Below, one piece after another: positions 1 to 64,000 of a DNA stretch of 64,000 bases (position 1 is its first letter; each line of letters opens with the position of its first letter). This DNA is from Mogibacterium sp. (GTDB lineage Bacteria > Bacillota > Clostridia > Peptostreptococcales > Anaerovoracaceae): the NCBI GenBank assembly GCA_017515425.1, contig JAFWFU010000007.1, forward strand, positions 62,001 through 126,000, in the 5' to 3' direction. The notes beneath the pieces were generated by a model. The model worked only from the letters and a program-made list of their open reading frames with translations. It was not told where the DNA came from and made no database searches. The position numbers and the translations under genes are program-made.

Positions 1-88
1 ATCCATTCTCCTATCTCTCTGATTAAAACCTGACGCATATTTTTTAGACGATTTATTTCGTCAATTCTATCACATATACCCCCCGAGG

Positions 89-117
89 TTTATCTTTTAT
101 TGGAAAACAAGTATAAT
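89..117 (+). promoter_or_regulatory. putative promoter of gpsA
   Basis: A perfect TATAAT lies at 112-117. A weak -35-like TTTATC lies at 89-94, spaced 17 bases. It would give a leader of about 95 bases before the gpsA start. The -35 is poor, so this rests mainly on the -10 box. Confidence 0.4.
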
Positions 118-217
118 GAATTGGTCGCAGCCCTGCGCAGGTTCAGCAAAGCGGCTGCCTCAAAAATTCGTCATCAGTTCATATTCATATATAAAGAAAT
201 ATCGGAAGGAGACTCTA

Positions 218-1213
218 ATGAAAACAGTCGCAATTATCGGCGCCGGAAGCTTTGGAACGGCTCTGTCCACAATAGTCGCAGCCAAGGGCTGCAAAGTCAG
301 GTTTTTCGACACTGACAAGGCTCATCTCGAACGCATGAAGGAGAATATGGAAAATACGGACTATCTCCCAGGCGTAAAGCTCGAGGGTTACTACGAATTC
401 CTTGACGACAATAGGGCTGCCGTAGAGGGCGCGGACATCATCTTATTTGCCGTCCCTGCTCAGGTTTTCCGCGTGGCTGCAACAGCCATTATCCCCTATA
501 TAAAAGATGACGCCCTTATGATGAATATCGCCAAGGGCATAGAGCAGAAAAGCCTCAAATGCATGTCTCAGGTCGCTGAGGAAATCGGAATAGATATGGA
601 GAGATACTCCTGCATCTCAGGACCCTCCCATGCGGAGGAAGTCGGTATCGGAGTGCCAACCGCGGTTTCCATTTCCTCGAAGAATGAAGCGACCGCTCAT
701 GCGCTCGCGGATCTCTTCACCACCAAAAGATTCAGAATCTATATGAATGACGACCTCCTCGGCATGGAGCTCGCCGGTTCAATCAAGAATGTAATGGCAG
801 TCGGTTCAGGCATTATTGACGGTCTCGGCTTCGGGGACAATACCAGAGCCGCCATGATAACGAGAGCTATCGCAGAGATGACCCGCCTCGGCGTTAAAAT
901 GGGCGCGCGCCCCGAGACCTTCGCAGGGCTCTCCGGCGTGGGCGATATGATAGTAACCTGCACGAGTATGCATTCGCGCAATTTCCGCTGCGGCCGCCTC
1001 ATAGGTCAGGGCATGAACCCCGAAGAAGCGCGCAAGGAAATCGGCATGGTAGTCGAAGGCATGTTCACGGCGGAGTCGGCACACGACCTCGCGGCAAAAT
1101 ACGAGGTGGAAATGCCGATAGCGGAGTCAATCTATAACGTCATAAACGGCAAAGTCAATGTCAACGACGCCCTCGAAGATCTCATGGGTCGACCGAGAAG
1201 ATCAGAAATATAG
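218..1213 (+). CDS. gpsA: NAD(P)-dependent glycerol-3-phosphate dehydrogenase
   Basis: This cytosolic enzyme reduces dihydroxyacetone phosphate to sn-glycerol-3-phosphate for phospholipid synthesis. The N-terminal Rossmann motif GAGSFGTAL is at residues 8-16. The family signature around the catalytic lysine (GSIKNVMAVGSGIIDG) is present, followed by GLSGVGDMIVTC. The 331-residue length is normal. I chose ATG 218 because GGAAGGA lies just upstream (204-210) and the protein then begins right before the nucleotide-binding motif; the longer reading from 116 adds a non-homologous tail. It is a single gene, followed by a tRNA gene 187 bases on. Confidence 0.97.
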   Translation: MKTVAIIGAGSFGTALSTIVAAKGCKVRFFDTDKAHLERMKENMENTDYLPGVKLEGYYEFLDDNRAAVEGADIILFAVPAQVFRVAATAIIPYIKDDALMMNIAKGIEQKSLKCMSQVAEEIGIDMERYSCISGPSHAEEVGIGVPTAVSISSKNEATAHALADLFTTKRFRIYMNDDLLGMELAGSIKNVMAVGSGIIDGLGFGDNTRAAMITRAIAEMTRLGVKMGARPETFAGLSGVGDMIVTCTSMHSRNFRCGRLIGQGMNPEEARKEIGMVVEGMFTAESAHDLAAKYEVEMPIAESIYNVINGKVNVNDALEDLMGRPRRSEI

Positions 1214-1351
1214 AGAATATTTTGCCTGGTGCCAGCCACGCTATCACAAGGCAAAATGCTCGGGATAATCCAAAATACTCGTATTCAAAAGATTGCAGGC
1301 ATGAGATTGTCAATCATTAAATGAAAAATATACTTAAGATATATATTCCCT

Positions 1352-1394
1352 GTGATTCGGAATTTCGCCATTCCAAGGGCGGAGTTCCAATCAC
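1352..1394. repeat. long imperfect inverted repeat upstream of tRNA
   Basis: GTGATT-GGAA-TCGCC on the left pairs with GGGCGGA-TTCC-AATCAC on the right around a short loop, giving a long hairpin that ends six bases before the tRNA gene. No T tract follows on either strand, so it is not a simple terminator. A second 9-bp inverted repeat (1219-1257) sits earlier in the same gap. The rest of 1214-1400 shows nothing else recognisable. Confidence 0.5.
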
Positions 1395-1400
1395 AACTAT

Positions 1401-1476
1401 GCGCGTGTAGCTCAGAGGATAGAGTACTTCACTCCGAATGAAGGGGCCGCGGGTTCAATTCCCGCCACGCGCACCA
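1401..1476 (+). tRNA. tRNA-Arg (anticodon CCG)
   Basis: The 76-base gene folds as a full cloverleaf. The acceptor stem is GCGCGTG/CACGCGC, the anticodon stem is CTTCA/TGAAG with loop CTCCGAA, and the T arm is GCGGG/CCCGC with loop TTCAATT. Discriminator A and a genome-encoded CCA follow. The loop places CCG as the anticodon, so it reads the arginine codon CGG. Confidence 0.95.
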
Positions 1477-1510
1477 AACATACCAAAACAAAACATACCA
1501 CTACAAACAA

Positions 1511-1550
1511 AGAACGAATCTCGGTTTGCATTCCGAAATTCGCTCTTTTT
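1511..1550 (+). terminator. Rho-independent terminator after tRNA-Arg
   Basis: A 14-bp stem with G-T wobbles (AGAACGAATCTCGG against CCGAAATTCGCTCT) closes an 8-base loop and is followed by a T run at 1546-1550. It lies 35 bases past the tRNA and also separates it from the convergent rpsI operon. Confidence 0.8.
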
Positions 1551-1643
1551 GATTGCTTTTTGAGTTTTTTTGAACAGCGTCTGAGTCCGCCGAATATCTC
1601 CTGCAATATCCGAAAGCGTCGATAATAAATCGCTCCCTTCCGA

Positions 1644-2048
1644 TTATCTCTTCGAGAATTGGCTGGCTCTTCTCGCCTTCTTGAGTCCCGGTTTCTTACG
1701 CTCTTTCATGCGTGGGTCTCTTGTCAGGAATCCCGCTGCCTTAAGCATTGGTCTGTAAGCCTCTTCATCTACCTCGCAGAGTGCTCTGGAGATACCATGT
1801 CTGAGCGCTCCTGCCTGTCCCGTGAATCCGCCTCCGTTTACCGTCGCGATAACATCATAGCTTCCGAGAGTTCCCGTCAGCTCAAGAGGTCTCTTAACCT
1901 CGTTCTTAACTATATCCTTCTCACCGAAATAAGTATCGAGGTCTCTCTTGTTGATGATGATATTGCCTGCTCCGGGGAGAAGTCTAACTCTGGCTACGGA
2001 TGACTTTCTTCTGCCCGTTGCCTGATACATGGTCTTAGTCTTTGCCAT
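1644..2048 (-). CDS. rpsI: 30S ribosomal protein S9
   Basis: Ribosomal protein S9 of the small subunit; its basic C-terminal tail reaches the P-site tRNA. The 134 residues include [12 protein letters not shown] near the N-terminus, the [19 protein letters not shown] core and the conserved end [12 protein letters not shown]. It lies 16 bases downstream of rplM and is clearly cotranscribed with it, the usual bacterial order. Confidence 0.98.
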
Positions 2049-2064
2049 TTCTTACTCCTCCTTT

Positions 2065-2493
2065 CTAAAACGTCCACTCTTCAGGCTTCTGAGCCTTATG
2101 TGGATGCTCAGCACCTGCGTAAACTTTAAGCTTCTTGAACATCTGGCGTCCGAGTTTGCCCTTAGGCATCATGCCGCGTACCGCGTGCTCGATAACCTGC
2201 TCCGGCTTCTTTGCTCTCATCTCGCCCAGCGTGGTCTCCTTGAGACCGCCCGGATAACCGCTATGTCTCTTATAGATTTTATCGGTTTCCTTCTTGCCTG
2301 TTACCGCCACCTTCTCTGCGTTGATGACTACGACGTAATCACCCGTGTCGATATGCGGCGTGTAAATCGGCTTTTTCTTTCCTCTCAGGATTGTTGCCGC
2401 CTCTACCGCGAGCTTTCCGAGAGTCTTGCCTTCTGCATCAATGACGTACCACTTGCGCTCCACGTCTGATGGCTTAGCGATAAATGACTTCAT
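2065..2493 (-). CDS. rplM: 50S ribosomal protein L13
   Basis: Ribosomal protein L13 of the large subunit. The 142 residues carry the family signatures [15 protein letters not shown] near residues 15-30, [18 protein letters not shown], and the [15 protein letters not shown] region. It is the first gene of the rplM-rpsI operon. The start ATG has an AAAGGAAAGGA ribosome site. A leader of about 280 bases lies between the promoter at 2782-2810 and the start. Confidence 0.98.
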
Positions 2494-2537
2494 AAGTCCT
2501 TTCCTTTCTACCTACTTGATTCCGCGTGCTTGGTATG

Positions 2538-2566
2538 AGTCCGCTATGGGTACCCATGCTTGGACT
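2538..2566 (-). promoter_or_regulatory. hairpin in rplM leader, possible L13 autoregulatory structure
   Basis: In the leader strand an outer AGTCC/GGACT stem encloses ATGGGTACCCAT, a perfect 12-base palindrome. It lies 45-73 bases before the rplM start. L13 leaders that bind the protein are known in Bacillota, but I cannot confirm that this matches that RNA family. Confidence 0.4.
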
Positions 2567-2741
2567 TTGGAATTTTTTCGGCTCGCCTACTCGGTATCGT
2601 CAGTCCCCTCAGGTCGAATCAAGTCGAATATTTCGAACCCCCAGGTCTGACCCCTACTGTTTCGGCATGACTAGTAATAAATTATTAGCGCTTCGGCTGC
2701 CGGCAATATGCCTGCCTCGGCTTCGCGTTGCCTTGCTTTTT

Positions 2742-2761
2742 GCGGGATAGCCCGCATTTTT
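2742..2761 (+). terminator. GC-rich hairpin with T tail inside the rplM leader region
   Basis: GCGGG/CCCGC closes a 4-base loop and is followed on the plus strand by ATTTTT. On the minus strand it would be near the 5' end of the rplM transcript, followed by an A run. As a plus-strand terminator it has no obvious upstream gene, so its role is uncertain. Confidence 0.4.
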
Positions 2762-2781
2762 CCTCTAAGGCACGCTTGAAT

Positions 2782-2810
2782 AGTATAATTGCGCAAACCC
2801 TTGAAGTCAA
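2782..2810 (-). promoter_or_regulatory. strong housekeeping promoter of rplM-rpsI
   Basis: On the minus strand TTGACT (2805-2810) and TATACT (2782-2787) are separated by exactly 17 bases, one mismatch each from consensus. The overlapping plus-strand sequence TATAAT at 2784-2789 could serve the divergent EamA gene, so the two -10 boxes may compete. Confidence 0.8.
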
Positions 2811-2836
2811 GCGATATTTTTGTTTTAATTATCGCC

Positions 2837-3742
2837 ATGAGCGAAAAAACAAAAGGCAATTTACTGCTGCTCTTCACGGCGATTTTATGGGGCAGCGGAT
2901 TTATATCTCAGAAGCTTGGGAACGAAGTTATGCCGCCCATGACATTCAATGCTGTGCGTCAGCTCATGGCAGGCGTAGTGCTGACTCCATTGGCACTTCG
3001 AAGCCTGCGGACGAGCGGTTATTTTTCGTGCGAACAATATAGCCAAGAGCAGATAGCATATAAAAGAAAGAGACTTTGGATTGCAGGCTTGCTCTGCGGA
3101 TTATTTCTTTTGGCTGGGACTGCGACCCAGCAGATAGGGCTTCTCACCGTCAGCGCGGGCAAGTCAGGATTTATTACTTCATTATATATAGTCCTCGTTC
3201 CGATTTTCAGCGCAGCAATCGGAAACAAGGTGAACGGGAAATCCGTGATATGCGTCATTATCGCTGCTGCCGGCTTCGCCATAATGAGTCTAAGTGGCGG
3301 TCTCGGCGGTGCAACTGCCGGCGATTGGCTCACCCTCACAAGCGCGGCGTCCTTCGCGGCGCAGATCCTCGTGGTAAACAAATTCGTGGACAAGGACAAT
3401 GCCGTGATCTTATCCCAGCTCCAATTCCTGGTATGCGGGTCTATCGGTCTTATAATCGCGGTCATTTCCGAAGCCCCGGCTTTGGCGGCTCTCATTGCGG
3501 GCATTCCCGTCCTGCTGTATCAGGCATTCGTCCCGACAGCCGGAGGCTATACCCTGCAAATCGTCGGTCAAAGATATGCGGACTCCACGACAGCCGCTCT
3601 TCTTATGAGCACGGAAGCTGTATTCGCAGCCATCTTCGGCGCTCTAATCCTCAGCGAAGCCATGAGCGGCAGAGAACTCCTCGGCGCAGGCATAATATTC
3701 GCCGCAATCATTCTCGCACAAGTCGATATTAAAAGAGCCTAA
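2837..3742 (+). CDS. EamA/DMT-superfamily membrane transporter
   Basis: A 301-residue inner-membrane protein with about ten hydrophobic segments in two repeated EamA halves. The first half begins with the typical AILWGSGFISQKLG. The second starts near residue 150 and carries STEAVFAAIFGALILSE in the penultimate helices. The family exports small metabolites or amino acids; the substrate cannot be read from sequence. ATG 2837 lacks a clear ribosome site. A TTG at 2789 would add 16 residues but overlaps the divergent promoter, so I prefer 2837. Confidence 0.85.
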   Translation: MSEKTKGNLLLLFTAILWGSGFISQKLGNEVMPPMTFNAVRQLMAGVVLTPLALRSLRTSGYFSCEQYSQEQIAYKRKRLWIAGLLCGLFLLAGTATQQIGLLTVSAGKSGFITSLYIVLVPIFSAAIGNKVNGKSVICVIIAAAGFAIMSLSGGLGGATAGDWLTLTSAASFAAQILVVNKFVDKDNAVILSQLQFLVCGSIGLIIAVISEAPALAALIAGIPVLLYQAFVPTAGGYTLQIVGQRYADSTTAALLMSTEAVFAAIFGALILSEAMSGRELLGAGIIFAAIILAQVDIKRA

Positions 3743-3863
3743 TCATCGGGCTTTCCCATTTGATGAATGAAAAGATTGTGCACATACAGTGCAATTATTG
3801 GGTCTCTATGTTATCATTTCTTTGTGTATGAAAGTAATATCATAATATATCCGGAGGTCAGTT

Positions 3864-4133
3864 ATGAAGCTTAAAGATGACTATATTGTATATCAGGCGA
3901 GCTCGGAAGAGAGCATTGCAGTAGCGACGGGAGATGAAGCTGACAATTTCAACGGATTGCTCCGCGCTAATAAGACAGCGGGGGAAATCTTAGAATTGCT
4001 GCGAAACGATATCACAGAGGAAGAGATCGTACAGGCGCTTCTCGACCGATACGACGCTGCCGAGGAAGAAATCAGAGAAGGTGTCAAAGAATGTCTCGAC
4101 TCTCTTCGCAAAGTGAGCGCTCTCGAAGAATAG
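3864..4133 (+). CDS. PqqD-family peptide chaperone (RRE-type), copy 1
   Basis: An 89-residue protein with the PqqD fold: N-terminal beta strands (DDYIVYQ, SIAVATG), then NGLLRANKTAGEILELL and the helical end with DRYDAAEEEIREGVKECLDSL. PqqD proteins bind the leader of a ribosomal peptide and present it to a radical SAM enzyme; PqqD-like proteins also accompany HPr-kinase-like proteins in EPS loci. A GGAGG site lies at 3853-3857. It pairs by similarity with the second copy at 13724. Its substrate is unknown; the small ORF at 5494-5640 is the nearest candidate. Confidence 0.85.
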   Translation: MKLKDDYIVYQASSEESIAVATGDEADNFNGLLRANKTAGEILELLRNDITEEEIVQALLDRYDAAEEEIREGVKECLDSLRKVSALEE

Positions 4134-4151
4134 CCAAGTCAATATTATAAG

Positions 4152-4307
4152 ATGAATATGCTTTGCGATAAAACTAATCCAACAATCAGCATTATCGTTC
4201 CCGTATATCGGGTCGAGCCATATCTTCGCTCCTGCCTCGACAGTGTTTTAATGCAGACCTTCACCGATTGGGAGATGATAATAGTTGACGATGGCTCTAC
4301 GGGCTAG
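4152..4307 (+). pseudogene. truncated GT2 glycosyltransferase N-terminus
   Basis: This short frame encodes 51 residues that match the start of a GT2 glycosyltransferase: [18 protein letters not shown], then IIVDDGSTG and a TAG stop. A complete GT2 protein would run for about 250 further residues, which are absent in all frames; the next gene starts 20 bases later. It is most likely a deletion remnant from the shuffling of glycosyltransferase genes in this locus. Confidence 0.75.
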
Positions 4308-4327
4308 AGCGAACAAATGTCTTAACA

Positions 4328-5455
4328 ATGTATAGAATACTTATCATAGGCTATCTGCCCTATATCAACGGAATATCCACTTCGGTTCTTAATATCTATC
4401 GCAATTTAGACCGAAGTCTTTTTCAGTATGATTTCCTCCTCAGTTCAGAATTCAGGAATGCAAATAGTCCTGACATTGAGGAAATTCGTTCCCTCGGAGC
4501 AGATATATATTATATGAATTATGATAATTATTCTTTCCCAAAATCCTCTCGCCAAAAATTTAAAGAGCTGATGTTATCAATACCGGATCTGAAAGGTGTT
4601 CATGTGCATGATCTAGCCACAATGGTCTATCCCCTGTATTTAGCGGACAGGCTTGGTTTTCCGATAAAGGTCATTCAGTGCCATACTGCGCGAAGCAAGA
4701 GCGTAACGAATAATCTAAAGAAATCAAGAAGTCAAATCGCCAAGCTCAATTTGATTAAAGGGAACCAATTTGACCGCTTCGCATGCAGTGATTTATCGGG
4801 ACTCTATGACTTCCCCGGACTATCCTACGAGATAATGCCAAACGCCGTGGATATTGACAGATTCACATATAATAAATTATATCGTTCACTTGTCAGACAA
4901 AAGCTCGGAATAAAGGACTCCTCCACTGTAATCGGCTCTGTCGGAAATGTATACTACGTTAAAAAGCCTCTATTCTCCATTGAGATATTCCATAGATTTC
5001 ATCTCAAAAATCCCGATAGCTATTATTTTGTCCTGGGCAGTGGCAATATGCTGAATAATGTTCGTGATTACGCCAAGGAGAATGGTATTTCGGACAGAGT
5101 GTTTATCTTCGGCTCGAGACTCGATATAGATATATATTATAATGCGATGGATATAGTAATCCAGCCTTCTGCTTCTGAGGGTCTGCCTAATTCATTAGTC
5201 GAGGCTCAGACCTCCGGTCTTCCCTGTCTGGTATCCGATGAGATTTCAGATATGGTCAGACTTACTCCACTTATAAGATTTATGTCATTATCCGAGGATG
5301 CCGAGTCGTGGGCGAATGAATTAGCGTCCATAAATAATAGCAGAGGTGAGCGGCGCGAATGGAGAAAAGAGATTAAATCAGCGGGATACGATATAAAAGA
5401 TGTCAGCAAAACACTGATGAATCTGTACTTAGACAGAATACATCAGTGCAAGTAA
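4328..5455 (+). CDS. GT4-family glycosyltransferase (EPS)
   Basis: A 375-residue GT-B-fold retaining glycosyltransferase that probably adds a sugar to the lipid-linked EPS repeat unit in the cytoplasm. The acceptor-side N-terminus reads GYLPYINGIST. The donor-side C-terminal half carries the EX7E motif in SEGLPNSLVEAQ followed by GLPCLVSDE. It closely resembles the genes at 9326 and 29559 (shared ACSDLSG, NAVDIDRF-like and GLPCLVSD motifs), so these are local paralogues. It converges on the small ORF at 5494-5640. Confidence 0.9.
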   Translation: MYRILIIGYLPYINGISTSVLNIYRNLDRSLFQYDFLLSSEFRNANSPDIEEIRSLGADIYYMNYDNYSFPKSSRQKFKELMLSIPDLKGVHVHDLATMVYPLYLADRLGFPIKVIQCHTARSKSVTNNLKKSRSQIAKLNLIKGNQFDRFACSDLSGLYDFPGLSYEIMPNAVDIDRFTYNKLYRSLVRQKLGIKDSSTVIGSVGNVYYVKKPLFSIEIFHRFHLKNPDSYYFVLGSGNMLNNVRDYAKENGISDRVFIFGSRLDIDIYYNAMDIVIQPSASEGLPNSLVEAQTSGLPCLVSDEISDMVRLTPLIRFMSLSEDAESWANELASINNSRGERREWRKEIKSAGYDIKDVSKTLMNLYLDRIHQCK

Positions 5456-5493
5456 TCAGTATCGTTTAGGGATTGTTCAGGCGAATACGCCTA

Positions 5494-5640
5494 TCATAAA
5501 AACGGCGGACACCCCGGTGGCAATGGTGGCGGCGGCTCTACATAAGTAATGGCAGGTTCAGTTGGGTAGGAACTGAAAATAATTTCTTCATCAAGATATA
5601 CTATCCTAATCGCCGGTCTCACAAATTTTTCTTTTTTCAT
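5494..5640 (-). CDS. candidate RiPP precursor peptide, proline-rich core
   Basis: A 48-residue ORF. AGGTGA lies five bases before its ATG and a strong promoter stands upstream (5682-5711). The N-terminal part has a leader-like pattern (VRPAIRIVYLDEEIIFSS) that matches the Cys-rich peptide at 12523 (RKPQIEAVYFD, then DDILLLSS). The C-terminal part is very different: YVEPPPPLPPGCPPFL, proline-rich with one cysteine at position 44. It has no signal peptide. It lies near PqqD copy 1. Similar short proteins with a KP-I-V-FD start are common in Clostridia; precursor status is inference. Confidence 0.6.
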   Translation of the reverse strand: MKKEKFVRPAIRIVYLDEEIIFSSYPTEPAITYVEPPPPLPPGCPPFL

Positions 5641-5681
5641 ATCGTTCACCTAGATTATACGCTATAACTATACGCAGATTA

Positions 5682-5711
5682 ATTATATATTAAAATTTTC
5701 AAAAATTTCAA
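5682..5711 (-). promoter_or_regulatory. promoter of the small ORF at 5494-5640
   Basis: TTGAAA (5706-5711) and TATAAT (5682-5687) on the minus strand are 18 bases apart. The predicted start lies about 35 bases before the ATG. A second TATAAT at 5654-5659 is too close to the ribosome site to serve. Confidence 0.6.
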
Positions 5712-5752
5712 GAAAAATATCAATACCTCTGTGTACCTCTGTGTAAATATCA

Positions 5753-7036
5753 CTATCCCTTGGAGTTTACATGCATTTCAGGCTCCTCTCCCTTCATAAC
5801 CGCTATGATTCGCGCTCTGGCATTTGCAAGGCTCTTTTCGTCCCTCGTCATAACATAGAGGTTCTGACTGCCGCCCGAATATGTCGGCATCATTGCATCA
5901 CCGCCCGTTATCGTGCTCTTGTAAATTCTCCACTCCTGATTATCGGCAAGCTGCTTTCTTACAAGTTCCCTTATCTCCTTAGGGCTGAAACTCATCTTGA
6001 AATAGTCCTGCAGCTCGGACAGTATGCTGCTGTAATTGATAATCATGGACGGACTGCTTACAGCCTTCCTGAATATAGCCTCAAACACCGCCTGCTGATT
6101 TCTTATCCTCTGCCTGTCGCCTTCCTCGAAGGCATATCTCGTCCTTGAGAACGCGAGCGCCTGCTCTCCGTTCATATGATTTGTACCCACATGCACAGTC
6201 CAATCATTGGTCGGGCTGAACTCATACTCGGAATACACATCAATCCCGCCTATAGCGTCTATGAACTTCCTCACAGTCGTGAAATTGACCTTGACATAAT
6301 AGTTCGGCTCTATATCCAGCAGGCTGCCCTCAGCCGCCATGGTGGACTCAACGCCATAATAGCCCGTATGCGTCAGCTTATCCAAGGCTCCCCCATGCTC
6401 AGCCAGCGAAATCTGATAGTCTCTCGGGATCGAAGTCATAAGGAGTTGATGAGTCCTCGGATTGACCGTCAGAACCATATTGACGTCAGACCTTCCCGGC
6501 TCATCAATCACGCCCTCTGTATCTATTCCCGTTATCACGACATGGAAGGTATCGTCCTCAACGCTTTCTACGGGCTTTTCATTTTCTGCGCTTGTGGCGG
6601 ATAGAAACGACATGGTGGTGAATGTATAAACGGTTCCGACCCCGTAAAAGAAAATGAGGAGCAGAGCGAGCAGGGCGGCGAGAATGCGAGTCCCCTTCTT
6701 CCTGCCGCGGCTTCTTAGCCCCATTACAACAGCGGCGGTGACAACGGCCAATATAACAGCTATCGCCAGCATCCATGTCTTGGGAAACATATTCAAATAA
6801 ATGAGCGAAGCTGTGAATGCGGCAAGCATCAAAAGATAGCTGCCGGTCAGAAATCTTACAGACCTGCTGACTTTTTTGCGCCCATATCTTCTCTTATAAT
6901 TTCTTTTATAATTGGCGAGGTATCTGTCGTCCGCTTCCTGTTCAGCCTTTTTAATGAGAGCCCTGTCCTCATCACTGAGGCTCCTTGCCTTGGATTCCTT
7001 CACTTCCTCACCATAGCTTTGCCTTTTATCATCCAT
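5753..7036 (-). CDS. LytR-CpsA-Psr (LCP) family glycopolymer transferase
   Basis: LCP proteins attach lipid-linked glycopolymers to peptidoglycan outside the membrane. The 427-residue protein has a charged cytoplasmic N-terminus, three hydrophobic segments between about residues 60 and 145, then the LCP domain with ITGIDTEG, GRSDVNMVLTVNP, IPRDYQ, GGIDV and ALAFSRTRYAFEEGDRQR, which include the conserved Arg and Asp residues. In this locus it is the likely final ligase for the exported polysaccharide. It is divergent from the nucleotidyltransferase gene at 7152. Confidence 0.93.
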   Translation of the reverse strand: MDDKRQSYGEEVKESKARSLSDEDRALIKKAEQEADDRYLANYKRNYKRRYGRKKVSRSVRFLTGSYLLMLAAFTASLIYLNMFPKTWMLAIAVILAVVTAAVVMGLRSRGRKKGTRILAALLALLLIFFYGVGTVYTFTTMSFLSATSAENEKPVESVEDDTFHVVITGIDTEGVIDEPGRSDVNMVLTVNPRTHQLLMTSIPRDYQISLAEHGGALDKLTHTGYYGVESTMAAEGSLLDIEPNYYVKVNFTTVRKFIDAIGGIDVYSEYEFSPTNDWTVHVGTNHMNGEQALAFSRTRYAFEEGDRQRIRNQQAVFEAIFRKAVSSPSMIINYSSILSELQDYFKMSFSPKEIRELVRKQLADNQEWRIYKSTITGGDAMMPTYSGGSQNLYVMTRDEKSLANARARIIAVMKGEEPEMHVNSKG

Positions 7037-7151
7037 ATCCGGCTACCTCTTTATGCCACCTCAGCGGTCGGCACTATATAGATTGTACCAAATGGCTGGC
7101 TGTCACGCCATAAATATAGTACAATGATGAAACTGTTTATGGGAGGATATT

Positions 7152-8384
7152 TTGGACGGGAAGAAGTCATTTTTCAATGATGTTTACCAGGCGGTCTTGT
7201 CACTCACCTCCGCCGCTTTATTCGATTCGCCGCTCAGCATTCCAGAAAATACGGATATGCGAGCCGTTTTCAATGAGGTAAAAAGCCAGCAAAACGCGTC
7301 TCTCACCTATCCCCTCATCTGTTCACTCGGTTCAGCGAATATTCCCCCTGATGTTATGAAAGAATGGGATTCTCTTCGCAGTATGTATATCAGAAACAGC
7401 GTTCTGAACATCAGCGAGCATTTCCGCGTCCACAAACTGCTGCGTGGAAACAACATCCCCTATGTGATACTTAAAGGGATCGCTTCTGGTCTCTACTATC
7501 CCGATTATATCGTAAGAGCCTGTGGCGATGTGGACTTCCTTGTTAAAAAAGATGATTACGAGAGAGCCGCAGCCCTTCTCGAAGCCGAGGGCTTTCATTT
7601 GGTATTAGAACACGATAAGCATAAGGAGTATTCCAATGGCGGCATTCCCTATGAACTTCACTGTGATATAGTCGGCGTGCCGGACACGGATATAAAAGGC
7701 GTATTCGACCAATTCTTTTCGGATATTATCGAAAAAGCCTCCGAGTTCAAACACGGCGACTCCGTCTGTATGATTCCCTCGGATATACACCATGCGGTAA
7801 TCCTGCTGCTTCACAAGGCTGAACATCTGCGCAGGGACGGAATAGGTCTCAGGCATCTCTGCGATTGGGCTGCCTTCGTCTCTTCAATGAGCGATGATTT
7901 CTTTATCGAAGAATTGCAGCCCTGTCTCAAGGAAATGGGGTTATGGCAGTTTGCTCTCATTATGACGGATCTATGCACGGAATATCTCGGGCTCAGAAAA
8001 TGCCAATGGGCGGGCAGAACCGACCCCGAATATCTTTATAGAGTGATGAATGATATTCTCTCATCAGGAGAATTCGGCAACAAAAATGCCGCCGCCGAAA
8101 CAATCGCGAGGAGACATGCCTCGCATGGCGTGATCCATGGAGAGAAGGGTTTTGTCCGGGTGTTTTTCAATATGATGAGCGACAGCGCCAAAGCCGCCTT
8201 CCCCATTGCGGAAAGACTGCCTGTCTTGCTTCCTGCCGCATACCTTTATGTCAGCCTCAGACATGTTATCAGGCTTGTCACGGGGCGGCGCTCCCTATCC
8301 GGCACAGCCAATCTTCTAAGGGAATCCGGTGAACATCGCGCCATATTTGATGAATGGCGGCTGTTTGAGAAGGAATCCCAATAA
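7152..8384 (+). CDS. nucleotidyltransferase-family protein (NTP_transf_5 type)
   Basis: A 410-residue protein with a nucleotidyltransferase fold: LKG at 107-109 and the metal-binding pattern GDVDFLV near 125-131, followed by an ELHCDIVG segment. Members of this family (PF14907 as I recall it) occur with PqqD and HPr-kinase-like proteins in lasso-peptide and EPS clusters; their reaction is mostly unproven. Start is TTG 7152, chosen because GGGAGGA lies four bases upstream; the next Met is at residue 36. It may act with the kinase-like gene at 37310 and PqqD at 3864. Confidence 0.8.
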   Translation: MDGKKSFFNDVYQAVLSLTSAALFDSPLSIPENTDMRAVFNEVKSQQNASLTYPLICSLGSANIPPDVMKEWDSLRSMYIRNSVLNISEHFRVHKLLRGNNIPYVILKGIASGLYYPDYIVRACGDVDFLVKKDDYERAAALLEAEGFHLVLEHDKHKEYSNGGIPYELHCDIVGVPDTDIKGVFDQFFSDIIEKASEFKHGDSVCMIPSDIHHAVILLLHKAEHLRRDGIGLRHLCDWAAFVSSMSDDFFIEELQPCLKEMGLWQFALIMTDLCTEYLGLRKCQWAGRTDPEYLYRVMNDILSSGEFGNKNAAAETIARRHASHGVIHGEKGFVRVFFNMMSDSAKAAFPIAERLPVLLPAAYLYVSLRHVIRLVTGRRSLSGTANLLRESGEHRAIFDEWRLFEKESQ

Positions 8385-8480
8385 TACATAAATTCACATT
8401 CTCGAAAAGCCTCTGCAAATCTGATTCAGAGGCATTCGGTGATTAGGAATAAAGAAATAGCCAAAGAAATGACTTAAAAA

Positions 8481-9362
8481 ATGACCGAAAAACCCTGCGA
8501 CAATAAAATAACTATAATTGTCCCCGTCTATAACGAGGAGTCTCGTCTTATATCTTGTGTTGAAAGCCTCTTGTCTCAAACTTGCAAAGATATAGAGATT
8601 CTTCTTGTGGATGACGGTTCCGAGGACGGCAGCAGAGAGCTCATAAGCAGTCTTGCAGAAAAATATGAGAATATACAGAAGCTCTTTCTTTCACACGGCG
8701 AGCCAATGCGAGCGAGGCTCCAAGGTGTAAAACAGGCATCATCAAAATGGATAGGCTTTGCAGACGCCGATGATGATATGGATTCCACCATGTACGAAAG
8801 CCTTCTGTCCGCAGCGCTAAAGCATGACGCAGATTTGGTCTTATGCGGTTATCACCAGCACTATCCCGAGGGAAGGACATATACATATAAAAGTTCAGTT
8901 TCGGAAGTCCTGCTGGATCGCAGCAAAGCCATGAATATGCTGCTCTGCGGAGACCATGTCGAAATGTGGGGCCCTTGCACCAAGCTGTTCCGGAGAAGAT
9001 TGTTTTCCGAAGATCTGATTGCAGAATTAAGCGAAGTCACAATTCATCATTTTGAAGACCTTTTGATGAATTACTATATCCTCAAGAAAGCGGCAAATAT
9101 AGTATCTATTCCGCAATGTCCATACCATTATAGGATAAGATATGATTCCACGTCCTATATCGGCTCTTATAGAGACGCCTGCATGGACGGACTTGCCATA
9201 AGGGAAATAATCCTTGAGGACGCGGACGAAAGTTTGCGACCAATAGCAAAATCATTCTTTCTTAAATCGTGCACTTCCCTTTACTCCTATTTGCGAGCCC
9301 GCTATCCTTCAAACCACAAATACTGTCAGGAAGTGCTCGATCTCATATTAAAGCACCGCTGA
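8481..9362 (+). CDS. GT2-family glycosyltransferase
   Basis: A 293-residue inverting GT-A glycosyltransferase. TIIVPVYNEE at residues 11-20, VDDGSEDGS near 42-50 and the DXD-type ADADDD near 94 define the nucleotide-sugar site; MWGPCTKLFRRRLF and FEDLLMNYY follow in the acceptor half. It probably adds one sugar to the EPS repeat unit. Its last 37 bases overlap the end of the convergent GT4 gene. Confidence 0.9.
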   Translation: MTEKPCDNKITIIVPVYNEESRLISCVESLLSQTCKDIEILLVDDGSEDGSRELISSLAEKYENIQKLFLSHGEPMRARLQGVKQASSKWIGFADADDDMDSTMYESLLSAALKHDADLVLCGYHQHYPEGRTYTYKSSVSEVLLDRSKAMNMLLCGDHVEMWGPCTKLFRRRLFSEDLIAELSEVTIHHFEDLLMNYYILKKAANIVSIPQCPYHYRIRYDSTSYIGSYRDACMDGLAIREIILEDADESLRPIAKSFFLKSCTSLYSYLRARYPSNHKYCQEVLDLILKHR

Positions 9363-10468
9363 TTATCGTATATCTGCATGAGTTTTTCCACTGCATCGCA
9401 AATCTCAAAGCCCGCCTTTTTTAGCTCGGGCTCATAGGATCTCCTCTCTCTTCTCTCATCGAAAAGTCGAATGGCTTCATCAACCCAGCGGTCCGACATT
9501 TCTGTCAGAGAAAGCTGTTTCACCAAATCTGTCGTGCATACCATTTCAGTCATTCTGTCAGAAACAAGACATGGCAGACCGCTCGCCTGCGCTTCCATTA
9601 CCGTATTGGGAAGCCCTTCAAACAGAGAGGGAACAAGAAATACATCCATGGCATTATAGAAAAACTCCATCTGCGGGTGCTCGCCGGTGAAGTGCACATA
9701 TTCAAGCAAGTTTTTCTCTTTAAAGAAATCTCGCAGCTTATCAAAAAGCTTCCCGTAACCGCAGATAATCATATGTGTATCCGGTTGCCGCTCGTGTACG
9801 CGCACGAAAACCTCTGCGGCAAAGAAAGGATTTTTCACCTCAGCTAGATAACCGGCAAATCCAAGCACATGGGAATCCAAGGGAATATCCAGCTTTTCCC
9901 GTGTAATCTTGCGGTATAGAAGATTTGGAGCAAATCGCTTGCAGTCGACGGCATTTGGAAATACTTCAAAGGGCAGGTCGCCGTAAGCTGCACGTCCGGA
10001 AAGATCGCTGCACGCCAGGCGGCAGAACCGAGCACCTCCTATCCGCTCTATCCCCTCGCGTTCCGCAGGGTTCTTTTCTATGCACTCAAGCATATGTCTG
10101 CTCGTCCCGGCGTGAAACTGAATTATCTTGACCGGCAGATCTAGGGAATCCGCAAGCAGAAGCGGATAGATGCTCCTGTTTACATCATGTGCGTGGACTC
10201 CGCATATATTGGGAGTCTCTTTCATTATTCTTTTCAGCTCGCGCCTGCCGTCTTTTGGGAAATCTTTTTTAGAATAATTCAGAAAGACTATCTCGGCATC
10301 GAGATCCTTCAGTCGTTTAAATTCCTCTTTATCATCTCGATGCTTTTCCGGTATCACAAAAATATAATCATAACGATTCCTGTCAAGATGACTATAGATA
10401 TTGTGAATATGTGTGGATATGCCGTTTATTCCTGGAATATAACCGGTAAGAAGTATCTTATTTGTCAT
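9326..10468 (-). CDS. GT4-family glycosyltransferase (EPS)
   Basis: A 380-residue GT-B glycosyltransferase, paralogous to the gene at 4328. Motifs are GYIPGINGISTHIHNIYSHL at the N-terminus, LACSDLSG mid-protein, and SLFEGLPNTVMEAQ (EX7E) with GLPCLVSDRM near the end. I chose ATG 10468, which begins MTNKILLTGYIPG; a longer reading adds 13 residues that overlap the upstream gene. Its start overlaps the stop of the sulfotransferase gene by 11 bases, so they are translationally coupled. Its end overlaps the convergent gene at 8481-9362. Confidence 0.9.
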   Translation of the reverse strand: MTNKILLTGYIPGINGISTHIHNIYSHLDRNRYDYIFVIPEKHRDDKEEFKRLKDLDAEIVFLNYSKKDFPKDGRRELKRIMKETPNICGVHAHDVNRSIYPLLLADSLDLPVKIIQFHAGTSRHMLECIEKNPAEREGIERIGGARFCRLACSDLSGRAAYGDLPFEVFPNAVDCKRFAPNLLYRKITREKLDIPLDSHVLGFAGYLAEVKNPFFAAEVFVRVHERQPDTHMIICGYGKLFDKLRDFFKEKNLLEYVHFTGEHPQMEFFYNAMDVFLVPSLFEGLPNTVMEAQASGLPCLVSDRMTEMVCTTDLVKQLSLTEMSDRWVDEAIRLFDERRERRSYEPELKKAGFEICDAVEKLMQIYDNQRCFNMRSSTS

Positions 10469-12424
10469 TCCTCTTAAATCCGTCCTGTGCAGGCAGAATT
10501 GCTGCAAATTCTATCAATTTCTTCGCCTTTTCAATATCTCTATCTCTATCAGGCGTCAGCACCTTGTAGTCACCTATCTCATAGTCGAAAAGTTCGTCGC
10601 AGCCGATATACTCCCTTGCTACAGCACGGTTTCCCTCTCTGTAATAATCAAGAAGCTGATCCCTTTCCTCACGCGGAAGCGGATAGTGCCGCTCGGTTTC
10701 GGGATATAAATCAGATAGGAGCCCCGCCGCTCTTTTTATTTTTTTTCTATCCACATTGCATGAGACTACGCGTTGGTTGATAGCAAGCATAGCCAGGGCG
10801 TTCTCCCCCGTAATGGAGCTGTTTATCCTGCTTGACGGGAAAACAAAGCTTTCGTCCGTCGTAACGCCCGCAAGGTCGCAGAAAGAGTCGACAATTCCGT
10901 TTTCCTTAACATTTGCTGCATATGGGATTACGATTATATTGTCCTTTCCAAAGGCTTCTCGTATAAGGCTGAGTCCATAATGATAGTCAATCATATTATC
11001 ATTTTGCATATCTCTAAGATATGTTCTGAAATCTCTGCGTTCTGGGATTCCCAGCATTCGTATGTGTTCTTTCCAATTTGAATACAACCAGTCATCTTGC
11101 CTGCGCAGACTGATGATGATTTTGAAGTCGATGTCCTCGCCGAAGATGCTCTCGTAATATCTGCGTAATGCAGACCAAAAATGATTATTTTTAATACCGC
11201 TAGTCCAGCCAGCCTCATCTGACATGAGTATAGCATGAAAACATTTTGCATACTCACCAAAGAGCCATTTCTCAAGCATCAGTTTGGAGTACAGCAGTTC
11301 ATCCGAAAAGGACTCTTGCTCCTTGAGAATCGAAAAGGTTGTGAACCATGCATTTCTAAATCTTTCAACAGCAAACTCAACAGGCTGATAGAAACATATA
11401 CCCTGAGCTTCGAGCAGTTTATAATTTTTTCTCAAAAAAGCCTGAATCGCAGTGGTCCCGGTCTTGGTCTGACCGATATGTAACACTATTCTCTTCCTCC
11501 CTTCAACAGGCTTCTTATTCTGTCTTCTCGGAAAATAGTATGAAAACAGTTCCTTGAGATCATGCAGAGAAGGTCGATCTTCTGCCGGTATATCTATTAA
11601 CACATCTAACATGTTATTTTTCTCGCAGTGCAGATAATAAATCGCCTTGCTTGCAGTTTTCTCAAACAGTGCTCTTTCTTCCAATTCCGCATCGTTCATT
11701 TCGCGATAATAGCTTGCTCTATCATTGAAGGCAAACATGGATTCCCTGAATTTTTTTTCCGGATCTATGCTGCCTAGAATGCTGCTCTGCCTTATCAATT
11801 TGCCATACATACGGATACCAAGAATCGAAACCGTCTTCACAGGTAAAAAAATCCTGTGGATTATCGCCGTATCTTCCAGCAGATGTCCTTCCGGAAATCT
11901 GAGATCAGAAAAAATGCTTCTTTCAAAAAGCTTGGAGAGGACATTCCATGAATAACTCTCAGGTACGCCGGATTTTTGGTCCAAAATATCTCTGCCGGCT
12001 GCGGTTCTGCTTTTCTCATATTCGATCCAATATTCCGGCTGTGCAATACCTCCAAATGTAATTTGCCCGCATATGCTAATCTGAGCCTTGTCTCTTAACA
12101 AAGCTTCAAGCATAAGCTCTATATATCTGTCGTGCAGGAGAAGGTCGTCCGGATCGACAAAGGTCAGATATCACCGCTCGAGATTTCTATTCCCTTGTTT
12201 CTCGCTGCCGATAATCCTTTGTTTTCCTGGTGAATCACGACGATTCTCTGATCGTTTTTTGCATATTCCTCGCAAATCTCTCCGCTTCTATCCGTCGAGC
12301 CGTCATCAATCAGCAGGATCTCCAGATTTTTATATGTCTGCGCACATATGCTGTCGAGACAGCTTCTTAGATATTTCTCAACCTGATATATCGGTACGAT
12401 GATACTAATCAAGGGCAACTTCAT
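10458..12424 (-). pseudogene. GT2 glycosyltransferase-sulfotransferase fusion, frameshifted
   Basis: The first part (12164-12424) encodes a GT2 N-terminus: [18 protein letters not shown] and GLSAARNKG, ending at TGA 12164-12166. The same protein resumes one frame over as [19 protein letters not shown] and runs to 10458. One missing base near 12167 explains the break; restoring it gives about 655 residues. After the GT2 domain comes a sulfotransferase domain with the PAPS loop GQTKTGTT and an SLRRQDDWLYSNW segment. The intact protein would add a sugar and sulfate it. The rest of the gene is undamaged, so a recent mutation, a sequencing error or slippage are all possible. Confidence 0.85.
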
Positions 12425-12442
12425 GTAATAAACTCCCAATTA

Positions 12443-12484
12443 CAAAAATACATGCGAGACTGATCTTGACCATCCCACATGTAT
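12443..12484 (-). terminator. terminator of the Cys-rich peptide gene
   Basis: On the minus strand a 12-bp stem (ATACATGTGGGA against TCTCGCATGTAT, with wobble pairs) is followed by TTTTTG. It lies 39 bases after the stop of the peptide gene and before the sulfotransferase-fusion gene. Confidence 0.75.
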
Positions 12485-12522
12485 ATTCCTTTGAAAAACT
12501 AAGATAAATGACACAACTATTA

Positions 12523-12723
12523 TTAGTTCATTGGACATTGCTCATTTAAACCGCAAGTGAAACCAGAATCAGAGTAACAATAATTCACCCAGCAAACATT
12601 ATCACAATGAGTTCTACAATTCTGAGCACCACCATCAGTACTACAGCTACTCAAAAGCAATATATCATCCTGAACATCAAAGTATACTGCCTCTATCTGA
12701 GGTTTTCTCCATACTTCCTTCAT
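12523..12723 (-). CDS. candidate Cys-rich RiPP precursor peptide
   Basis: A 66-residue peptide with seven cysteines in the C-terminal 40 residues (27, 36, 40, 44, 49, 57, 63). The leader-like N-terminus matches that of the small ORF at 5494: RKPQIEAVYFD, then an acidic DD, hydrophobics and SS. It has no signal peptide. AGAGAGGA precedes the ATG. It is a self-contained transcription unit, with a promoter at 12769-12797 and a terminator at 12443-12484. It follows a radical SAM gene by 139 bases. Cys-rich cores next to radical SAM/SPASM enzymes suggest a sactipeptide- or ranthipeptide-like product; this is inference. Confidence 0.7.
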   Translation of the reverse strand: MKEVWRKPQIEAVYFDVQDDILLLSSCSTDGGAQNCRTHCDNVCWVNYCYSDSGFTCGLNEQCPMN

Positions 12724-12768
12724 AATACCAAATCCTCTCTATTAAGCAGGGCATTCTCGCACGCATAT

Positions 12769-12797
12769 ATAGTAACATAAAAAATCGCTGTATACAA
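12769..12797 (-). promoter_or_regulatory. promoter of the Cys-rich peptide gene
   Basis: TTGTAT (12792-12797) and TACTAT (12769-12774) on the minus strand, spaced exactly 17 bases. The predicted transcript runs about 320 bases to the terminator at 12443-12484 and holds only the peptide gene. Confidence 0.65.
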
Positions 12798-12862
12798 ATC
12801 TTTCATGTATTTTCTAAGGCTTTCGTGCATTTTTGAGATTAACAATTATATCCGATTGCCCC

Positions 12863-13675
12863 TCAACATCTCTCGACCCATTCTTCTATATCATGTTCTC
12901 CCGAGTTTTCCCACCGCAAGCGAGACTCGTTTCCGTAATTGCAGTAGGAGCAGAAAGGTTTGGGCTCTCTCATCCACTGTTCCACCATGCCCGCGTCCAA
13001 AATGCTATCGACCAGCAGATAATCTCCGTCCTCGTGGGCAAATGATGTGCCATAATGTCTGTTGATATGCTCAATATATGCAGAGTAGGAGCATGGATAT
13101 AGCCTTCCGTCACGAACCTGCATGCACTTTGCCCTGCACGAAGAGTAGGCATGCCTCGAATCAAAGCCTTTGTCTTCTGCAAGTCTGACAGCACTGAACC
13201 TCAATACAGGATAATCTAAGCCTGCCAGCTTAACGCCTTTGATCTTTGCCAATGATACTATGCTTTGATAATCTATCTTCATAGGATAGACCGAGATATG
13301 TATCGTAATATCATGCTCTTTGATAACTTCCCAGAAATTATCTGACATCTTCTCCAACAAGATACCATTTGTTGTCAGAAATGTATTTACACCCTTTGGG
13401 ATTCTCTCTCCGACATAGCTCAGTATCATGTCTATATCGGGATGCAGCAGTGGTTCGCCTCCGAGAACATTCATTTGACGCGGTCTGATAAGCTGAACTA
13501 CTCTCATCGCCTCAGCAATCTCATTCATTGTTGCGTACTTTGGCTCAGCCACAGGTGCATAATGAGCGCAGTGCTTACAACTCAGATTGCAGTGGTCAGC
13601 AAGATGAAATTCGAGAATACGGTTTACTCCGCATGTTTTTATTTGTTTTGAGGCTTTCCCTTTGTCTTTTGTCAT
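12863..13675 (-). CDS. radical SAM protein
   Basis: A 270-residue radical SAM enzyme. The 4Fe-4S motif CNLSCKHC uses Cys29, Cys33 and Cys36; LGGEPLLHPDI binds SAM. A further Cys set, including SSCRAKCMQ, YPCS and CSYCNYG, suggests an auxiliary cluster or a short SPASM-like end. The substrate is not known. Its position directly before the Cys-rich peptide and opposite PqqD copy 2 points to peptide modification. Radical SAM proteins of similar size also occur in polysaccharide loci, so a sugar substrate is an alternative. Confidence 0.85.
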   Translation of the reverse strand: MTKDKGKASKQIKTCGVNRILEFHLADHCNLSCKHCAHYAPVAEPKYATMNEIAEAMRVVQLIRPRQMNVLGGEPLLHPDIDMILSYVGERIPKGVNTFLTTNGILLEKMSDNFWEVIKEHDITIHISVYPMKIDYQSIVSLAKIKGVKLAGLDYPVLRFSAVRLAEDKGFDSRHAYSSCRAKCMQVRDGRLYPCSYSAYIEHINRHYGTSFAHEDGDYLLVDSILDAGMVEQWMREPKPFCSYCNYGNESRLRWENSGEHDIEEWVERC

Positions 13676-13723
13676 CGGAATTCATCTCATTCAATTTCTT
13701 GAAATCACAATACACAGGCTTCT

Positions 13724-13960
13724 ATGGATAGATTTTATCAAGTCTATATATACGATTTAACTAGTTCTGACATATTCAACGGTCTGCGCAGAGCCAATAC
13801 CACCGTCGGTGCGATTATGGAATCCTTCAAAGAAGGTCTGACAGAAAACGAGCTCGTGTCGCGCATGATGGTTCGCTTCGACGCCGATGAGGCTGATGTC
13901 AGAGAAGGAGTCACGGAAGTTCTTGACGTACTGCGCTCAGTAGGTGCTGTCGAAGAATAG
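13724..13960 (+). CDS. PqqD-family peptide chaperone, copy 2, short N-terminus
   Basis: A 78-residue protein homologous to the PqqD protein at 3864: NGLRRANTTVGAIMESF aligns with NGLLRANKTAGEILELL, and RFDADEADVREGV with RYDAAEEEIREGV. The N-terminal strand region is about 15 residues shorter than in copy 1. No ribosome site is visible, and an in-frame TGA stands eight codons upstream. It may be a trimmed, weakly translated or fading copy. It lies head-to-head with the radical SAM gene at 12863 and tail-to-tail with the one at 13975. Confidence 0.75.
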   Translation: MDRFYQVYIYDLTSSDIFNGLRRANTTVGAIMESFKEGLTENELVSRMMVRFDADEADVREGVTEVLDVLRSVGAVEE

Positions 13961-13974
13961 GCAAATTCTATTGA

Positions 13975-15603
13975 TTATTCGGATAGAAGCGCCTTCGCCG
14001 CATCGCAGTCCATGGTCTCGTTCGCCTTATGGTAGGACGGAACTATAATATCCCTATTCGCCTTTATAAACTCCTTTGTAGGCTCCGTAACACGGATAAT
14101 CCTATCATCTTTTTTGATATTTACAGGCGGGAGCCTGTCCTCGTTTTCAAGCGCTCGTAGTTTGCCCTTCTCCTTTGCCAAAGTCTCTTTATAACAGTCT
14201 CTTGGTATAGTCGGACAGCCTGTGAAGTCAGTGCAGACGGGGAAAAGTCCGCAAGTTCTGCATTTCTCCATTTCGGATCTATTTCTTTCAATGAATTTCT
14301 CCCGATTTATCGGAGTCTCGTCAAATACGGTGCCGACCACGGGCAGTTCCCCTATATGCTCGCAGAGATTGAATTTGCCATTTGGAAGTATCACCGGTCC
14401 GGCTGTAGGTTCATCTACCATGCAGTAATGCCGTCTTAGGAAGCCCTGTCTGTTGTAGTATCTCCGGGCTCCTTCCTTGCGTTCTTTTTCTTCCTTCGTT
14501 TCCTCATCCTCAGGGCATCTATCCTCAGGCGTCTCCCACTGTATATTCGAATCGTCAATGGGCTCCTGGGAAACCTCGTCAGGCGTCTTGTAGTTTTCCC
14601 TCCTGTTACGGTTGAATTCTTCGAGTCGGTCGCTCAGCTTCTCCATACCGCTATAGAGCCTATCATTATCCCTGTTAGGGTCGTCGCCTTCCTCTGCGAA
14701 AATGCCGTGGCAGTATATGCTAATCAAGCTCTCTTTTTCAAATTCATGCTCCAGCTCGTCCGCGAGCAGCATTAGCTCATCAAGGTTCTCCTCATCAACA
14801 TTAAGCCTTATGCTCACCCTTATATTTTGATCCAGCAGGGCGTGTATTCCGCGCAGCACCGCTCTGCAAGGAGAACCCTCAAAGTTTTTATATCTCTTTC
14901 GCTCGCAGTAAACCTCTTCCCTTCCGTCAAGGGTAATCTGAATGCTGTTTAAATGCCATTCCTTCTTCGCCTTAGCCGCCATTTCCTCAGTCATCAGAGA
15001 CCCGTTCGAAACTATATTAGATGTATATTCCACGCCCGCATCTCTCATCGCTTCGCTGATTCGGTCTATATGCTTTTCCCCAAGCAAAGGCTCTCCGCCA
15101 AACCAATGAAGATGAACCGTGCTCCCCTCTCTTCTAGTTGCGTGGATATATCGTATAGTCTGCTTGAGCACTTCATCACTCATCGTCTCGTATTCAAGAC
15201 CTTCTTCATAGCAGTACGCGCACCTCGCATTGCAACAGGTCGTAGGGAGTATGGTATATCCCATATATCCCGGCTTAGGCTTCTCCATGCGGCGCAGGAT
15301 TGGCAGCAATCCCGTGTATTTCTTTATCTCGTCGAAATCGTCTCTGACCAGATAATCATTGGCGATCAGCTCCTTCATCTCCGCGTCGCCTTCGTCATAT
15401 ACCAGCTTGCCGGGCTCTTCGAACCATGAATAGTTTTCGGTCTCTATGCAATGACACGTAAAGGTATTCAGCACGACCTTCCTCTTTCCGAGCGCAAGCG
15501 GTATTGCAAAAATAGAAGGTCTTATGACATCGCCCTCATTGATTCCCTTATTTTTACCCAGCATTGCGCTCACCTTAGGGTCAGGTCTTTGAAGTGTTAT
15601 CAT
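13975..15603 (-). CDS. radical SAM/SPASM peptide maturase
   Basis: A 542-residue enzyme typical of RiPP maturases. Residues 1-115 form an N-terminal region that may hold an RRE-like leader-binding fold. The SAM cluster CNARCAYC uses Cys124, Cys128 and Cys131, and WFGGEPLLG follows near 167-175. A highly charged insertion lies around 330-395 (EEF, DEETKEEKERKEG). The SPASM end has LCEH, CRTCGLFPVC, FTGCP and DCYKE cysteines for two auxiliary clusters. Such enzymes install thioether, C-C or similar bonds in peptides. The exporter gene at 15814 lies upstream on the same strand; the Cys-rich peptide is a candidate substrate. Confidence 0.9.
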   Translation of the reverse strand: MITLQRPDPKVSAMLGKNKGINEGDVIRPSIFAIPLALGKRKVVLNTFTCHCIETENYSWFEEPGKLVYDEGDAEMKELIANDYLVRDDFDEIKKYTGLLPILRRMEKPKPGYMGYTILPTTCCNARCAYCYEEGLEYETMSDEVLKQTIRYIHATRREGSTVHLHWFGGEPLLGEKHIDRISEAMRDAGVEYTSNIVSNGSLMTEEMAAKAKKEWHLNSIQITLDGREEVYCERKRYKNFEGSPCRAVLRGIHALLDQNIRVSIRLNVDEENLDELMLLADELEHEFEKESLISIYCHGIFAEEGDDPNRDNDRLYSGMEKLSDRLEEFNRNRRENYKTPDEVSQEPIDDSNIQWETPEDRCPEDEETKEEKERKEGARRYYNRQGFLRRHYCMVDEPTAGPVILPNGKFNLCEHIGELPVVGTVFDETPINREKFIERNRSEMEKCRTCGLFPVCTDFTGCPTIPRDCYKETLAKEKGKLRALENEDRLPPVNIKKDDRIIRVTEPTKEFIKANRDIIVPSYHKANETMDCDAAKALLSE

Positions 15604-15813
15604 TGTTAAACTCCCCGCTAATCCACTCTCAGCAATAGCCCCCGCTATCTAATTCTAACATTTTTATCATCTGTAATCAGCTAATCTGTTACTTCAATCA
15701 TACCTTCCATGACTATATATTCCCTAAAGCGCTTTTGTTTGTCATCTAAAAGAAATAAAATCGTAAGTTGCATATGCAAGTTTGCCAAGTTTAGCGGACT
15801 GCACTTGTCGGCT

Positions 15814-17616
15814 TTAGTTAATATCTCTCAAATAGCCCTCGTCTACCTTATACACTCGGTCGCAAATCTCCATGACCGATGGTCTGTGGGTTGTAATCAC
15901 CAGGGCTCGTCCCTTCGCCTCTTTTTTCAGATTGTGCAAAACGCGCTTCTCCGTTGCCACATCAAGCGCGCTCGTAGCCTCATCAAAGAGGAGTATGGGA
16001 GACTCCCTGAGAAGAGCGCGGGCAATCGCTATGCGCTGAGCCTGCCCCTCCGACAGTCCCCTGCCGTTTTCTCTTACCTTCGTCTCCATTCCCTCGGAGA
16101 GCTTCTCAACAAACTCCCACGCGTCCGCCATTTTGAGAGCCTTTATCAGTTCATCATCACTTGCGCCTTCGTTCATCATTCTAAGGTTTTCCGCTATCGT
16201 ACCCGCAAAGAGTGAATTACCCTGAGGAACATAGGAGAAAAGATGTCTCGTATCTGCACTGATTTCAATGACATTTCCATTCTCATCACGGATCTCGCAA
16301 ATGCCGGAATTAGGATAGATGAGCCCGAGCATTATCCTAAGAAGCGTCGTCTTGCCGCGTCCCGTAGGACCCACTATGGCTATCATCTCGCCCGTGGAGA
16401 CGCTGAGTCCGCCTTCGCGTATAACGGGGGCTTCATCTCCATAGGCGAAGCTCATATCGCACACGTCCAAGCTAAGATTATGGGGAATTGCTATATCCTC
16501 ACCCCCCGCGCCATGTTTCTCGGAGGGCAGCTCCATAAGCTCCACTATCCTATGCGCGGATACCGAGCTGTTGACAAAATTCGGTATGATTGAGCCGACG
16601 TTCATCATTGCATTCGTCAGCCTTCCTCTCTGCTGTATGAAGAGAATCATGGTGCCGTAGGTTATCTCATTGCTCCAGAGCAGCCAAAGCGCATAGGCGA
16701 AGGATATGGCTGTAAGCAGCATTTGCAGCAGCCTCATAACTATATTGCGCCTTATGTCAAATGCGTTTCGTTCAAGCGCATAGTCTCTTATCTCGCCCTG
16801 CGTATCATCAAAGCCGTCTGCGAAGCGGTCTATGAGCCCCATGGACTTCACAGTGTCCATACGATAGAAAGCCTCCGTCTCGTATGTATAGAGCTTGCTG
16901 CTGAGCTCTCGGGTTTTCCTATGATACTCCCTCTCCTTTATCAGAAAAGCACGCCTTACCAAAAACAAAACCGGAGCCCCCGCAACCGCTATTAGCGTCA
17001 TCCCCCTGCTGTAATGCCAAATAACAAGGAAGGTCGCGAGGAAATTATAGCCCGTGATTACGAGATTAGGCATCCAGGAAATCGCATTCGAGGATATTGT
17101 TCCCGCGTCTACATTTATGCGATTCAGCAAGTCCCCATTCGAATATTGCTGCAAAGCCATCCAATCCGCGTCAATAATCTTGTGAAACACATCCTCCTGC
17201 ACGTCACGCTGTATCGCCGTAGTCACCTTCGCCGAGTATCTCGAATTAACGCCGTTCATCAGAAGGCTAAGGACATTAGTGCCTATCCAAATCAGGATTA
17301 TCAGCCAGAGCAACTCCGTCTTGTGGCCCGTCACGATATCCACCATATATTTGTTGGCGACGGACGAGACGAGTCCGAAGGTGGTCGAAAATATCCCGAA
17401 TAAAGTAAAGACTACTATCTGCCACCTATATCTTTTCGAATACGAAAAAATCCAGCTCCAATCGTGGAAGAATTCGCCGAGTTCGTCGTTCTTAATCTTT
17501 TCGCACAGAAATTCAAAAGTCTGTATCTTGAAAACAGATTCCTTCCGGTCTTCTTTGCCATTCTCCCCTTTATCCTGTTTTTCCTGTTTCAGTTTCTCTT
17601 TTCCCTGTTCTTTCAT
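15814..17616 (-). CDS. ABC transporter, fused permease and ATPase
   Basis: A 600-residue half-transporter. After a Lys/Glu/Gln-rich N-terminus (about 1-50) comes a membrane domain with about six segments between 60 and 340. The ATPase domain has Walker A GPTGRGKTT, the LSEGQ signature, Walker B ILLFDEATSALD and a switch histidine in TTHRP. It has no N-terminal C39 peptidase, so it would not itself cleave a leader. Located between the flippase and the SPASM enzyme, it is the natural exporter for the putative peptide. The 210-base gap after it holds no convincing gene. Confidence 0.9.
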   Translation of the reverse strand: MKEQGKEKLKQEKQDKGENGKEDRKESVFKIQTFEFLCEKIKNDELGEFFHDWSWIFSYSKRYRWQIVVFTLFGIFSTTFGLVSSVANKYMVDIVTGHKTELLWLIILIWIGTNVLSLLMNGVNSRYSAKVTTAIQRDVQEDVFHKIIDADWMALQQYSNGDLLNRINVDAGTISSNAISWMPNLVITGYNFLATFLVIWHYSRGMTLIAVAGAPVLFLVRRAFLIKEREYHRKTRELSSKLYTYETEAFYRMDTVKSMGLIDRFADGFDDTQGEIRDYALERNAFDIRRNIVMRLLQMLLTAISFAYALWLLWSNEITYGTMILFIQQRGRLTNAMMNVGSIIPNFVNSSVSAHRIVELMELPSEKHGAGGEDIAIPHNLSLDVCDMSFAYGDEAPVIREGGLSVSTGEMIAIVGPTGRGKTTLLRIMLGLIYPNSGICEIRDENGNVIEISADTRHLFSYVPQGNSLFAGTIAENLRMMNEGASDDELIKALKMADAWEFVEKLSEGMETKVRENGRGLSEGQAQRIAIARALLRESPILLFDEATSALDVATEKRVLHNLKKEAKGRALVITTHRPSVMEICDRVYKVDEGYLRDIN

Positions 17617-17663
17617 TTATTCTTATGCTCCACAATATGTCCGGCGTTTTGATATACGGCATT

Positions 17664-19211
17664 TCACAGCCTGCCCTGCATTCTCCTTCGTTTCATCAGT
17701 TTGTTTGCCAAATCTTTCAATCTCCTGAATTCTGGGGTTCGATAAAAAGCCAGCAGCATGATCCCATTGGTTATGACGGTGATAAATGCCATTTTCAGAA
17801 TAAGGGTCAATACCGGAGAGCCCGCTATTATCCTGAAAGAAAGCCGGCTCGCCAAGGCGGCTATTATCAATATGACAAGATAGCCGGCATATCTTCTGGC
17901 ATATTCAAAGGGATTTCTGCAAAATCCATATTTGTATACTGCATAGGGATCATACCAGAGGTTTGTCATGGCTCTGGATAAAAGCGTTGCTGCCAGGATT
18001 CCAGGCAGTCCCCATTTTCTTCCAAGCACTACTGATAAGGCAATATTTAAAACCCCTGTTAAAAACTGTATGGATCTGCCGTATCTAAACAGCCCCAGGG
18101 TATGCTTATATGTCCATATCGCATTCATCATTCCGACAGTGAAGAAATTCAATGCCATTATAAACGGTATTATCAAAGGAAGCTCATATTGCTCTCCGAA
18201 GCATAGCTTGACCACATCATTTGAGCAAAGAAAAAATCCTATTCCACAAAACCCGAATATCCAGAAATTCATCATATTCAGAAAGCTGAACAGCTCGTAT
18301 TGCCTCTCTCTGCTCTCTGTAACATTATGATTGCCGACGCTCGCAGTCAACCCGTTGAACACCTGAGATAATATACCGTTTAGAGTATTTGTCAACAGGA
18401 AGTAATTAGATGCCAATCCGGTAACAGCAAGCCCCTTAAAAAATGTTATAAGGATATTGTCTGTGCTATTAACCAAGATGCCCGAAATCCTGTAAATCAA
18501 AAGATCTCTTATATTTGTAAAAATGCTTCTCTTTTCTTCCTCCTCGAGAGGCTTTGCATCTTTCCATGCGACATAGGGAAAATATCTTTTGCAAATCGTG
18601 AATATTATTATGTTATATATAAAGATTCCCGCAGTCTGAATCAGAAGATAGATCAGATAGTTGTGGAATATTATAAGAGCAATCATCTGAATAACGCTTT
18701 GTATAATGGTTATTATATAATTGATGCCCGCAACCACATAGTTTCTCTGCGACGCGACGAGAAGTGTCCCTCTGTAGCTGAATAGATAGCTGCTCGCGAC
18801 GTTAAACAGATTGATGAAATACAAAAGCTCCAGGCTGTCACTAATATCCGGCTTTTCCCTGATAACTGTATCGAGAAACGGCATGAACGCAATTCCGATA
18901 ATAAAAACGCCTATGCCAATAATGCGATAAGCCCGGGAGAATAGCCTCATTATCGAGGCAATCTTATCTGAATCATCTTCTGCAAGCGGCTTGTAAAGCG
19001 CAAATGTTATGGCATTTCCCACTCCGAGCTCTGCCAGTGAAAGAACTGTCAGAATATTTGTGAATAAGCCGTTCGCGCCCAAATAGTCTATGCTCAGGGT
19101 TCTGACGAAAACAATCCGGCATACGAATCCGAGTAGAGTGTTCAGCACGTATCCGGCAATCCCCGTTGAAATATTTAATATTGAATAGTCAGTCCGCGTT
19201 CTGCTTCTCAC
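17664..19211 (-). CDS. Wzx-type polysaccharide flippase
   Basis: A 515-residue membrane protein with about 12-14 hydrophobic segments and the MOP-superfamily pattern: ILNISTGIAGYVLNTLLGF at the start, then RTLSIDYLGANGLFTNIL and LAELGVGNAITFALYKPLA. It would flip the undecaprenyl-linked repeat unit across the membrane for EpsG-like polymerisation. The GTG start at 19211 lies within the end of the upstream gene (23-base overlap), as is common in tightly packed operons. Confidence 0.9.
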   Translation of the reverse strand: MRSRTRTDYSILNISTGIAGYVLNTLLGFVCRIVFVRTLSIDYLGANGLFTNILTVLSLAELGVGNAITFALYKPLAEDDSDKIASIMRLFSRAYRIIGIGVFIIGIAFMPFLDTVIREKPDISDSLELLYFINLFNVASSYLFSYRGTLLVASQRNYVVAGINYIITIIQSVIQMIALIIFHNYLIYLLIQTAGIFIYNIIIFTICKRYFPYVAWKDAKPLEEEEKRSIFTNIRDLLIYRISGILVNSTDNILITFFKGLAVTGLASNYFLLTNTLNGILSQVFNGLTASVGNHNVTESRERQYELFSFLNMMNFWIFGFCGIGFFLCSNDVVKLCFGEQYELPLIIPFIMALNFFTVGMMNAIWTYKHTLGLFRYGRSIQFLTGVLNIALSVVLGRKWGLPGILAATLLSRAMTNLWYDPYAVYKYGFCRNPFEYARRYAGYLVILIIAALASRLSFRIIAGSPVLTLILKMAFITVITNGIMLLAFYRTPEFRRLKDLANKLMKRRRMQGRL

Positions 19212-21093
19212 CGATACTCTCCGTGCTGATTTGGTTGAACTGATTTAAAAAGAGTTTAATATTTTTGTTTCGCAGATGAATTTCAACCACTGTTTCACCC
19301 ATGAGATAATCGCGCAACAGAAAACCTATATCCTCTCTTCTTATAACGGGAAGCCCTGTGTCATTTGCAATGCAGTCGGCACGATTGTCAACAGCGACTA
19401 TCAATGCCCTATGCCCCGCCGTCAGAGCCCGAATCCCTGCATGAAGTCTCGTGCCCACATAGTCAATATCTTTCTCTTGCAGAAAATCGTCATAATCAGA
19501 GAGAGACTTTCCGAGAATTATCATTCTGTCAAGAAATCCGAGCTTCCTAAGATATTCCAAATCCCCCCGTCCCTGCTGCCAGAAATAAACTTCCTCGTAA
19601 AGCTCGAAAAGGATTTTCAGCATTTCTCTGTCTTCCTTCTCATTTTGTCGATAATCCGTCATCGTGCATATAACCCTGCCTGCCTTTTTTGTCGGTATTG
19701 ATTCGCAATGCGAAGGTGTCAGTTTCCACATTGACGGGCAGCCCGTATTGATGACATTCTTAATCCCCATCGCTCTGAGCTTTCTCTCTGAAAAGCTGTC
19801 TCTCACGGAATGGTATCCGTCCCTGCTCAAAATGGTTTGAAACAGCACTGCACTGTATTTGTCAAATGATTCGTCCATTGAGTCAAATCCGACGCCCATC
19901 AGTCGTGTGTTTCTGTATAGGCTAACATCTTTGCCTGTCTTCCAAAGCCCGTAGCTTCTCATATATCCCGAGAGCAGATTAGTTCCGCAAAGTATCTTCT
20001 CTCCCGCCTCCTTCAGCTTCCTGATGTCCTTCGAGGACGGCTGTATATGTGTCGAAATATGTTCCAATGAACCGATGTCCATATTCTCAGCAAGCTGATT
20101 CATACAGCTTTCCATGATGATTGCATCGCCTTCATTATCGCTGCCCATATATGTATCGAGAATAAGCATCGGCTGTCCTTCTTGTGTTCTCGCAATCCTT
20201 CCTCTGATGAGCCTATAATACCAAGGAACAGCATCCTTTATCGCAATGACATTCTTCTTTGTATTTTGAGCCAGTTTAGAGGGAAGTCTGCGCACTATTT
20301 CCGACATGCTGTATTTCTCAAGAACGCTCTCGACATACAGAAGCTTTCTCCCGATACTTTTTCCGAATGCGCCGTAGATACGGCGCTGATACTCCTCTTC
20401 ATCTTTTAGCTCTCCGTCCGCCCACGAAGCGTCGAAATGATGAATTGAAACAGTCCGCTCTTTAATCTCAATTCTCCCTGTTCTGTAGTTCTTGGGGCAG
20501 AAAACATCAGAGGCGAATATGCTGATTCCGTCCAATTTCTGATCCATGTCTTTCTGCCTGAGCCCGTGGAGCTGCAATAACCGCGTCGTATAATAAGGCG
20601 AGGGCTTCAAATTGTATGTTCCGTCGTCGTTGATAAAACTTATATTCTCATACGCGTCTCTCAGCTTCTTTATCAGTGGATTGTTTGCTGAAGCTCCAAA
20701 TCCCAGGCCCAGCGCTGCGAAGCTCTCGCCATCCCCCGTATTTTCAAACCCCGCAAAAGCCTCATTCCCCAATAAATGATCTGTGTTTCGGATCAGTTCC
20801 ACATCTGTGTCAAAGTATATCCCACCATGTTCGAATATAATATCCAGGCGTGCATAGTCCGGAACGAAGCCCCATTTGCCAGCATCATAGGCTTGTCTCA
20901 TAAATTCATTCTTAGTGAAATCGTAATTGCTTTCGTTCCACTCAATAATCTCATAATCAGGGCAAAAACGCCTCCAGCTGTCGATGCAGCGAAGGACTGA
21001 TTCAGGCTTGGGTTTATCCCCTATCCAGCAGTAATGAATTGTTTTGGGAATCTGCTTCATGCGTTGTTTTTTCGTTTCAGAACTATTATTCAT
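19189..21093 (-). CDS. bifunctional GT32 glycosyltransferase-pyruvyltransferase
   Basis: A 634-residue fusion. Residues about 10-260 form a GT32-type domain: IPKTIHYCWIG, the donor-site ARLDIIFEHGGIYFDTDVEL with its DXD, and SIHHFDASW. Residues about 300-600 match the polysaccharide pyruvyltransferase family (PF04230): MGSDNEGDAIIMES, ILCGTNLLSGYM, INTGCPSMW and YVGTRLHAGIRALTAGHRALIV. It could add a sugar and then cap it with a pyruvate ketal from phosphoenolpyruvate, giving a charged group. It overlaps both neighbours by a few bases. Confidence 0.88.
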   Translation of the reverse strand: MNNSSETKKQRMKQIPKTIHYCWIGDKPKPESVLRCIDSWRRFCPDYEIIEWNESNYDFTKNEFMRQAYDAGKWGFVPDYARLDIIFEHGGIYFDTDVELIRNTDHLLGNEAFAGFENTGDGESFAALGLGFGASANNPLIKKLRDAYENISFINDDGTYNLKPSPYYTTRLLQLHGLRQKDMDQKLDGISIFASDVFCPKNYRTGRIEIKERTVSIHHFDASWADGELKDEEEYQRRIYGAFGKSIGRKLLYVESVLEKYSMSEIVRRLPSKLAQNTKKNVIAIKDAVPWYYRLIRGRIARTQEGQPMLILDTYMGSDNEGDAIIMESCMNQLAENMDIGSLEHISTHIQPSSKDIRKLKEAGEKILCGTNLLSGYMRSYGLWKTGKDVSLYRNTRLMGVGFDSMDESFDKYSAVLFQTILSRDGYHSVRDSFSERKLRAMGIKNVINTGCPSMWKLTPSHCESIPTKKAGRVICTMTDYRQNEKEDREMLKILFELYEEVYFWQQGRGDLEYLRKLGFLDRMIILGKSLSDYDDFLQEKDIDYVGTRLHAGIRALTAGHRALIVAVDNRADCIANDTGLPVIRREDIGFLLRDYLMGETVVEIHLRNKNIKLFLNQFNQISTESIGEKQNAD

Positions 21094-21688
21094 TCAAAAA
21101 TGATATATAGTCAAAATCATCTAAATATCTTCTGATTCGAAATTGATTTTTAAAATCAATCGCGACTCCAACTCCGTCATTTCCCTCAAACCCTCTTAAA
21201 TAAAAAGATGACTTTATATCAGGTCTTGGAATATGGGTGAAAACAACCTTATGTTCATAAGGTAATTCGTCAAATTTGCGCAGGCTTTCCTCAGTGCAGC
21301 CATCACCGTCTATGCCTAATATATAAAGATTGTCATACTGAACTCTCGTCTTTCTTCTCTCCCAGCTGCATACAGCTTCATCAAATGATGAATAGTGGTT
21401 GAATCTGATTTTTACATCATCAATTATCCCGCAGGGATAATCAAAGCGGCTGTCTTTATATTCCTTCACGGGCAGGCTCAAATACCACTCCAAATTCCCC
21501 AGAAACCTCACATAGTCATTCATATCAAAACTCAGGTTGATCGTCGGCGTCATATATCTTAATCCCATATCAAGATATATGAACTCGCCATTGCAATTTG
21601 ACGAGATAATAGTCGGAGCTGTATTTTTCAGCCTCCTGCGCTTCAATTCTTTGTATATTCTCCATTCTGCTCTCTTAATATAATCCAT
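21086..21688 (-). CDS. DUF1919-family EPS protein
   Basis: A 200-residue protein of the DUF1919 type, found in capsule and EPS loci. Visible hallmarks are TIISSNCNGEFIYLDMGLRYMTPT near the start, NYVRFL-like YVRFLGNLEWYLS, and YEHKVVFTHIP near the end. No membrane segment is seen. The function is not established; it is suspected to modify sugars, possibly by acyl transfer. It sits between a GT2 gene and the GT32-pyruvyltransferase gene. Confidence 0.75.
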   Translation of the reverse strand: MDYIKRAEWRIYKELKRRRLKNTAPTIISSNCNGEFIYLDMGLRYMTPTINLSFDMNDYVRFLGNLEWYLSLPVKEYKDSRFDYPCGIIDDVKIRFNHYSSFDEAVCSWERRKTRVQYDNLYILGIDGDGCTEESLRKFDELPYEHKVVFTHIPRPDIKSSFYLRGFEGNDGVGVAIDFKNQFRIRRYLDDFDYISFLNE

Positions 21689-21701
21689 GCCCTATGTCCG
21701 T

Positions 21702-22643
21702 TCAGATAGTTTTGCTATACAGCGAGGGGAAATATCTCAGCATATACATATGCAGCTTTTGTTTCCCCGATATATCAGTTGAGCCGATTATATAATCGTA
21801 GATTTCCTTATAGTGTCTGCGCAGCTCCGAGATCTTCTCTCTGTTTTCATCTGTCCTCTTAATATTCTTTTCTATCTCCCGAGCCGCCGCGTACATGCTC
21901 AGACAGGCTTTCACCGCAAAATCCTTTTCATTTTTTTTAATCATATAAACTGCCATATTGTATACAGCCTCTGCGAAGTCAAAATAGTTATCATTATGCC
22001 CCTTTTGCCCTATTATGCTGCTTTCCCTATATCTGTAATAATAGTCATCTTGTCCTGTGTATACTATGCGCTTCGCTCTTTCTGCAAGCATATAATAAAC
22101 AAACGTGTCCTCATAATACTTGCCGATAGGAAACCTAATACCCGAAAAGAGCTGTCCTCTGAATATTTTATTGCAAACCGAAGGCTGAAAGATCGTCTCA
22201 AGCCGTTCGCTTCCTTCCACAACTTTGACTGTATTTGTCGGTTTGTAGAATCCTTCTGTTTTGCCGTCATCATATAGTCTGAGCATATTGCATACCGCAA
22301 TATCACAGCCGTTATCAAATGCCGCCCTATAACAAGCTTCAATCATTCCTTCATCTATCAAATCATCTCCGTCTACGAATGCGAGCCAATTCCCTTCTGC
22401 ATTTTCGATTCCGATATTTCTAGCTGATGAAAGCCCTTCATGGGCTTTATGTATGACCTTTATTCTACAATCAGAGGAGGCGATTTTATCGCAAATTTCA
22501 CCCGACCTGTCCTTAGATCCGTCGTCGACAAGAATGATTTCCAGATTTTTATAAGTCTGCTCGAGTATGCTCTCTACGCAGGGCTCAAGGTAATCGGCAA
22601 TATTGTATGCAGGCACTATGACAGTTATCAGATCCTTTTTCAT
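21702..22643 (-). CDS. GT2-family glycosyltransferase
   Basis: A glycosyltransferase of about 313 residues. ITVIVPAYN, VDDGSKDRSGEICD, GLSSARNIG and VDGDDLIDEGM mark the GT-A nucleotide-sugar domain; VCNKIFRGQLF and YEDTFVYYML follow. A GTG at 22685 overlapping the previous stop would add 14 residues; I prefer ATG 22643, which puts ITVIVPAYN close to the start as in its paralogues. It is one of four consecutive GT2 genes. Confidence 0.88.
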   Translation of the reverse strand: MKKDLITVIVPAYNIADYLEPCVESILEQTYKNLEIILVDDGSKDRSGEICDKIASSDCRIKVIHKAHEGLSSARNIGIENAEGNWLAFVDGDDLIDEGMIEACYRAAFDNGCDIAVCNMLRLYDDGKTEGFYKPTNTVKVVEGSERLETIFQPSVCNKIFRGQLFSGIRFPIGKYYEDTFVYYMLAERAKRIVYTGQDDYYYRYRESSIIGQKGHNDNYFDFAEAVYNMAVYMIKKNEKDFAVKACLSMYAAAREIEKNIKRTDENREKISELRRHYKEIYDYIIGSTDISGKQKLHMYMLRYFPSLYSKTI

Positions 22644-22681
22644 ATCGTCTGTATTCTTTCTTTGATCCCCAATCCCCGATT

Positions 22682-23689
22682 TCACATTCCAATCCCGAGC
22701 ATATTCCTCAGAGTGCAGGCAGTTTTTAATGATTTGCTGGAGATTTTCAGCCAGATATATTCTTTAAAAGTATTCGACGAAGCTTCCTCAGCATAGATAT
22801 TAACAACCTCCTGCAAGCCTCTGATGAATATATCCACATCTTTTCCTTCCTGATTTCTCATAGCCGCCTGTCCCCAATATATGCATGAGGAGCAAATATT
22901 TTGCGCGCTTAGCTTCGTCAGGGATTTGTAATGGGTCTTTATATATTCATGCCTTTTCAATCTGCACTCTATAGCCTGCATATCCGCCGCATTCTCTCGA
23001 GCATACATTTTCGACTTATCATGCTGCCTGTAAGCATATAGAACCTCGTCGCTTCGTACGAGTTTCTCAGACTCACCTATCACCCTATATGTAAAATATT
23101 CATCCTCATAAATATCAACATCGGGAAATCTTATATTCCCAATAGCGCTTTTCCTAAATAGCTTGTTCCAAACTATTTGCTTGAAGAATCTGTCTGCAAT
23201 CAGAGCCGTCAGCGCTTCTGAGCTATTGTACTCTATGCGCGCGGCATTACTTTCTTTTTTGAATGCGTAGTTGTCATCATGCACTTTAATATATTCGCAT
23301 TCTGCAATATCGGCATCGGAAGATATGATCATGTCATGCAGCGTTTCCAGCATATCGAAAGAAAGATAGTCGTCAGCATCAACAAAAGATATGAAAACGC
23401 CGTCTGCGAAATCAAGCCCCGCATTTCTGGCTGAGGCCACCCCTTCCTGTTCCTTATGTATTACCTTTACCCTTTCGTCCTTCTTCGCCCATTCATCACA
23501 TATCTTTGGGCAGGAATCCCTGGAGCCGTCATCAACAAGTATTATTTGCAGATTCGGGTAGGTCTGCCGAAGGATGGACTCAATGCAGCGGTCTAAATAT
23601 TTTTCCATTCCATATATCGGAACTATTACGCTTATCAGCTCCTTCTCACATCTTCCTTCTATTCTTTTTTTACCACTGACACTATTCAT
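22682..23689 (-). CDS. GT2-family glycosyltransferase
   Basis: A 335-residue GT-A glycosyltransferase: ISVIVPIYGMEKYLDRC, LVDDGSRD, GVASARNAG and FVDADDYLSFDM, then VWNKLFRKSAI and YEDEYFTYRV. Its start overlaps the previous gene by eight bases. It probably acts on the lipid-linked repeat unit; sugar specificity cannot be read from these motifs. Confidence 0.9.
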   Translation of the reverse strand: MNSVSGKKRIEGRCEKELISVIVPIYGMEKYLDRCIESILRQTYPNLQIILVDDGSRDSCPKICDEWAKKDERVKVIHKEQEGVASARNAGLDFADGVFISFVDADDYLSFDMLETLHDMIISSDADIAECEYIKVHDDNYAFKKESNAARIEYNSSEALTALIADRFFKQIVWNKLFRKSAIGNIRFPDVDIYEDEYFTYRVIGESEKLVRSDEVLYAYRQHDKSKMYARENAADMQAIECRLKRHEYIKTHYKSLTKLSAQNICSSCIYWGQAAMRNQEGKDVDIFIRGLQEVVNIYAEEASSNTFKEYIWLKISSKSLKTACTLRNMLGIGM

Positions 23690-24677
23690 ATATTTTCTTT
23701 TGTAAGTATTTTTCGTAAAACCCGTATATGCGCTTAAAAAGAGTTGGAGAAATCATCAGCAGCCTCAGTTTTATATAGTCATTTCTGCGAAGAAGCCCCC
23801 AATCACCGTGATAGCGGATAATCTCTTCCCTAAGCCTGTGCATATCCTCAGCGAAAGAATGCATATCATTCCCATTTAGTGTCATATAGGCATGTGCACA
23901 AGCCGTCAGATATTTCTCTTTGGCAATTATTTTTAATTCCCCCTCTGCGCTTTCCATGATGATATGGCGAACCCGCATAGGGTCTCTCAGCCTTTTTATA
24001 TTAAACTCTCCTCTTGTGGCAGAGCCCGAATGCGATATATAGTGATAGCCGCAGAAATCCTCAAATACCGATTTTTCGGATTCGCTGAAAAAATAATAAT
24101 TCAGCAGAAGATCTTCATTGAAAATGATTTCCTTGTCGACTTCGTTTTTCCTGAGCGCCCAAGTCACTAACTCCCGTCTGAACAATTTTGTGCAGAGCGA
24201 AGGTTCAAATCTTCCCTCCAGCAAATATTTCAGCGCTCCATTCCTATCTTGGCAAAGGAATAACCCCTGATTGCAGAAATCATGCACCCGTTCCCCGTCA
24301 TTGACAATCGTCTTATGCCCGCAATGCGATATATCCGCCTGATATTGCAGGGCGTTCTGATAGAGCCGCTCATACATATCCGGCATGACTATATCATCCG
24401 CGTCGGCAAATCCAATCCACTCTCCCCCTGCGGCTTCAATCCCTCTTAGCCTTGCAGCCGTTACGCCCTGATTCTCTGTATGGATTACCCTGAATATTTC
24501 AGGATTTTCGGCGGCATAAGACTCTGCAATCTGATTAGTGCGGTCGCTTGATCCGTCGTCAACAATTATTACTTCCAGCCTCGGATATGTCTGCGCGAGA
24601 ACGCTGTCAAGGCATTTCCCAAGATATTTCTCAGCATTATAAGCTGGTATGATTACGGATATGAGCGGATATATCAT
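23682..24677 (-). CDS. GT2-family glycosyltransferase
   Basis: A 331-residue GT-A glycosyltransferase: LISVIIPAYNAEKYLGKCLD at the very N-terminus, VIIVDDGSSDRT, GVTAARLRG and FADADDIVMPDMYE, then SLCTKLFRRELV and NEDLLLNYYFF. It is closest in style to the gene at 8481 (shared ADADD and LCTKLFRR patterns), suggesting duplication within the locus. Confidence 0.9.
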   Translation of the reverse strand: MIYPLISVIIPAYNAEKYLGKCLDSVLAQTYPRLEVIIVDDGSSDRTNQIAESYAAENPEIFRVIHTENQGVTAARLRGIEAAGGEWIGFADADDIVMPDMYERLYQNALQYQADISHCGHKTIVNDGERVHDFCNQGLFLCQDRNGALKYLLEGRFEPSLCTKLFRRELVTWALRKNEVDKEIIFNEDLLLNYYFFSESEKSVFEDFCGYHYISHSGSATRGEFNIKRLRDPMRVRHIIMESAEGELKIIAKEKYLTACAHAYMTLNGNDMHSFAEDMHRLREEIIRYHGDWGLLRRNDYIKLRLLMISPTLFKRIYGFYEKYLQKKIYE

Positions 24678-24704
24678 TCTCCCTCTCCTCTATTCAATCG
24701 CCGT

Positions 24705-25901
24705 CTATTGACTCAAAGAGCAAAGTTTCCACAGCGCAATATCCCGGCTCAGAATAGCTTTTTCCGTCAGTTCCAGCATATAGGACATACTCACTTCCTC
24801 TTGCGGCTTGAACTTTAGCAGCAGCTCTCTTCCCAAGACAAACATAGCCTGAATCACAGGTTTGGGAAATCCCTTTACTGTCGCATAATAATACATGCTT
24901 AGGTGCTTGAGCAGCATCGTATAAAACATAGCATTCACGGGAAGCTGCATTTCCTCGTACCGCTTGCAGATTGCTTTGATAAGCCAATAGCGGTCAAGCA
25001 TTTTTGGCTGGGTTTTCCTGCCCCCCTGCACATGAGAAAAATTTTCTTTATGCCAATAATAATGATACATCACTTTGGGAACATAGCTAAATCGCTCGCA
25101 CTGCGTATACAAAAGGCTGTGGACAATCGTATCTTCATACCAATAGCCCGGGAAAAAGCGAACCTTCTCAAACAGCTCTCTTCGGTAAACTTTACCCCAT
25201 GGCAAGCCTGCATAGTTCATAACCTCGTCCCCGTTCTTATATCCGAGAAGATTCCTTTGCGGGTATATATAAGGGAGCGAACTCACGGCTTTTCCGTTTT
25301 TACATTTGACAAAATCATGCGCGCACATCGCGATGTCGCAGCTATCCCGATACGCTGCCGACATCAATTCTTCTACAATATCTTGCTCAACGCTGTCATC
25401 ACAGTCTGCAAACATGATATATACACCGCGCGCCTCGGCTATCCCTGTATTTCTGGCTGAGGCAATACCGCTGTTTTCCTGATGAATAATTCTGACAAGC
25501 TCGTTGTCTTTATAGCTGTCGACGACCTTATCCGCACCGTCCGTCGAGCCGTCATCTACGAGTATCACTTCAAAACGATAGGAAGTCTTTTGATACAGCA
25601 GGCTGTCAATGCAAAGAGGGATAGTATCCGCATGATTATATACCGGAACGATAATTGACAAATCCAGGCTTTTATCGCATTCCCGCATAGAATACTCCGC
25701 ATGTTTTCCTTCGTCCGCCGATGTCTCCTTAAGTATTGAAAGCGCCTCTTCTTCCGTCATCATAACTTCTTCTCTTCTGAGAAAAAAGCGCCTGCACAAA
25801 AACATGAGAAAGAATAAAAATCTCGCCATATAAGCCAGCAAAATGCTTATCCACTTTATATGCGTATATTTATAAAATCTAAAATAAAAACCATAAATCA
25901 T
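24705..25901 (-). CDS. GT2-family glycosyltransferase with N-terminal membrane segment
   Basis: A 398-residue protein. Residues 1-45 contain an aromatic hydrophobic stretch (ISILLAYMARFLFFLMFL), then a linker, then the GT2 domain with LSIIVPVYNHADTI, VDDGSTDGAD, GIASARNTG and FADCDDSVEQDI, where the usual DADD is DCDD. The start overlaps the upstream stop in ATGA. A later ATG at 25763 after a GAGAAGAAG site would remove the hydrophobic part, so the membrane anchor is tentative. Confidence 0.85.
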   Translation of the reverse strand: MIYGFYFRFYKYTHIKWISILLAYMARFLFFLMFLCRRFFLRREEVMMTEEEALSILKETSADEGKHAEYSMRECDKSLDLSIIVPVYNHADTIPLCIDSLLYQKTSYRFEVILVDDGSTDGADKVVDSYKDNELVRIIHQENSGIASARNTGIAEARGVYIMFADCDDSVEQDIVEELMSAAYRDSCDIAMCAHDFVKCKNGKAVSSLPYIYPQRNLLGYKNGDEVMNYAGLPWGKVYRRELFEKVRFFPGYWYEDTIVHSLLYTQCERFSYVPKVMYHYYWHKENFSHVQGGRKTQPKMLDRYWLIKAICKRYEEMQLPVNAMFYTMLLKHLSMYYYATVKGFPKPVIQAMFVLGRELLLKFKPQEEVSMSYMLELTEKAILSRDIALWKLCSLSQ

Positions 25902-27010
25902 AGGCTGAGCAGTAATTCTTCCACTTCCTTTACAGTTATTTCAGTTTCAAAATCCCGGCTCCGCTCTATCGCCTTTTGGCGATAATGCGACATCAGGGCA
26001 GGGTCGACAAGAAGCGTCCTGATACCCTCATAGAGAGCTTCATCATCTTGCGAGGTTATCATTCCGTATTGATTATCCTCTCCGAGAAGCTCCCTCATTC
26101 CGGCGACATCTACGGTGCAGACAGGCAGTCCCAATATCATAGCCTCTGTAGCCGCCGTTGAGAATCCCTCCGCATAGCTCGCACATACTAAGAGATTGCA
26201 CATCTTCATATATTTGTAAGGATTCGTCTGATAGCCGAGAAAGTTGACGCGGTCTCTGACTCCCATTTCTTCGCTTAATCGCTCAAGCTCACAGCGCATG
26301 GCTCCGTCCCCGAGCAGAATGAGCTTTGCGTCAAGCCCATTATCCAAAAGCCACCTCAGAATGCGAATTATCCTATGAAAGCCTTTGCTTGGGAGCAGCT
26401 TACCGACAGCGAGAAGGCAGGGAATGCCGTCGTCAAAAATCTCCTCTGTCACCGTTTCCTCTGCAAGTGCTTTAATCCTATCGGTATCATTCGTATTGTA
26501 TATGACGAGCGGTTCGTCTTTCAGAGGAAGCAATGCTGCAAAGTCTTCTTTCACTGCCTCTGATACGCATACCACGCGGTCGAAACGCTGATAGCATTTT
26601 TCCGCCTCTTTCACGCTCCGAAAAGACGCCGCAGCTTTCTTTTTTGAGCCCTGCACAATATGAATCCAGCTAATCAGCTTCGTTTCAGAATCCTCACAGC
26701 CGCTGATAACACGGGCAGACGGACCTTCGAGGTATGCTACTTCTATATCATAATGCTCTTTTACAATCATTCTATGCAGCATTCGCGGAGTCAGCAGTTT
26801 CATCAGATGTGAATTGCCTCTGAACATCTTTTTGCAGAAACTGCGGCAGCGAATATGCGGCGATAGAAGCTCCCTGTTCTCCCCGCAGTCGAACAAGGTC
26901 ATAACAGTGATGTCGAACTTATCACGATCCATATGATTGACTAAGTTGACGAGCACCTTCTCCGCTCCGCCCTGTCCGAGATCATGTATGAGAAACAGCA
27001 CTTTTTTCAT
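25898..27010 (-). CDS. GT4-family glycosyltransferase
   Basis: A 370-residue GT-B glycosyltransferase beginning MKKVLFLIHDLGQGGAEKVL, typical of the family, with SWIHIVQGS, LLAVGKLLPSKGFH, ILLGDGAMRCELE and the EX7E segment ASYAEGFSTAATEAMILG. I chose ATG 27010 (site GAAGGATG); the longer reading starts inside the gap after rmlC. It follows rmlC by 37 bases and may use its dTDP-rhamnose. Confidence 0.9.
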   Translation of the reverse strand: MKKVLFLIHDLGQGGAEKVLVNLVNHMDRDKFDITVMTLFDCGENRELLSPHIRCRSFCKKMFRGNSHLMKLLTPRMLHRMIVKEHYDIEVAYLEGPSARVISGCEDSETKLISWIHIVQGSKKKAAASFRSVKEAEKCYQRFDRVVCVSEAVKEDFAALLPLKDEPLVIYNTNDTDRIKALAEETVTEEIFDDGIPCLLAVGKLLPSKGFHRIIRILRWLLDNGLDAKLILLGDGAMRCELERLSEEMGVRDRVNFLGYQTNPYKYMKMCNLLVCASYAEGFSTAATEAMILGLPVCTVDVAGMRELLGEDNQYGMITSQDDEALYEGIRTLLVDPALMSHYRQKAIERSRDFETEITVKEVEELLLSL

Positions 27011-27047
27011 AGCACATCCTTCGTCCCATGTATATATTCCCTTAGCC

Positions 27048-27656
27048 TTATAAATCAAAAGTCTCTTTTATTCCCTTCCACTGCTCATCCTTCGCAGACA
27101 GGCTGATCGGCGTCCCGTCCTCCAGGCAATAGCCCTCTCCGGAAGCAGTTCCTCTATATTCCCCGACTATATTCCTCCATACAATCCCAAGGTCCGGATC
27201 GTTCCATGCAATCCCCGCTTCGTCATCAGCATGGTAAAAATCATCACATTTGTAGCAAAGCTCCATCGTGTCTGACAGAGCGAGGAAGCCGTGAGCGAAT
27301 CCTCTCGGTATAAGATACTGCCTGCAATTATCAGCGGTAAGTATTTCTCCATGGTATTTGCCGAAAGTAGGAGATCCGGCGCGCAAATCCACAGCAACGT
27401 CGTAAACTTCCCCCTGAACAACTCTCACAAGTTTGGCCTGCGGAAAATTCTTTTGAAAATGGAGCCCTCTAAGAACTCCCTTTTTGCTCATGCTCTGATT
27501 ATCCTGCACAAACGAAAAGAAAAGTCCAGCTTCGTACATATCCTTTTGATTGAAAGTCTCCAGAAAATATCCTCTCTCGTCACTGTGAATCGTGGATTCA
27601 ATCAGGCAAAGGCCCTCAATATCGCTTAGATTGTATGTTACTTTAATCTGGCTCAT
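27048..27656 (-). CDS. rfbC: dTDP-4-dehydrorhamnose 3,5-epimerase
   Basis: RmlC, the third enzyme of dTDP-L-rhamnose synthesis. The 202-residue cupin protein has HSDERGYFLETF, VLRGLHFQKNFPQAKLVRVVQGEVYDVAVDLR, with the catalytic histidine in LHFQ, and IPRGFAHGF. Its ATG shares a base with the stop of rfbD (TAATG). The first two pathway genes (rfbA, rfbB) are not in this window, so they must be elsewhere or supplied by other loci. Confidence 0.96.
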   Translation of the reverse strand: MSQIKVTYNLSDIEGLCLIESTIHSDERGYFLETFNQKDMYEAGLFFSFVQDNQSMSKKGVLRGLHFQKNFPQAKLVRVVQGEVYDVAVDLRAGSPTFGKYHGEILTADNCRQYLIPRGFAHGFLALSDTMELCYKCDDFYHADDEAGIAWNDPDLGIVWRNIVGEYRGTASGEGYCLEDGTPISLSAKDEQWKGIKETFDL

Positions 27657-28579
27657 TACAGCTTAGCCTCCCTGAGGTATCTCTCAACCGCATTCTTCCA
27701 ATCCGGAAGCGGTGTAAAGCCCGCTCTTATAAGTTTGCTCCTGTCAAGCCTGGAATTATAGGGTCTGGCCGCAACGCTGAGCCCATACTCTTCTGTTGAA
27801 ACCGGTATCACTTTTGTATGAATTCCCGCCTGCCTGTAAATCTCACAGGTATAATCGTACCAGCTTATATACTCCCCTTCGTTAGCAGCGTGATAATAGC
27901 CATATTTATCCGTCTCAGCCATATCCACCAAGAGCCTCGCGAGATCATATGTATATGTAGGCGTTCCTATCTGATCATTTACAACCCTAACCTCATCATG
28001 CTTCCTGCCTATATCAACCATTGTCTTGATAAAATTCTTGCCATTCAAGCCGAACACCCAGGAAGTCCGAATTATAAAACACTTTTCAAGAGTCTCAAAA
28101 ACCGCAAGCTCGCCTTCCAGCTTCGTCTTTCCATAATAGCTTAGCGGTGCATAATTTTTATCATCCGGCTGCCATGGTCTTTCGTCCTGACCGTCAAAAA
28201 CATAGTCCGTCGAAAGATATATCATCTTGGCGTCAACTGCCTTCGCCGCATTCGCAAGGTTCTGCGTGCCTTTAACATTGATGTCGTAGACGCGGGCCCA
28301 ATTATCCTCGTCCTCCGCGTCGTCAACAGCCGTCCATGCCGCGCAGTGAATGATAACCTCAGGTTTTAAATCGCTTACAGCAGACATGACGGCATCTCTG
28401 TCGGTAATATCGAGCTGTACGAATGAGGGGTCAATTTCGCAATTCGCTGCAGGGGCATTCACAGGCAGGGCTTTTGGAAAGCTAATATCGCTTCCGATTG
28501 CACGGAATTTTCTTTTCAACGCCTCATTCAATACATCATATCCGAGCTGACCGCTTGCTCCTGTTACAAATATTTTCAT
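27656..28579 (-). CDS. rfbD: dTDP-4-dehydrorhamnose reductase
   Basis: RmlD, the last enzyme of dTDP-L-rhamnose synthesis, a 307-residue short-chain reductase. MKIFVTGASGQLG binds NADPH; STDYVFDG and YGKTKLEGE contain the catalytic Tyr and Lys; IIRTSWVFG and DQIGTPTYTYDLA are family hallmarks. With rfbC it shows the polysaccharide probably contains rhamnose. Confidence 0.96.
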   Translation of the reverse strand: MKIFVTGASGQLGYDVLNEALKRKFRAIGSDISFPKALPVNAPAANCEIDPSFVQLDITDRDAVMSAVSDLKPEVIIHCAAWTAVDDAEDEDNWARVYDINVKGTQNLANAAKAVDAKMIYLSTDYVFDGQDERPWQPDDKNYAPLSYYGKTKLEGELAVFETLEKCFIIRTSWVFGLNGKNFIKTMVDIGRKHDEVRVVNDQIGTPTYTYDLARLLVDMAETDKYGYYHAANEGEYISWYDYTCEIYRQAGIHTKVIPVSTEEYGLSVAARPYNSRLDRSKLIRAGFTPLPDWKNAVERYLREAKL

Positions 28580-28592
28580 TTCTTCGATTTTA

Positions 28593-29486
28593 CTATCTTG
28601 TCTTATATTTGATATACCTGCTGAAAGCCATTCCCGCCGGAGCTGCCAGCAAGGTTAATAATTTCCTCGGGGATTTCCGTATGAAATGACTGTCGCCTGA
28701 AAGGATACTGCTCGAAACATAATGAACACTGTCGAGAAGCAGTCTCTTGATGCTGATCGGATTCTTTAAGCAAAAAACTCTCCATTCAGCAAAACCCCTG
28801 GGATTATCCGCATACTGCCTCAGCATATTCTTAGTAGAGCCGTCTTTCTGATATTCGACCAAGCAGAGCACTTCGTCAAGCACCGCCAATTTGTAATCCT
28901 TATCTATCTGTCTGTATTTATACGCAAGGGCTATATACTTCTCTCGTTCGAAAACAGGATATGCGGGATAGCTGTTTATGATGTCTGTCCTATATACCAG
29001 CTTCTTATCGCCTTTGCCTCCGGCGGCGTAATATCCGCCAAGAGTCGTTTCCGTCATTCCCTTAGGAAATCCGCGCCCTATGACCTTGCCGTCAGCTAGG
29101 CTCGCATCTAGCCCTATGATGCCCGCATAGCCTTTTCCTCTCACCTCATCCCATTTCCGTAAAATCTTCCCTATTGCGCAGTCAGCTGCGGCGTCGTCCG
29201 AGTCTATGCACATATTCAGCTCTGTATCAATATTCTCATATGCCGTGTTGTGGGCTGTATGCATTCCTCCGTTTTCTTTGTAAATATATCTGATCTCAAA
29301 GCCGTTATCTGCCGCCTGCCATGCCCTCACAGCGTCCTTCGTTTCGTCTGTCGAACCATCATCTATTATCAGCCATATAAAATCCTTGCAATCCTGTGAA
29401 AGCAGCGACTCATATGTGCGTCCGAGAGTATGGGCGCGATTATATGTAGGTGTGAATATCGTTAGTCTTATCTTGTCTTTTTGCAT
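28593..29486 (-). CDS. GT2-family glycosyltransferase
   Basis: A 297-residue GT-A protein starting MQKDKIRLTIFTPTYNRAHTLG, with LIIDDGSTDETKD, GGMHTAHNTAYE and CIDSDD. The GGMHTA variant separates it from the other GT2 genes here and resembles glycosyltransferases next to rmlD in other loci. A GTG at 29534 would add 16 residues of unusual sequence; neither start has a well-placed ribosome site, so the start is uncertain. Confidence 0.85.
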   Translation of the reverse strand: MQKDKIRLTIFTPTYNRAHTLGRTYESLLSQDCKDFIWLIIDDGSTDETKDAVRAWQAADNGFEIRYIYKENGGMHTAHNTAYENIDTELNMCIDSDDAAADCAIGKILRKWDEVRGKGYAGIIGLDASLADGKVIGRGFPKGMTETTLGGYYAAGGKGDKKLVYRTDIINSYPAYPVFEREKYIALAYKYRQIDKDYKLAVLDEVLCLVEYQKDGSTKNMLRQYADNPRGFAEWRVFCLKNPISIKRLLLDSVHYVSSSILSGDSHFIRKSPRKLLTLLAAPAGMAFSRYIKYKTR

Positions 29487-29558
29487 ATCATATATGGGAA
29501 TTCTCCAGCCGTGCGCCTTCCGACCTGACATCACAGGCGCTCGCGGTTTCGACTGTCT

Positions 29559-30647
29559 CTAAACCTCTTCTGCGCGGCTGAGATAGAATTCCTCCAGCTT
29601 CCTTGCATTTTCTTTTATATCATAGCCGGCTCTTCTTATCTCGTCGGACATCTGCCTTCGCTTTGAAATATCTGTCCTGTAAATCACCTCAGCCCAAGTC
29701 TCCGCTCCGGCGCTCAGAGGAAGCCTTTTTACAATATCACTTACTGAACTTTCATCTGAGACCGCTTCCGAAACATAGCAGGGCAGACCTGCCGCCTGCG
29801 CCTCGACTAGAGAAAGAGGAAGTCCTTCAAACAGCGAAGGGAATGCAAATATATCCATAGCCTGCATTAGCTCAGCCACATCATCTCGCTTGCCCGCAAA
29901 GACTATTCTGTCAGAAAGACCCAGGGAATGGGCTTTTGCCTCAATTATATCCTTTAGAGCCCCCTCTCCTATCAGCATTAGTCTGGCAGGCAGTCTTTTG
30001 TTTGCTTTCTGAAAAACGTCTATTAGAAAGTCGTGATTTTTCGCCTTCGAAAAGCTCCCGACATGCCCGAGGACGAGCTCGTCATCAAAACCGTATTCTT
30101 TTCTGATTTTATCGCGCGTTTTTATATCAAACTCAAATTTTTCCGCGTCAATCGCATTGTTGACTAATATGTATTCAGCACCCCCGAACATCCAATCCCC
30201 AGCCTTCCGACTGCAAGCCGCCAATTCGGTCGCGTATCGCGGAATCTGCCTTCGATAATAAAGCTTTATCGGATATTTATAATTATCCTCCTGATCTGAG
30301 GTATGGCTATGCGCAATTCTAACGGGAACGCCGTTTTTTTTCGCATATTTCAATATCACAGAGCTCATGCAGTCCTGATGAACATGCACTATCCTATATT
30401 CCTTATGCCCTGCGAAGAAGGCATTGAGGGCCCTCCTGTATCCGGGCGAAAAGGGATTGAGCCTCGGCAGATGATAGACAGTTCCCCCGAGCTTACCTAT
30501 CTCACTTCCATATTCCCCTTCATATGGGCGGTGTGTGAGGAAGTCAAACTGAATATTCTCCCTGTCGATATGCCTGTAATAGTTCATAAGCATGGTCTCA
30601 AGCCCGCCTCTATTCATATCCGTAACGACCTGCAAGACTCTCATCAT
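29559..30647 (-). CDS. EpsF-like GT4 glycosyltransferase
   Basis: A GT-B glycosyltransferase of about 362 residues with the EpsF-type start MMRVLQVVTDMNRGGLETM, then HVHQDC, RIAHSHTSD, LGHVGSFSKAKNHDFLIDVF and the EX7E motif in PSLFEGLPLSLVEAQ. It directly follows the EpsG-like gene, the same order as in Bacillus eps operons. TTG 30650, ATG 30647 and ATG 30644 are all close to the previous stop; I use 30647. Confidence 0.92.
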   Translation of the reverse strand: MMRVLQVVTDMNRGGLETMLMNYYRHIDRENIQFDFLTHRPYEGEYGSEIGKLGGTVYHLPRLNPFSPGYRRALNAFFAGHKEYRIVHVHQDCMSSVILKYAKKNGVPVRIAHSHTSDQEDNYKYPIKLYYRRQIPRYATELAACSRKAGDWMFGGAEYILVNNAIDAEKFEFDIKTRDKIRKEYGFDDELVLGHVGSFSKAKNHDFLIDVFQKANKRLPARLMLIGEGALKDIIEAKAHSLGLSDRIVFAGKRDDVAELMQAMDIFAFPSLFEGLPLSLVEAQAAGLPCYVSEAVSDESSVSDIVKRLPLSAGAETWAEVIYRTDISKRRQMSDEIRRAGYDIKENARKLEEFYLSRAEEV

Positions 30648-30650
30648 CAA

Positions 30651-31757
30651 TCAGATTGCCCCCCATGCAAAATGCATTTGGTAGTAATAGAAAACCAAGA
30701 ATGACGCAACCATTATGATACTTATTATCTTTGCCGAATTCTCCGAAAACATATTCTTTATCTCCCAAGGCAGAAGTATCTCCATGCCGTAGAGAGAACA
30801 ATATATCGGAAGCCTTCCTATATAAATTCCCGATGTCAGTATGCTGAATATATAGAGTATAGAGGCTGCAATGCTCATATTGCACACAATATCCAAGCTT
30901 CTATTATTCGCTTCTCTGATATACCTCAATCCGATAAAGGAGAGAATGGTCGGCATGGAATACACGAGAACCCTGAGCGGATTTGTTCCGTCATCCTGCG
31001 TTATCTGCCATTCGGTGACAACATTCTCATACTGAGTTTCTGCCAGCGCATCATCAAGCCAGCTTGTGACACTACCGATATATGCAATGGCAATGGCAAA
31101 AGCCGCAATGAGCAGGAAGGTTCGTATCTGCCAGGGTTTGCTCAGAGCTACAAAGGCAATCGGTATCATCATAAGAGCCGAAAGATGAAATGTGGAAGCG
31201 AGCAAAATCATCAGACAGTATTTCACATATTTCCCCTCGAATAAAAAAGAGCAGGCGGCGAAGCTTATAATAACAGCCGTGAATTGTCTGACTCCGTTAA
31301 ACGTCCACGACATATAGTCTGTAGAGGCGATAAATGCAAATATGCCCGTTATAAAGCCCGACGAATGCTTGCGCATGATGAGCGCGAGTATGACTAACTG
31401 AAATGCTGCGATTGCCCCGAGATAAAGCCTGACATTTCCGCCTGTTATCATTTTGATGATTATACTCAGTATATAAAAGCCCGGGTCTTTATCGCATTCG
31501 CTTATATATGTGACAGCAGCGCCTATTTTCTCGGGCAGCGAATAAAACATCTTCATATATGCATTCGTATCCCCGAATTGCTCATATCTCGCTGCCGCCC
31601 AATATATTAGCGGAATCACGGAAAATATGGCGAAGCCTTTTGTAACCCTATCTGTGAGTTCTCCGCTCACCGGGTCGATTTCGTAAATGCCGCTCGTCAT
31701 TCGGCTTATGGCATAGAGCGCGGCGGGCCATAGGATAATCAATATATAAACTGACAT
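30651..31757 (-). CDS. EpsG-family EPS polymerase
   Basis: A membrane protein of about 368 residues with some ten hydrophobic segments, the likely Wzy-type polymerase that joins repeat units outside the membrane. EpsG-family hallmarks are RYEQFGDTNAYMKMF near residue 60, KDPGFYILSIIIK, and TFNGVRQFTAVIISF. I chose ATG 31757, which has GAGGTGG upstream within the end of the previous gene; the longer reading adds 11 basic residues. Confidence 0.88.
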   Translation of the reverse strand: MSVYILIILWPAALYAISRMTSGIYEIDPVSGELTDRVTKGFAIFSVIPLIYWAAARYEQFGDTNAYMKMFYSLPEKIGAAVTYISECDKDPGFYILSIIIKMITGGNVRLYLGAIAAFQLVILALIMRKHSSGFITGIFAFIASTDYMSWTFNGVRQFTAVIISFAACSFLFEGKYVKYCLMILLASTFHLSALMMIPIAFVALSKPWQIRTFLLIAAFAIAIAYIGSVTSWLDDALAETQYENVVTEWQITQDDGTNPLRVLVYSMPTILSFIGLRYIREANNRSLDIVCNMSIAASILYIFSILTSGIYIGRLPIYCSLYGMEILLPWEIKNMFSENSAKIISIIMVASFLVFYYYQMHFAWGAI

Positions 31758-31758
31758 C

Positions 31759-32913
31759 TTAATCCACCTCGCCCTCAAGTATATCCGCAATGACCCTGGC
31801 TATTCTCTCAGAGTCGTATTTATCCGAAATATGCGAATTCGCAGCCGAGCCGCTCTTATCCGAAGTTCGTTCGTTCACAGCCGAGCCGTCACTATCAGAA
31901 GCCCGCATATACCCTTCTATCATCTCCGCCATTTTATGATAATCGCCAATCTTCACCAGGCAGTCCTCCCCGTAGTCCGCCGCCGCCATGCGGTGTCCTC
32001 TATTATCCGTGGCGACTATCGGCAGTCCCGCATATATGGCTTCAACGAGATTGATGGTCATGCCTTCTCTTATGCTCGAAGCCGTATACACATCTGCCAT
32101 GGCGAGGAGCTCTCCCACGTCCTCTCTCCAGCCGAGAAATCTGCAATAATCGACCTGTCCCGACGCCTCGGCATACCTTTCAAGCCAGCCTTCCTCCTGG
32201 TCGGGCCCCGCCAAGACGAGATATGCATTTATATCTTTATCGCGCAGGAGAGTCAGCGCCTCTATCAGCATTTTCTGATTTTTGTTCTGCGTCAGCTCCG
32301 CAATATAGAGCATGACGAGGGCGTCTTCGGGAATATCGAGCTCCTTCCTATATGCTCTTCGAATCTCTTCCTTGCCTTCGACCTCCAGCCTCGAAAAGTC
32401 CGCTCCCATTCCCGGTATCAGGCGCAGTTTCAGCCCCTTCCTGAACTTTCTGCCCGCCCGCTCATAATCCTCTCTATTGATAGTGATAATCATATCGGTC
32501 AACAGCGAGAGAAGCCTCTCCGCGGGATAGTAGATGAGCCAATTTATCAGCTCAGCCCCCTCAAAAAAATGGAAGCCGTGAACGCAGTATATTACCTTCG
32601 TTCCCCTTTTCCTAGCCTTTGCGGCTGCGAGCCTTGCACCAAGCCCGCCCATGGGCGTGTGGCAGTACACAATATCATAGTCTCCGCTGTCTACAGCCCT
32701 CTTGAGCTGCCTGATTCCGCCTATCGTCTTTCGAGAAAGAGGATTTCTCTTCCAATTCATGCGAAACTGCTCATTGCAGTATGGAATATCCTCGTCGCCC
32801 GCGCAGGCAACATCAACCGTCCAGCCGCGTCTGCTCAGCTCTCTTATGGTCGGAACATGGAATTTCAGCACATGCTCTTTAGCTACATTGGCGACAAGAA
32901 GCAGTTTTTTCAT
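31759..32913 (-). CDS. EpsD-like GT4 glycosyltransferase with Ser/Asp-rich C-terminal repeats
   Basis: A 384-residue GT-B glycosyltransferase: MKKLLLVANVAKEHVLKFHV at the start, YCHTPMGGLGARL, CVHGFHFFEGA and SSIREGMTINLVEA (EX7E), the EpsD pattern. ATG 32913 overlaps the stop of the upstream gene in ATGA. Near the C-terminus the usual helix is preceded by an insertion of short serine/aspartate repeats (see 31821-31892), which is unusual for the family. Confidence 0.92.
   Translation of the reverse strand: MKKLLLVANVAKEHVLKFHVPTIRELSRRGWTVDVACAGDEDIPYCNEQFRMNWKRNPLSRKTIGGIRQLKRAVDSGDYDIVYCHTPMGGLGARLAAAKARKRGTKVIYCVHGFHFFEGAELINWLIYYPAERLLSLLTDMIITINREDYERAGRKFRKGLKLRLIPGMGADFSRLEVEGKEEIRRAYRKELDIPEDALVMLYIAELTQNKNQKMLIEALTLLRDKDINAYLVLAGPDQEEGWLERYAEASGQVDYCRFLGWREDVGELLAMADVYTASSIREGMTINLVEAIYAGLPIVATDNRGHRMAAADYGEDCLVKIGDYHKMAEMIEGYMRASDSDGSAVNERTSDKSGSAANSHISDKYDSERIARVIADILEGEVD
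31821..31892 (-). repeat. two 36-bp direct repeats inside the EpsD-like gene
   Basis: Units 31821-31856 and 31857-31892 are imperfect copies; each contains GCCGAGCC. They encode the 12-residue blocks SDKSGSAANSHI and SDSDGSAVNERT. A partial third unit follows. The period is a multiple of three, so copy-number change would keep the frame. Confidence 0.8.
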
Positions 32914-33533
32914 TCGGCTACTCCGTCCGCTCTTATTACGGCGACTATGGTGCCGAGGAAACACCTCGTATCCATCAGAAGTCCCGAGATACTTGATTTC
33001 CTGAGCTGCTCTGCATAATAGCCGTCAAGCTCCGCTTTTTCGCAAATATCTATATCATCTCTGCCGTTTATCTGCGCCCAACCCGTGAGCCCCGGGCGTA
33101 TATCGTTCGCGCCGTATTTATCTCGCTCCGCGATTAAATCCTCCTGATTCCAAAGCGCACATCTAGGCCCTACAAGCGACATGTTTCCTATTAGTATGTC
33201 GTAAAGCTGTGGAAGCTCATCTAGTGAATACTTCCTCAAAAACCTTCCAACCCCGGTCAGCCTTTCTTTAAGATTATCCTTCATAAGATGCGTGGGAATA
33301 TCATCTGGCGTGTCTTTCTTCATGCTGCGGAATTTATGCGCCGTAAAATAGCTCTTGTTAATTCCAACCCTCTTCTGCTTGAAGATGACAGACCCGCCGT
33401 CCTCCGCATATATCAGCAGCGCGCAGATAATGAAAATCGGTATTAGAAGGAGCATGGCAACAACGCAAAAGACTATATCCATCAGTCTCTTGATATGTTT
33501 ATCGTAAATTGTTCTCTCCTTGCCCTTATTCAT
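32910..33533 (-). CDS. undecaprenyl-phosphate sugar-1-phosphate transferase (EpsL/WcaJ-like)
   Basis: The initiating enzyme that loads the first sugar-1-phosphate onto undecaprenyl phosphate. The 207-residue short form has one membrane segment (LMDIVFCVVAMLLLIPIFII, about 19-45). The catalytic domain follows, with GSVIFKQKRVG, FRSMKKDT, RKYSLDELPQLYDILIGNMSLVGPR and RPGLTGWAQINGR. ATG 33533 is preferred over TTG 33539. Confidence 0.95.
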   Translation of the reverse strand: MNKGKERTIYDKHIKRLMDIVFCVVAMLLLIPIFIICALLIYAEDGGSVIFKQKRVGINKSYFTAHKFRSMKKDTPDDIPTHLMKDNLKERLTGVGRFLRKYSLDELPQLYDILIGNMSLVGPRCALWNQEDLIAERDKYGANDIRPGLTGWAQINGRDDIDICEKAELDGYYAEQLRKSSISGLLMDTRCFLGTIVAVIRADGVAE

Positions 33534-33627
33534 CTGCAAACCCTTTGCCCCTTTTTACTATATACCCCTCTTTCCAAGCGGGGTCATGCCTGCCACACCC
33601 TCTTACTATTTGACAGACTTTTACTGT

Positions 33628-35028
33628 TTACTTTCTGTCGCTTCCATACCCATATCCGTAACCATATCCATAGCCATAGCCGGAGGCGAGATCCATTATT
33701 CCATGCCTCGTCATATTGAGCACGCAGCCCGCGAGCCTGAGCCCCGTATCATTCAAGAGCCCTATGCCCTCGGTAATATATTCAAGCGGTGAATAATCCT
33801 GCCTGATTACGAATATCCCCGCGTCGGCATGTTTTACCAGAGCCGCTGCGTCCGAAACCTGCGAGCTCGGCGGAGTATCTATTATCACATAGTCCGCTAT
33901 GCGCCTGAGGTGCTCAAATGCGTCACCTAGCCTCTCATTGTTGACGGCTCGGACAATATTCAGCCTCGTCCTTCCAGCCGGCAAATATATGAGCCCGCTC
34001 CTCGGCATCTTCATAAGGACTTCCTCGATTTCAGCGTCGCCTCTCAGATATTCCGAGATGCCGTCCGCCTCGAAGTCGGCATTGTCGTCCGAATACCTCG
34101 AGATAGCCCTGCCAACCGAAGGCTTTCTCAAATCCATATCCACAATTGCGACCTTGAGCCCCTTTGCGGCAAGCGATAATGCGAGATTGACCGAAATCGT
34201 CGTCTTTCCCTCTCCGGCAAGAGCGCTTGTTACCATGAACACAGAAGCGCTATTCTCCTCGTGGTCTCTCTCCATTCTTGTCCTGAGTGAACGGATTCGC
34301 TCGGTGAACAAATCCCCTTGGGCTTCAAATTTCGCATTCTTCTTCTTGCTGTTCACATAAGGTATATTGCTGAGGCATTTGAGATTGAGGTATCTCTTAA
34401 GCTCTTCCTCGCTTCGCACCGTCTTTTTCAGCATGGAGTGAATTGCGAAGCCCGTAATCCATATGAGTAATATAGTAAATGCGCCTTTAAGCCCCGACCT
34501 GATATAGCTCCTCTTGTTAATGGGTCTCTGCGGAATTCCGCTGCTCTCCAGCAGGGTGAGCTCCGTTCTGCCGAGAACCGGACCCGCCACGTCCTCATAG
34601 TTTTCGAGAATTGAATTTACAATCGCATAAGCGGTCTCTGCGCTGCTTGCGTCAACAGTAACGGTCACCATATTGGTCTCGCCCATTCTCTCCGTATAAA
34701 TCCTTCCCGGAATTTCGCTCAGCCCGAGGTCATCCGCTATTATCTGCTGCAAGGCGTCATTTTGAATTATATAGGGGAAGGTCTTTGCCACCCTCTCCGT
34801 CATATACCTGTCAGCATTCCCGGCGGACGAATTGACTACGAAAGTCGCCGTGGATCTATATATGGGTTCGTAGTTAAAAAACGAATACAAACAGAGCAGC
34901 GCGGCAGAAAGCGCCATAGTAATGACGATAGGCACCCATCTATGCATAATGCTATGCCATACGTCGTTTATGATTGATGTTAAATCAATCCTATCCGCCT
35001 GTAATATCCTCTCAGCGTTTGAAGCCAT
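33628..35028 (-). CDS. Wzz-type co-polymerase fused to BY-tyrosine kinase, copy A
   Basis: A 466-residue protein controlling EPS chain length. An N-terminal Wzz domain is bracketed by two membrane segments (about 33-50 and 185-205). A cytoplasmic kinase follows with ALAGEGKTT, IVDMDLRKPS and YVIIDTPP (Walker A, A' and B). The C-terminal tail is a repeated Tyr-Gly cluster, the autophosphorylation target. ATG 35028 overlaps the end of copy B by 17 bases; a longer reading into the Tyr-Gly-coding part of copy B is unlikely. Confidence 0.92.
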   Translation of the reverse strand: MASNAERILQADRIDLTSIINDVWHSIMHRWVPIVITMALSAALLCLYSFFNYEPIYRSTATFVVNSSAGNADRYMTERVAKTFPYIIQNDALQQIIADDLGLSEIPGRIYTERMGETNMVTVTVDASSAETAYAIVNSILENYEDVAGPVLGRTELTLLESSGIPQRPINKRSYIRSGLKGAFTILLIWITGFAIHSMLKKTVRSEEELKRYLNLKCLSNIPYVNSKKKNAKFEAQGDLFTERIRSLRTRMERDHEENSASVFMVTSALAGEGKTTISVNLALSLAAKGLKVAIVDMDLRKPSVGRAISRYSDDNADFEADGISEYLRGDAEIEEVLMKMPRSGLIYLPAGRTRLNIVRAVNNERLGDAFEHLRRIADYVIIDTPPSSQVSDAAALVKHADAGIFVIRQDYSPLEYITEGIGLLNDTGLRLAGCVLNMTRHGIMDLASGYGYGYGYGYGYGSDRK

Positions 35029-36400
35029 ATCCGTTTCCGTAGCCGTAGCCGTATCTCCGCTTGTATTCATACCCGCCCATGCTCTCCTGCCAGCCGCCGT
35101 AGGAATCGTTCAGAACGCACCCTATCGGCTTTGCCTTGTAACAGGCGAGGTTTTCCAGCATATTGTTTATATCCCTTGCCAGAGCCACATGCTCTCTTAT
35201 CACACAAATCGAAGCGTCCGCGAGATTGGCGATAACCTCCGTATCTGCCACCCTGTCCATAGGCGGCGTGTCGAGTATCGAATAATCGAATTCCTGATTG
35301 AGCCATTCTATCAGCGTGGCGATTTTATCCGCGTCAGGCTCGTCCTTATGACCGATACCTTCGTCCGTGCGCGTGATGAGGTAGAGCTTCTCATTCTTGT
35401 CAATCCTGTATATGCGAAGCCCCTCTTCTTTTTCCACGCCGAAGATCAGGCTCTGCGCGGGCTTTCTGAAATCCATATCCACCAGCGCGACCCTCTCCCC
35501 GCTCCTGGCAAGGGCGAGTGCAAGATTTGCCGCAACTGTGGACTTCCCTTCGTTCTCCAGACAGCTTGTAACTATGAGCGTCTTTATTCCATTAGCCGTC
35601 ATTCTGTTCTGCACCCTGCGAGCCACCTTCATCACGGATTCCGCAAACCTGAAACTCACGAGAGGGCTGTTTATGAGAAGCGACCTCTTCGGACGTTTCA
35701 ACCTCTCCTTTAAACTGCGGTATTTCGCCTCATGGCTCACCGCGCCGAGGTACTCAGCTTCGAGCTTCCTTTCAATATCCGAGCCGGTTCTGATAGTATC
35801 TTTGAGATATGACGAAACGACTGCCAAAAAGATGAGCACCGCAAGCGAAGCCAGGAACGCCTTCGCCATTAGCGAATATGGCCTGAATGGATTATCCGGC
35901 GCATTCGGAAGCCTCGGCTGCACCAGAACACTGAGCCTCTTGTTTCCGACGACCAAGTCAGTAATGCTCTTATAATTATTCATCACGGATTTCAGCGTTC
36001 GATATGCGACATTCAGGTTCGTCGAAGTGACCTTGAGTGATATGAGATTTGTCTCGGGTATCACCTGCGCTCTGATATTAGCGCCCGCTCCTATATTTCC
36101 CAAATCCTCACTTATCCGCCTTCTCATCACATGGCTCGATATAACCTGCGAGAATTGCTCGGCAGCATTCTGAGCATTGCTGACGTCGTTTGCATTCGTT
36201 CCCGAAGTTCCCGAATAGCCCGTGGTTACCGCATATGTAGCGTCCACCGTATAGCGCGGAACATATCTGTATGTATAGAAGGCAAATGCGAGCATTGAAA
36301 CCGAGGCTGCAATCAGAAACATCATAACAGCCCTGCTGCCAAGATCTCTCAGCACCGTCTTTACATCAAATGCGTTTGTTGATGGGTTCCTCGTCTGCAT
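35012..36400 (-). CDS. Wzz-type co-polymerase fused to BY-tyrosine kinase, copy B
   Basis: A 462-residue paralogue of copy A in tandem. It has the same layout: membrane segment near 25-45, extracytoplasmic Wzz region, second segment near 180-200, then the kinase with VDMDFRKPA and YSILDTPPMD. Walker A is CLENEGKST, with Glu-Asn where copy A has Ala-Gly, still GKST at its core. The tail YKRRYGYGYGNGYGFKR is Tyr-rich. Two different fused kinases may give graded or hetero-oligomeric control. Confidence 0.92.
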   Translation of the reverse strand: MQTRNPSTNAFDVKTVLRDLGSRAVMMFLIAASVSMLAFAFYTYRYVPRYTVDATYAVTTGYSGTSGTNANDVSNAQNAAEQFSQVISSHVMRRRISEDLGNIGAGANIRAQVIPETNLISLKVTSTNLNVAYRTLKSVMNNYKSITDLVVGNKRLSVLVQPRLPNAPDNPFRPYSLMAKAFLASLAVLIFLAVVSSYLKDTIRTGSDIERKLEAEYLGAVSHEAKYRSLKERLKRPKRSLLINSPLVSFRFAESVMKVARRVQNRMTANGIKTLIVTSCLENEGKSTVAANLALALARSGERVALVDMDFRKPAQSLIFGVEKEEGLRIYRIDKNEKLYLITRTDEGIGHKDEPDADKIATLIEWLNQEFDYSILDTPPMDRVADTEVIANLADASICVIREHVALARDINNMLENLACYKAKPIGCVLNDSYGGWQESMGGYEYKRRYGYGYGNGYGFKR

Positions 36401-36405
36401 TTTCG

Positions 36406-37302
36406 CTATTTATCCTCTACGACGACGATAAGTCTTACACTTCCCACGACGCCGAGCTCGCCCCTCACGCTGTAGATGAGTTCCTGCGAACCGGCATTCT
36501 CATAGTCAATTTCACCGCTGATACTTATGGACTCTCTTCCTATGGTAAAATTCCCGCCTTCTGCGGAGTCAGAGCCGTAATTCCCCCTGCCCCCGCTGTA
36601 TTTATACTCTCTTCCGAGATAGGTCACGCTCTCGCAATAGTCATAAGGGTCTATCTCTTCCCCTATCTTCGTATACACGATATATTCCTTTAGGTCGATT
36701 CTGGGTAAGAGGCTGTCCTCGCTCTGCTGGAAGAACGTAACCGTGGCATTAATGCTCTGCTTGTCCCCCGCACTGTTTACCACCTCAGCCGTTATTGGAT
36801 AGTCGCCCGCCTTAAATCCGTCCTCGGGCTTTTCGTATTCGAGGGAAATCTTCCCCGAAATATTCCCGTCAATGCAGTCATTCGCAGAGATATAGGAAGT
36901 CGCCGAGGTGATACCTGCTGCGACAGGCGTGCGCAGAGGGGCTGACAGACTAAATCTGGGATGTGTATAGTCGCTGTATCTCACCTTTCTGATCTCCCTC
37001 GTTATATTTCCGCGGCTGTCAAAGGCTGCAATAATGGCGTCTCGGCTTGAATCGCCGTCTATTTTAGACATCTTCTCCACCACAAGGGTATCTGTCACAT
37101 CTCCGTCCTTGTCGTCCTTCGCGGTGATTCCCTTCAAGATTTCGCTGCTATCGGCTTTGACGGAGACCACAATCTCATCTTTATCCATGGAAATAACAGG
37201 CGCCTGTCCGTCGAGCGTCCTATAGTATCGAAGTCCGCTCAGCGTAAAAGCCGCAAGGGATAGGATAAATAATACTATTATCGGAATCCTTCTTCTTCTC
37301 AT
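36406..37302 (-). CDS. membrane-anchored protein with DUF5011-like Ig domains
   Basis: A 298-residue protein: a basic start (MRRRRIP), one membrane segment at about 7-25, then an extracytoplasmic region. Repeats of the DUF5011 type are visible (APVISM, KGITAKDDKDGDVTDTLVV, and NDCIDGNISGKISLEYEKP). It is the first gene of the EPS core after the HPr-kinase-like gene, six bases from copy B. It probably interacts with the polymer or cell wall; no enzymatic motif is seen. Confidence 0.75.
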   Translation of the reverse strand: MRRRRIPIIVLFILSLAAFTLSGLRYYRTLDGQAPVISMDKDEIVVSVKADSSEILKGITAKDDKDGDVTDTLVVEKMSKIDGDSSRDAIIAAFDSRGNITREIRKVRYSDYTHPRFSLSAPLRTPVAAGITSATSYISANDCIDGNISGKISLEYEKPEDGFKAGDYPITAEVVNSAGDKQSINATVTFFQQSEDSLLPRIDLKEYIVYTKIGEEIDPYDYCESVTYLGREYKYSGGRGNYGSDSAEGGNFTIGRESISISGEIDYENAGSQELIYSVRGELGVVGSVRLIVVVEDK

Positions 37303-37309
37303 CTTATTC

Positions 37310-38053
37310 TCATCTTCTACCCTTTAGAGCCTCGTATGCAACGCTCACAGCCTCGCTGTCCTTGGTGCAGCCCATTGAATATACGGGGATCTCCGAGATT
37401 ATATAGTCTATGAATCCGAGCGTCCTCTGCATATTCGCGGCGTCCCTGCTTCTGTATATCTGATTCATCAGGCTCTCCCAGGCGCTCGTCCTCTCCATTT
37501 CCTCTATCCTGTTCTCCTTCGCTTGGTGAAGGCATATCACGGCTTTCAGAGGGCTGGATATATTATTGCTCCAGCTTTCCTTTCCGCACCACGGGGAACC
37601 GCACGCCATTACTTCGTCGCTCCCGATTCTTATCAGAGGCTTGTCATCATTTATGACCCTCATTCTATCCTTGAATTCCTTTTTCCAGAGCTTGATATGC
37701 GTAGTTTTGCCCGTTCCGCTCGGGCCCGAGAAGAGATAGCCCTCTCCGTCCACCGAAATCGCCGCCGCATGGATAAGGAAGGTATCGTATTCCGGAAGCC
37801 GCTCCGCTATCTCCCTGTATATAAAGAGCTTCTCTAGCTGAAAAGGCGGAATATCGCCCCTGCCGATATAGGCGATTCCCTTCTCTCTTTCGTCCTCTAT
37901 ATCGCTCTCGCCCACTTCAATAGTAAAGGCGGGGGAATCCTCGCTGATGTATTTCTTGCAGAAGTCCCTCATTCTCTCATGGCGCGGCTTTATGCCTATG
38001 CAGACGCCCGCTAACTCTATATTGAAACTATCCCCTATTCTTTCCTCAGTCAT
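37310..38053 (-). CDS. HPr-kinase-like P-loop protein
   Basis: A 247-residue protein resembling the HPr(Ser) kinase/PEP-carboxykinase fold. His95 in LIHAAAI, the P-loop GPSGTGKTT at 110-118, INDDKP at 135-139 and GSPWCGK near 152-158 are the family motifs. It lacks the N-terminal domain of true HprK. HprK-related proteins of this size accompany PqqD and nucleotidyltransferase genes in EPS/exosortase and lasso-peptide loci. It may phosphorylate a peptide, sugar or small carrier; the substrate is unknown. Its stop is seven bases before the next gene. Confidence 0.8.
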   Translation of the reverse strand: MTEERIGDSFNIELAGVCIGIKPRHERMRDFCKKYISEDSPAFTIEVGESDIEDEREKGIAYIGRGDIPPFQLEKLFIYREIAERLPEYDTFLIHAAAISVDGEGYLFSGPSGTGKTTHIKLWKKEFKDRMRVINDDKPLIRIGSDEVMACGSPWCGKESWSNNISSPLKAVICLHQAKENRIEEMERTSAWESLMNQIYRSRDAANMQRTLGFIDYIISEIPVYSMGCTKDSEAVSVAYEALKGRR

Positions 38054-38082
38054 ATAGTCCTATCTCGTTCGACCCTCATCAT

Positions 38083-38194
38083 CAGTCTCTTCGACTATTC
38101 ATTCACATACTTCCAACTTTTTGTCAATCTTTTCAACTCTTTATTTGCACAATCTCAACTCATTTATCAGTCTTTTCGACTCTTTATTCATGCA
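38083..38194. repeat. degenerate ~21-base tandem repeats between S26 and HPr-kinase-like genes
   Basis: About five imperfect units built on CAGTCTTTTCGACTCTTTATTC start near 38083, 38105, 38124, 38147 and 38167. The repeats fill nearly the whole 144-base gap. No promoter or gene is seen inside. Confidence 0.65.
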
Positions 38195-38197
38195 ACC

Positions 38198-38731
38198 CTA
38201 GTTCCCTATTAGCCTTTTTATCCCCTCTTTTATTGGTCTCGGCGTATAAGGCGCCGCGATTTCCACGAATTTCCACCAGCCTCTGAGAAAGCCTCCGCGG
38301 AGCTTTATCATTCTGACCCTCATGCGCCAGGGTCTGACCCATAGCCGCATATACAGCCTATGCTTCAAACCGCCGAGGTCAACTTCCTCTCCCTCTCTCA
38401 GCAGGGCGCGCATAACGGCTATTATCTCGTCTTTTCTGACATACTCAAGGCTGGTGCAGTTGTCGCCGAGTATGATGTAGTTATCTCCTTTTTCGCCTAT
38501 TATCCTATGGAGTATATATCGCTGAGCTTCCCCCTCGCCCTGTATTCTGACCTTGATCTTATACAGCACCACATCATGTGCGCAAAGCGGGCGTTCGACC
38601 TTTTCGAGCACGACAGCGTTGGTATCCTCGTGAATAAAAGGCTCCATGGAATAACCTCGGATTTTCCACACTATCGACCCGAATTCCTCTATTGATTGCT
38701 CTAGTGATTTGCTGCTTCGTTTTGTATCCAT
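38198..38731 (-). CDS. S24/S26-family peptidase, Ser-His signal-peptidase type
   Basis: A 177-residue protein with signal-peptidase motifs: IRGYSMEPF with Ser28, RYILHRIIG with His75, and ILGDNC near 86-91. In the usual bacterial enzyme the general base is lysine; the histidine here is the pattern of SipW/SEC11-like peptidases. No N-terminal membrane segment is visible, so it may be cytosolic or bind the membrane by its basic Trp-rich C-terminus. S24/S26 proteins recur beside PqqD, HPr-kinase-like and nucleotidyltransferase genes. It is the first gene after the operon promoter and could process the small peptides. Confidence 0.8.
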   Translation of the reverse strand: MDTKRSSKSLEQSIEEFGSIVWKIRGYSMEPFIHEDTNAVVLEKVERPLCAHDVVLYKIKVRIQGEGEAQRYILHRIIGEKGDNYIILGDNCTSLEYVRKDEIIAVMRALLREGEEVDLGGLKHRLYMRLWVRPWRMRVRMIKLRGGFLRGWWKFVEIAAPYTPRPIKEGIKRLIGN

Positions 38732-38757
38732 TGTTTTATATTGTTTTTATTTTTATG

Positions 38758-38766
38758 ATTATACCA
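38758..38766 (-). promoter_or_regulatory. extended -10 promoter of the EPS operon
   Basis: On the minus strand TGGTATAAT is an extended -10 element with a consensus TATAAT, 27 bases before the S26 start. The -35 region is poor, typical of extended -10 promoters. All genes from here down to about 14 kb lie on the same strand with short gaps or overlaps. Confidence 0.6.
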
Positions 38767-38838
38767 CAAAATGCCTCTTTCGGCACTGTTTTCAGCACGT
38801 TCGCCCGATTGTGCATATTGTTTTCCGCATAGCTGTTT

Positions 38839-38868
38839 TTGCTCTTTTCACAAATCCTATGGTATAAT
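38839..38868 (+). promoter_or_regulatory. promoter of the secreted FnIII protein gene
   Basis: TTGCTC at 38839-38844 and TATAAT at 38863-38868 are spaced 18 bases. The start codon follows about 60 bases later. It is divergent from the EPS operon promoter. Confidence 0.5.
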
Positions 38869-38928
38869 TTCTGCGGTACTCACTTACTTATATTTATTGT
38901 CTGCCCAGATAAAGAACGGAGGCATATT

Positions 38929-40290
38929 ATGAACACGATTACTAAGATTATCAACAAGGCGGCGCTGATTCTTATTCTATCAGCCGTATTTTGCATCGCT
39001 TTCGCTGCATCAAACAACGTGTATGCAGGGGGTGGATATAGCATGCCTGAGCTAAAAGGGCCGGATGCAAAGGGTGAAATCACACCGGGAACTATTGTCA
39101 AAATATTATTCACGGATTTGGAGAATGAAGCCCCCGGCATCACATCCGACCCTCAGGTTGAGAAATATTTCGCGATAAGCACATCAGATGATTTTACCGG
39201 CTCGGTAATAAGGGTGGATGCTTTGGAGTCCTCTCAGGAGGGTGGCTATTATTTCATAAAGATTGACAAACAGGAATATTGTGACAAATACTTAAGGTTT
39301 TACACCGGTCATCCTACAGATACAGGACTGAATAACAACAGCAATCCCTACTATATCAAGCCAAACGTCTTGCACCTCAACGCCGGCCCTGAGATTCTCG
39401 GAATTAAGTGTAAGGGCAGCCTTTTGAGCAAGGAGATTGTCGTCACGATAAGCACCACTCCTGCGAAGTATAATACAGACATCGATCCCACATGGAGATT
39501 TGAGGATAAAAGAACCATAAAGCTATACAGCAACGGTACGTTAGTAGGCACGCAGAAAAACAGCAACTATAATACGACTTTTACGAACGTTCCTGTAAAA
39601 TATGGCACGGATAACACTGTAACAGTTCAGCTCTGCCTGGAATTAGACGGTATGACAATTGATTCAAAACCAAAGTCGTTTACCGTACCCGCTGAGTCTC
39701 TCGGAACGCCGACCGCCTATGCGACGAAGATCAGCAGCAAGCAGGTCGCGCTTTCATGGACAACCGTGCAGGGAGCCACCGGATACGAGATATACAAGGG
39801 TTCGAAGAAGGTAAAGACCGTCGGAGACATCAACAGATACACCGTAAAGGGCAAGGGCGCAGGCAAGTCTAAATACAGGGTGGTCGCCATACTGAACCAA
39901 GACGGGCAGGTCTATAAAGGCAGCTCATCAAATACAGTCAAGCCTCAGAAAAACGAGATTAAGTTCAACAGAAGCGTGGTTTATACCAGCACGAGCTATG
40001 CGACCTGTCCGTTCCGCATTACCAAAATTTCACTGAACGGCAGCACCTATACCGTTACGGGATATGCGGTAAACAATAGGATTTTCAAAATGAAGAGGTA
40101 TAAAAACCTCCGAGTCGGTCTCTATGTGAACGGCAAGAAAGCCTTTAACAAGAAATATAAGTCCAGGTCTGTAAATTGCAGGGCGTCCGGCTCCAAGAAG
40201 ATCGTGCTTAAAGTAAAAGGTAAAAAGGGAGTAGACCTCCGAAACGGCGGTACTATTACATACATAGAGGGCGGAACTCCCGTATGGTAG
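38929..40290 (+). CDS. secreted protein with fibronectin-III-like domain
   Basis: A 453-residue exported protein. Residues 1-32 are a signal peptide with hydrophobic core ALILILSAVFCIAFAA and a likely cut at VYA. The middle is unrecognised beta-rich sequence. A fibronectin-III-like domain lies around 270-345 (SLGTPTAYATKISSKQ and GYEIYKG). The C-terminus is very basic (KKAFNKKYKSRS, KGKKG), which could bind wall polymers. ATG 38929 follows GGAGG. No LPXTG motif is present. The same YEIYKGSKK-type module recurs in clostridial surface proteins. Confidence 0.8.
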   Translation: MNTITKIINKAALILILSAVFCIAFAASNNVYAGGGYSMPELKGPDAKGEITPGTIVKILFTDLENEAPGITSDPQVEKYFAISTSDDFTGSVIRVDALESSQEGGYYFIKIDKQEYCDKYLRFYTGHPTDTGLNNNSNPYYIKPNVLHLNAGPEILGIKCKGSLLSKEIVVTISTTPAKYNTDIDPTWRFEDKRTIKLYSNGTLVGTQKNSNYNTTFTNVPVKYGTDNTVTVQLCLELDGMTIDSKPKSFTVPAESLGTPTAYATKISSKQVALSWTTVQGATGYEIYKGSKKVKTVGDINRYTVKGKGAGKSKYRVVAILNQDGQVYKGSSSNTVKPQKNEIKFNRSVVYTSTSYATCPFRITKISLNGSTYTVTGYAVNNRIFKMKRYKNLRVGLYVNGKKAFNKKYKSRSVNCRASGSKKIVLKVKGKKGVDLRNGGTITYIEGGTPVW

Positions 40291-40349
40291 AAATAATAGA
40301 AACCGCAGGGCATAAGCCCAAATACTCCGAATATTGAAAGGAAAGAACT

Positions 40350-40940
40350 ATGGATTATAAAATGACAATCGCCGGACTCGAGAGAAGTCTGCCACTCTGC
40401 AAGGTAACTGACGACCTCTATATCGCTGGCTTCATTATGTTTAACGACGTGGAGATTACAAAGGCGGTGGCTGCCGAGCTTCTCGCCATGGCTCCCGAGT
40501 TTGATGTTCTCATTACTGCCGAGAGCAAGGGCATTCCGCTTTGCTATGAAATGGCAAGGCAGTCGGGCAAGCCCTATATCGTAGCCAGGAAGGGCGCCAA
40601 GGTCTATATGCAAGATGTGGTGACGGTCAAGGTCAACTCAATCACCACCAAGGGAGAGCAGATTCTCTGTCTCGGTCGTGATGAAAGAGATGTTATGAAC
40701 GGCAAACGCATTCTCATAGCTGACGATGTCATCAGCACGGGCGAGTCGATTGCGGCATTAGAACAGTTGGTAGAGTCTGTCGGTGGAATTATCGTCGGTA
40801 AATTCGCAGTTTTGGCAGAAGGCGAGGCAGCAGACAGAGATGATATAACCTATCTTGAATACCTCCCGCTCTTCGACCCAAGCGGCGTACCCCTTCACAG
40901 CAACGAGGACAGAGCCACCAATCCGCATTTGGATAAATAG
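40350..40940 (+). CDS. adenine-phosphoribosyltransferase-like protein
   Basis: A 196-residue type I phosphoribosyltransferase. The PRPP loop is ILIADDVISTGESIAAL, and VLITAESKGIPLCYEMARQ is the APRT-like flexible region. Apt proteins are usually about 170 residues; the extra C-terminal DPSGVPLHSNEDRATNP segment is atypical, so a purine salvage role is likely but the base is not certain. AAGGAAAGAAC precedes the start. It converges on the sortase gene with a three-base gap. Confidence 0.85.
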   Translation: MDYKMTIAGLERSLPLCKVTDDLYIAGFIMFNDVEITKAVAAELLAMAPEFDVLITAESKGIPLCYEMARQSGKPYIVARKGAKVYMQDVVTVKVNSITTKGEQILCLGRDERDVMNGKRILIADDVISTGESIAALEQLVESVGGIIVGKFAVLAEGEAADRDDITYLEYLPLFDPSGVPLHSNEDRATNPHLDK

Positions 40941-40943
40941 CCC

Positions 40944-41696
40944 CTACCACGGTGTCATTTTGCAGACCACCATATACCTTGCCTGATCATATTCATAGGC
41001 GCAGGTGCTGAGCACCACCAATCTATCTGTCGGCTCTATGGCAATATCGGTAGTATAGAGCGAAAGCTCACTTGCAGTCTCGATATAAGAGAGCCTCTCA
41101 GACTCCTCTTGTATATTGGTTTCATATATCTTGCTGTCCGAAGGCTGATTTAGAAAAGCCCAAATCTCCAGGTGATACTTCCCCTCAGGCGTAATAAGCT
41201 CCAGCCTCGGGTGCTGCCGGCAGTACTCGGGGCTTTTTAGTTTTTTCAGATCCGCGAACATAGAGCCGTTTTTCATATGGTGCCCGTAGACTATCGTATT
41301 GAACTGCCTAAACGGGCTTTCCGTTGCGGCGTCCACAAAGAGACAGCCGAAACCGCTCTCCTCTCCGTCAAACCTCGTATAGATATATTTGTCGTTATCC
41401 GTACCCTGAACAATCGGATAGTCGATAACCGAGCTCTCATAGTAAATCCACGCAACAACATCAGGGTTGATTTTCCTCAGCGCGTCGAAGTCTATATCTC
41501 CCGTGAATTCGCCGTCTCTCGACTGAGTCGAAATTTTATCATACTCAGCCTGATTGCTCTTATAATCTTTCAGAATGTTGTAAAGCTTCCAAGCGGAAAA
41601 GATCATAATAACAAGAAGACATGCGATTATAATGTCCTCAGCTGCACGTCTTATCTTGGATTTCATGCTCTTTGGTTTTCCGCTTCTCTTTTTCAT
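40944..41696 (-). CDS. srtB: class B sortase
   Basis: A 250-residue membrane-anchored transpeptidase. One membrane segment lies at about 22-40 (EDIIIACLLVIMIFSAW). The class B active site is visible: His in TIVYGHHM, Cys in VVLSTCAYEY and Arg in QARYMVV. ATG 41696 follows the rluB stop directly; a longer reading starts inside rluB. No NPQTN-type substrate is recognised in this window. Confidence 0.93.
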   Translation of the reverse strand: MKKRSGKPKSMKSKIRRAAEDIIIACLLVIMIFSAWKLYNILKDYKSNQAEYDKISTQSRDGEFTGDIDFDALRKINPDVVAWIYYESSVIDYPIVQGTDNDKYIYTRFDGEESGFGCLFVDAATESPFRQFNTIVYGHHMKNGSMFADLKKLKSPEYCRQHPRLELITPEGKYHLEIWAFLNQPSDSKIYETNIQEESERLSYIETASELSLYTTDIAIEPTDRLVVLSTCAYEYDQARYMVVCKMTPW

Positions 41697-41698
41697 TT

Positions 41699-42400
41699 CT
41701 ATACTCTTTTCAGATATTCCACTTCTGCCGGACTGAGCTTTCTGCACTGTCCGAGAGCGAGCTTGCCTATGCTGAGCTGCCCGAGCCCTGTGCGGCAGAG
41801 CTCCTGAACGGGGTGTCCAATAGCTTCAAACATTCGCCTCACCTGTCTGTTCTTCCCCTCGTGGATTATTATTTCGGCGAGAGTGGAATTCCTATCGTGT
41901 TTTATCAGATACACCTCCGCAGGGCTCGTGATAAAGCCGCCTATGTCCACACCTTTCTCCAGCCTTTCAGCCTCTTTGCGCGTTACGATACCGGCAGCCC
42001 TCACCAGATATTTCTTATCGAATTCACCCGAGGGGTGCATGAGCTTGTTGGAAAGCTCCCCGTCATTTGTGAGAATGAGAAGTCCCGTGGTATTGAGATC
42101 GAGCCTGCCGATCGGAAATACCCTCACGCTGTCGGGAACGAGCTCCGTCACAATAGGTTTCCCCTCTTTGTCAGCGGTCGAAGTGACATAGCCCATGGGC
42201 TTATTCAGCAGATAATAGACCTTCTTCGTCTCAGGCTCTACCCTCGCTCCGTCAACCTCTACGACATCATTCTCCTGCACATGGTATCCCAGAACATCAA
42301 GAACAGAGCCGTTCACCTTGACTCTGCCTTTTTTGATTAGTTCGTCCGCGCTTCTGCGGCTGCATATTCCTGCGGCTGCTATATACTGATTGATTCGCAT
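41699..42400 (-). CDS. rluB: RluB-family 23S rRNA pseudouridine synthase
   Basis: A 233-residue enzyme with an N-terminal S4 domain (MRINQYIAAAGICSRRSADE) and the RsuA-type catalytic motif GRLDLNTTGLLILTNDGE, with its aspartate. HEGKNRQVRRMFEAIGHPV is the family end motif. It follows scpB, the usual Bacillota order, with a 29-base gap. Confidence 0.95.
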   Translation of the reverse strand: MRINQYIAAAGICSRRSADELIKKGRVKVNGSVLDVLGYHVQENDVVEVDGARVEPETKKVYYLLNKPMGYVTSTADKEGKPIVTELVPDSVRVFPIGRLDLNTTGLLILTNDGELSNKLMHPSGEFDKKYLVRAAGIVTRKEAERLEKGVDIGGFITSPAEVYLIKHDRNSTLAEIIIHEGKNRQVRRMFEAIGHPVQELCRTGLGQLSIGKLALGQCRKLSPAEVEYLKRV

Positions 42401-42429
42401 ACTACCTTCCCATTAAACCTTCACTCTGC

Positions 42430-43062
42430 CTAGTCATTGTCCCCAGCGCTGCCCGCCATGGTTTCACTATCTTTGTTTTCCTCAGCGTCCTCGTCGAAAT
42501 TTATAGAAAGCTGTCCGCCTGCCTCTTCTCTTTCTCTCCTCATCTCCTCGTATTCGGGCACCTCCGGCAAATCCTTGAGAGAAGCAAATCCGAATTTCTT
42601 GAGAAATTCCCTGGTCGTACTATAGAGAAGCGGTCTGCCGACGCCCTCCGACCTTCCCGAAATCTCCACGAGTCCCTTGTCCATGAGCCCGTCGATTACC
42701 CTCTCGCTCTTAATGCCTCTGATTGAATCTATCTCGGATCTCGTAACAGGCTGACGATATGCTATTATGGCAAGCACTTCAAGCGCCGCCTGCGAAAGCC
42801 TCCGCACCCTGACAGGCGTGCAGAGCTTCTGCACAAAGATGTCGTTCTCAATATATGTGATATAGCCGAAGGCGTCGCCGCATTCTCGGATTCTAATGCC
42901 TCTCCCTTCCTGCTCGTATTCCGTCTGCAGCTCTCTGAAAAGCCCCCTGATCTCCGACTTCTCCGCCTCCAGCACCTCGGCGGCATCCTTTACTTCCAAA
43001 GGCTCTCCCCACATAAACATCAGCGTCTCAAGGGCTGATTTCATCGTCTTTTTACTATACAT
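42430..43062 (-). CDS. scpB: segregation and condensation protein B
   Basis: ScpB, the winged-helix kleisin partner of the SMC condensin complex. The 210 residues include LETLMFMWGEPLEVKDAAEVL and IIAYRQPVTRSEIDSIRGI, the hallmark segment, and VGRPLLYSTTREFLKKFG. The acidic C-terminus is poorly conserved. Its start overlaps the end of scpA by eight bases. Confidence 0.96.
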   Translation of the reverse strand: MYSKKTMKSALETLMFMWGEPLEVKDAAEVLEAEKSEIRGLFRELQTEYEQEGRGIRIRECGDAFGYITYIENDIFVQKLCTPVRVRRLSQAALEVLAIIAYRQPVTRSEIDSIRGIKSERVIDGLMDKGLVEISGRSEGVGRPLLYSTTREFLKKFGFASLKDLPEVPEYEEMRREREEAGGQLSINFDEDAEENKDSETMAGSAGDND

Positions 43063-43999
43063 TCTCCGCCTCCGCTTCTGACTGTGTTCCCAATTCTATA
43101 TCGTAATCGGCAAATCTATCATCTTCGTTATAATCATAGTCGCCATAGCCGTATTCACTTGCGTCATCTTCCGTTTCGTCCATATCGTCAAATTCGTCGT
43201 CTGAATATTCTATGACTCCCGCATTCTCCGCCTCAGCCTGAGCCCTAAGTATCTCAGGATCCTTCCTCTTTACCGTGATTTCTCCGAAATTCTCCCTCTG
43301 CTCCGCGTCATAGCCCTGATTTTTTATCATGGAGAGCAGCGACATGAACGAGATTGTAATATCATATATGTCATGCTTCTCCGGCAGAAGCTCCATAAAG
43401 GATATGCCCGAGATACCCGGTTTAAGCTTCAGCTCTAAAGCCTTAGTCATATCCTTAATCCTCGACTCGATTGACTCCTTCCGTCTCCTCACTCTCTGGT
43501 ATCTGCGCTGAACTTCCTCAATCTTTTTCTTGCGAGTCAGAAAGAGTATGAACGCATTCACGAGCTGCTCATCACTCGCCTTCAGGATTTCATCAGGCGC
43601 ACCGATATACCTCGACAAATCCTCGGCAGGCTTTTCGTGAATTTCAAGATTGTATTCTTCAAGTTCCTGCAAGATTTCCGCGGTTTTCTTAGTTCTCATA
43701 TAGTCAAGCAATCGCGTCTGTAGTTCGAGCCTCGGATCCTCGACTATAACATCATCATCAGGGTTGTCGCTGACTCTCGGCAGCAGCATATGTGATTTCA
43801 GCCTTATCAGCACAGCCGCGAGCACTATAAATTCAGTCTCTACCTCAATATTCAAATCCTCCATCTCCTTGAGGTAGGCTATATATTGCTCCGTAATCTC
43901 CGCCACCTTGATGTCGTAAATATCCATCTTGGCGTTTTCGAGCAGATATATCAGAAGATCAAACGGCCCTTCGAATTTGTCAATCCTGACCTTATACAC
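43055..43999 (-). CDS. scpA: segregation and condensation protein A
   Basis: ScpA, the kleisin subunit bridging SMC heads. The 314-residue protein starts YKVRIDKFEGPFDLLIYLLE and has ITEQYIAYLKEMEDLNIEV and FIVLAAVLIRLKSHMLLP, the family core. It is longer than usual (about 250) because of an acidic, Tyr/Asp-rich C-terminal tail (residues about 260-314). Confidence 0.96.
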   Translation of the reverse strand: MYKVRIDKFEGPFDLLIYLLENAKMDIYDIKVAEITEQYIAYLKEMEDLNIEVETEFIVLAAVLIRLKSHMLLPRVSDNPDDDVIVEDPRLELQTRLLDYMRTKKTAEILQELEEYNLEIHEKPAEDLSRYIGAPDEILKASDEQLVNAFILFLTRKKKIEEVQRRYQRVRRRKESIESRIKDMTKALELKLKPGISGISFMELLPEKHDIYDITISFMSLLSMIKNQGYDAEQRENFGEITVKRKDPEILRAQAEAENAGVIEYSDDEFDDMDETEDDASEYGYGDYDYNEDDRFADYDIELGTQSEAEAENV

Positions 44000-44091
44000 T
44001 AATAATTCCTTTCCCTGCTTCTTTTGTCACCGCGCACCCGCTTTTGTCATCATTTTCACTGCTATTTGTCATTCTGCGCAGCGCCCTTTTG

Positions 44092-44865
44092 TCATTTAAA
44101 ATATATTTCTTTGAGGTAGAGCCCCTGCGGCGGCGCGGTAAATCCCGCCTTGCTGCGCTCGCGGCTTTCTATCGCCTCGCGCACGCTTTCCGCAGGTCTC
44201 CTTCCCTCGCCCGCTTCTATCAAAGTCCCCACGATAATCCTCACCATATTATACAGGAAACCATCTCCCCTTATCTCAATAATTATCGACTCCGCCTCAT
44301 TTTTTATCTCAAGCATGGAGACGGTTCTTACCGTGGACTCTCTCGGCGTGCTGCCGGAACTCTCAAAGCATTTAAAATCATGCGTTCCCACTATATATTT
44401 AGAAGCCTCTCTCATGGCTTCCAAGTCCAAGTCCCCCGCACCAGGGTATTGAAAGCTTGTATTTCGCCTGAATATATCGCCGGTCTTATCTATCACATAT
44501 CTATAGGTCTTGCCCTCGCAGGAATACCTCGCATGAAACTCGCTCGGAACCACCTCCGCCGATAAAATGCATATATCCCCTGGCGCGCCTTGCCTGCCTT
44601 CTCCGCCTGCGCCAAATCTCCTATTCATTACCTCGGCGAGCTTTTCCACGGGCATATTGCTGTTCCACTCAAAGCTCGCGCATTGACCCAAAGCGTGCAC
44701 TCCCGCGTCAGTCCTGCTGGTTCCGTGAATATGCACTTCCTCTCCCGCTATATATTTAAGCACATGCTCGATTTCCCCCTGCACCGTGCGCAGATTTGGC
44801 TGCACCTGCCAGCCCGAGAAATTCGTGCCGTCATATTCAATTTTTATCAATACATTCTTTCCCAT
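44092..44865 (-). CDS. truA: tRNA pseudouridine(38-40) synthase
   Basis: TruA modifies positions 38-40 of the tRNA anticodon arm. The 257 residues contain EYDGTNFSGWQVQPN at the start, the catalytic aspartate in GTSRTDAGVHALGQ, and GDGFLYNMVRIIVGTL. It is a normal full-length gene, downstream of the prepilin peptidase. Confidence 0.97.
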   Translation of the reverse strand: MGKNVLIKIEYDGTNFSGWQVQPNLRTVQGEIEHVLKYIAGEEVHIHGTSRTDAGVHALGQCASFEWNSNMPVEKLAEVMNRRFGAGGEGRQGAPGDICILSAEVVPSEFHARYSCEGKTYRYVIDKTGDIFRRNTSFQYPGAGDLDLEAMREASKYIVGTHDFKCFESSGSTPRESTVRTVSMLEIKNEAESIIIEIRGDGFLYNMVRIIVGTLIEAGEGRRPAESVREAIESRERSKAGFTAPPQGLYLKEIYFK

Positions 44866-44890
44866 TTGTAATTTGCTACCCCATGCACCA

Positions 44891-45649
44891 CTATAGCTTT
44901 AGCACTAGCAGGTCTCCGATATTCCAGAGGAATAGCAGATATATCGTCACCGCCGCAAGCCCCGCCGGCAGCATTGCATTCCTATCCTTAATGCTCCCCT
45001 GCCCCGCGGCAATCTTAATCATCGAATATACGGCGAAGAGCACTGTCGTCAGTACGAATATGATTATGACACCCGCGCTACCCGTGATAAGCCCCATGCA
45101 GCCGAAAAACTTTATATCCGCGCCGCCGATAGAGCCCGTTTTGAACAGAATATTTCCTAGTATAAGTATGGCGAACGACAGTCCGAGCCCTGTCAGCGCC
45201 CCTGCCGCCTGCTCCCACCATTTATCGAAATAGCCGTTAAATGATATGGCAATAGCAATGAGCCCCCAGCTGAATTGGTCGGGCACCACTTGATACAGAC
45301 AGTCCGAAACAGCCATCTCCAGCACTATGAAGAGCACGCATAGCACAGATATTTCGTATGCTATGCCGCCGCCACGGATAGCCAGATACAGCCCCGACAT
45401 CATAAAAAATCCCACGAAAGCATACTTCCATGGAGTGCTGGGCAGCCTCTGCCTTCCCATAGCATCCGCCTCAAGGAGCTTCTCGGGCATTACCCTGTGC
45501 GGCTCCTCGCCGCGAGGCGCATTCTCATCATAGTCCTCGAACCATTTAGCAGGCATTCTATTGAACGCCACAACGCTGCCGTTTCCCATTATGACGGCGA
45601 ATGCTATCGCGATTGCTATTCTGATAATAAACTCTGTCCTATAATCCAA
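44891..45649 (-). CDS. A24-family prepilin peptidase
   Basis: A 252-residue membrane protein of about seven segments. The two catalytic aspartates are visible in AVSDCLYQVVPD and GGADIKFFG. The N-terminal region between the first segments lacks the paired cysteines of the zinc-binding PilD form and appears short and divergent, so methylation activity is doubtful. It would cleave type IV-pilin-like leaders; no pilin gene is in the window. Confidence 0.85.
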   Translation of the reverse strand: MDYRTEFIIRIAIAIAFAVIMGNGSVVAFNRMPAKWFEDYDENAPRGEEPHRVMPEKLLEADAMGRQRLPSTPWKYAFVGFFMMSGLYLAIRGGGIAYEISVLCVLFIVLEMAVSDCLYQVVPDQFSWGLIAIAISFNGYFDKWWEQAAGALTGLGLSFAILILGNILFKTGSIGGADIKFFGCMGLITGSAGVIIIFVLTTVLFAVYSMIKIAAGQGSIKDRNAMLPAGLAAVTIYLLFLWNIGDLLVLKL

Positions 45650-45718
45650 TCCGCACTTTCGTCTCTCAATAGCTGCCTATCTCTGTATCTCAATATCTCA
45701 ATATCTCAGTTTCCCGTC

Positions 45719-46666
45719 TCATTTACCATTCTTATCGAGGCAGTAGTCGAGAAAATCCTTCATATCCTCATACACCCTGTCCTTATCTAGTTCATTCAGT
45801 ATTTCATGCCTATCATCACCGTAAATCATTATATCAACATCACAGGGCGTATTTTCGCTATATACCATGAATGCTTTTCGAACGCCCTCACCCCAATTCC
45901 CGACGGGATCCTCCGCGCCGGCGGCAAAGAGTATCGGCAGCCCCTCGGGGAGCTTCCTCATTCTCCTCACATCATGCGCCTTCTGCATTCCGTCAAACAT
46001 ATGATAATAGGCATTCGGGCTGAAATGAAAACTGCACCAAGGGTTCGCGCGGTAGCCGTCCACGATATTCTCATCTCTTGTCAGCCAATCCTTATTCGTC
46101 CTCGGATTTTCAATCCTCTTTAGATTGTTTCGGAAACCTATAATATCTATCAGCTTCGCAGTCTTGCCCGGCTTTCGAGTTCCAAGCAGTTTTGCCAGCA
46201 TCTTCCCGACCTCCGCCATTATCTTAGGCTGCCAAGCCGTCCCCATGACGATTATCCCTGCCAGCCCCTGAGCGTAGCGCGCGTCCTTTTCGGTAATATA
46301 CTGTCTGAGCAGAAATGACCCCATGCTATGCCCTAGCATTAAATATGGCAGTTTCGGGAATTCCTCCGCCATCATAAGCCTAAGCTGATGAATGTCTGCA
46401 ATCACCCAGGCATTGCCGTCCTCCCCAAAATATCCGTGATATTCGTCGGACAGCACGGATTCGCCATGTCCCAAATGATCCTCACCCACCACGATATATC
46501 CATGCGCCGTCAGAAAGCGGGCGAAATCATTATAGCGGTCAATGAATTCAACCATGCCATGAATGATTTGGAGGATAGCCTTAGGCTCTCCTTCGGGCTC
46601 CCACCTTATGCCATGTATCTTTGTCTTACCGTCAATAGACGGATAGTAGAAATTATTTTTCTTCAT
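45719..46666 (-). CDS. alpha/beta hydrolase, monoacylglycerol lipase-like
   Basis: A 315-residue serine hydrolase. The nucleophile elbow is GHSMGS; QIIHGMVEFIDRYNDFA and VVGEDHLGHGES near the oxyanion side match the lysophospholipase/monoacylglycerol lipase group; the acid and His lie in GAEDPVGNWG and YGDDRHEILNE. It is cytosolic, with no signal peptide. Its upstream gap is filled with 12-base repeats. Confidence 0.88.
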   Translation of the reverse strand: MKKNNFYYPSIDGKTKIHGIRWEPEGEPKAILQIIHGMVEFIDRYNDFARFLTAHGYIVVGEDHLGHGESVLSDEYHGYFGEDGNAWVIADIHQLRLMMAEEFPKLPYLMLGHSMGSFLLRQYITEKDARYAQGLAGIIVMGTAWQPKIMAEVGKMLAKLLGTRKPGKTAKLIDIIGFRNNLKRIENPRTNKDWLTRDENIVDGYRANPWCSFHFSPNAYYHMFDGMQKAHDVRRMRKLPEGLPILFAAGAEDPVGNWGEGVRKAFMVYSENTPCDVDIMIYGDDRHEILNELDKDRVYEDMKDFLDYCLDKNGK

Positions 46667-46679
46667 AATCCTATCCCCC

Positions 46680-46775
46680 GTTAGTCATGTCTGACTTAAT
46701 GCCTCGATTCACATCTCAGTTCACACCTAACTTCACCCCTCGATTCCTGCCTCAGTTCACACCTGAGTTTTCAAG
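46680..46775. repeat. 12-base tandem repeats, about eight units
   Basis: Eight degenerate 12-base units fill the gap between the arginase stop and the hydrolase start. On the minus strand the unit is close to GGTGTGAACTGA; units 46716-46727 and 46752-46763 are identical. A higher-order 36-base period is visible. No ORF or promoter was found inside. Confidence 0.8.
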
Positions 46776-46799
46776 GCTCGTTCTCTTCTTGCATAAAAA

Positions 46800-47714
46800 T
46801 CAGTAAATACATTTCCCGAGGGCGAGCTGTATCAGCTCCGAGGCAAGCTGCCCCGTCTTGTTTCTCTCGTCCAGCACGGGATTTACCTCAACGAGATCCA
46901 TGCTGATTAGTTTGCCGGAGTCAGCAAGCATTTCGACGGCCAGGAATGCTTCCCTTGCCGTTATGCCGTCAGCAACGGGCGTACCCGTGCCCGGCGCATA
47001 TTCCGGCGTAATAGCGTCCACATCAAAGCTGAGATGAATTCCGACCGTATCTTTTCCCGCAATCTCTATCGCCTCATTCATTACATCTCGCATTCCACGC
47101 ATGTCAATATCTCTCATTGAAAAGACATTCATGCCGGCTTCCTTCATTCTCTCAGCCTCAGCCCTGTCAAAATCATGCCCTGCCACCTGCACGCAATGCG
47201 CGGTCGGCACAAAATGAGGCTTCTGCCCGAAGTCAACCATGCTGTCGGGGCCACGACCGCAGACAGCGGAGTAAGGCATACCATGCATATTGCCGCTCAG
47301 AGTCGATTTGTCATTATTCCAATCGCCATGTGCGTCTATCCATATAATGCCTATTTCGCCCTCGTTCTCATAATGCTTGGCAACGGCAGATATGCTTCCG
47401 GCAGCAAGGCTGTGGTCGCCACCGAGAACGAGAGGGAAACGTCCCTCATCAAGCGTCATTTTCACAGCCTGGTAGAGCTCCTTATTCGTGGCATTCACCT
47501 GCTCGAAATTGATCATATTTCTAAGGCTCATGCCGTCCTCCGGCGGTACAATATCGCCCTTATCCCGCACGGTATAACCCATATTGCGGAGATCCGGCTT
47601 AATGCCCGCATAGCGAATTGCCAGCGGGCCCATAGCGACGCCCTTCTGCGACGCCCCAAGGTCAATCTGCACACCGATAATATCTATATTTTTATTCCTA
47701 TTTAATACGTCCAT
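46800..47714 (-). CDS. rocF: arginase-family ureohydrolase
   Basis: A 304-residue manganese enzyme. The metal-binding motifs GGDHSLAAGS, IDAHGDWN and SFDVDAITPEYAPGTGTPV are complete. The start IDIIGVQIDLGASQKGVAMGP is typical of arginase, which makes ornithine and urea from arginine; agmatinase is less likely but not excluded. I chose ATG 47714 with GGAAGA eight bases upstream over ATG 47723. Confidence 0.93.
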   Translation of the reverse strand: MDVLNRNKNIDIIGVQIDLGASQKGVAMGPLAIRYAGIKPDLRNMGYTVRDKGDIVPPEDGMSLRNMINFEQVNATNKELYQAVKMTLDEGRFPLVLGGDHSLAAGSISAVAKHYENEGEIGIIWIDAHGDWNNDKSTLSGNMHGMPYSAVCGRGPDSMVDFGQKPHFVPTAHCVQVAGHDFDRAEAERMKEAGMNVFSMRDIDMRGMRDVMNEAIEIAGKDTVGIHLSFDVDAITPEYAPGTGTPVADGITAREAFLAVEMLADSGKLISMDLVEVNPVLDERNKTGQLASELIQLALGKCIY

Positions 47715-47738
47715 ATTGCGCATCTTCCAAAATTAGCG

Positions 47739-47766
47739 TTGCTTTTATCGTCAACTGTGTTATAAT
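47739..47766 (+). promoter_or_regulatory. promoter of the antitoxin RNA
   Basis: TTGCTT at 47739-47744 and a perfect TATAAT at 47761-47766, spaced 16 bases, read rightward toward the toxin gene. Confidence 0.65.
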
Positions 47767-47771
47767 ATCTG

Positions 47772-47866
47772 CAAGAGAGGAAGCCTCTAGCGGCGACCTC
47801 CGGGTTTCAAAAGGTAATAACCTATTGCAACCGTCTAAGGTCTCAGCTTAGGCGGTTACTTTTTTC
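47772..47866 (+). ncRNA. type I antitoxin-like small RNA
   Basis: A short RNA of about 95 bases is predicted from the promoter at 47739-47766. It ends at a strong terminator (AACCGTCTAAG/CTTAGGCGGTT stem, 47829-47857, then six T at 47860-47865). The terminator stem runs into the 3' end of the toxin gene on the other strand, so the two transcripts are complementary there, as in txpA/ratA. Its 5' part resembles the 5' part of the toxin mRNA. Confidence 0.65.
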
Positions 47867-47927
47867 TGTTGTAAGCAACAAGTGCTGCGACGGCAATCAG
47901 TGCCATGAACAGTTCATAATTACTCAT
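47856..47927 (-). CDS. holin-like type I toxin peptide
   Basis: A 23-residue peptide, MSNYELFMALIAVAALVAYNRKK: one hydrophobic segment and a basic end, the pattern of the putative holin-like toxins related to TxpA. AGGAGGTGG lies seven bases before the ATG. The promoter TTGAGG-17-TATAAT (48009-48037) gives a leader of about 75 bases. The stop codon lies in the region covered by the convergent RNA. Such peptides harm the membrane when not repressed. Confidence 0.75.
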   Translation of the reverse strand: MSNYELFMALIAVAALVAYNRKK

Positions 47928-48008
47928 ACAGCCACCTCCTTTCACTGTCTGTGCAGTACCGGAGGTTGGTTTTCGCCGCCCTGGGCTTCCTTATTCTCTT
48001 GCGACCTA

Positions 48009-48037
48009 ATTATATCAATTCTGCGAAAGCTCCTCAA
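48009..48037 (-). promoter_or_regulatory. promoter of the toxin mRNA
   Basis: TTGAGG (48032-48037) and TATAAT (48009-48014) on the minus strand, spaced exactly 17 bases. Confidence 0.7.
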
Positions 48038-48044
48038 TAAGTAC

Positions 48045-48080
48045 CACGCAAATAGGGGTCTTGTGACCCCTATTTGCGTG
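48045..48080. repeat. perfect 16-bp inverted repeat
   Basis: CACGCAAATAGGGGTC and its exact complement are separated by TTGT. Neither side has a T tract. It sits between the end of the giant surface-protein gene and the toxin promoter, and could block read-through or insulate the toxin locus. The rest of 48081-48204 holds only copies of a GTCATT-type motif. Confidence 0.75.
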
Positions 48081-48204
48081 TTCAGTTACAGAACGGTTAT
48101 TGCAGGGATTCTTGTATGAATCCAAGGTTGGTTATGTTATGCAGTATGGTCGTCCTGTGCCTATTCCATGTCAGAATGACAGAAGTGTCATTTTGTCATT
48201 CCTA

Positions 48205-51200
48205 TTACTTCACTGTCACTTTGCGACCCACATTCGCAGTCGTGAAGAACTTCTTATACTTCTTGACGAATTTCTGGTTGACCTTCTTCGCTCCAACCTT
48301 CACCTGAACGGTCTTGATCTTTGAGCCCTTGAGCGAGCCCTTTACACTCTTCTTCGTCAGTGCCTTCGTCCTGAGTACAAGCTTAGTAGCCTTGCTCTTT
48401 CTGAATGCGTTCTTGTCAATCTTATCGACATTCGCGCCAAGAGTAACCTTCCTGATCTTCTTAGCCTTGAATGCTTCTCCGGCAATTCTTATTACATCAT
48501 AGGTCTTACCATTGCTCAGCGTCACAGTCTTAGGAATGTTGACGTTCCTGGCGTTCTTAGCCTGAACGAGCATTACATCTCCTGTTCCTGTTGCAGTCGG
48601 AACCGCAATTATCTGATACATATTTTGACCCGCCAGATGCTGCGTGCCTACCTCGAATCCGCTCGAGAGCGGCGCAATCTTAGCAAGGGCTGCGTTCTTA
48701 GCCGCCTCTACCTCTGCGACCGTCTTAGCCGCGTTGATTGCAGCCTTACCCTCTGCGATAGCAGCCTCAGCAATCTGTCTCGAAGCACCGGCGTACTGAG
48801 TGACGTCTATCTTGTCAAGCTCAGCAAGAGCCGCCTTCTTCGCTGTCGCAAGCTCTGCGTCTATCAGCGATCCTGCTCCGTCCTCGAGATCCTTGAGCGC
48901 ATTCTGCTTATCTTCGAGTGAAGAACCGAGGTTGTTCAGGAGGTCCTCAAGAGCTTTCAGCTTAGCCTCAAGCGCCTTAAGCTCATCTTCTGAAAGACCG
49001 TCCTTATACTTTTCTATAAGCTTCTGGATTTCGATATATCTTTCGTATATCTCCTTATCTCCCGGCTGCTCAATCTTCTTCAGCTCTTCGAATGCTTTTT
49101 GCAGATCCTCAAGCGCCTTTTGCTTCTCCTCAAGGCTCTTGCTTGAGTCTTTGATGATAGCCTCAGCCTTCTTGATCTCCTCAAGGATCTTATCCAGCTC
49201 TTCCTTAGGTACCCAATTATCGTCTGTGCTTACATCATGTCCGTTCTCGCTCGTCTTATACTTCTCAATGAGCTTTTCGATCTCCTTGAAGCTTTCGTAA
49301 ACTTCCTTATCGCCGCTCTTCTGAGAGCTTATAAGCTTCGCATACTCCTGCTCAAGCTTTTCAAGAGCTTTTTCCTTCTCTGCGAGAGACTTGCTCGAAT
49401 CGTTGATGATGTTCAGAGCGTCGTGGATTGCCTGACGGATATTCTCCATCTCTTCCTGTGTAACCCACTTGTCGCTCATGCTTACATCATGCCCGTCCTC
49501 GCTGGTCTTGAGCTTGTCAACCGCCTCGCTGATCTCATCAACTCTCGAATTGACATTGCCGCCGGTCTTTAAGCCGTCCTTCTGGGCAATTCTGAAGGCA
49601 TTTGCAGCCTCATTCAGATCCGCGATAGCCTGGTCGATTTCCGCATTCGTTACGCCGTTCTTATTGAGAACAGCCTCCGCGTCTGAAATCGCCTTGTCGA
49701 ATTCGCGTTTCTCTGCCGCCGTTACCCACTTCTCATTATCCCATACATCTGAGCCGTCCGTGCTTATATTGATGTCATTCGCATTCTTCTTCGCAGCGTC
49801 GACAGTCTTTTTCGCTTCTGCTATATCCGTAGCAGAAGCCTTGTCGCTGACTGTTACAGTGCAGCTCTTCTGTACGGCATTGCCGTTCTTACCGCTTACA
49901 ATATAGGTGAGCTTATAGACTCCCGGTGTATCGGTGTCTACCGTATCCTCGCCGGCTTTCAGCGTAATCTTGCTTGTCAGGTCGGTCTCGTATCCGTCGC
50001 CGTCCTTCGCGCTTACGCCCTTCTTCACATTGAAGCTCTCACCCTTTGTGATAATCTTATCCTCAACTCCGCTGAATACAGGGTCGTCCGCCTTAACAGT
50101 TACAGTTCTGTCCTTCTTCACCTCTACGCCGTTAGTACCCTTCGCCTTATATGTGAGGTTGTAATCTTTTGCGTATCTGGTGTCGACGTTTCCTGTTACC
50201 GTAAAGTCGATGCCCGTCTCATAGCCGTCGCCGTCTACGGCACGAACGCCAGCTCTCGGATTGAAGTTGCTGCCAAGCTCAATCTCTACGTCGTCAATAC
50301 CTTCGAGAGAAGCATTTGTTGACAGTACAGTTACATCTCTCTTCGCCGTGATCTTCTTATTATTCTTACCCGTTACGCTGTATGTTACCTCGTATTTACC
50401 TGCACGAGTCGTGTCAAGATTATCGGATATGTCGATATTTGTAATCACAGCACCCTCGCCGCCGTTATCTCTCGCCGAGACTCCTGCAAGCGGGTCGAAG
50501 ATGTCGCCTCTTGTTATCGTCGCCTCTACCATTCCGTAGATTACGGCATCCGCAAGGGCTCTGACAACTACGCTTACTTCGTGAGTTACCTTAACGCCAT
50601 TCTCTCCCGTAGCGGAGAATACCACCTCGTATTCGCCCGGCAGACTTGTATTGACGTTATTGCTCTCTACAGCAGTAGTAAGGCTCGCACCGTTTCCGGC
50701 GTCGTCTCTAGCCGTAACACGAATATCCGCCGGGTCGAAGGAATCGCCCACATCAATCGTATATCTGTCCGGACCGGAGATCTTCGCGTCGCTCGTCTGA
50801 ATCGTGACATTCACGGTTCTTACTACTCTTACCTCGTTTCCGTTAGTGCCCGTTACCTTGTAGACAAGCGTGTTTGCACCGAGTACGGAAGTGTCTACAG
50901 TTCCTTCAATAACGATAGCGTCTGTAAGGTCAGCGCCTGTTCCTCCGTCATCATAGGCTGTGACTCCGTTTCTGGCGTTGAAGTATGCACCTCTCGCGAT
51001 GCTGGTGTTTTCTGCGCCGTAGATTACAGCGTCAGACTTGACGATTACAACATCCTGCACCTTGATGGTTCTCCTTACTGTTACGCTCTTTCCGTTCTCG
51101 CCTGTTACGCTATAGGTGAGATGCCATGTTCCCGTCTCGTTGGCTGTTCCGCCGGAGAACTTGTCAACATCACCCGAAATGTCAATCTTGCTTGTCAGGA

Positions 51201-54200
51201 TTGCTCCTGCTCCGCCGTTATCGTATGCTACAACGCCTGCTCTCATATTGAAAGCGTCGCCCTTTTGCAGCACCTTGTCGGTCGCTCCAATGATGACTGC
51301 GTTTTTAGGTGTTACCGGAGGTGTCGCAACTACGGTGAGAGTCCTGCTCTTCTGCACTTCCTCGCCGTTGCTTCCCCTTACCTTATAGACGATGGTATAT
51401 GTGTCCGCAATATTGACGTTGAAGTCGCCCCTGTATGTTACCTCATCGGTAATATCCGTGCTTCTTCCGTCTCCGTCATAGGCTTTTACACCCGCCATAT
51501 AGTTGAATCCGGTTCCCTTGAGGATGGACACATCCTCCGCGATTATCGTTGCATTCTTTGCCTTTACCGTGATGACTCTCGTCTTGGCAACCTCTCTGCC
51601 GTTAGATCCCGTCACCTTATAGACTATCGCGTAAGTGCCCGCGCGGGATGTGTTCACCTTTCCTTCGACCGTGATCCTTTCCTTCGGGATATTGCTGCCG
51701 TTTCCGTCCTCAGCGCTTACGCCCGCCATAGCATCGAAGTTCTCGTCAAGCTGTACAGTCTTGTTGTCGATACCCTTAATTACCGCACTTGCGCTGGAAA
51801 GTACAGTTACCGTTCTCTTCTTGGAGACTTCGTTTCCGCTCTTTCCTGTTACCTTATATGTAACCTCATATTCGCCCGCAGCAGTTGTGAGTCCACCGGC
51901 GTCCACAGGTACGGTATTCGTAACGCTTATCGCTGATGTGAGATCGTCGCCCGAGCCGCCTTCGTCGCCTGCCGTAATTCCGTCCATAGCGTCAAAGGCC
52001 TCGCCGAGTGTCAGTGTCACATCATTTACTCCGTAGATTACCGCATCCTCATATTCCGGTGCCTTTACTACGTTCAAGACCATTCTCTTCTGAATTTCTT
52101 TACCGTTTGCACCCGTCACCTTGTAGATGATCTGGTATTTCCCTGCTACTGCCGGGTCTGGAACACTGCTTCCGCCTACCACGATCCTATCTGTCAGATC
52201 GGTATAATATCCGTCGCCGTCCGTCGCCGTTACACCGCTCATAGCATTGAAAGTCGTGCCCGCATAGACAGTCTTTTCATCATCTACGCCATTGATTGCA
52301 GCATCATCCGCTCTTACGACGATCTCTCTGTCTACACTTGTCTCTACTCCGTCAGATCCCGTAACAGTATAGTTTACATAATATGTTCCGGCTTTGCTCG
52401 TATCCACATTACTGCTGAAAAAGATCTCATTCGTATCTATCGGCGTGCCGTCCACATCTCTTGCTGTTACGCCTTCCATCGGGTCGAAGGCTGCTCCTCT
52501 CTGGATTGTATTTGCTGCATCCTCAGGTATCTCGATCGTCGCATGTTCAGTAATGATGAGACCCATTGAAACAGGCTCGGATGCGAAGTCTGTGAAAGCG
52601 TCCTCGTTTACTTCCTCTGAGAACAGCTCGAGAGTATATGCTCTCTCCGCTATATCGTCCGGCAGAGTAACCGTTACGCTTCCGCTTCTCGTGCTCGATT
52701 TGTCAATCTTCTTGAGCTTCGCATAGTAAACAGGATTTCCTGTATTCTTGTCGCTGATCAGGCAGGAGATATATCTGTTGTCAGCTTCCTTAGCGTCGCT
52801 GTACTCGAAAGATATCTTTTCCTTCGGATGAGCGACCTTCTGCTTCGCATTTTTAATCGTCAGAGTCTGATCCTTATCCTCAAGAGTGAACTTGATCGGG
52901 CTTGCCTGGTTGTTCACCTTGATGAATCCGCTCTCCAATGTTGCAGATGATTTACCTGCACTTCCGGCTGTAGATGCCATTATCATATCTCCAAGATATA
53001 CATCAAATACCGGACGCACGATTCCGTTTTCACCTACATTATGCGTTTCACCTATGCTTCCGTCGACTTCTGCTGTATATGCTATATCGCCTTCGTCCTC
53101 ATGGGCGGTCTTGAGCCACCACCAGCCGTCACTGAATGTGAGGAGATCCTGATTGGAATGCTCTGCCGTTTTCTTATCCAAAGCGCCGAATCCTGATGCG
53201 TGAGTCTGCTCTTTCTCGAGGAATGTGGTCGCAGGGGCTCCGCTGCCGTTCAGCATTTCCTTCATCTTATTCTGGAGCGTGCTGCCCGCATATTCATTAG
53301 GAGCTGCCCATGCCGGGCCTGACTCGTTGTTCGCATACAGCACTCCGTTATACGGGGTAAAGCCATTCGCCGAAGTGCCCGTATTCCTGGTTCTGAAAGG
53401 ACTCTTCAGGAATTCGTTATCCTTTAACAAGAGCTTCACTCCGCCGTTTACATTCTGATTGTTGCGGAGCACATACCAATCATATCCGCCGTATTTTACG
53501 ACAGTAGTCGTGCCTGTTGTGCTGTTCGCAACTATGTCGCTTACTCCCTTTCTCTTCTTGACGGTAAGCGTTCTTATTGCCGTAACCTTCCTTCCGCTCT
53601 CTCCCACTACCTCGTAGGTAAGTTCGTATGTTCCTACTTCGTTGACATTGTAGGCTTCCGCCTTAGGTCCGAGGATTGCTTTTGTAAGGTCATCTCCGTT
53701 TGCGTCTGTTGCGGTAACGCCCTCCATCGGATTGAAGGAAGTTCCCTTTGCGACAGCGACATCCTCAACGCCCGTGAAGTACGCATCGCGGTCCACTTTC
53801 ACAGTCTTAGCCTCCGAACATATATCGCTGTTATACGATCCGTTCGCCTGCTCCATGAATACTTCGCATTGGTAGTTCTCTCCAATATCCGGCAGTTGAA
53901 CCGTGCCGCTCTCCTTTGACTGCGTATCAATAGCCTTCAGCTTTGCATAGGATTTTACCGCTCCGCTTTCCTTATCCTTGATGATGCAGGAAATATACTG
54001 ACCCGCACCATAGGTGGCATCCGTATAATGCAGAAGCCCTGTCCTCGTTTCGCTTTCCGCGATATTAAGGCTTTGGCTCGAATCCTTGATGGTGAACTTG
54101 ATAGGCGTTCTTGCATCAGGTGATCCACTGACTGCATGCACATCTACGAAGCCTGCGCCCACCGTCGCATTGCTCTTGCCGCCCGCAGCGGTAGAGGTGA

Positions 54201-55020
54201 ATAAGATCTTATCAATATCCAGTTCAAACGACGGGCGTACATACACATGTTGAGCGACTGCCACTGCGACTCCATCGGCTAGCCTGAATACAATTTCCGG
54301 ATGCGTAGCCATCCCCGCCTCGTTTGCAGCACTAACAAATGCAGCATGAGGTATCTGAGCGCCTCTATAGGGGCAATCGGTTGCTGTTCGGGTCCACCAA
54401 CCATCAGTATTATTATTATTACTAGTAATCCACTTCAGTTCCGTATTTAAGGTTTTCGCCACGGAATGCTCCAAAGCGCCAAAGCTTCCTGCATTGGTCC
54501 GCTCTCCCGCATTGAAGGTAGTGCTGCTTCCCTCAAGAATATCTTTCATCTTGAGCCATAATGTGCTGCCTACATAATCATTGGGGTCGGTCCAACCTGC
54601 CATTCCGCTCGGATTCTCTACATAGTAGCAAGTACCGCCAACAAGAGCGGTGCCTTTGGGCGATTTCTTGTAGGTTTCCCCCGCATACACTATGGTCGTC
54701 GGTCCATTGGGCACGTTACCCGCATAGTAATATTTTCTATATGCGCTTGTTCCGAAATGCGTCTTGCTGAGCAATGTCAGTTTGCCCGAGTCATTTTTCA
54801 CGGCATACCAAGGATGTCCGCCATAGTTAATGACGCTGGTAGCCGCCGCGGTGCTGTTGACCGTCAAATCAATCATACCGCCAGACATATCGACGCTGTC
54901 CGTCGCGGCATGAACCCGGTCCCCCACACCCGGTATTGCTGGCATCATAGTAAATACCACCGCTGCGCTAAGAGCGAGCGCCAGCATTCGCTTCGCCAGA
55001 AAACTTCTTCGTTTCCTCAT
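48205..55020 (-). CDS. giant secreted repeat protein (DUF6273-like, Ig-like, FIVAR-like repeats)
   Basis: A 2271-residue surface protein. Residues 1-38 are a signal peptide with AXA-type cleavage. Two DUF6273-like domains lie near 60-270 and 500-670 (GGHPWYAVKN, GGYDWYVLRN; WWTRTA, WWWLKTA). Twelve DUF5011-type Ig-like repeats follow the pattern GxSFNPMEGVTATDxNG, GTYELTYEVVGESG and RTLTV: one near 408-490 and eleven near 825-1725. Helical FIVAR-like repeats lie at about 1725-2100 (GSDVWDNEKWVT, GHDVSMSDKWVT, GHDVSTDDNWVP). The end has a beta/leucine-rich, lysine-rich module. No LPXTG or SLH is seen, so the basic end may hold it on the wall. GGAGGAGG precedes the start. Likely an adhesin. Confidence 0.88.
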   Translation of the reverse strand: MRKRRSFLAKRMLALALSAAVVFTMMPAIPGVGDRVHAATDSVDMSGGMIDLTVNSTAAATSVINYGGHPWYAVKNDSGKLTLLSKTHFGTSAYRKYYYAGNVPNGPTTIVYAGETYKKSPKGTALVGGTCYYVENPSGMAGWTDPNDYVGSTLWLKMKDILEGSSTTFNAGERTNAGSFGALEHSVAKTLNTELKWITSNNNNTDGWWTRTATDCPYRGAQIPHAAFVSAANEAGMATHPEIVFRLADGVAVAVAQHVYVRPSFELDIDKILFTSTAAGGKSNATVGAGFVDVHAVSGSPDARTPIKFTIKDSSQSLNIAESETRTGLLHYTDATYGAGQYISCIIKDKESGAVKSYAKLKAIDTQSKESGTVQLPDIGENYQCEVFMEQANGSYNSDICSEAKTVKVDRDAYFTGVEDVAVAKGTSFNPMEGVTATDANGDDLTKAILGPKAEAYNVNEVGTYELTYEVVGESGRKVTAIRTLTVKKRKGVSDIVANSTTGTTTVVKYGGYDWYVLRNNQNVNGGVKLLLKDNEFLKSPFRTRNTGTSANGFTPYNGVLYANNESGPAWAAPNEYAGSTLQNKMKEMLNGSGAPATTFLEKEQTHASGFGALDKKTAEHSNQDLLTFSDGWWWLKTAHEDEGDIAYTAEVDGSIGETHNVGENGIVRPVFDVYLGDMIMASTAGSAGKSSATLESGFIKVNNQASPIKFTLEDKDQTLTIKNAKQKVAHPKEKISFEYSDAKEADNRYISCLISDKNTGNPVYYAKLKKIDKSSTRSGSVTVTLPDDIAERAYTLELFSEEVNEDAFTDFASEPVSMGLIITEHATIEIPEDAANTIQRGAAFDPMEGVTARDVDGTPIDTNEIFFSSNVDTSKAGTYYVNYTVTGSDGVETSVDREIVVRADDAAINGVDDEKTVYAGTTFNAMSGVTATDGDGYYTDLTDRIVVGGSSVPDPAVAGKYQIIYKVTGANGKEIQKRMVLNVVKAPEYEDAVIYGVNDVTLTLGEAFDAMDGITAGDEGGSGDDLTSAISVTNTVPVDAGGLTTAAGEYEVTYKVTGKSGNEVSKKRTVTVLSSASAVIKGIDNKTVQLDENFDAMAGVSAEDGNGSNIPKERITVEGKVNTSRAGTYAIVYKVTGSNGREVAKTRVITVKAKNATIIAEDVSILKGTGFNYMAGVKAYDGDGRSTDITDEVTYRGDFNVNIADTYTIVYKVRGSNGEEVQKSRTLTVVATPPVTPKNAVIIGATDKVLQKGDAFNMRAGVVAYDNGGAGAILTSKIDISGDVDKFSGGTANETGTWHLTYSVTGENGKSVTVRRTIKVQDVVIVKSDAVIYGAENTSIARGAYFNARNGVTAYDDGGTGADLTDAIVIEGTVDTSVLGANTLVYKVTGTNGNEVRVVRTVNVTIQTSDAKISGPDRYTIDVGDSFDPADIRVTARDDAGNGASLTTAVESNNVNTSLPGEYEVVFSATGENGVKVTHEVSVVVRALADAVIYGMVEATITRGDIFDPLAGVSARDNGGEGAVITNIDISDNLDTTRAGKYEVTYSVTGKNNKKITAKRDVTVLSTNASLEGIDDVEIELGSNFNPRAGVRAVDGDGYETGIDFTVTGNVDTRYAKDYNLTYKAKGTNGVEVKKDRTVTVKADDPVFSGVEDKIITKGESFNVKKGVSAKDGDGYETDLTSKITLKAGEDTVDTDTPGVYKLTYIVSGKNGNAVQKSCTVTVSDKASATDIAEAKKTVDAAKKNANDINISTDGSDVWDNEKWVTAAEKREFDKAISDAEAVLNKNGVTNAEIDQAIADLNEAANAFRIAQKDGLKTGGNVNSRVDEISEAVDKLKTSEDGHDVSMSDKWVTQEEMENIRQAIHDALNIINDSSKSLAEKEKALEKLEQEYAKLISSQKSGDKEVYESFKEIEKLIEKYKTSENGHDVSTDDNWVPKEELDKILEEIKKAEAIIKDSSKSLEEKQKALEDLQKAFEELKKIEQPGDKEIYERYIEIQKLIEKYKDGLSEDELKALEAKLKALEDLLNNLGSSLEDKQNALKDLEDGAGSLIDAELATAKKAALAELDKIDVTQYAGASRQIAEAAIAEGKAAINAAKTVAEVEAAKNAALAKIAPLSSGFEVGTQHLAGQNMYQIIAVPTATGTGDVMLVQAKNARNVNIPKTVTLSNGKTYDVIRIAGEAFKAKKIRKVTLGANVDKIDKNAFRKSKATKLVLRTKALTKKSVKGSLKGSKIKTVQVKVGAKKVNQKFVKKYKKFFTTANVGRKVTVK

Positions 55021-55095
55021 TATTCCTCCTCCTACATCAATCCTTCATTTTCTGTAACTACCAATAATCCGCATTCACCACCGCGTTTTTTGTAA

Positions 55096-55123
55096 GTCAC
55101 CCTGAGCGGAGTCGAAGGATCTT
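55096..55123. repeat. dispersed GTCA-CTGAGCG-GAAGGATC-type repeat
   Basis: The segment GTCACCCTGAGCGGAGTCGA continuing into AGGATCTT matches the copy at 55715-55750 with gaps. It is a short intergenic element of the REP-like kind known from many genomes; here it flanks the G-poor tract. Confidence 0.55.
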
Positions 55124-55309
55124 TATCTTACGCAAAAACACAATGCCTCATGCTATCTTGAAATCTATACGAGCGCCCTGCACTTTCCATTGTTATCAAC
55201 GGTAATACCCCCCCATTTTGATTTTGCCGGAAACCTATTCAACCCCTTGCGATCACCGCATTTCAGCCCCTCGTTTTTCTCGCCCTCGTTATTTTTTTGC
55301 CATTTTCAT

Positions 55310-55714
55310 CGACACTTCCCCCAAAATCCACAAAAATCCCCCACTCAACCCACCAAAAAACCAACCAAAAAATCCCTTCCCTCACCAAACACCACTCCAC
55401 CCTTCCAACTGCCAAAACACTCCTCTCATTCTCCAAAAAAATCCCCTTACAAGCCACCCACAAACCTTCTCCCCAAAACCCAAATCCACCCTTTCCACCC
55501 ACAAAAAAACGCCCTTCCGAACGTCAAAATCTACCTCTCCACGCTTCCCAAAATTCCCTTTCCACCAAATATTATTCCGTCACTCACATATGCTTTTTCA
55601 TTATTTTTTGCGCGTCAGCGCCCCCCTTGTCACCACTAAACCCACCCTTCCAAACGCCAAGACTCCCTCTCAAAAACCCAAAATCCACCCTTCCCAGCAA
55701 CAAACCCCCCCTCT
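55310..55714. other. G-depleted tract (G-rich on the minus strand)
   Basis: Over about 400 bases the plus strand is almost entirely A, C and T. Around 55316-55510 only a handful of G residues occur in roughly 190 bases. The minus strand therefore has many GGG and GGGG runs. Open frames across it arise because TAG and TGA cannot form; their translations are low-complexity Pro/Thr/Ser. I see no gene. It lies between the DUF4143 gene and the start of the giant surface gene. Confidence 0.75.
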
Positions 55715-55750
55715 GTCATTCTGAGCGAGCGAAGCGAGTCGAAGAATCTT
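55715..55750. repeat. dispersed GTCATTCTGAGCG-type repeat
   Basis: GTCATTCTGAGCGAGCGAAG continuing to GTCGAAGAATCTT contains a short inverted repeat and matches a common bacterial intergenic element. It lies 38 bases past the stop of the DUF4143 gene and may act as its transcript end. Confidence 0.6.
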
Positions 55751-55788
55751 AATATAAAAGGAGAGGTTTTGCCTCTCCTCAGACCCGT

Positions 55789-56994
55789 CTAATTCAACAG
55801 CCATTCCAATGCGTTAATCTGCTTAATTCCGTTATGGGATGTCAGCGGAACATAATCCATTGTCAGCAAATATTTCGGATTATGGTCCTTGATACTTTCC
55901 ATTGGAGCAAGCTCACGAGCAAGGGTTTTTCCATCAGGGTCATTCACCGTATAAGCCACCTGGTAGTATTCCTCGCCCTCATCATTTATGGCGATAAAGT
56001 CAACCTCTGCCGCTCCCACCTTGCCAATATGAACTTCATAGCCTCTGCGTAGTAATTCTAGGTAGATAATATTCTCCAAAATATGCCCCATATCGACCTG
56101 CTTGCTGCCGAGTAAATAGTAGCGGAGTCCGATATCAGAAAGATAATATTTGCTGCCCGTAGCAAGGTGCTGTTTTCCTTTTACATCATATCTGCCTGCC
56201 CGATAGAGAACGAAGCTGTCCACAAGAGCTGAAAGATAGTTTTCCACTGTGGGTATCGAAATTTTACGACCATTAGACGTCATAGTGTTTGCGATATTCG
56301 TTGCAGAGCACATATTCCCAATATTGTCGAACATAAAGCGAATCACGCTTTCAAGCATTCCCGCGTCAGATATACGATACCTAGCAACAATATCTTTCAA
56401 AACGATAGAGGTGTATATTCCCTCTAAATATGCATTGATGTCTTGACGGCGAGATAATTGCAGAATATAGGGAAATGACCCGTTTCGGATATACTGCTGA
56501 TACTTAGCCTGCAAATCCGATTCATCTTCCAATGCGAAAATGTATTCCTTAAAGGAAAGCGGGAGCATTTTAATCTCGACGTAGCGACCGGAAAGAAGCG
56601 TTGCGAGTTCCCCAGAAAGCATATAGGCGTTTGACCCCGTAATATATACGTCGCAGTTTGGTTTGATAAACAGACCGTCCACAGCTTTCTGAAATTCCGG
56701 TACCACCTGCACCTCGTCAATAAAGACATAATTCATTTTATCAGGTCTTAGCTGCTCCCTAACCATATTGAAAAGCTGCATATAATCCCTAATATCGTGG
56801 TAATCTGGGTTTTCAAGATTGATACGGATAATCTGATTGTCAGAAACACCGTCATTTCGCAGATAATCGCAATATAAGTCAAATAGGGTTGATTTTCCGC
56901 AGCGGCGAATTCCCGTGACAACTTTTATTATCTGCTTGTCTCGGAATCTGACAAGCTGCTCCATATATGTTGGTCGATTGATTAGAGTTTGCAT
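55789..56994 (-). CDS. AAA-type ATPase with DUF4143 domain
   Basis: A 401-residue protein. The N-terminal ATPase has VVTGIRRCGKSTL (Walker A) and NYVFIDEVQ (Walker B), with ITGSNAYMLSGELATLLSGR. The C-terminal DUF4143 half carries GSKYYLSDIGLRYYLLG and the nuclease-like HIGKVGAAEVDFIA. I chose ATG 56994 because AAGGAGG lies eight bases before it. The role of these ATPases is unproven; some behave as accessory or selfish elements. The region before it is packed with 40-base repeats. Confidence 0.88.
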   Translation of the reverse strand: MQTLINRPTYMEQLVRFRDKQIIKVVTGIRRCGKSTLFDLYCDYLRNDGVSDNQIIRINLENPDYHDIRDYMQLFNMVREQLRPDKMNYVFIDEVQVVPEFQKAVDGLFIKPNCDVYITGSNAYMLSGELATLLSGRYVEIKMLPLSFKEYIFALEDESDLQAKYQQYIRNGSFPYILQLSRRQDINAYLEGIYTSIVLKDIVARYRISDAGMLESVIRFMFDNIGNMCSATNIANTMTSNGRKISIPTVENYLSALVDSFVLYRAGRYDVKGKQHLATGSKYYLSDIGLRYYLLGSKQVDMGHILENIIYLELLRRGYEVHIGKVGAAEVDFIAINDEGEEYYQVAYTVNDPDGKTLARELAPMESIKDHNPKYLLTMDYVPLTSHNGIKQINALEWLLN

Positions 56995-57049
56995 TTCAAA
57001 CGCCTCCTTTTTCAAAATGATTTTGCCATACCTATCATTTGTTGTCAAG

Positions 57050-57272
57050 TTTGTAAAGTCCATTTTATAAACTTCTCATAATTCAAAAATTTATAAAGTA
57101 TATTTTATAAATTTCTCATAATTCAACGATTTATATATTATACTTTATAAACTTTATATAATTAGGTAATTTATAAAGTATATTTTATAAATTTCTCATA
57201 ATTCAACAATTTATAAAGTACACTTTATAAACTTCGCAAAATTCGATAGTTTGTAAAGTGCACTTATATATG
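57050..57272. repeat. 40-base AT-rich tandem repeats upstream of the DUF4143 ATPase
   Basis: About five and a half units start at 57050, 57090, 57130, 57170, 57210 and 57250. Each contains a partial palindrome of the form TTTATAAAGTATATTTTATA. The repeats begin 56 bases before the chosen ATPase start and end just after the phosphofructokinase stop. They contain no spacers, so they are not a CRISPR array. They look like operator or iteron arrays. Confidence 0.85.
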
Positions 57273-57295
57273 ACAAATCATTAAAAATTATTTTC

Positions 57296-58519
57296 TCAAT
57301 CGTCCAGCGCGATATGTACCGGCACTCCGCCCGAATAGTAAGCGTCGAGTTCGCCCTGAATCAGCGGGCGCAGATATTCCACGCATTCCTCGCTGACATA
57401 TGTGCCGTCGTTTATAATCCACTCGTCGGGCACTTTCCTCTCTACGTTTGCCACCTCGTGAATGTCAAATTCGCTATAGCTTACCGTATAAGGCGCTCTC
57501 GAATCCACCTTAATGGTAATCATACTCCCCGTGCTGCCTTCAAAAGCTTTCTTAGCCGCGAGGTATCCGACGTTGAACGCCTCTTCCGCGTCAGTTCTTG
57601 ACACTATATGCGCGGCACATCTTTGAATTGTTGAAAACTCTATCGACCTCGCCTTAACTCCAGCCTTCTCGCTCGCCATGGCAGCCAGATATGCTCCTAC
57701 ACCCGAAAGCTGAGTATGTCCGAATGCGTCCTTTTTGGCGTCTCCGCTTTGGAGCTCGCAGACAAAACGTCCGTCAGCCAGCTTAATCCCCTCGGAAACC
57801 GCCACGACCACGGAGCTCTGTTTCTCAGACAGCTTCTTAATGCGGTCTATAAAATCATCAGGGTCGAAGCTGACCTCGGGAAGATAGATCAAATCCACCT
57901 TATCAGCCAGGGCAGCGGCGGCAGTAAGCCAGCCCGCGTGCCTGCCCATTATCTCCACTATGAGAACCGCTTTCCTATACGGGCCATAGCAGCAGGCGTC
58001 GGCGATTATTTCCTTGAGAGATGTGGCGATATACTTCGCCGCCGAGCCGAAACCCGGACAGTGATCCGTAATCGGAAGGTCGTTATCTATGGTCTTGGGA
58101 ATTCCCATGAACTTCTGACTCTTTCCGTGCTCCGCGGCATAGTCCGAGAGCATTTTTACAGTATCCATGGAATCGTTCCCGCCGTTGTATAGGAAAAATT
58201 GAATATCGTATTTCTCGAGAATGTCGAAAATCTTCTCGTAAACCTTTTCGTTTCCCTCTATCTTAGGCAGTTTGTATCTGCAAGAACCGAGAAAGGCGGA
58301 CGGTGTTCTCATCAGGAGCGAAATATCTTTCTCGTCTTTCACCGCTTCCCTGAGATCGACTATATTTTCATCCAGCAATCCCTCTATCCCGTAGTGCATT
58401 CCGTAAATCTTCTTTATACCCGCCGCCTTTGCTGCGGAAATCGCACCCGCAAGACTCGAATTGATTACTGCTGTCGGTCCGCCCGACTGTCCGATAATGA
58501 TATTTCCTTTAACGCTCAT
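57296..58519 (-). CDS. 6-phosphofructokinase, pyrophosphate-type
   Basis: A 407-residue glycolytic enzyme that phosphorylates fructose 6-phosphate. GQSGGPTAVINSSLAG binds the phosphate donor. YNGGNDSMDT and the signature GIPKTIDNDLP, with its lysine, are the pyrophosphate-dependent pattern rather than GGDGS of ATP enzymes. EIMGRHAGWLTAA is the conserved fructose-phosphate site. The start ATG has AAAGGAGAAGAG upstream. About 25 bases around its start are duplicated at 58544. Confidence 0.93.
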   Translation of the reverse strand: MSVKGNIIIGQSGGPTAVINSSLAGAISAAKAAGIKKIYGMHYGIEGLLDENIVDLREAVKDEKDISLLMRTPSAFLGSCRYKLPKIEGNEKVYEKIFDILEKYDIQFFLYNGGNDSMDTVKMLSDYAAEHGKSQKFMGIPKTIDNDLPITDHCPGFGSAAKYIATSLKEIIADACCYGPYRKAVLIVEIMGRHAGWLTAAAALADKVDLIYLPEVSFDPDDFIDRIKKLSEKQSSVVVAVSEGIKLADGRFVCELQSGDAKKDAFGHTQLSGVGAYLAAMASEKAGVKARSIEFSTIQRCAAHIVSRTDAEEAFNVGYLAAKKAFEGSTGSMITIKVDSRAPYTVSYSEFDIHEVANVERKVPDEWIINDGTYVSEECVEYLRPLIQGELDAYYSGGVPVHIALDD

Positions 58520-58557
58520 CTCTTCTCCTTTATCAAATTATGCTTTCCTTTAACGCT

Positions 58558-58739
58558 CTTCTCTCTTGTTCAGAACTCCTATTCAGACTTCTTCTTCAAA
58601 ACTCTTCCCAAAAATATTTATTCAGAATTCTCATTCCGAACTCTTAGTCAAAGCTCTTATTCAGAATTCTCATTCGAAACTCTTGTTCAAAGTTTTTATT
58701 CCGAACTCTTACCCAAAGCTCTTCTTCAAAGCTGCTTTC
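58558..58739. repeat. 13-base tandem repeats, about 14 units
   Basis: Fourteen degenerate 13-base units (CAGAATTCTCATT, CAAAGCTCTTATT and variants) fill the gap between cdd and the phosphofructokinase gene. Units at 58623 and 58662 are identical. The period is not a multiple of three, so this is not a coding repeat. Confidence 0.85.
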
Positions 58740-58757
58740 GGTGCCTTCCATTACTAT

Positions 58758-59198
58758 TTACAGTGCTTCCGGTCCGAAACTCAGCGGAAGCATTTCGTCC
58801 AGAGTATGCTCTATATAGTCATCCGCTGATTTCGCACAGATGATTAGCATTTTATCCTTATCTGCAAAATCCCTCATCACCTGCCTGCAAATTCCGCATG
58901 GAACACAGTAAACATCGTCGATATTGCCATCAGGTCCACCGACTACGGCTATGGCGAGAAGTTTTTTCTCTCCCTCTGCAACTGCGTGGAAAATGGCATT
59001 TCGTTCGGCGCAAATCGTCGCACCAAGCGAAGCGCTCTCAACATTAACACCGGTGTATATCTCCCCAGAGTCAAAGAGGGCTGCTGCCGCCACATTGTAT
59101 TTTGAATAAGGCGCGTAAGAATTAGGCAGAGCCGCAAGCGCCTTTTCAACAAGCACCCTCTTCATTTCTTCATTTAATATAGGCTTTGTGCTTTTCAT
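58758..59198 (-). CDS. cdd: cytidine deaminase
   Basis: A 146-residue zinc enzyme converting cytidine to uridine. YAPYSKYNVAAAAL is the start pattern, GVNVESASLGATICAERNA contains the catalytic Glu and first zinc Cys, and VPCGICRQVM supplies the other two cysteines. Length and motifs are normal. Confidence 0.96.
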   Translation of the reverse strand: MKSTKPILNEEMKRVLVEKALAALPNSYAPYSKYNVAAAALFDSGEIYTGVNVESASLGATICAERNAIFHAVAEGEKKLLAIAVVGGPDGNIDDVYCVPCGICRQVMRDFADKDKMLIICAKSADDYIEHTLDEMLPLSFGPEAL

Positions 59199-59256
59199 AT
59201 CAAAATCCTTTTAACACCCTTTGCAAAAATTCTTTTCAAAAAACCAAGCCGCGCTG

Positions 59257-59391
59257 TCACGCTAATGCGCCGAAATTCTCAATAATCATATTTTTATGAC
59301 CATGAGCCAAGAGTCTCGGCAATCACAATATTATGACAGTGCGTCAAGCGCCTCAACAATCACAATATTATGACAGTGCACCAAGAGCCTC
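59257..59391. repeat. 37-base repeats that copy the 3' end of the DUF1858 gene
   Basis: The segment from GAGGCTCTTGGTGCACTGTC through the stop codon and 13 bases beyond recurs with a period of exactly 37. The TTA complements of the stop lie at 59294, 59331 and 59368. A fourth, weaker unit starts near 59257. The gene's own end is the first unit. Confidence 0.85.
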
Positions 59392-59568
59392 GTTGAGAGC
59401 ATTTACAAGTTGGTCTGCGTCAAGCCCGTGAACCTGTGCAGCCTCTCCGATAGACTCGCCCTGCGAAGCTGGGCAACCAATGCACATCATTCCGTTCGCA
59501 AAGAAAGTACGCACCAGCTCAGGGTGCTCAGTGATAACCTCTCCGATAATCATGTCTTTTGTAATCAT
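59368..59568 (-). CDS. DUF1858 redox-disulfide domain protein
   Basis: A 66-residue protein of the DUF1858 type: MITKDMIIGEVITEHPELV followed by MMCIGCPAS, whose CIGC pair suggests a redox or metal role, then GESIGEAAQVHGLD. Such proteins often accompany hybrid-cluster or other redox proteins. Its last codons are repeated downstream. Confidence 0.85.
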   Translation of the reverse strand: MITKDMIIGEVITEHPELVRTFFANGMMCIGCPASQGESIGEAAQVHGLDADQLVNALNEALGALS

Positions 59569-59644
59569 TTTCTTCTCCTTCTGTACGCTTTCTATTGTCT
59601 CAATATACTACAACCGACCAAGGCTGATTGCAAGAAAATCCTAT

Positions 59645-59658
59645 TTGTCAGATAGGAC
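59645..59658 (+). repeat. 14-bp direct repeat, left edge of mobile island
   Basis: TTGTCAGATAGGAC here and at 63310-63323 are identical and in the same orientation. They bracket 3.65 kb of foreign-looking sequence between a GNAT gene and the DUF1858 gene. Confidence 0.65.
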
Positions 59659-59712
59659 AGAAACTTTTCAAGTCAAAAGCAACATATAGTGTTGCATTAG
59701 CTCTGGAAAGAA

Positions 59713-59732
59713 AGTTGTTGCTTTAGTTTTGA
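59713..59732 (+). repeat. terminal-type inverted repeat, left copy
   Basis: AGTTGTTGCTTTAGTTTTGA matches the complement of 63102-63121 at 19 of 20 positions. A related sequence in direct orientation to the right end (AAAGCAACA, then TGTTGCATT-GCT) lies at 59675-59702. Confidence 0.7.
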
Positions 59733-59747
59733 AAAACAATGCCGTGA

Positions 59748-60083
59748 ATGATGAAGAAAATATATAATTGCTCGGGAATAGAAGTTAAACGACCAATAAT
59801 GGGCGTATGCTCGACTTGTGGTTATTGGAAATGTGGTGGATATCAACACTGTCTTAGATACAGGCAACTACTGCGGTTTAATTCCTATGAATGGGACAGC
59901 GAGCATTATTCGGAAATATATAGAACCCTGGACGAAGAAATAGCAGCTTTGGATAGCACGAATATACGCAATGTATTCACGGGCGAACCTATGCGCCCCT
60001 TACCAGAAAGACGGAAAGAAATCCTTGAAGGCATAAATATTACAGAATTCGATATGGCCGAATTGCATAAGGCAGACTTGTGA
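59748..60083 (+). CDS. hypothetical Cys-rich protein
   Basis: A 111-residue protein that I do not recognise. Near residues 20-37 it has CSTCGYWKCGGYQHC, four cysteines and a histidine that could bind zinc; the rest is helical and charged, ending in MAELHKADL. No signal peptide or membrane segment. It is the first gene inside the left inverted repeat of the island. A 24-codon frame starting GTG AAG overlaps its stop and is probably not a gene. Confidence 0.5.
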   Translation: MMKKIYNCSGIEVKRPIMGVCSTCGYWKCGGYQHCLRYRQLLRFNSYEWDSEHYSEIYRTLDEEIAALDSTNIRNVFTGEPMRPLPERRKEILEGINITEFDMAELHKADL

Positions 60084-60158
60084 AGATTCTCCCCGACGGA
60101 GGTAGAGAATTGGTAATCGATGGTATAAACTTGATAAATTATGATGTAGAATAAATAT

Positions 60159-61025
60159 ATGGATAATTTTGTAATCGACAACCCATTGTTGCTACAGGCA
60201 ATAATCGGCAAATGCTTTTGTGACAAGGCTCCTCTTAAGGGATGTGCCGTATTTGTTTTCAACAGCGACGAAAGATAAATAGGGCGTGCATTCCTTGAGT
60301 TTTGTTATTCTGAAATATTTAATATAAGACGATTCCCAGGATACTATACGCTTTTAGAAAGTAGCTCCCACTATTGCTGGCGTCTTCTTGAAAGAGCTGA
60401 GATCACGGAAGCTGAAATATCTGAAGCTTGCCAACAGTTAAAAGACCTTTATCAGTATACGCAAAAGAGATTAAAGGCAGAAGTTGGGAGTACGTATCGC
60501 TTGCATCGAAAACTTGCTAAGTTTGAATTGGATTCTCTGAGAATTCAGATTGCAGAAAGAAGCGAAAAGTTTATTTTGCCTACAAATATTCTCTCGAGCT
60601 ACAGCCATACTAACGCTCATTTATTCATCACAGTGCTCGTTAGGGATGTAGATATCTAGGACATAGTCATAGTGGATTCTATGACAAGTTATGTGCAAGA
60701 CATAGCCTGTAGTAAAATCGTGTCCCTCAAAGATGACGAAGGTGAAGTTTGGGTAATTAACAAGAATCGGTTTGGCGAAATGCAAGTAAGTCGAGATTTC
60801 CTCTATGAGATAACCGGCGATGACACAAAACCGTTTAGAGAAGCACATCCATACGATACAAAAGAGCAAATCGCAGAAAAGGCAAGAAATCATCTAACGA
60901 TGGATGATGGAAGATCCCTTAAAGGCAGCAGATCATTTCGGACAAAGCCTTGCGAAATGGATGATTTTCTAACAAGGAGGATTATAAACCGAAATATCGA
61001 AAAGATAAGAATACGCGGTTATTAA
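60159..61025 (+). pseudogene. hypothetical gene with two in-frame stop codons
   Basis: One reading frame runs from ATG 60159 to the stop at 61025, interrupted only by TAA at 60276 and TAG at 60657. The three parts are 39, 126 and about 121 residues, and the translation reads as continuous protein, for example HLFITVLVRDVDI, stop, then DIVIVDSMTSYVQ. No frameshift is needed. The last part alone is open from GTG 60672. I recognise no family. It is probably a decayed gene; stop-codon read-through or recoding is a remote alternative. Confidence 0.6.
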
Positions 61026-61172
61026 ATATAAACAAAGAGAGAAACAACATACTCATCAACCTAAAAGCAACACTTCCTACTATCAATATAAAAAACAACG
61101 AGAGTTTTGCTTTTAATTTGCTAATTCAATGTGTTATTATAGATTGCAGATAGGAGAGGAGGAGCACAAATC

Positions 61173-61433
61173 ATGGTTAAATATAGCCAAGATTTTATAA
61201 AAGGAATAGGTAAATCCATTGATTTAAGAGGACGAGTGCGAGTGCGCATACTTGTTAATGCTGGCCCGAAAGCGGATGCTGAGGCCATGAGAGGAGATTG
61301 GAGAAATGTCGGAATTGACATCCAAAACGGAATCCAGAAATATGGAGATGATAGAAGACGAATCTATGTTGCCCGAAATAATAGAGCCGTCAGATCCGCC
61401 AGAGGTAGTTCAAGTCGAAGATATTCCAAGTAG
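61173..61433 (+). CDS. hypothetical small protein upstream of DUF2335 gene
   Basis: An 86-residue basic protein starting MVKYSQDFIKGIGKSIDLRG, with GDWRNVGIDIQNGIQKYGDD in the middle. A strong site (GGAGAGGAGGAG) precedes the ATG. Small proteins with a SDWxxVG-type motif precede DUF2335 genes elsewhere as I recall. It overlaps the next gene by 128 bases in another frame; the C-terminal Arg/Ser-rich part may be an artefact of that overlap. Confidence 0.55.
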   Translation: MVKYSQDFIKGIGKSIDLRGRVRVRILVNAGPKADAEAMRGDWRNVGIDIQNGIQKYGDDRRRIYVARNNRAVRSARGSSSRRYSK

Positions 61434-61875
61434 GATACTCGCCATTGAACGCCGAATAGAATCTTATTCAGGACCCTTGCCGCAACCAAAACATCTGCGG
61501 CAATATGAGAATGTTGTTCCTGGAGCAGCTAACAGGATTCTGGAAATGGCTGAAAGCGAGGCGTCTCACAGGCACTCTTTCGAAAAGGAGATGTTAAGAA
61601 TTGAATCCCGAGACAGCTTGCTGGGAATATTCTTCGCTACAATTCTTTGTGCGGGAACAATTATAGCAGGTGTTACGATTGCTATTAATGTTCCAAGTCT
61701 TGCTGGCACCATCGTTGGCGGCCTAGTGGGCACATCCGGCCTTGTAAGTGTATTTGGTGTTATGATTCGAACCACAAGAACTTCGTGGCAAATTCAAAAT
61801 AAAAAGCCACCTTCAAGTTCTGCGGATAGCGAAACAGCAATCGGCGAGAACGAAGAGAATTCGCAACTGAAATAG
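61306..61875 (+). CDS. DUF2335 membrane protein
   Basis: A 189-residue protein. Residues about 40-105 have the DUF2335 pattern: SYSGPLPQPKHLRQYENVVPG, then AANRILEMAESEASHRH. Two hydrophobic segments follow at about 105-130 and 133-150. The tail is polar. The family is common on mobile elements and near phage-related genes; function unknown. ATG 61306 has a GGAGA site but lies inside the preceding gene. Confidence 0.75.
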   Translation: MSELTSKTESRNMEMIEDESMLPEIIEPSDPPEVVQVEDIPSRILAIERRIESYSGPLPQPKHLRQYENVVPGAANRILEMAESEASHRHSFEKEMLRIESRDSLLGIFFATILCAGTIIAGVTIAINVPSLAGTIVGGLVGTSGLVSVFGVMIRTTRTSWQIQNKKPPSSSADSETAIGENEENSQLK

Positions 61876-62179
61876 GCGTATAGTATGAGCACTCACCCTT
61901 CTTTAAGAGATGGGTGAGTGCATTTGTTTGCTGTTATTATGGCACGTATATATTAATGGTAAACACTAAAAAATATAAAACTGAACCTTAAGGGAATAAT
62001 AGCAATCATAAATTAATTCTCATCATTTTCACATAATCATTAATGAAGCGTGGTAAAATTCTAATGATAAATATGTATATAATGCCGAAGAAGCACAGAG
62101 GGTCGCAGGCGAGTAGCTGAAAGGGCGATATACTGGATTTGATCTGACCCTCGAAGAACTTCAAGAGGATCGACAGGAT

Positions 62180-63111
62180 CATAACGCCTGCCATCCTTAA
62201 AGGCCATTTTCCGTACCATGTGGTGCAGAGCAATCAAGAGAGCCTTTCGGTAAGCGTATCTACTGTTTACAGGCTGATCGATGCAGGTGCTATCGGAGCC
62301 AAGAACATAGACCTCAAGGAGAAGGTCAAAAGGAGGCGAGAAACTCGCAGCGTCAGAGAATACACGTTGCCAGAGTCGCAGAGCTTAAACTTGGTCGTTT
62401 ATATAACGATTTTCTCCATTATATTGAGGAGCACGATGTATATATCCTCAGATGGATTGCCTTGAATCTATCAGAGGAGAGTCCTGTGCGATACTCGTTC
62501 TTCACTGTCCGGATGTTAAGATGTAGCTCGGGTTCTACCTTGAGAGTAAGTATGCCTGGCATGTAGTCGGCGTGTTCGATCAGATATAAGAGATTATAGG
62601 CACGGAGCTTTTTCAGCTGATATTTCCGATCATACTTACGGATAGTGGAGTGGAGTTCGACGACATCATTGGCATGGAGAGATCCGTCTTTGATTCAAAT
62701 GTTCAGCGCACGTACATATTCTTTTGCGAACCGAACCGCTCGAACGAGAAAGGTGCTTGCGAAAATAACCACAGAAGAGTTCGTGATATTTTCCCTAAGC
62801 GCTCTCCCCTGTCGGGATACACGCAAGAAGAAGTCACTCTTGCCTTTAATAACATAAACAGCTACAGAAGGAATTCCCAGTTTAGAAAGTTTCCTTATGA
62901 ACTCGCTATGCAGGTATCCCCCGCAGAGTTCTTTGAACTTCTCGGGCTTTATCAGATAAAAGATACTGAGGAGGAACTGACGCCGAAGCTCATTAAGACC
63001 CACAGGAAAGGTTTGGTGCAGGAGGCTGCGCCCGAAAAGAACCGGTCTAAACTTGAGATTGAAGTGCCGGAAGAGGCTCATGCTCAACTAAGATTCGTTA
63101 GTCAAGACTAA
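62180..63111 (+). pseudogene. IS30-family transposase remnant
   Basis: Fragments of one transposase can be followed through changing frames: ILKGHFPYHVVQSNQESLSV and STVYRLIDAGAIGAKNIDLK, then YNDFLHYIEEHDVYI, MDCLESIRGESCAILVLH, LESKYAWHVVGVFDQI and ILTDSGVEFDDIIG, and finally PNRSNEKGACENNHRRVRDI to ELTPKLIKTHRKG. Several stops and frameshifts separate them, so it is inactive. The N-terminal third is missing or unreadable; 61876-62180 shows nothing else. Confidence 0.85.
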
Positions 63112-63121
63112 AGCAACAACT
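63102..63121 (-). repeat. terminal-type inverted repeat, right copy
   Basis: It overlaps the transposase stop codon. The complement is AGTTGTTGCTTTAGTCTTGA, 19 of 20 matching the left copy at 59713. GTTGCATTTGCT follows, giving the GCAACAGTT-type core seen in IS30-family ends. Confidence 0.7.
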
Positions 63122-63309
63122 GTTGCATTTGCTTCGAAGAATCTGCTTATGGCTCTAAAGAGCTTTTTGTCGTTGGCGCGGCAAGATGGCACACGCTAAA
63201 GCCCTTGCAAATACAGCGTTTTACAGTTGCGAAAAAAGACGGAAACCGTTGAAACCATCGGAATCCGCCTTCTTTTTATTAGGTGCTGCTATTGTCCTGA
63301 TTATTCAGC

Positions 63310-63323
63310 TTGTCAGATAGGAC
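63310..63323 (+). repeat. 14-bp direct repeat, right edge of mobile island
   Basis: TTGTCAGATAGGAC, identical to 59645-59658. It lies just past the stop codon of the GNAT gene. Confidence 0.65.
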
Positions 63324-63324
63324 T

Positions 63325-63894
63325 TTATCCTCTGTCGGTGCGAATTCCCATTAGGAAGTAGTGATTGTCGCCAAAATCAAATGTTCCGATAGTTTCCATA
63401 TGCGCCTTATTGGTGTGAGCGTTCTCAGATCTCTTGTTTATCTGGTTGACGAAGGTCAGCATAATCGGGAATCTATCGCTGAACTGCCTCAGGCTTGCGA
63501 AGAAGAGCTTTTCGAAAGCGCCCGTCCCTCGAATAGACTTGTCCACGCACATAGGCCCATATTGATAGGTCTCGCCCAGCACAAGCTTCTTCCCTTCGAA
63601 TTCATAGTTCGGGATTATGTCAATCATATGTTGGAAAAGCGGCCATACCGACCAGAATTCCCACGGCGCGGCAAAGCAAAATCCGAGAACCCTGTCATGC
63701 CCGTCATCAAACTGCTCTGCTATAATCGTCACGCCCTTCTCCTTTTCTATGAGCTCCGCGAGCTGTTCATCCGTTATGGCAGTAGTGACAAATCCATCCG
63801 GGCGGTCCTCGTCCGAGATTGTATCTCTGTGGTACTTCCTCAGAAGCGCCTTAATGCCGTCCATATCCTCAAGCCGCGCAAGTCTTACTTCCAT
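63325..63894 (-). CDS. GNAT-family N-acetyltransferase
   Basis: A 189-residue protein with a GNAT-like start (MEVRLARLEDMDGIKALLRKY) and the acetyl-CoA-side region YGPMCVDKSIRGTGAFEKLF, where the usual Q/RxxGxG/A loop is KSIRGTGAF. The substrate is unknown. It is on the same strand as the DUF1858 gene, from which it is separated by the island. No gene start is seen in 63895-64000. Confidence 0.8.
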   Translation of the reverse strand: MEVRLARLEDMDGIKALLRKYHRDTISDEDRPDGFVTTAITDEQLAELIEKEKGVTIIAEQFDDGHDRVLGFCFAAPWEFWSVWPLFQHMIDIIPNYEFEGKKLVLGETYQYGPMCVDKSIRGTGAFEKLFFASLRQFSDRFPIMLTFVNQINKRSENAHTNKAHMETIGTFDFGDNHYFLMGIRTDRG

Positions 63895-64000
63895 TATAAA
63901 CCTCTCCTATCCTCAAAGTCTGCCCTTTCCAGCTTAGTCTCCGGTTTCTGACAGCTGATCTCTGGGCTCTTCACACACCTTCTCTTTCTTTGTCCCTTTC

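Follow-up and report, generated by a model that had tools for sequence, protein, structure and literature searches.

SynChlorMet cassettes combine two radical SAM proteins with a PqqD relative and an HprK-like protein. In Firmicutes lasso peptide clusters, HprK homologues phosphorylate the C-terminal Ser of the precursor, a nucleotidyltransferase adds hexoses in pseudomycoidin, and sulfotransferase and nucleotidyltransferase genes are included; lasso clusters of rumen and other anaerobes have HPr kinase, PqqD, nucleotidyltransferase or sulfotransferase genes (PMC8498205, PMC7533575 and PMC4289311, each in the sections available). In RRE-Finder, the discrete lasso RRE model is the best fit for ~8,000 proteins; lasso enzymes accompany ~4,000 of these, and ~300 of the remainder have radical SAM enzymes (PMC7470986, sections available). 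The motif W/Y/LxxP/L/I is commonly bound by RREs (PMC12710340, sections available).

We found that a 64,000-nucleotide stretch of Mogibacterium sp. DNA (the window, part of genome G000, a 1.73-Mb assembly with 90% completeness) probably contains a RiPP module. A leader-bearing precursor gene lies beside an RRE and modifying enzymes, two genes with a shared leader are the probable precursors; the Cys-rich core of at least one of these is the predicted target of cross-linking by a radical SAM/SPASM enzyme. The genes are as follows.

3864..4133, plus strand: PqqD, intact, a lasso-B1-type RRE and predicted leader binder (PF05402, 43.8 bits; cut-off 23.4)
4152..4307, plus strand: remnant of a GT2 gene, N-terminal stub (73% identity over 41 residues to the GT2 adjoining PqqD in locus L008)
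5494..5640, minus strand: probable precursor 1, 48 aa from the ATG at 5640 (leader FVRPAI...DEEII-SS; Pro-rich core with one Cys)
7152..8384, plus strand: NTP_transf_5 protein, predicted peptide modifier (PF14907, 141.8 bits; cut-off 31.2)
10458..12439, minus strand: GT2-sulfotransferase gene with a frameshift near 12164, or an assembly error (two frames read apart; 31% identity to the L008 sulfotransferase)
12523..12723, minus strand: probable precursor 2 (leader WRKPQI...DDILLLSS; core with 7 Cys)
12863..13675, minus strand: second radical SAM protein, rSAM2 (PF04055, 48.5 bits; 52% identity to the C-terminal part of the rSAM1-rSAM2 fusion P0032)
13724..13960, plus strand: PqqD remnant without its N-terminal part (PF05402, 28.4 bits, and alignment)
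13975..15603, minus strand: radical SAM/SPASM maturase, rSAM1 (radical SAM, 55.5 bits; SPASM-type cysteines)
15814..17616, minus strand: ABC exporter, predicted to export the product (PF00005 and PF00664)
37310..38053, minus strand: HprK-like protein, predicted peptide kinase (GTGK and NxDKP motifs)
38198..38731, minus strand: soluble S26-type protease, predicted leader peptidase (Ser28, His75 and Glu96 in 31/31; without a membrane-like stretch)

Pfam and NCBIfam searches with ORF reading recovered every gene named by the sequence-only reading: PqqD, NTP_transf_5, two radical SAM proteins, the ABC exporter, the small ORFs, and the HprK-like and S26 genes. Two of its assignments had to be narrowed. 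It counted two PqqD proteins; the one at 3864 is intact, but the one at 13724 is a remnant that lacks ~20 N-terminal residues present in the other 34 aligned sequences (it is convergent with rSAM1, as is the intact PqqD of locus L014). The sulfotransferase domain it placed at 10458 does lie in an ORF (10458-12113), but this is only the downstream part of the frame-broken GT2-sulfotransferase gene. Its HprK-like and S26-like assignments at 37310 and 38198 were borne out; both proteins are below database cut-offs. The HprK-like protein fell under every Pfam and NCBIfam cut-off (best NCBIfam match ScmC, 26.2 bits; cut-off 125), and its profile matched no PDB entry at E 0.01; in profile searches it is a recurring family. 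The S26-like protein (TIGR02227, 19.6 bits; cut-off 47) keeps Ser, His and Glu at the signal-peptidase positions.

The module genes are spread across 35 kb and both strands. This scatter, the PqqD remnant and the broken GT2-sulfotransferase gene indicate that the module may be decaying, and with the GT2 stub they could even mean that the window holds the leftovers of a cluster that no longer works. We consider such leftovers unlikely, as the open frames are complete for rSAM1, rSAM2, one PqqD, NTP_transf_5, the ABC protein, the HprK-like protein, S26 and both precursors. Promoter and terminator predictions in the window gave numbers no better than chance, and a Shine-Dalgarno pattern scan stayed at chance level; by eye, a ribosome-binding-like stretch precedes the ATG of each small ORF.

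The window set resembles the paeninodin/pseudomycoidin-type Firmicutes lasso clusters in its B1-type PqqD, HprK-like kinase, nucleotidyltransferase and ABC exporter, and in the sulfotransferase that some of them have (PMC8498205, PMC7533575 and PMC4289311, as far as their available sections describe them). The PqqD family profile matched the solved TbiB1 (5v1u, E 5e-10) and TfuB1 (6jx3, E 3e-8) as well as a lasso PqqD chaperone, as expected of a discrete B1-type RRE. In contrast to the lasso clusters, no B2 was found with the window set, which has radical SAM proteins, Cys-rich cores and an S26-type protease. Hence, the earlier comparison with lasso loci holds for the helper genes but not for the product class: the lasso B2 protease (PF13471) was found in 0/21 genomes searched, 17 of which have a completeness of 90% or more and a contamination of 5% or less. 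The family of the lasso C macrolactam synthetase (PF00733) gave some match in 20/21 genomes, 18 above the cut-off, and is so common genome-wide as to be uninformative; G000 has two sub-cut-off pieces only, and the matches listed fall outside the fetched cassette loci. The helper genes (PqqD, HprK-like, NTP_transf_5, sulfotransferase and ABC) are all known from Firmicutes lasso clusters in the sections available of the papers above, so the window could be a lasso cluster whose B2 and C genes were lost or misplaced. The lack of a PF13471 match in the 21 genomes and the Cys-bearing cores of the rSAM1 loci make this extremely improbable, and a lasso peptide was rejected as the product class on this B2 result.

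Both window ORFs (5494-5649 and 12523-12723), described earlier as leader-bearing, indeed have a common leader, which also occurs in an ORF of L008: W/F, two residues, P, one residue, I/L, followed by an acidic stretch with I/V-L/I that ends in serine. The W/F/YxxPxI-like motif of this leader resembles the type of motif bound by RREs (PMC12710340, sections available). A search with the first three precursors gave no matches beyond themselves. A leader profile was built from six seed sequences, iterated, and run against 12,796 short ORFs (25-110 aa) from 83 sequences totalling 1.36 Mb; 25 ORFs matched. In a reversed-DNA control (15,130 ORFs), the first profile had 1 match at E 0.45 and the iterated profile 0. 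Among the non-seed leader ORFs outside the window, 16/19 lie on the same strand as an HprK-like gene and no more than 1.5 kb upstream of it; this zone contains 506/12,123 short ORFs (hypergeometric P 6e-20, although the ORFs depend on one another and the profile was iterated on these very sequences). On this sequence evidence, the small ORFs at 5494 and 12523 are not chance.

The check proposed by the sequence-only reading, whether the enzymes are accompanied by small ORFs that carry the shared leader, thus came out in its favour by position upstream of HprK, but a leader ORF lies within 1.5 kb in only 17/54 loci with PqqD and HprK (16 by profile, L104 by hand). Within the same distance, none was seen in the other 37. 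A relaxed motif scan of the 35 PqqD and HprK loci without any profile match gave only L104 as credible by eye (E 4.4 with the first profile), and 1/26 HprK loci without PqqD has a nearby leader ORF (L085). In the genus, the profile gave three matches, the two window ORFs in G000 and one ORF in G017, so that 2/47 genomes were hit. These three sequences belong to the profile itself; hence, the informative point is the silence of the other 45 genomes. Compared with 5.8 billion proteins, 22 precursors had 81 listed relatives, those of the window and L008 included; all 81 are named hypothetical protein at most, and 34/81 have a core Cys by a crude core cut.

The leader ORF missing nearby in those 37 loci would also fit an account in which the set does not modify the small ORFs at all: HprK, PqqD and S26 would act on another substrate, such as adjoining large secreted proteins, with the leader ORFs as accessory or regulatory peptides. 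In keeping with it, 14/23 leader ORFs outside the window sit 3-57 bp behind a same-strand ORF of at least 250 aa, and 10 of these 14 large ORFs pass a crude signal-peptide test. We regard this account as distinctly unlikely, because the leader has the RRE-bound type of motif (PMC12710340, sections available) and because the cysteine content of the small ORFs tracks rSAM1. Peptide precursors remain our preferred reading of these ORFs.

The same genes recur in other Clostridia. In L008 (genome G017, same genus), S26, HprK, rSAM1, sulfotransferase, leader ORF, PqqD, GT2, rSAM2 and NTP_transf_5 lie within 7.4 kb, followed by CysD and CysNC. On a 4-kb contig, L014 has rSAM1, PqqD, NTP_transf_5 and CysD/N, and no leader ORF was seen in reach. 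In L023 and L024, a more distant rSAM1 relative stands at the head of these helper genes: in L023, leader ORF, rSAM1, HprK, PqqD, S26, ABC and NTP_transf_5 follow one another in the same direction, and L024 has an S26-NTP_transf_5 fusion. L026 pairs a leader ORF with rSAM1 on a short contig, and L085 and L104 keep parts of the module. L025 has an rSAM1 relative, but PqqD, HprK, S26 and NTP_transf_5 went unmatched in the stretch fetched. A leader ORF with HprK and without rSAM1 occurs in 16 further loci, in 14 within 1.5 kb and in L036 and L070 at 5-7 kb.

Within 6 kb of HprK (n = 80), we found PqqD in 54 loci, S26 in 39, NTP_transf_5 in 23, ABC in 20 and rSAM1 in 5. Once it had taken up a fusion protein, the S26 profile drifted and picked out ABC and NTP_transf_5 ORFs as well, so S26 counts refer to ORFs under 260 aa. 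The 80 loci are 77 selected for bit score and length of coverage, together with L008, L023 and L024; most HprK matches that cover only profile positions from ~80 on (ORFs of ~300 aa) were left out and are likely housekeeping HPr kinase. Since the loci were chosen by HprK, these counts are uninformative on PqqD without HprK.

The nearest NCBIfam model of rSAM1 is TIGR04463, with 132 bits against a cut-off of 525; hence, rSAM1 falls in no named subfamily. Its modelled fold is like that of the thioether maturase PDB 5why (aligned range residue 30 to 487), which along with 5wgg we take to be CteB; the title of the 5why/5wgg entry names thioether bond formation in sactipeptides. The aligned ranges to 5why, 5wgg and 8vpo in whole-protein comparison suggest a candidate RRE in the N-terminal part of rSAM1. 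With ranthipeptides and this maturase, the window set has in common the radical SAM/SPASM fold and a Cys-rich precursor (7 Cys in precursor 2, 1 Cys in precursor 1), whereas it adds a separate PqqD, a second radical SAM protein, a kinase, NTP_transf_5 and a sulfotransferase, and scores far from TIGR04463 as given above.

We found a precursor ORF with at least two Cys in 7/7 rSAM1 loci that have a precursor and in 0/16 loci without rSAM1 (Fisher 4e-6, counted on whole ORFs, which is safer than the crude core cuts). Five of the seven rSAM1 loci are hand-picked seeds, and the two non-seed loci alone give Fisher 0.0065. A single Cys is present in the leader ORF of 3/16 loci without rSAM1, and L024 has one Cys-bearing precursor and one without Cys. 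A close rSAM1 occurs only in G000, G017 and G020 among 196 relatives, and PqqD matches in the genus are confined to the same three of 47 genomes. rSAM1 and rSAM2 are fused in P0032, P0033 and P0035. Distant radical SAM matches in L004-L006 and L015-L017 (25-27% identity, tblastn) were set aside as other loci, with ORFs read in L015 only.

The set is also alike in composition to the SynChlorMet cassette (ScmC, ScmD, ScmE and ScmF), and ScmC is the best NCBIfam match of the HprK-like protein. However, all Scm scores are far under cut-off (beside ScmC, ScmE with 49.5/400 for rSAM1 and 25.2/400 for rSAM2, and ScmF with 30.6/400 for rSAM2), and leader peptides are known in the window set. The HPr-rel-A system was likewise under cut-off (TIGR04352 kinase, 12.3/200; TIGR04353 PqqD, 24.6/35). 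The lasso-type RREs without lasso enzymes of RRE-Finder are a further close comparison, with no cassette or precursor given for them in the sections available (PMC7470986). In the open-licence literature searched, we found no prior description of this gene combination; an earlier one may exist elsewhere.

The earlier claim of peptide modification is supported by the shared leader, the co-occurrence of the enzymes and the correlation between Cys and rSAM1. Gene content, shared leader, recurrence, gene fusions and the negative search for a lasso B2 were read from sequence, and the product chemistry is predicted. In the mechanism we propose, the lasso-B1-type PqqD would bind the W/FxxPxI leader, as its family and the motif suggest. 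rSAM1 with rSAM2 would form thioether or similar bonds at core Cys, consistent with the modelled fold and the cysteine correlation. By analogy with paeninodin and pseudomycoidin, the HprK-like protein may phosphorylate the peptide and NTP_transf_5 may add to the phosphate. In sister clusters, sulfate would be added to the product by a sulfotransferase, whose gene is frameshifted in the window. The soluble S26 protease would cut off the leader, perhaps where the motif ends in S-S, and the ABC protein would export the product.

The sequence-only reading had the peptide attached to, or secreted with, the polysaccharide of the surrounding EPS locus. In the window, the minus strand carries S26 and HprK and, ~20 kb further, ABC, rSAM1, rSAM2 and precursor 2, with EPS genes between; PqqD and NTP_transf_5 are on the plus strand. 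A modified peptide made for the polysaccharide would suit the strand that S26, HprK, ABC, rSAM1, rSAM2 and precursor 2 share with the EPS genes (38.7 to 12.5 kb in the window) and the Wzz-like genes near HprK in two other loci (L081 and L105). However, the EPS link is not conserved: profiles built from window genes, of limited sensitivity, detected Wzz, WbaP, Wzx, GT2, GT4 or Rml markers no further than 8 kb from HprK in 3/80 loci. Only one of these loci is leader-bearing, L008 with a single GT2, and in the stretches fetched for L008 and L023 the module has no EPS locus beside it. A role in the polysaccharide is therefore very unlikely, and the EPS neighbourhood looks local to the window's genome, as far as the loci covered show.

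Because the set is rarely found near polysaccharide genes elsewhere and none of the 21 genomes searched gave a B2 match, its product is likely a modified peptide of a kind not yet described. More tentatively, and with the balance slightly against it, the window may belong to a RiPP class that is widespread in clostridia and has no name yet. In such a class, short leader-core peptides, often encoded behind a large secreted protein, would be handled by NTP_transf_5, an exporter, a lasso-type RRE, an HprK-like kinase and a soluble S26 protease with a Ser-His-Glu triad, in the absence of any lasso macrocyclase; one branch, that of the window, would add radical SAM cross-linking of Cys and sulfation. 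If such a class exists, some of the lasso-type RREs that lack lasso enzymes would belong to it; the cassette and precursors may explain part of the ~4,000 of these in RRE-Finder (PMC7470986, sections available). In the window, the lasso helper genes are combined with predicted radical SAM chemistry, which takes the place of lasso formation. This pairing points to a portable set of RRE, kinase, nucleotidyltransferase, protease and exporter that may serve different peptide chemistries, and it names candidate substrates for the HprK-like and NTP_transf_5 families outside lasso peptides.

For sulfation, the ORF at 10458-12113 matched no Pfam family at E 0.01, and it is called a sulfotransferase for its 31% identity to the L008 protein and for a TKTGTT loop, presumably PAPS-binding. 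The L008 sulfotransferase is 55% identical to the C-terminal part of P0008, which with P0026 and P0027 is a fusion of rSAM1 and sulfotransferase; such fusions point to a radical SAM and sulfotransferase pair working on one product. The window gene is broken; hence, sulfation here is doubtful. A full-length APS kinase domain is present in 3/47 genomes of the genus (G000, G017 and G043, the last without rSAM1), with 24/47 matching at all and 21 partial matches left out of the count; its association with the rSAM1 genomes of the genus gave Fisher 0.008 (strict) and 0.0002 (lenient). In G020, the third rSAM1 genome of the genus, the sequence ends inside CysN. Among the eight rSAM1 genomes, no APS kinase match was found in G265, G392 and G020; G742 and G448 have partial matches only, and G000, G017 and G391 have the full-length domain. 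The APS kinase gene of G000 is on another contig than the window, with sulfate transport genes.

Two PqqD proteins (lasso-B1-type RREs) were compared in their arrangement with rSAM1, the radical SAM/SPASM maturase. We found that the PqqD remnant at 13724-13960 and rSAM1 are convergent in the window and lie a few bases apart, and the intact PqqD of L014, a related locus from another genome (L014:902-1210), is likewise convergent with rSAM1. Since the remnant is arranged with rSAM1 as the intact L014 copy is, these results suggest that the working PqqD at 3864 was moved or duplicated.

Among the rSAM1 homologs, P0026 and P0027 carry a Sulfotransfer_2 (PF03567) domain fused to rSAM1, and this domain is another type of sulfotransferase than that in the P0008 fusion and the same-genus locus L008. 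Hence, the same two activities have been joined twice, separately.

Of the 23 leader ORFs (predicted RiPP precursors) outside the window, 14 follow an ORF of at least 250 aa on the same strand, with 3-57 bp between the two, at the following loci:

L065, L086, L071, L096, L112, L066, L095, L076, L080, L037, L084, L085, L026, L067

A crude signal-peptide test was passed by 10 of these 14 large ORFs (one with a cut 5' end). Large secreted proteins and leader peptides may be co-expressed.

The window itself encodes a large secreted protein:

48205-55020, same strand as the S26-type protease gene and 10 kb past it: 2,271-aa secreted protein built of repeated bacterial-Ig-like units

No leader ORF was found next to it in the window.

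In L049, L050 and L060, the gene order is HprK (the HprK-like protein), an ABC gene on the opposite strand, then PqqD and S26. These three loci have no recognised leader ORF, and a precursor of another kind is possible there. In two other genomes (L081 and L105), Wzz-like genes lie close to HprK, the sole other hints of an EPS neighbourhood for this gene.
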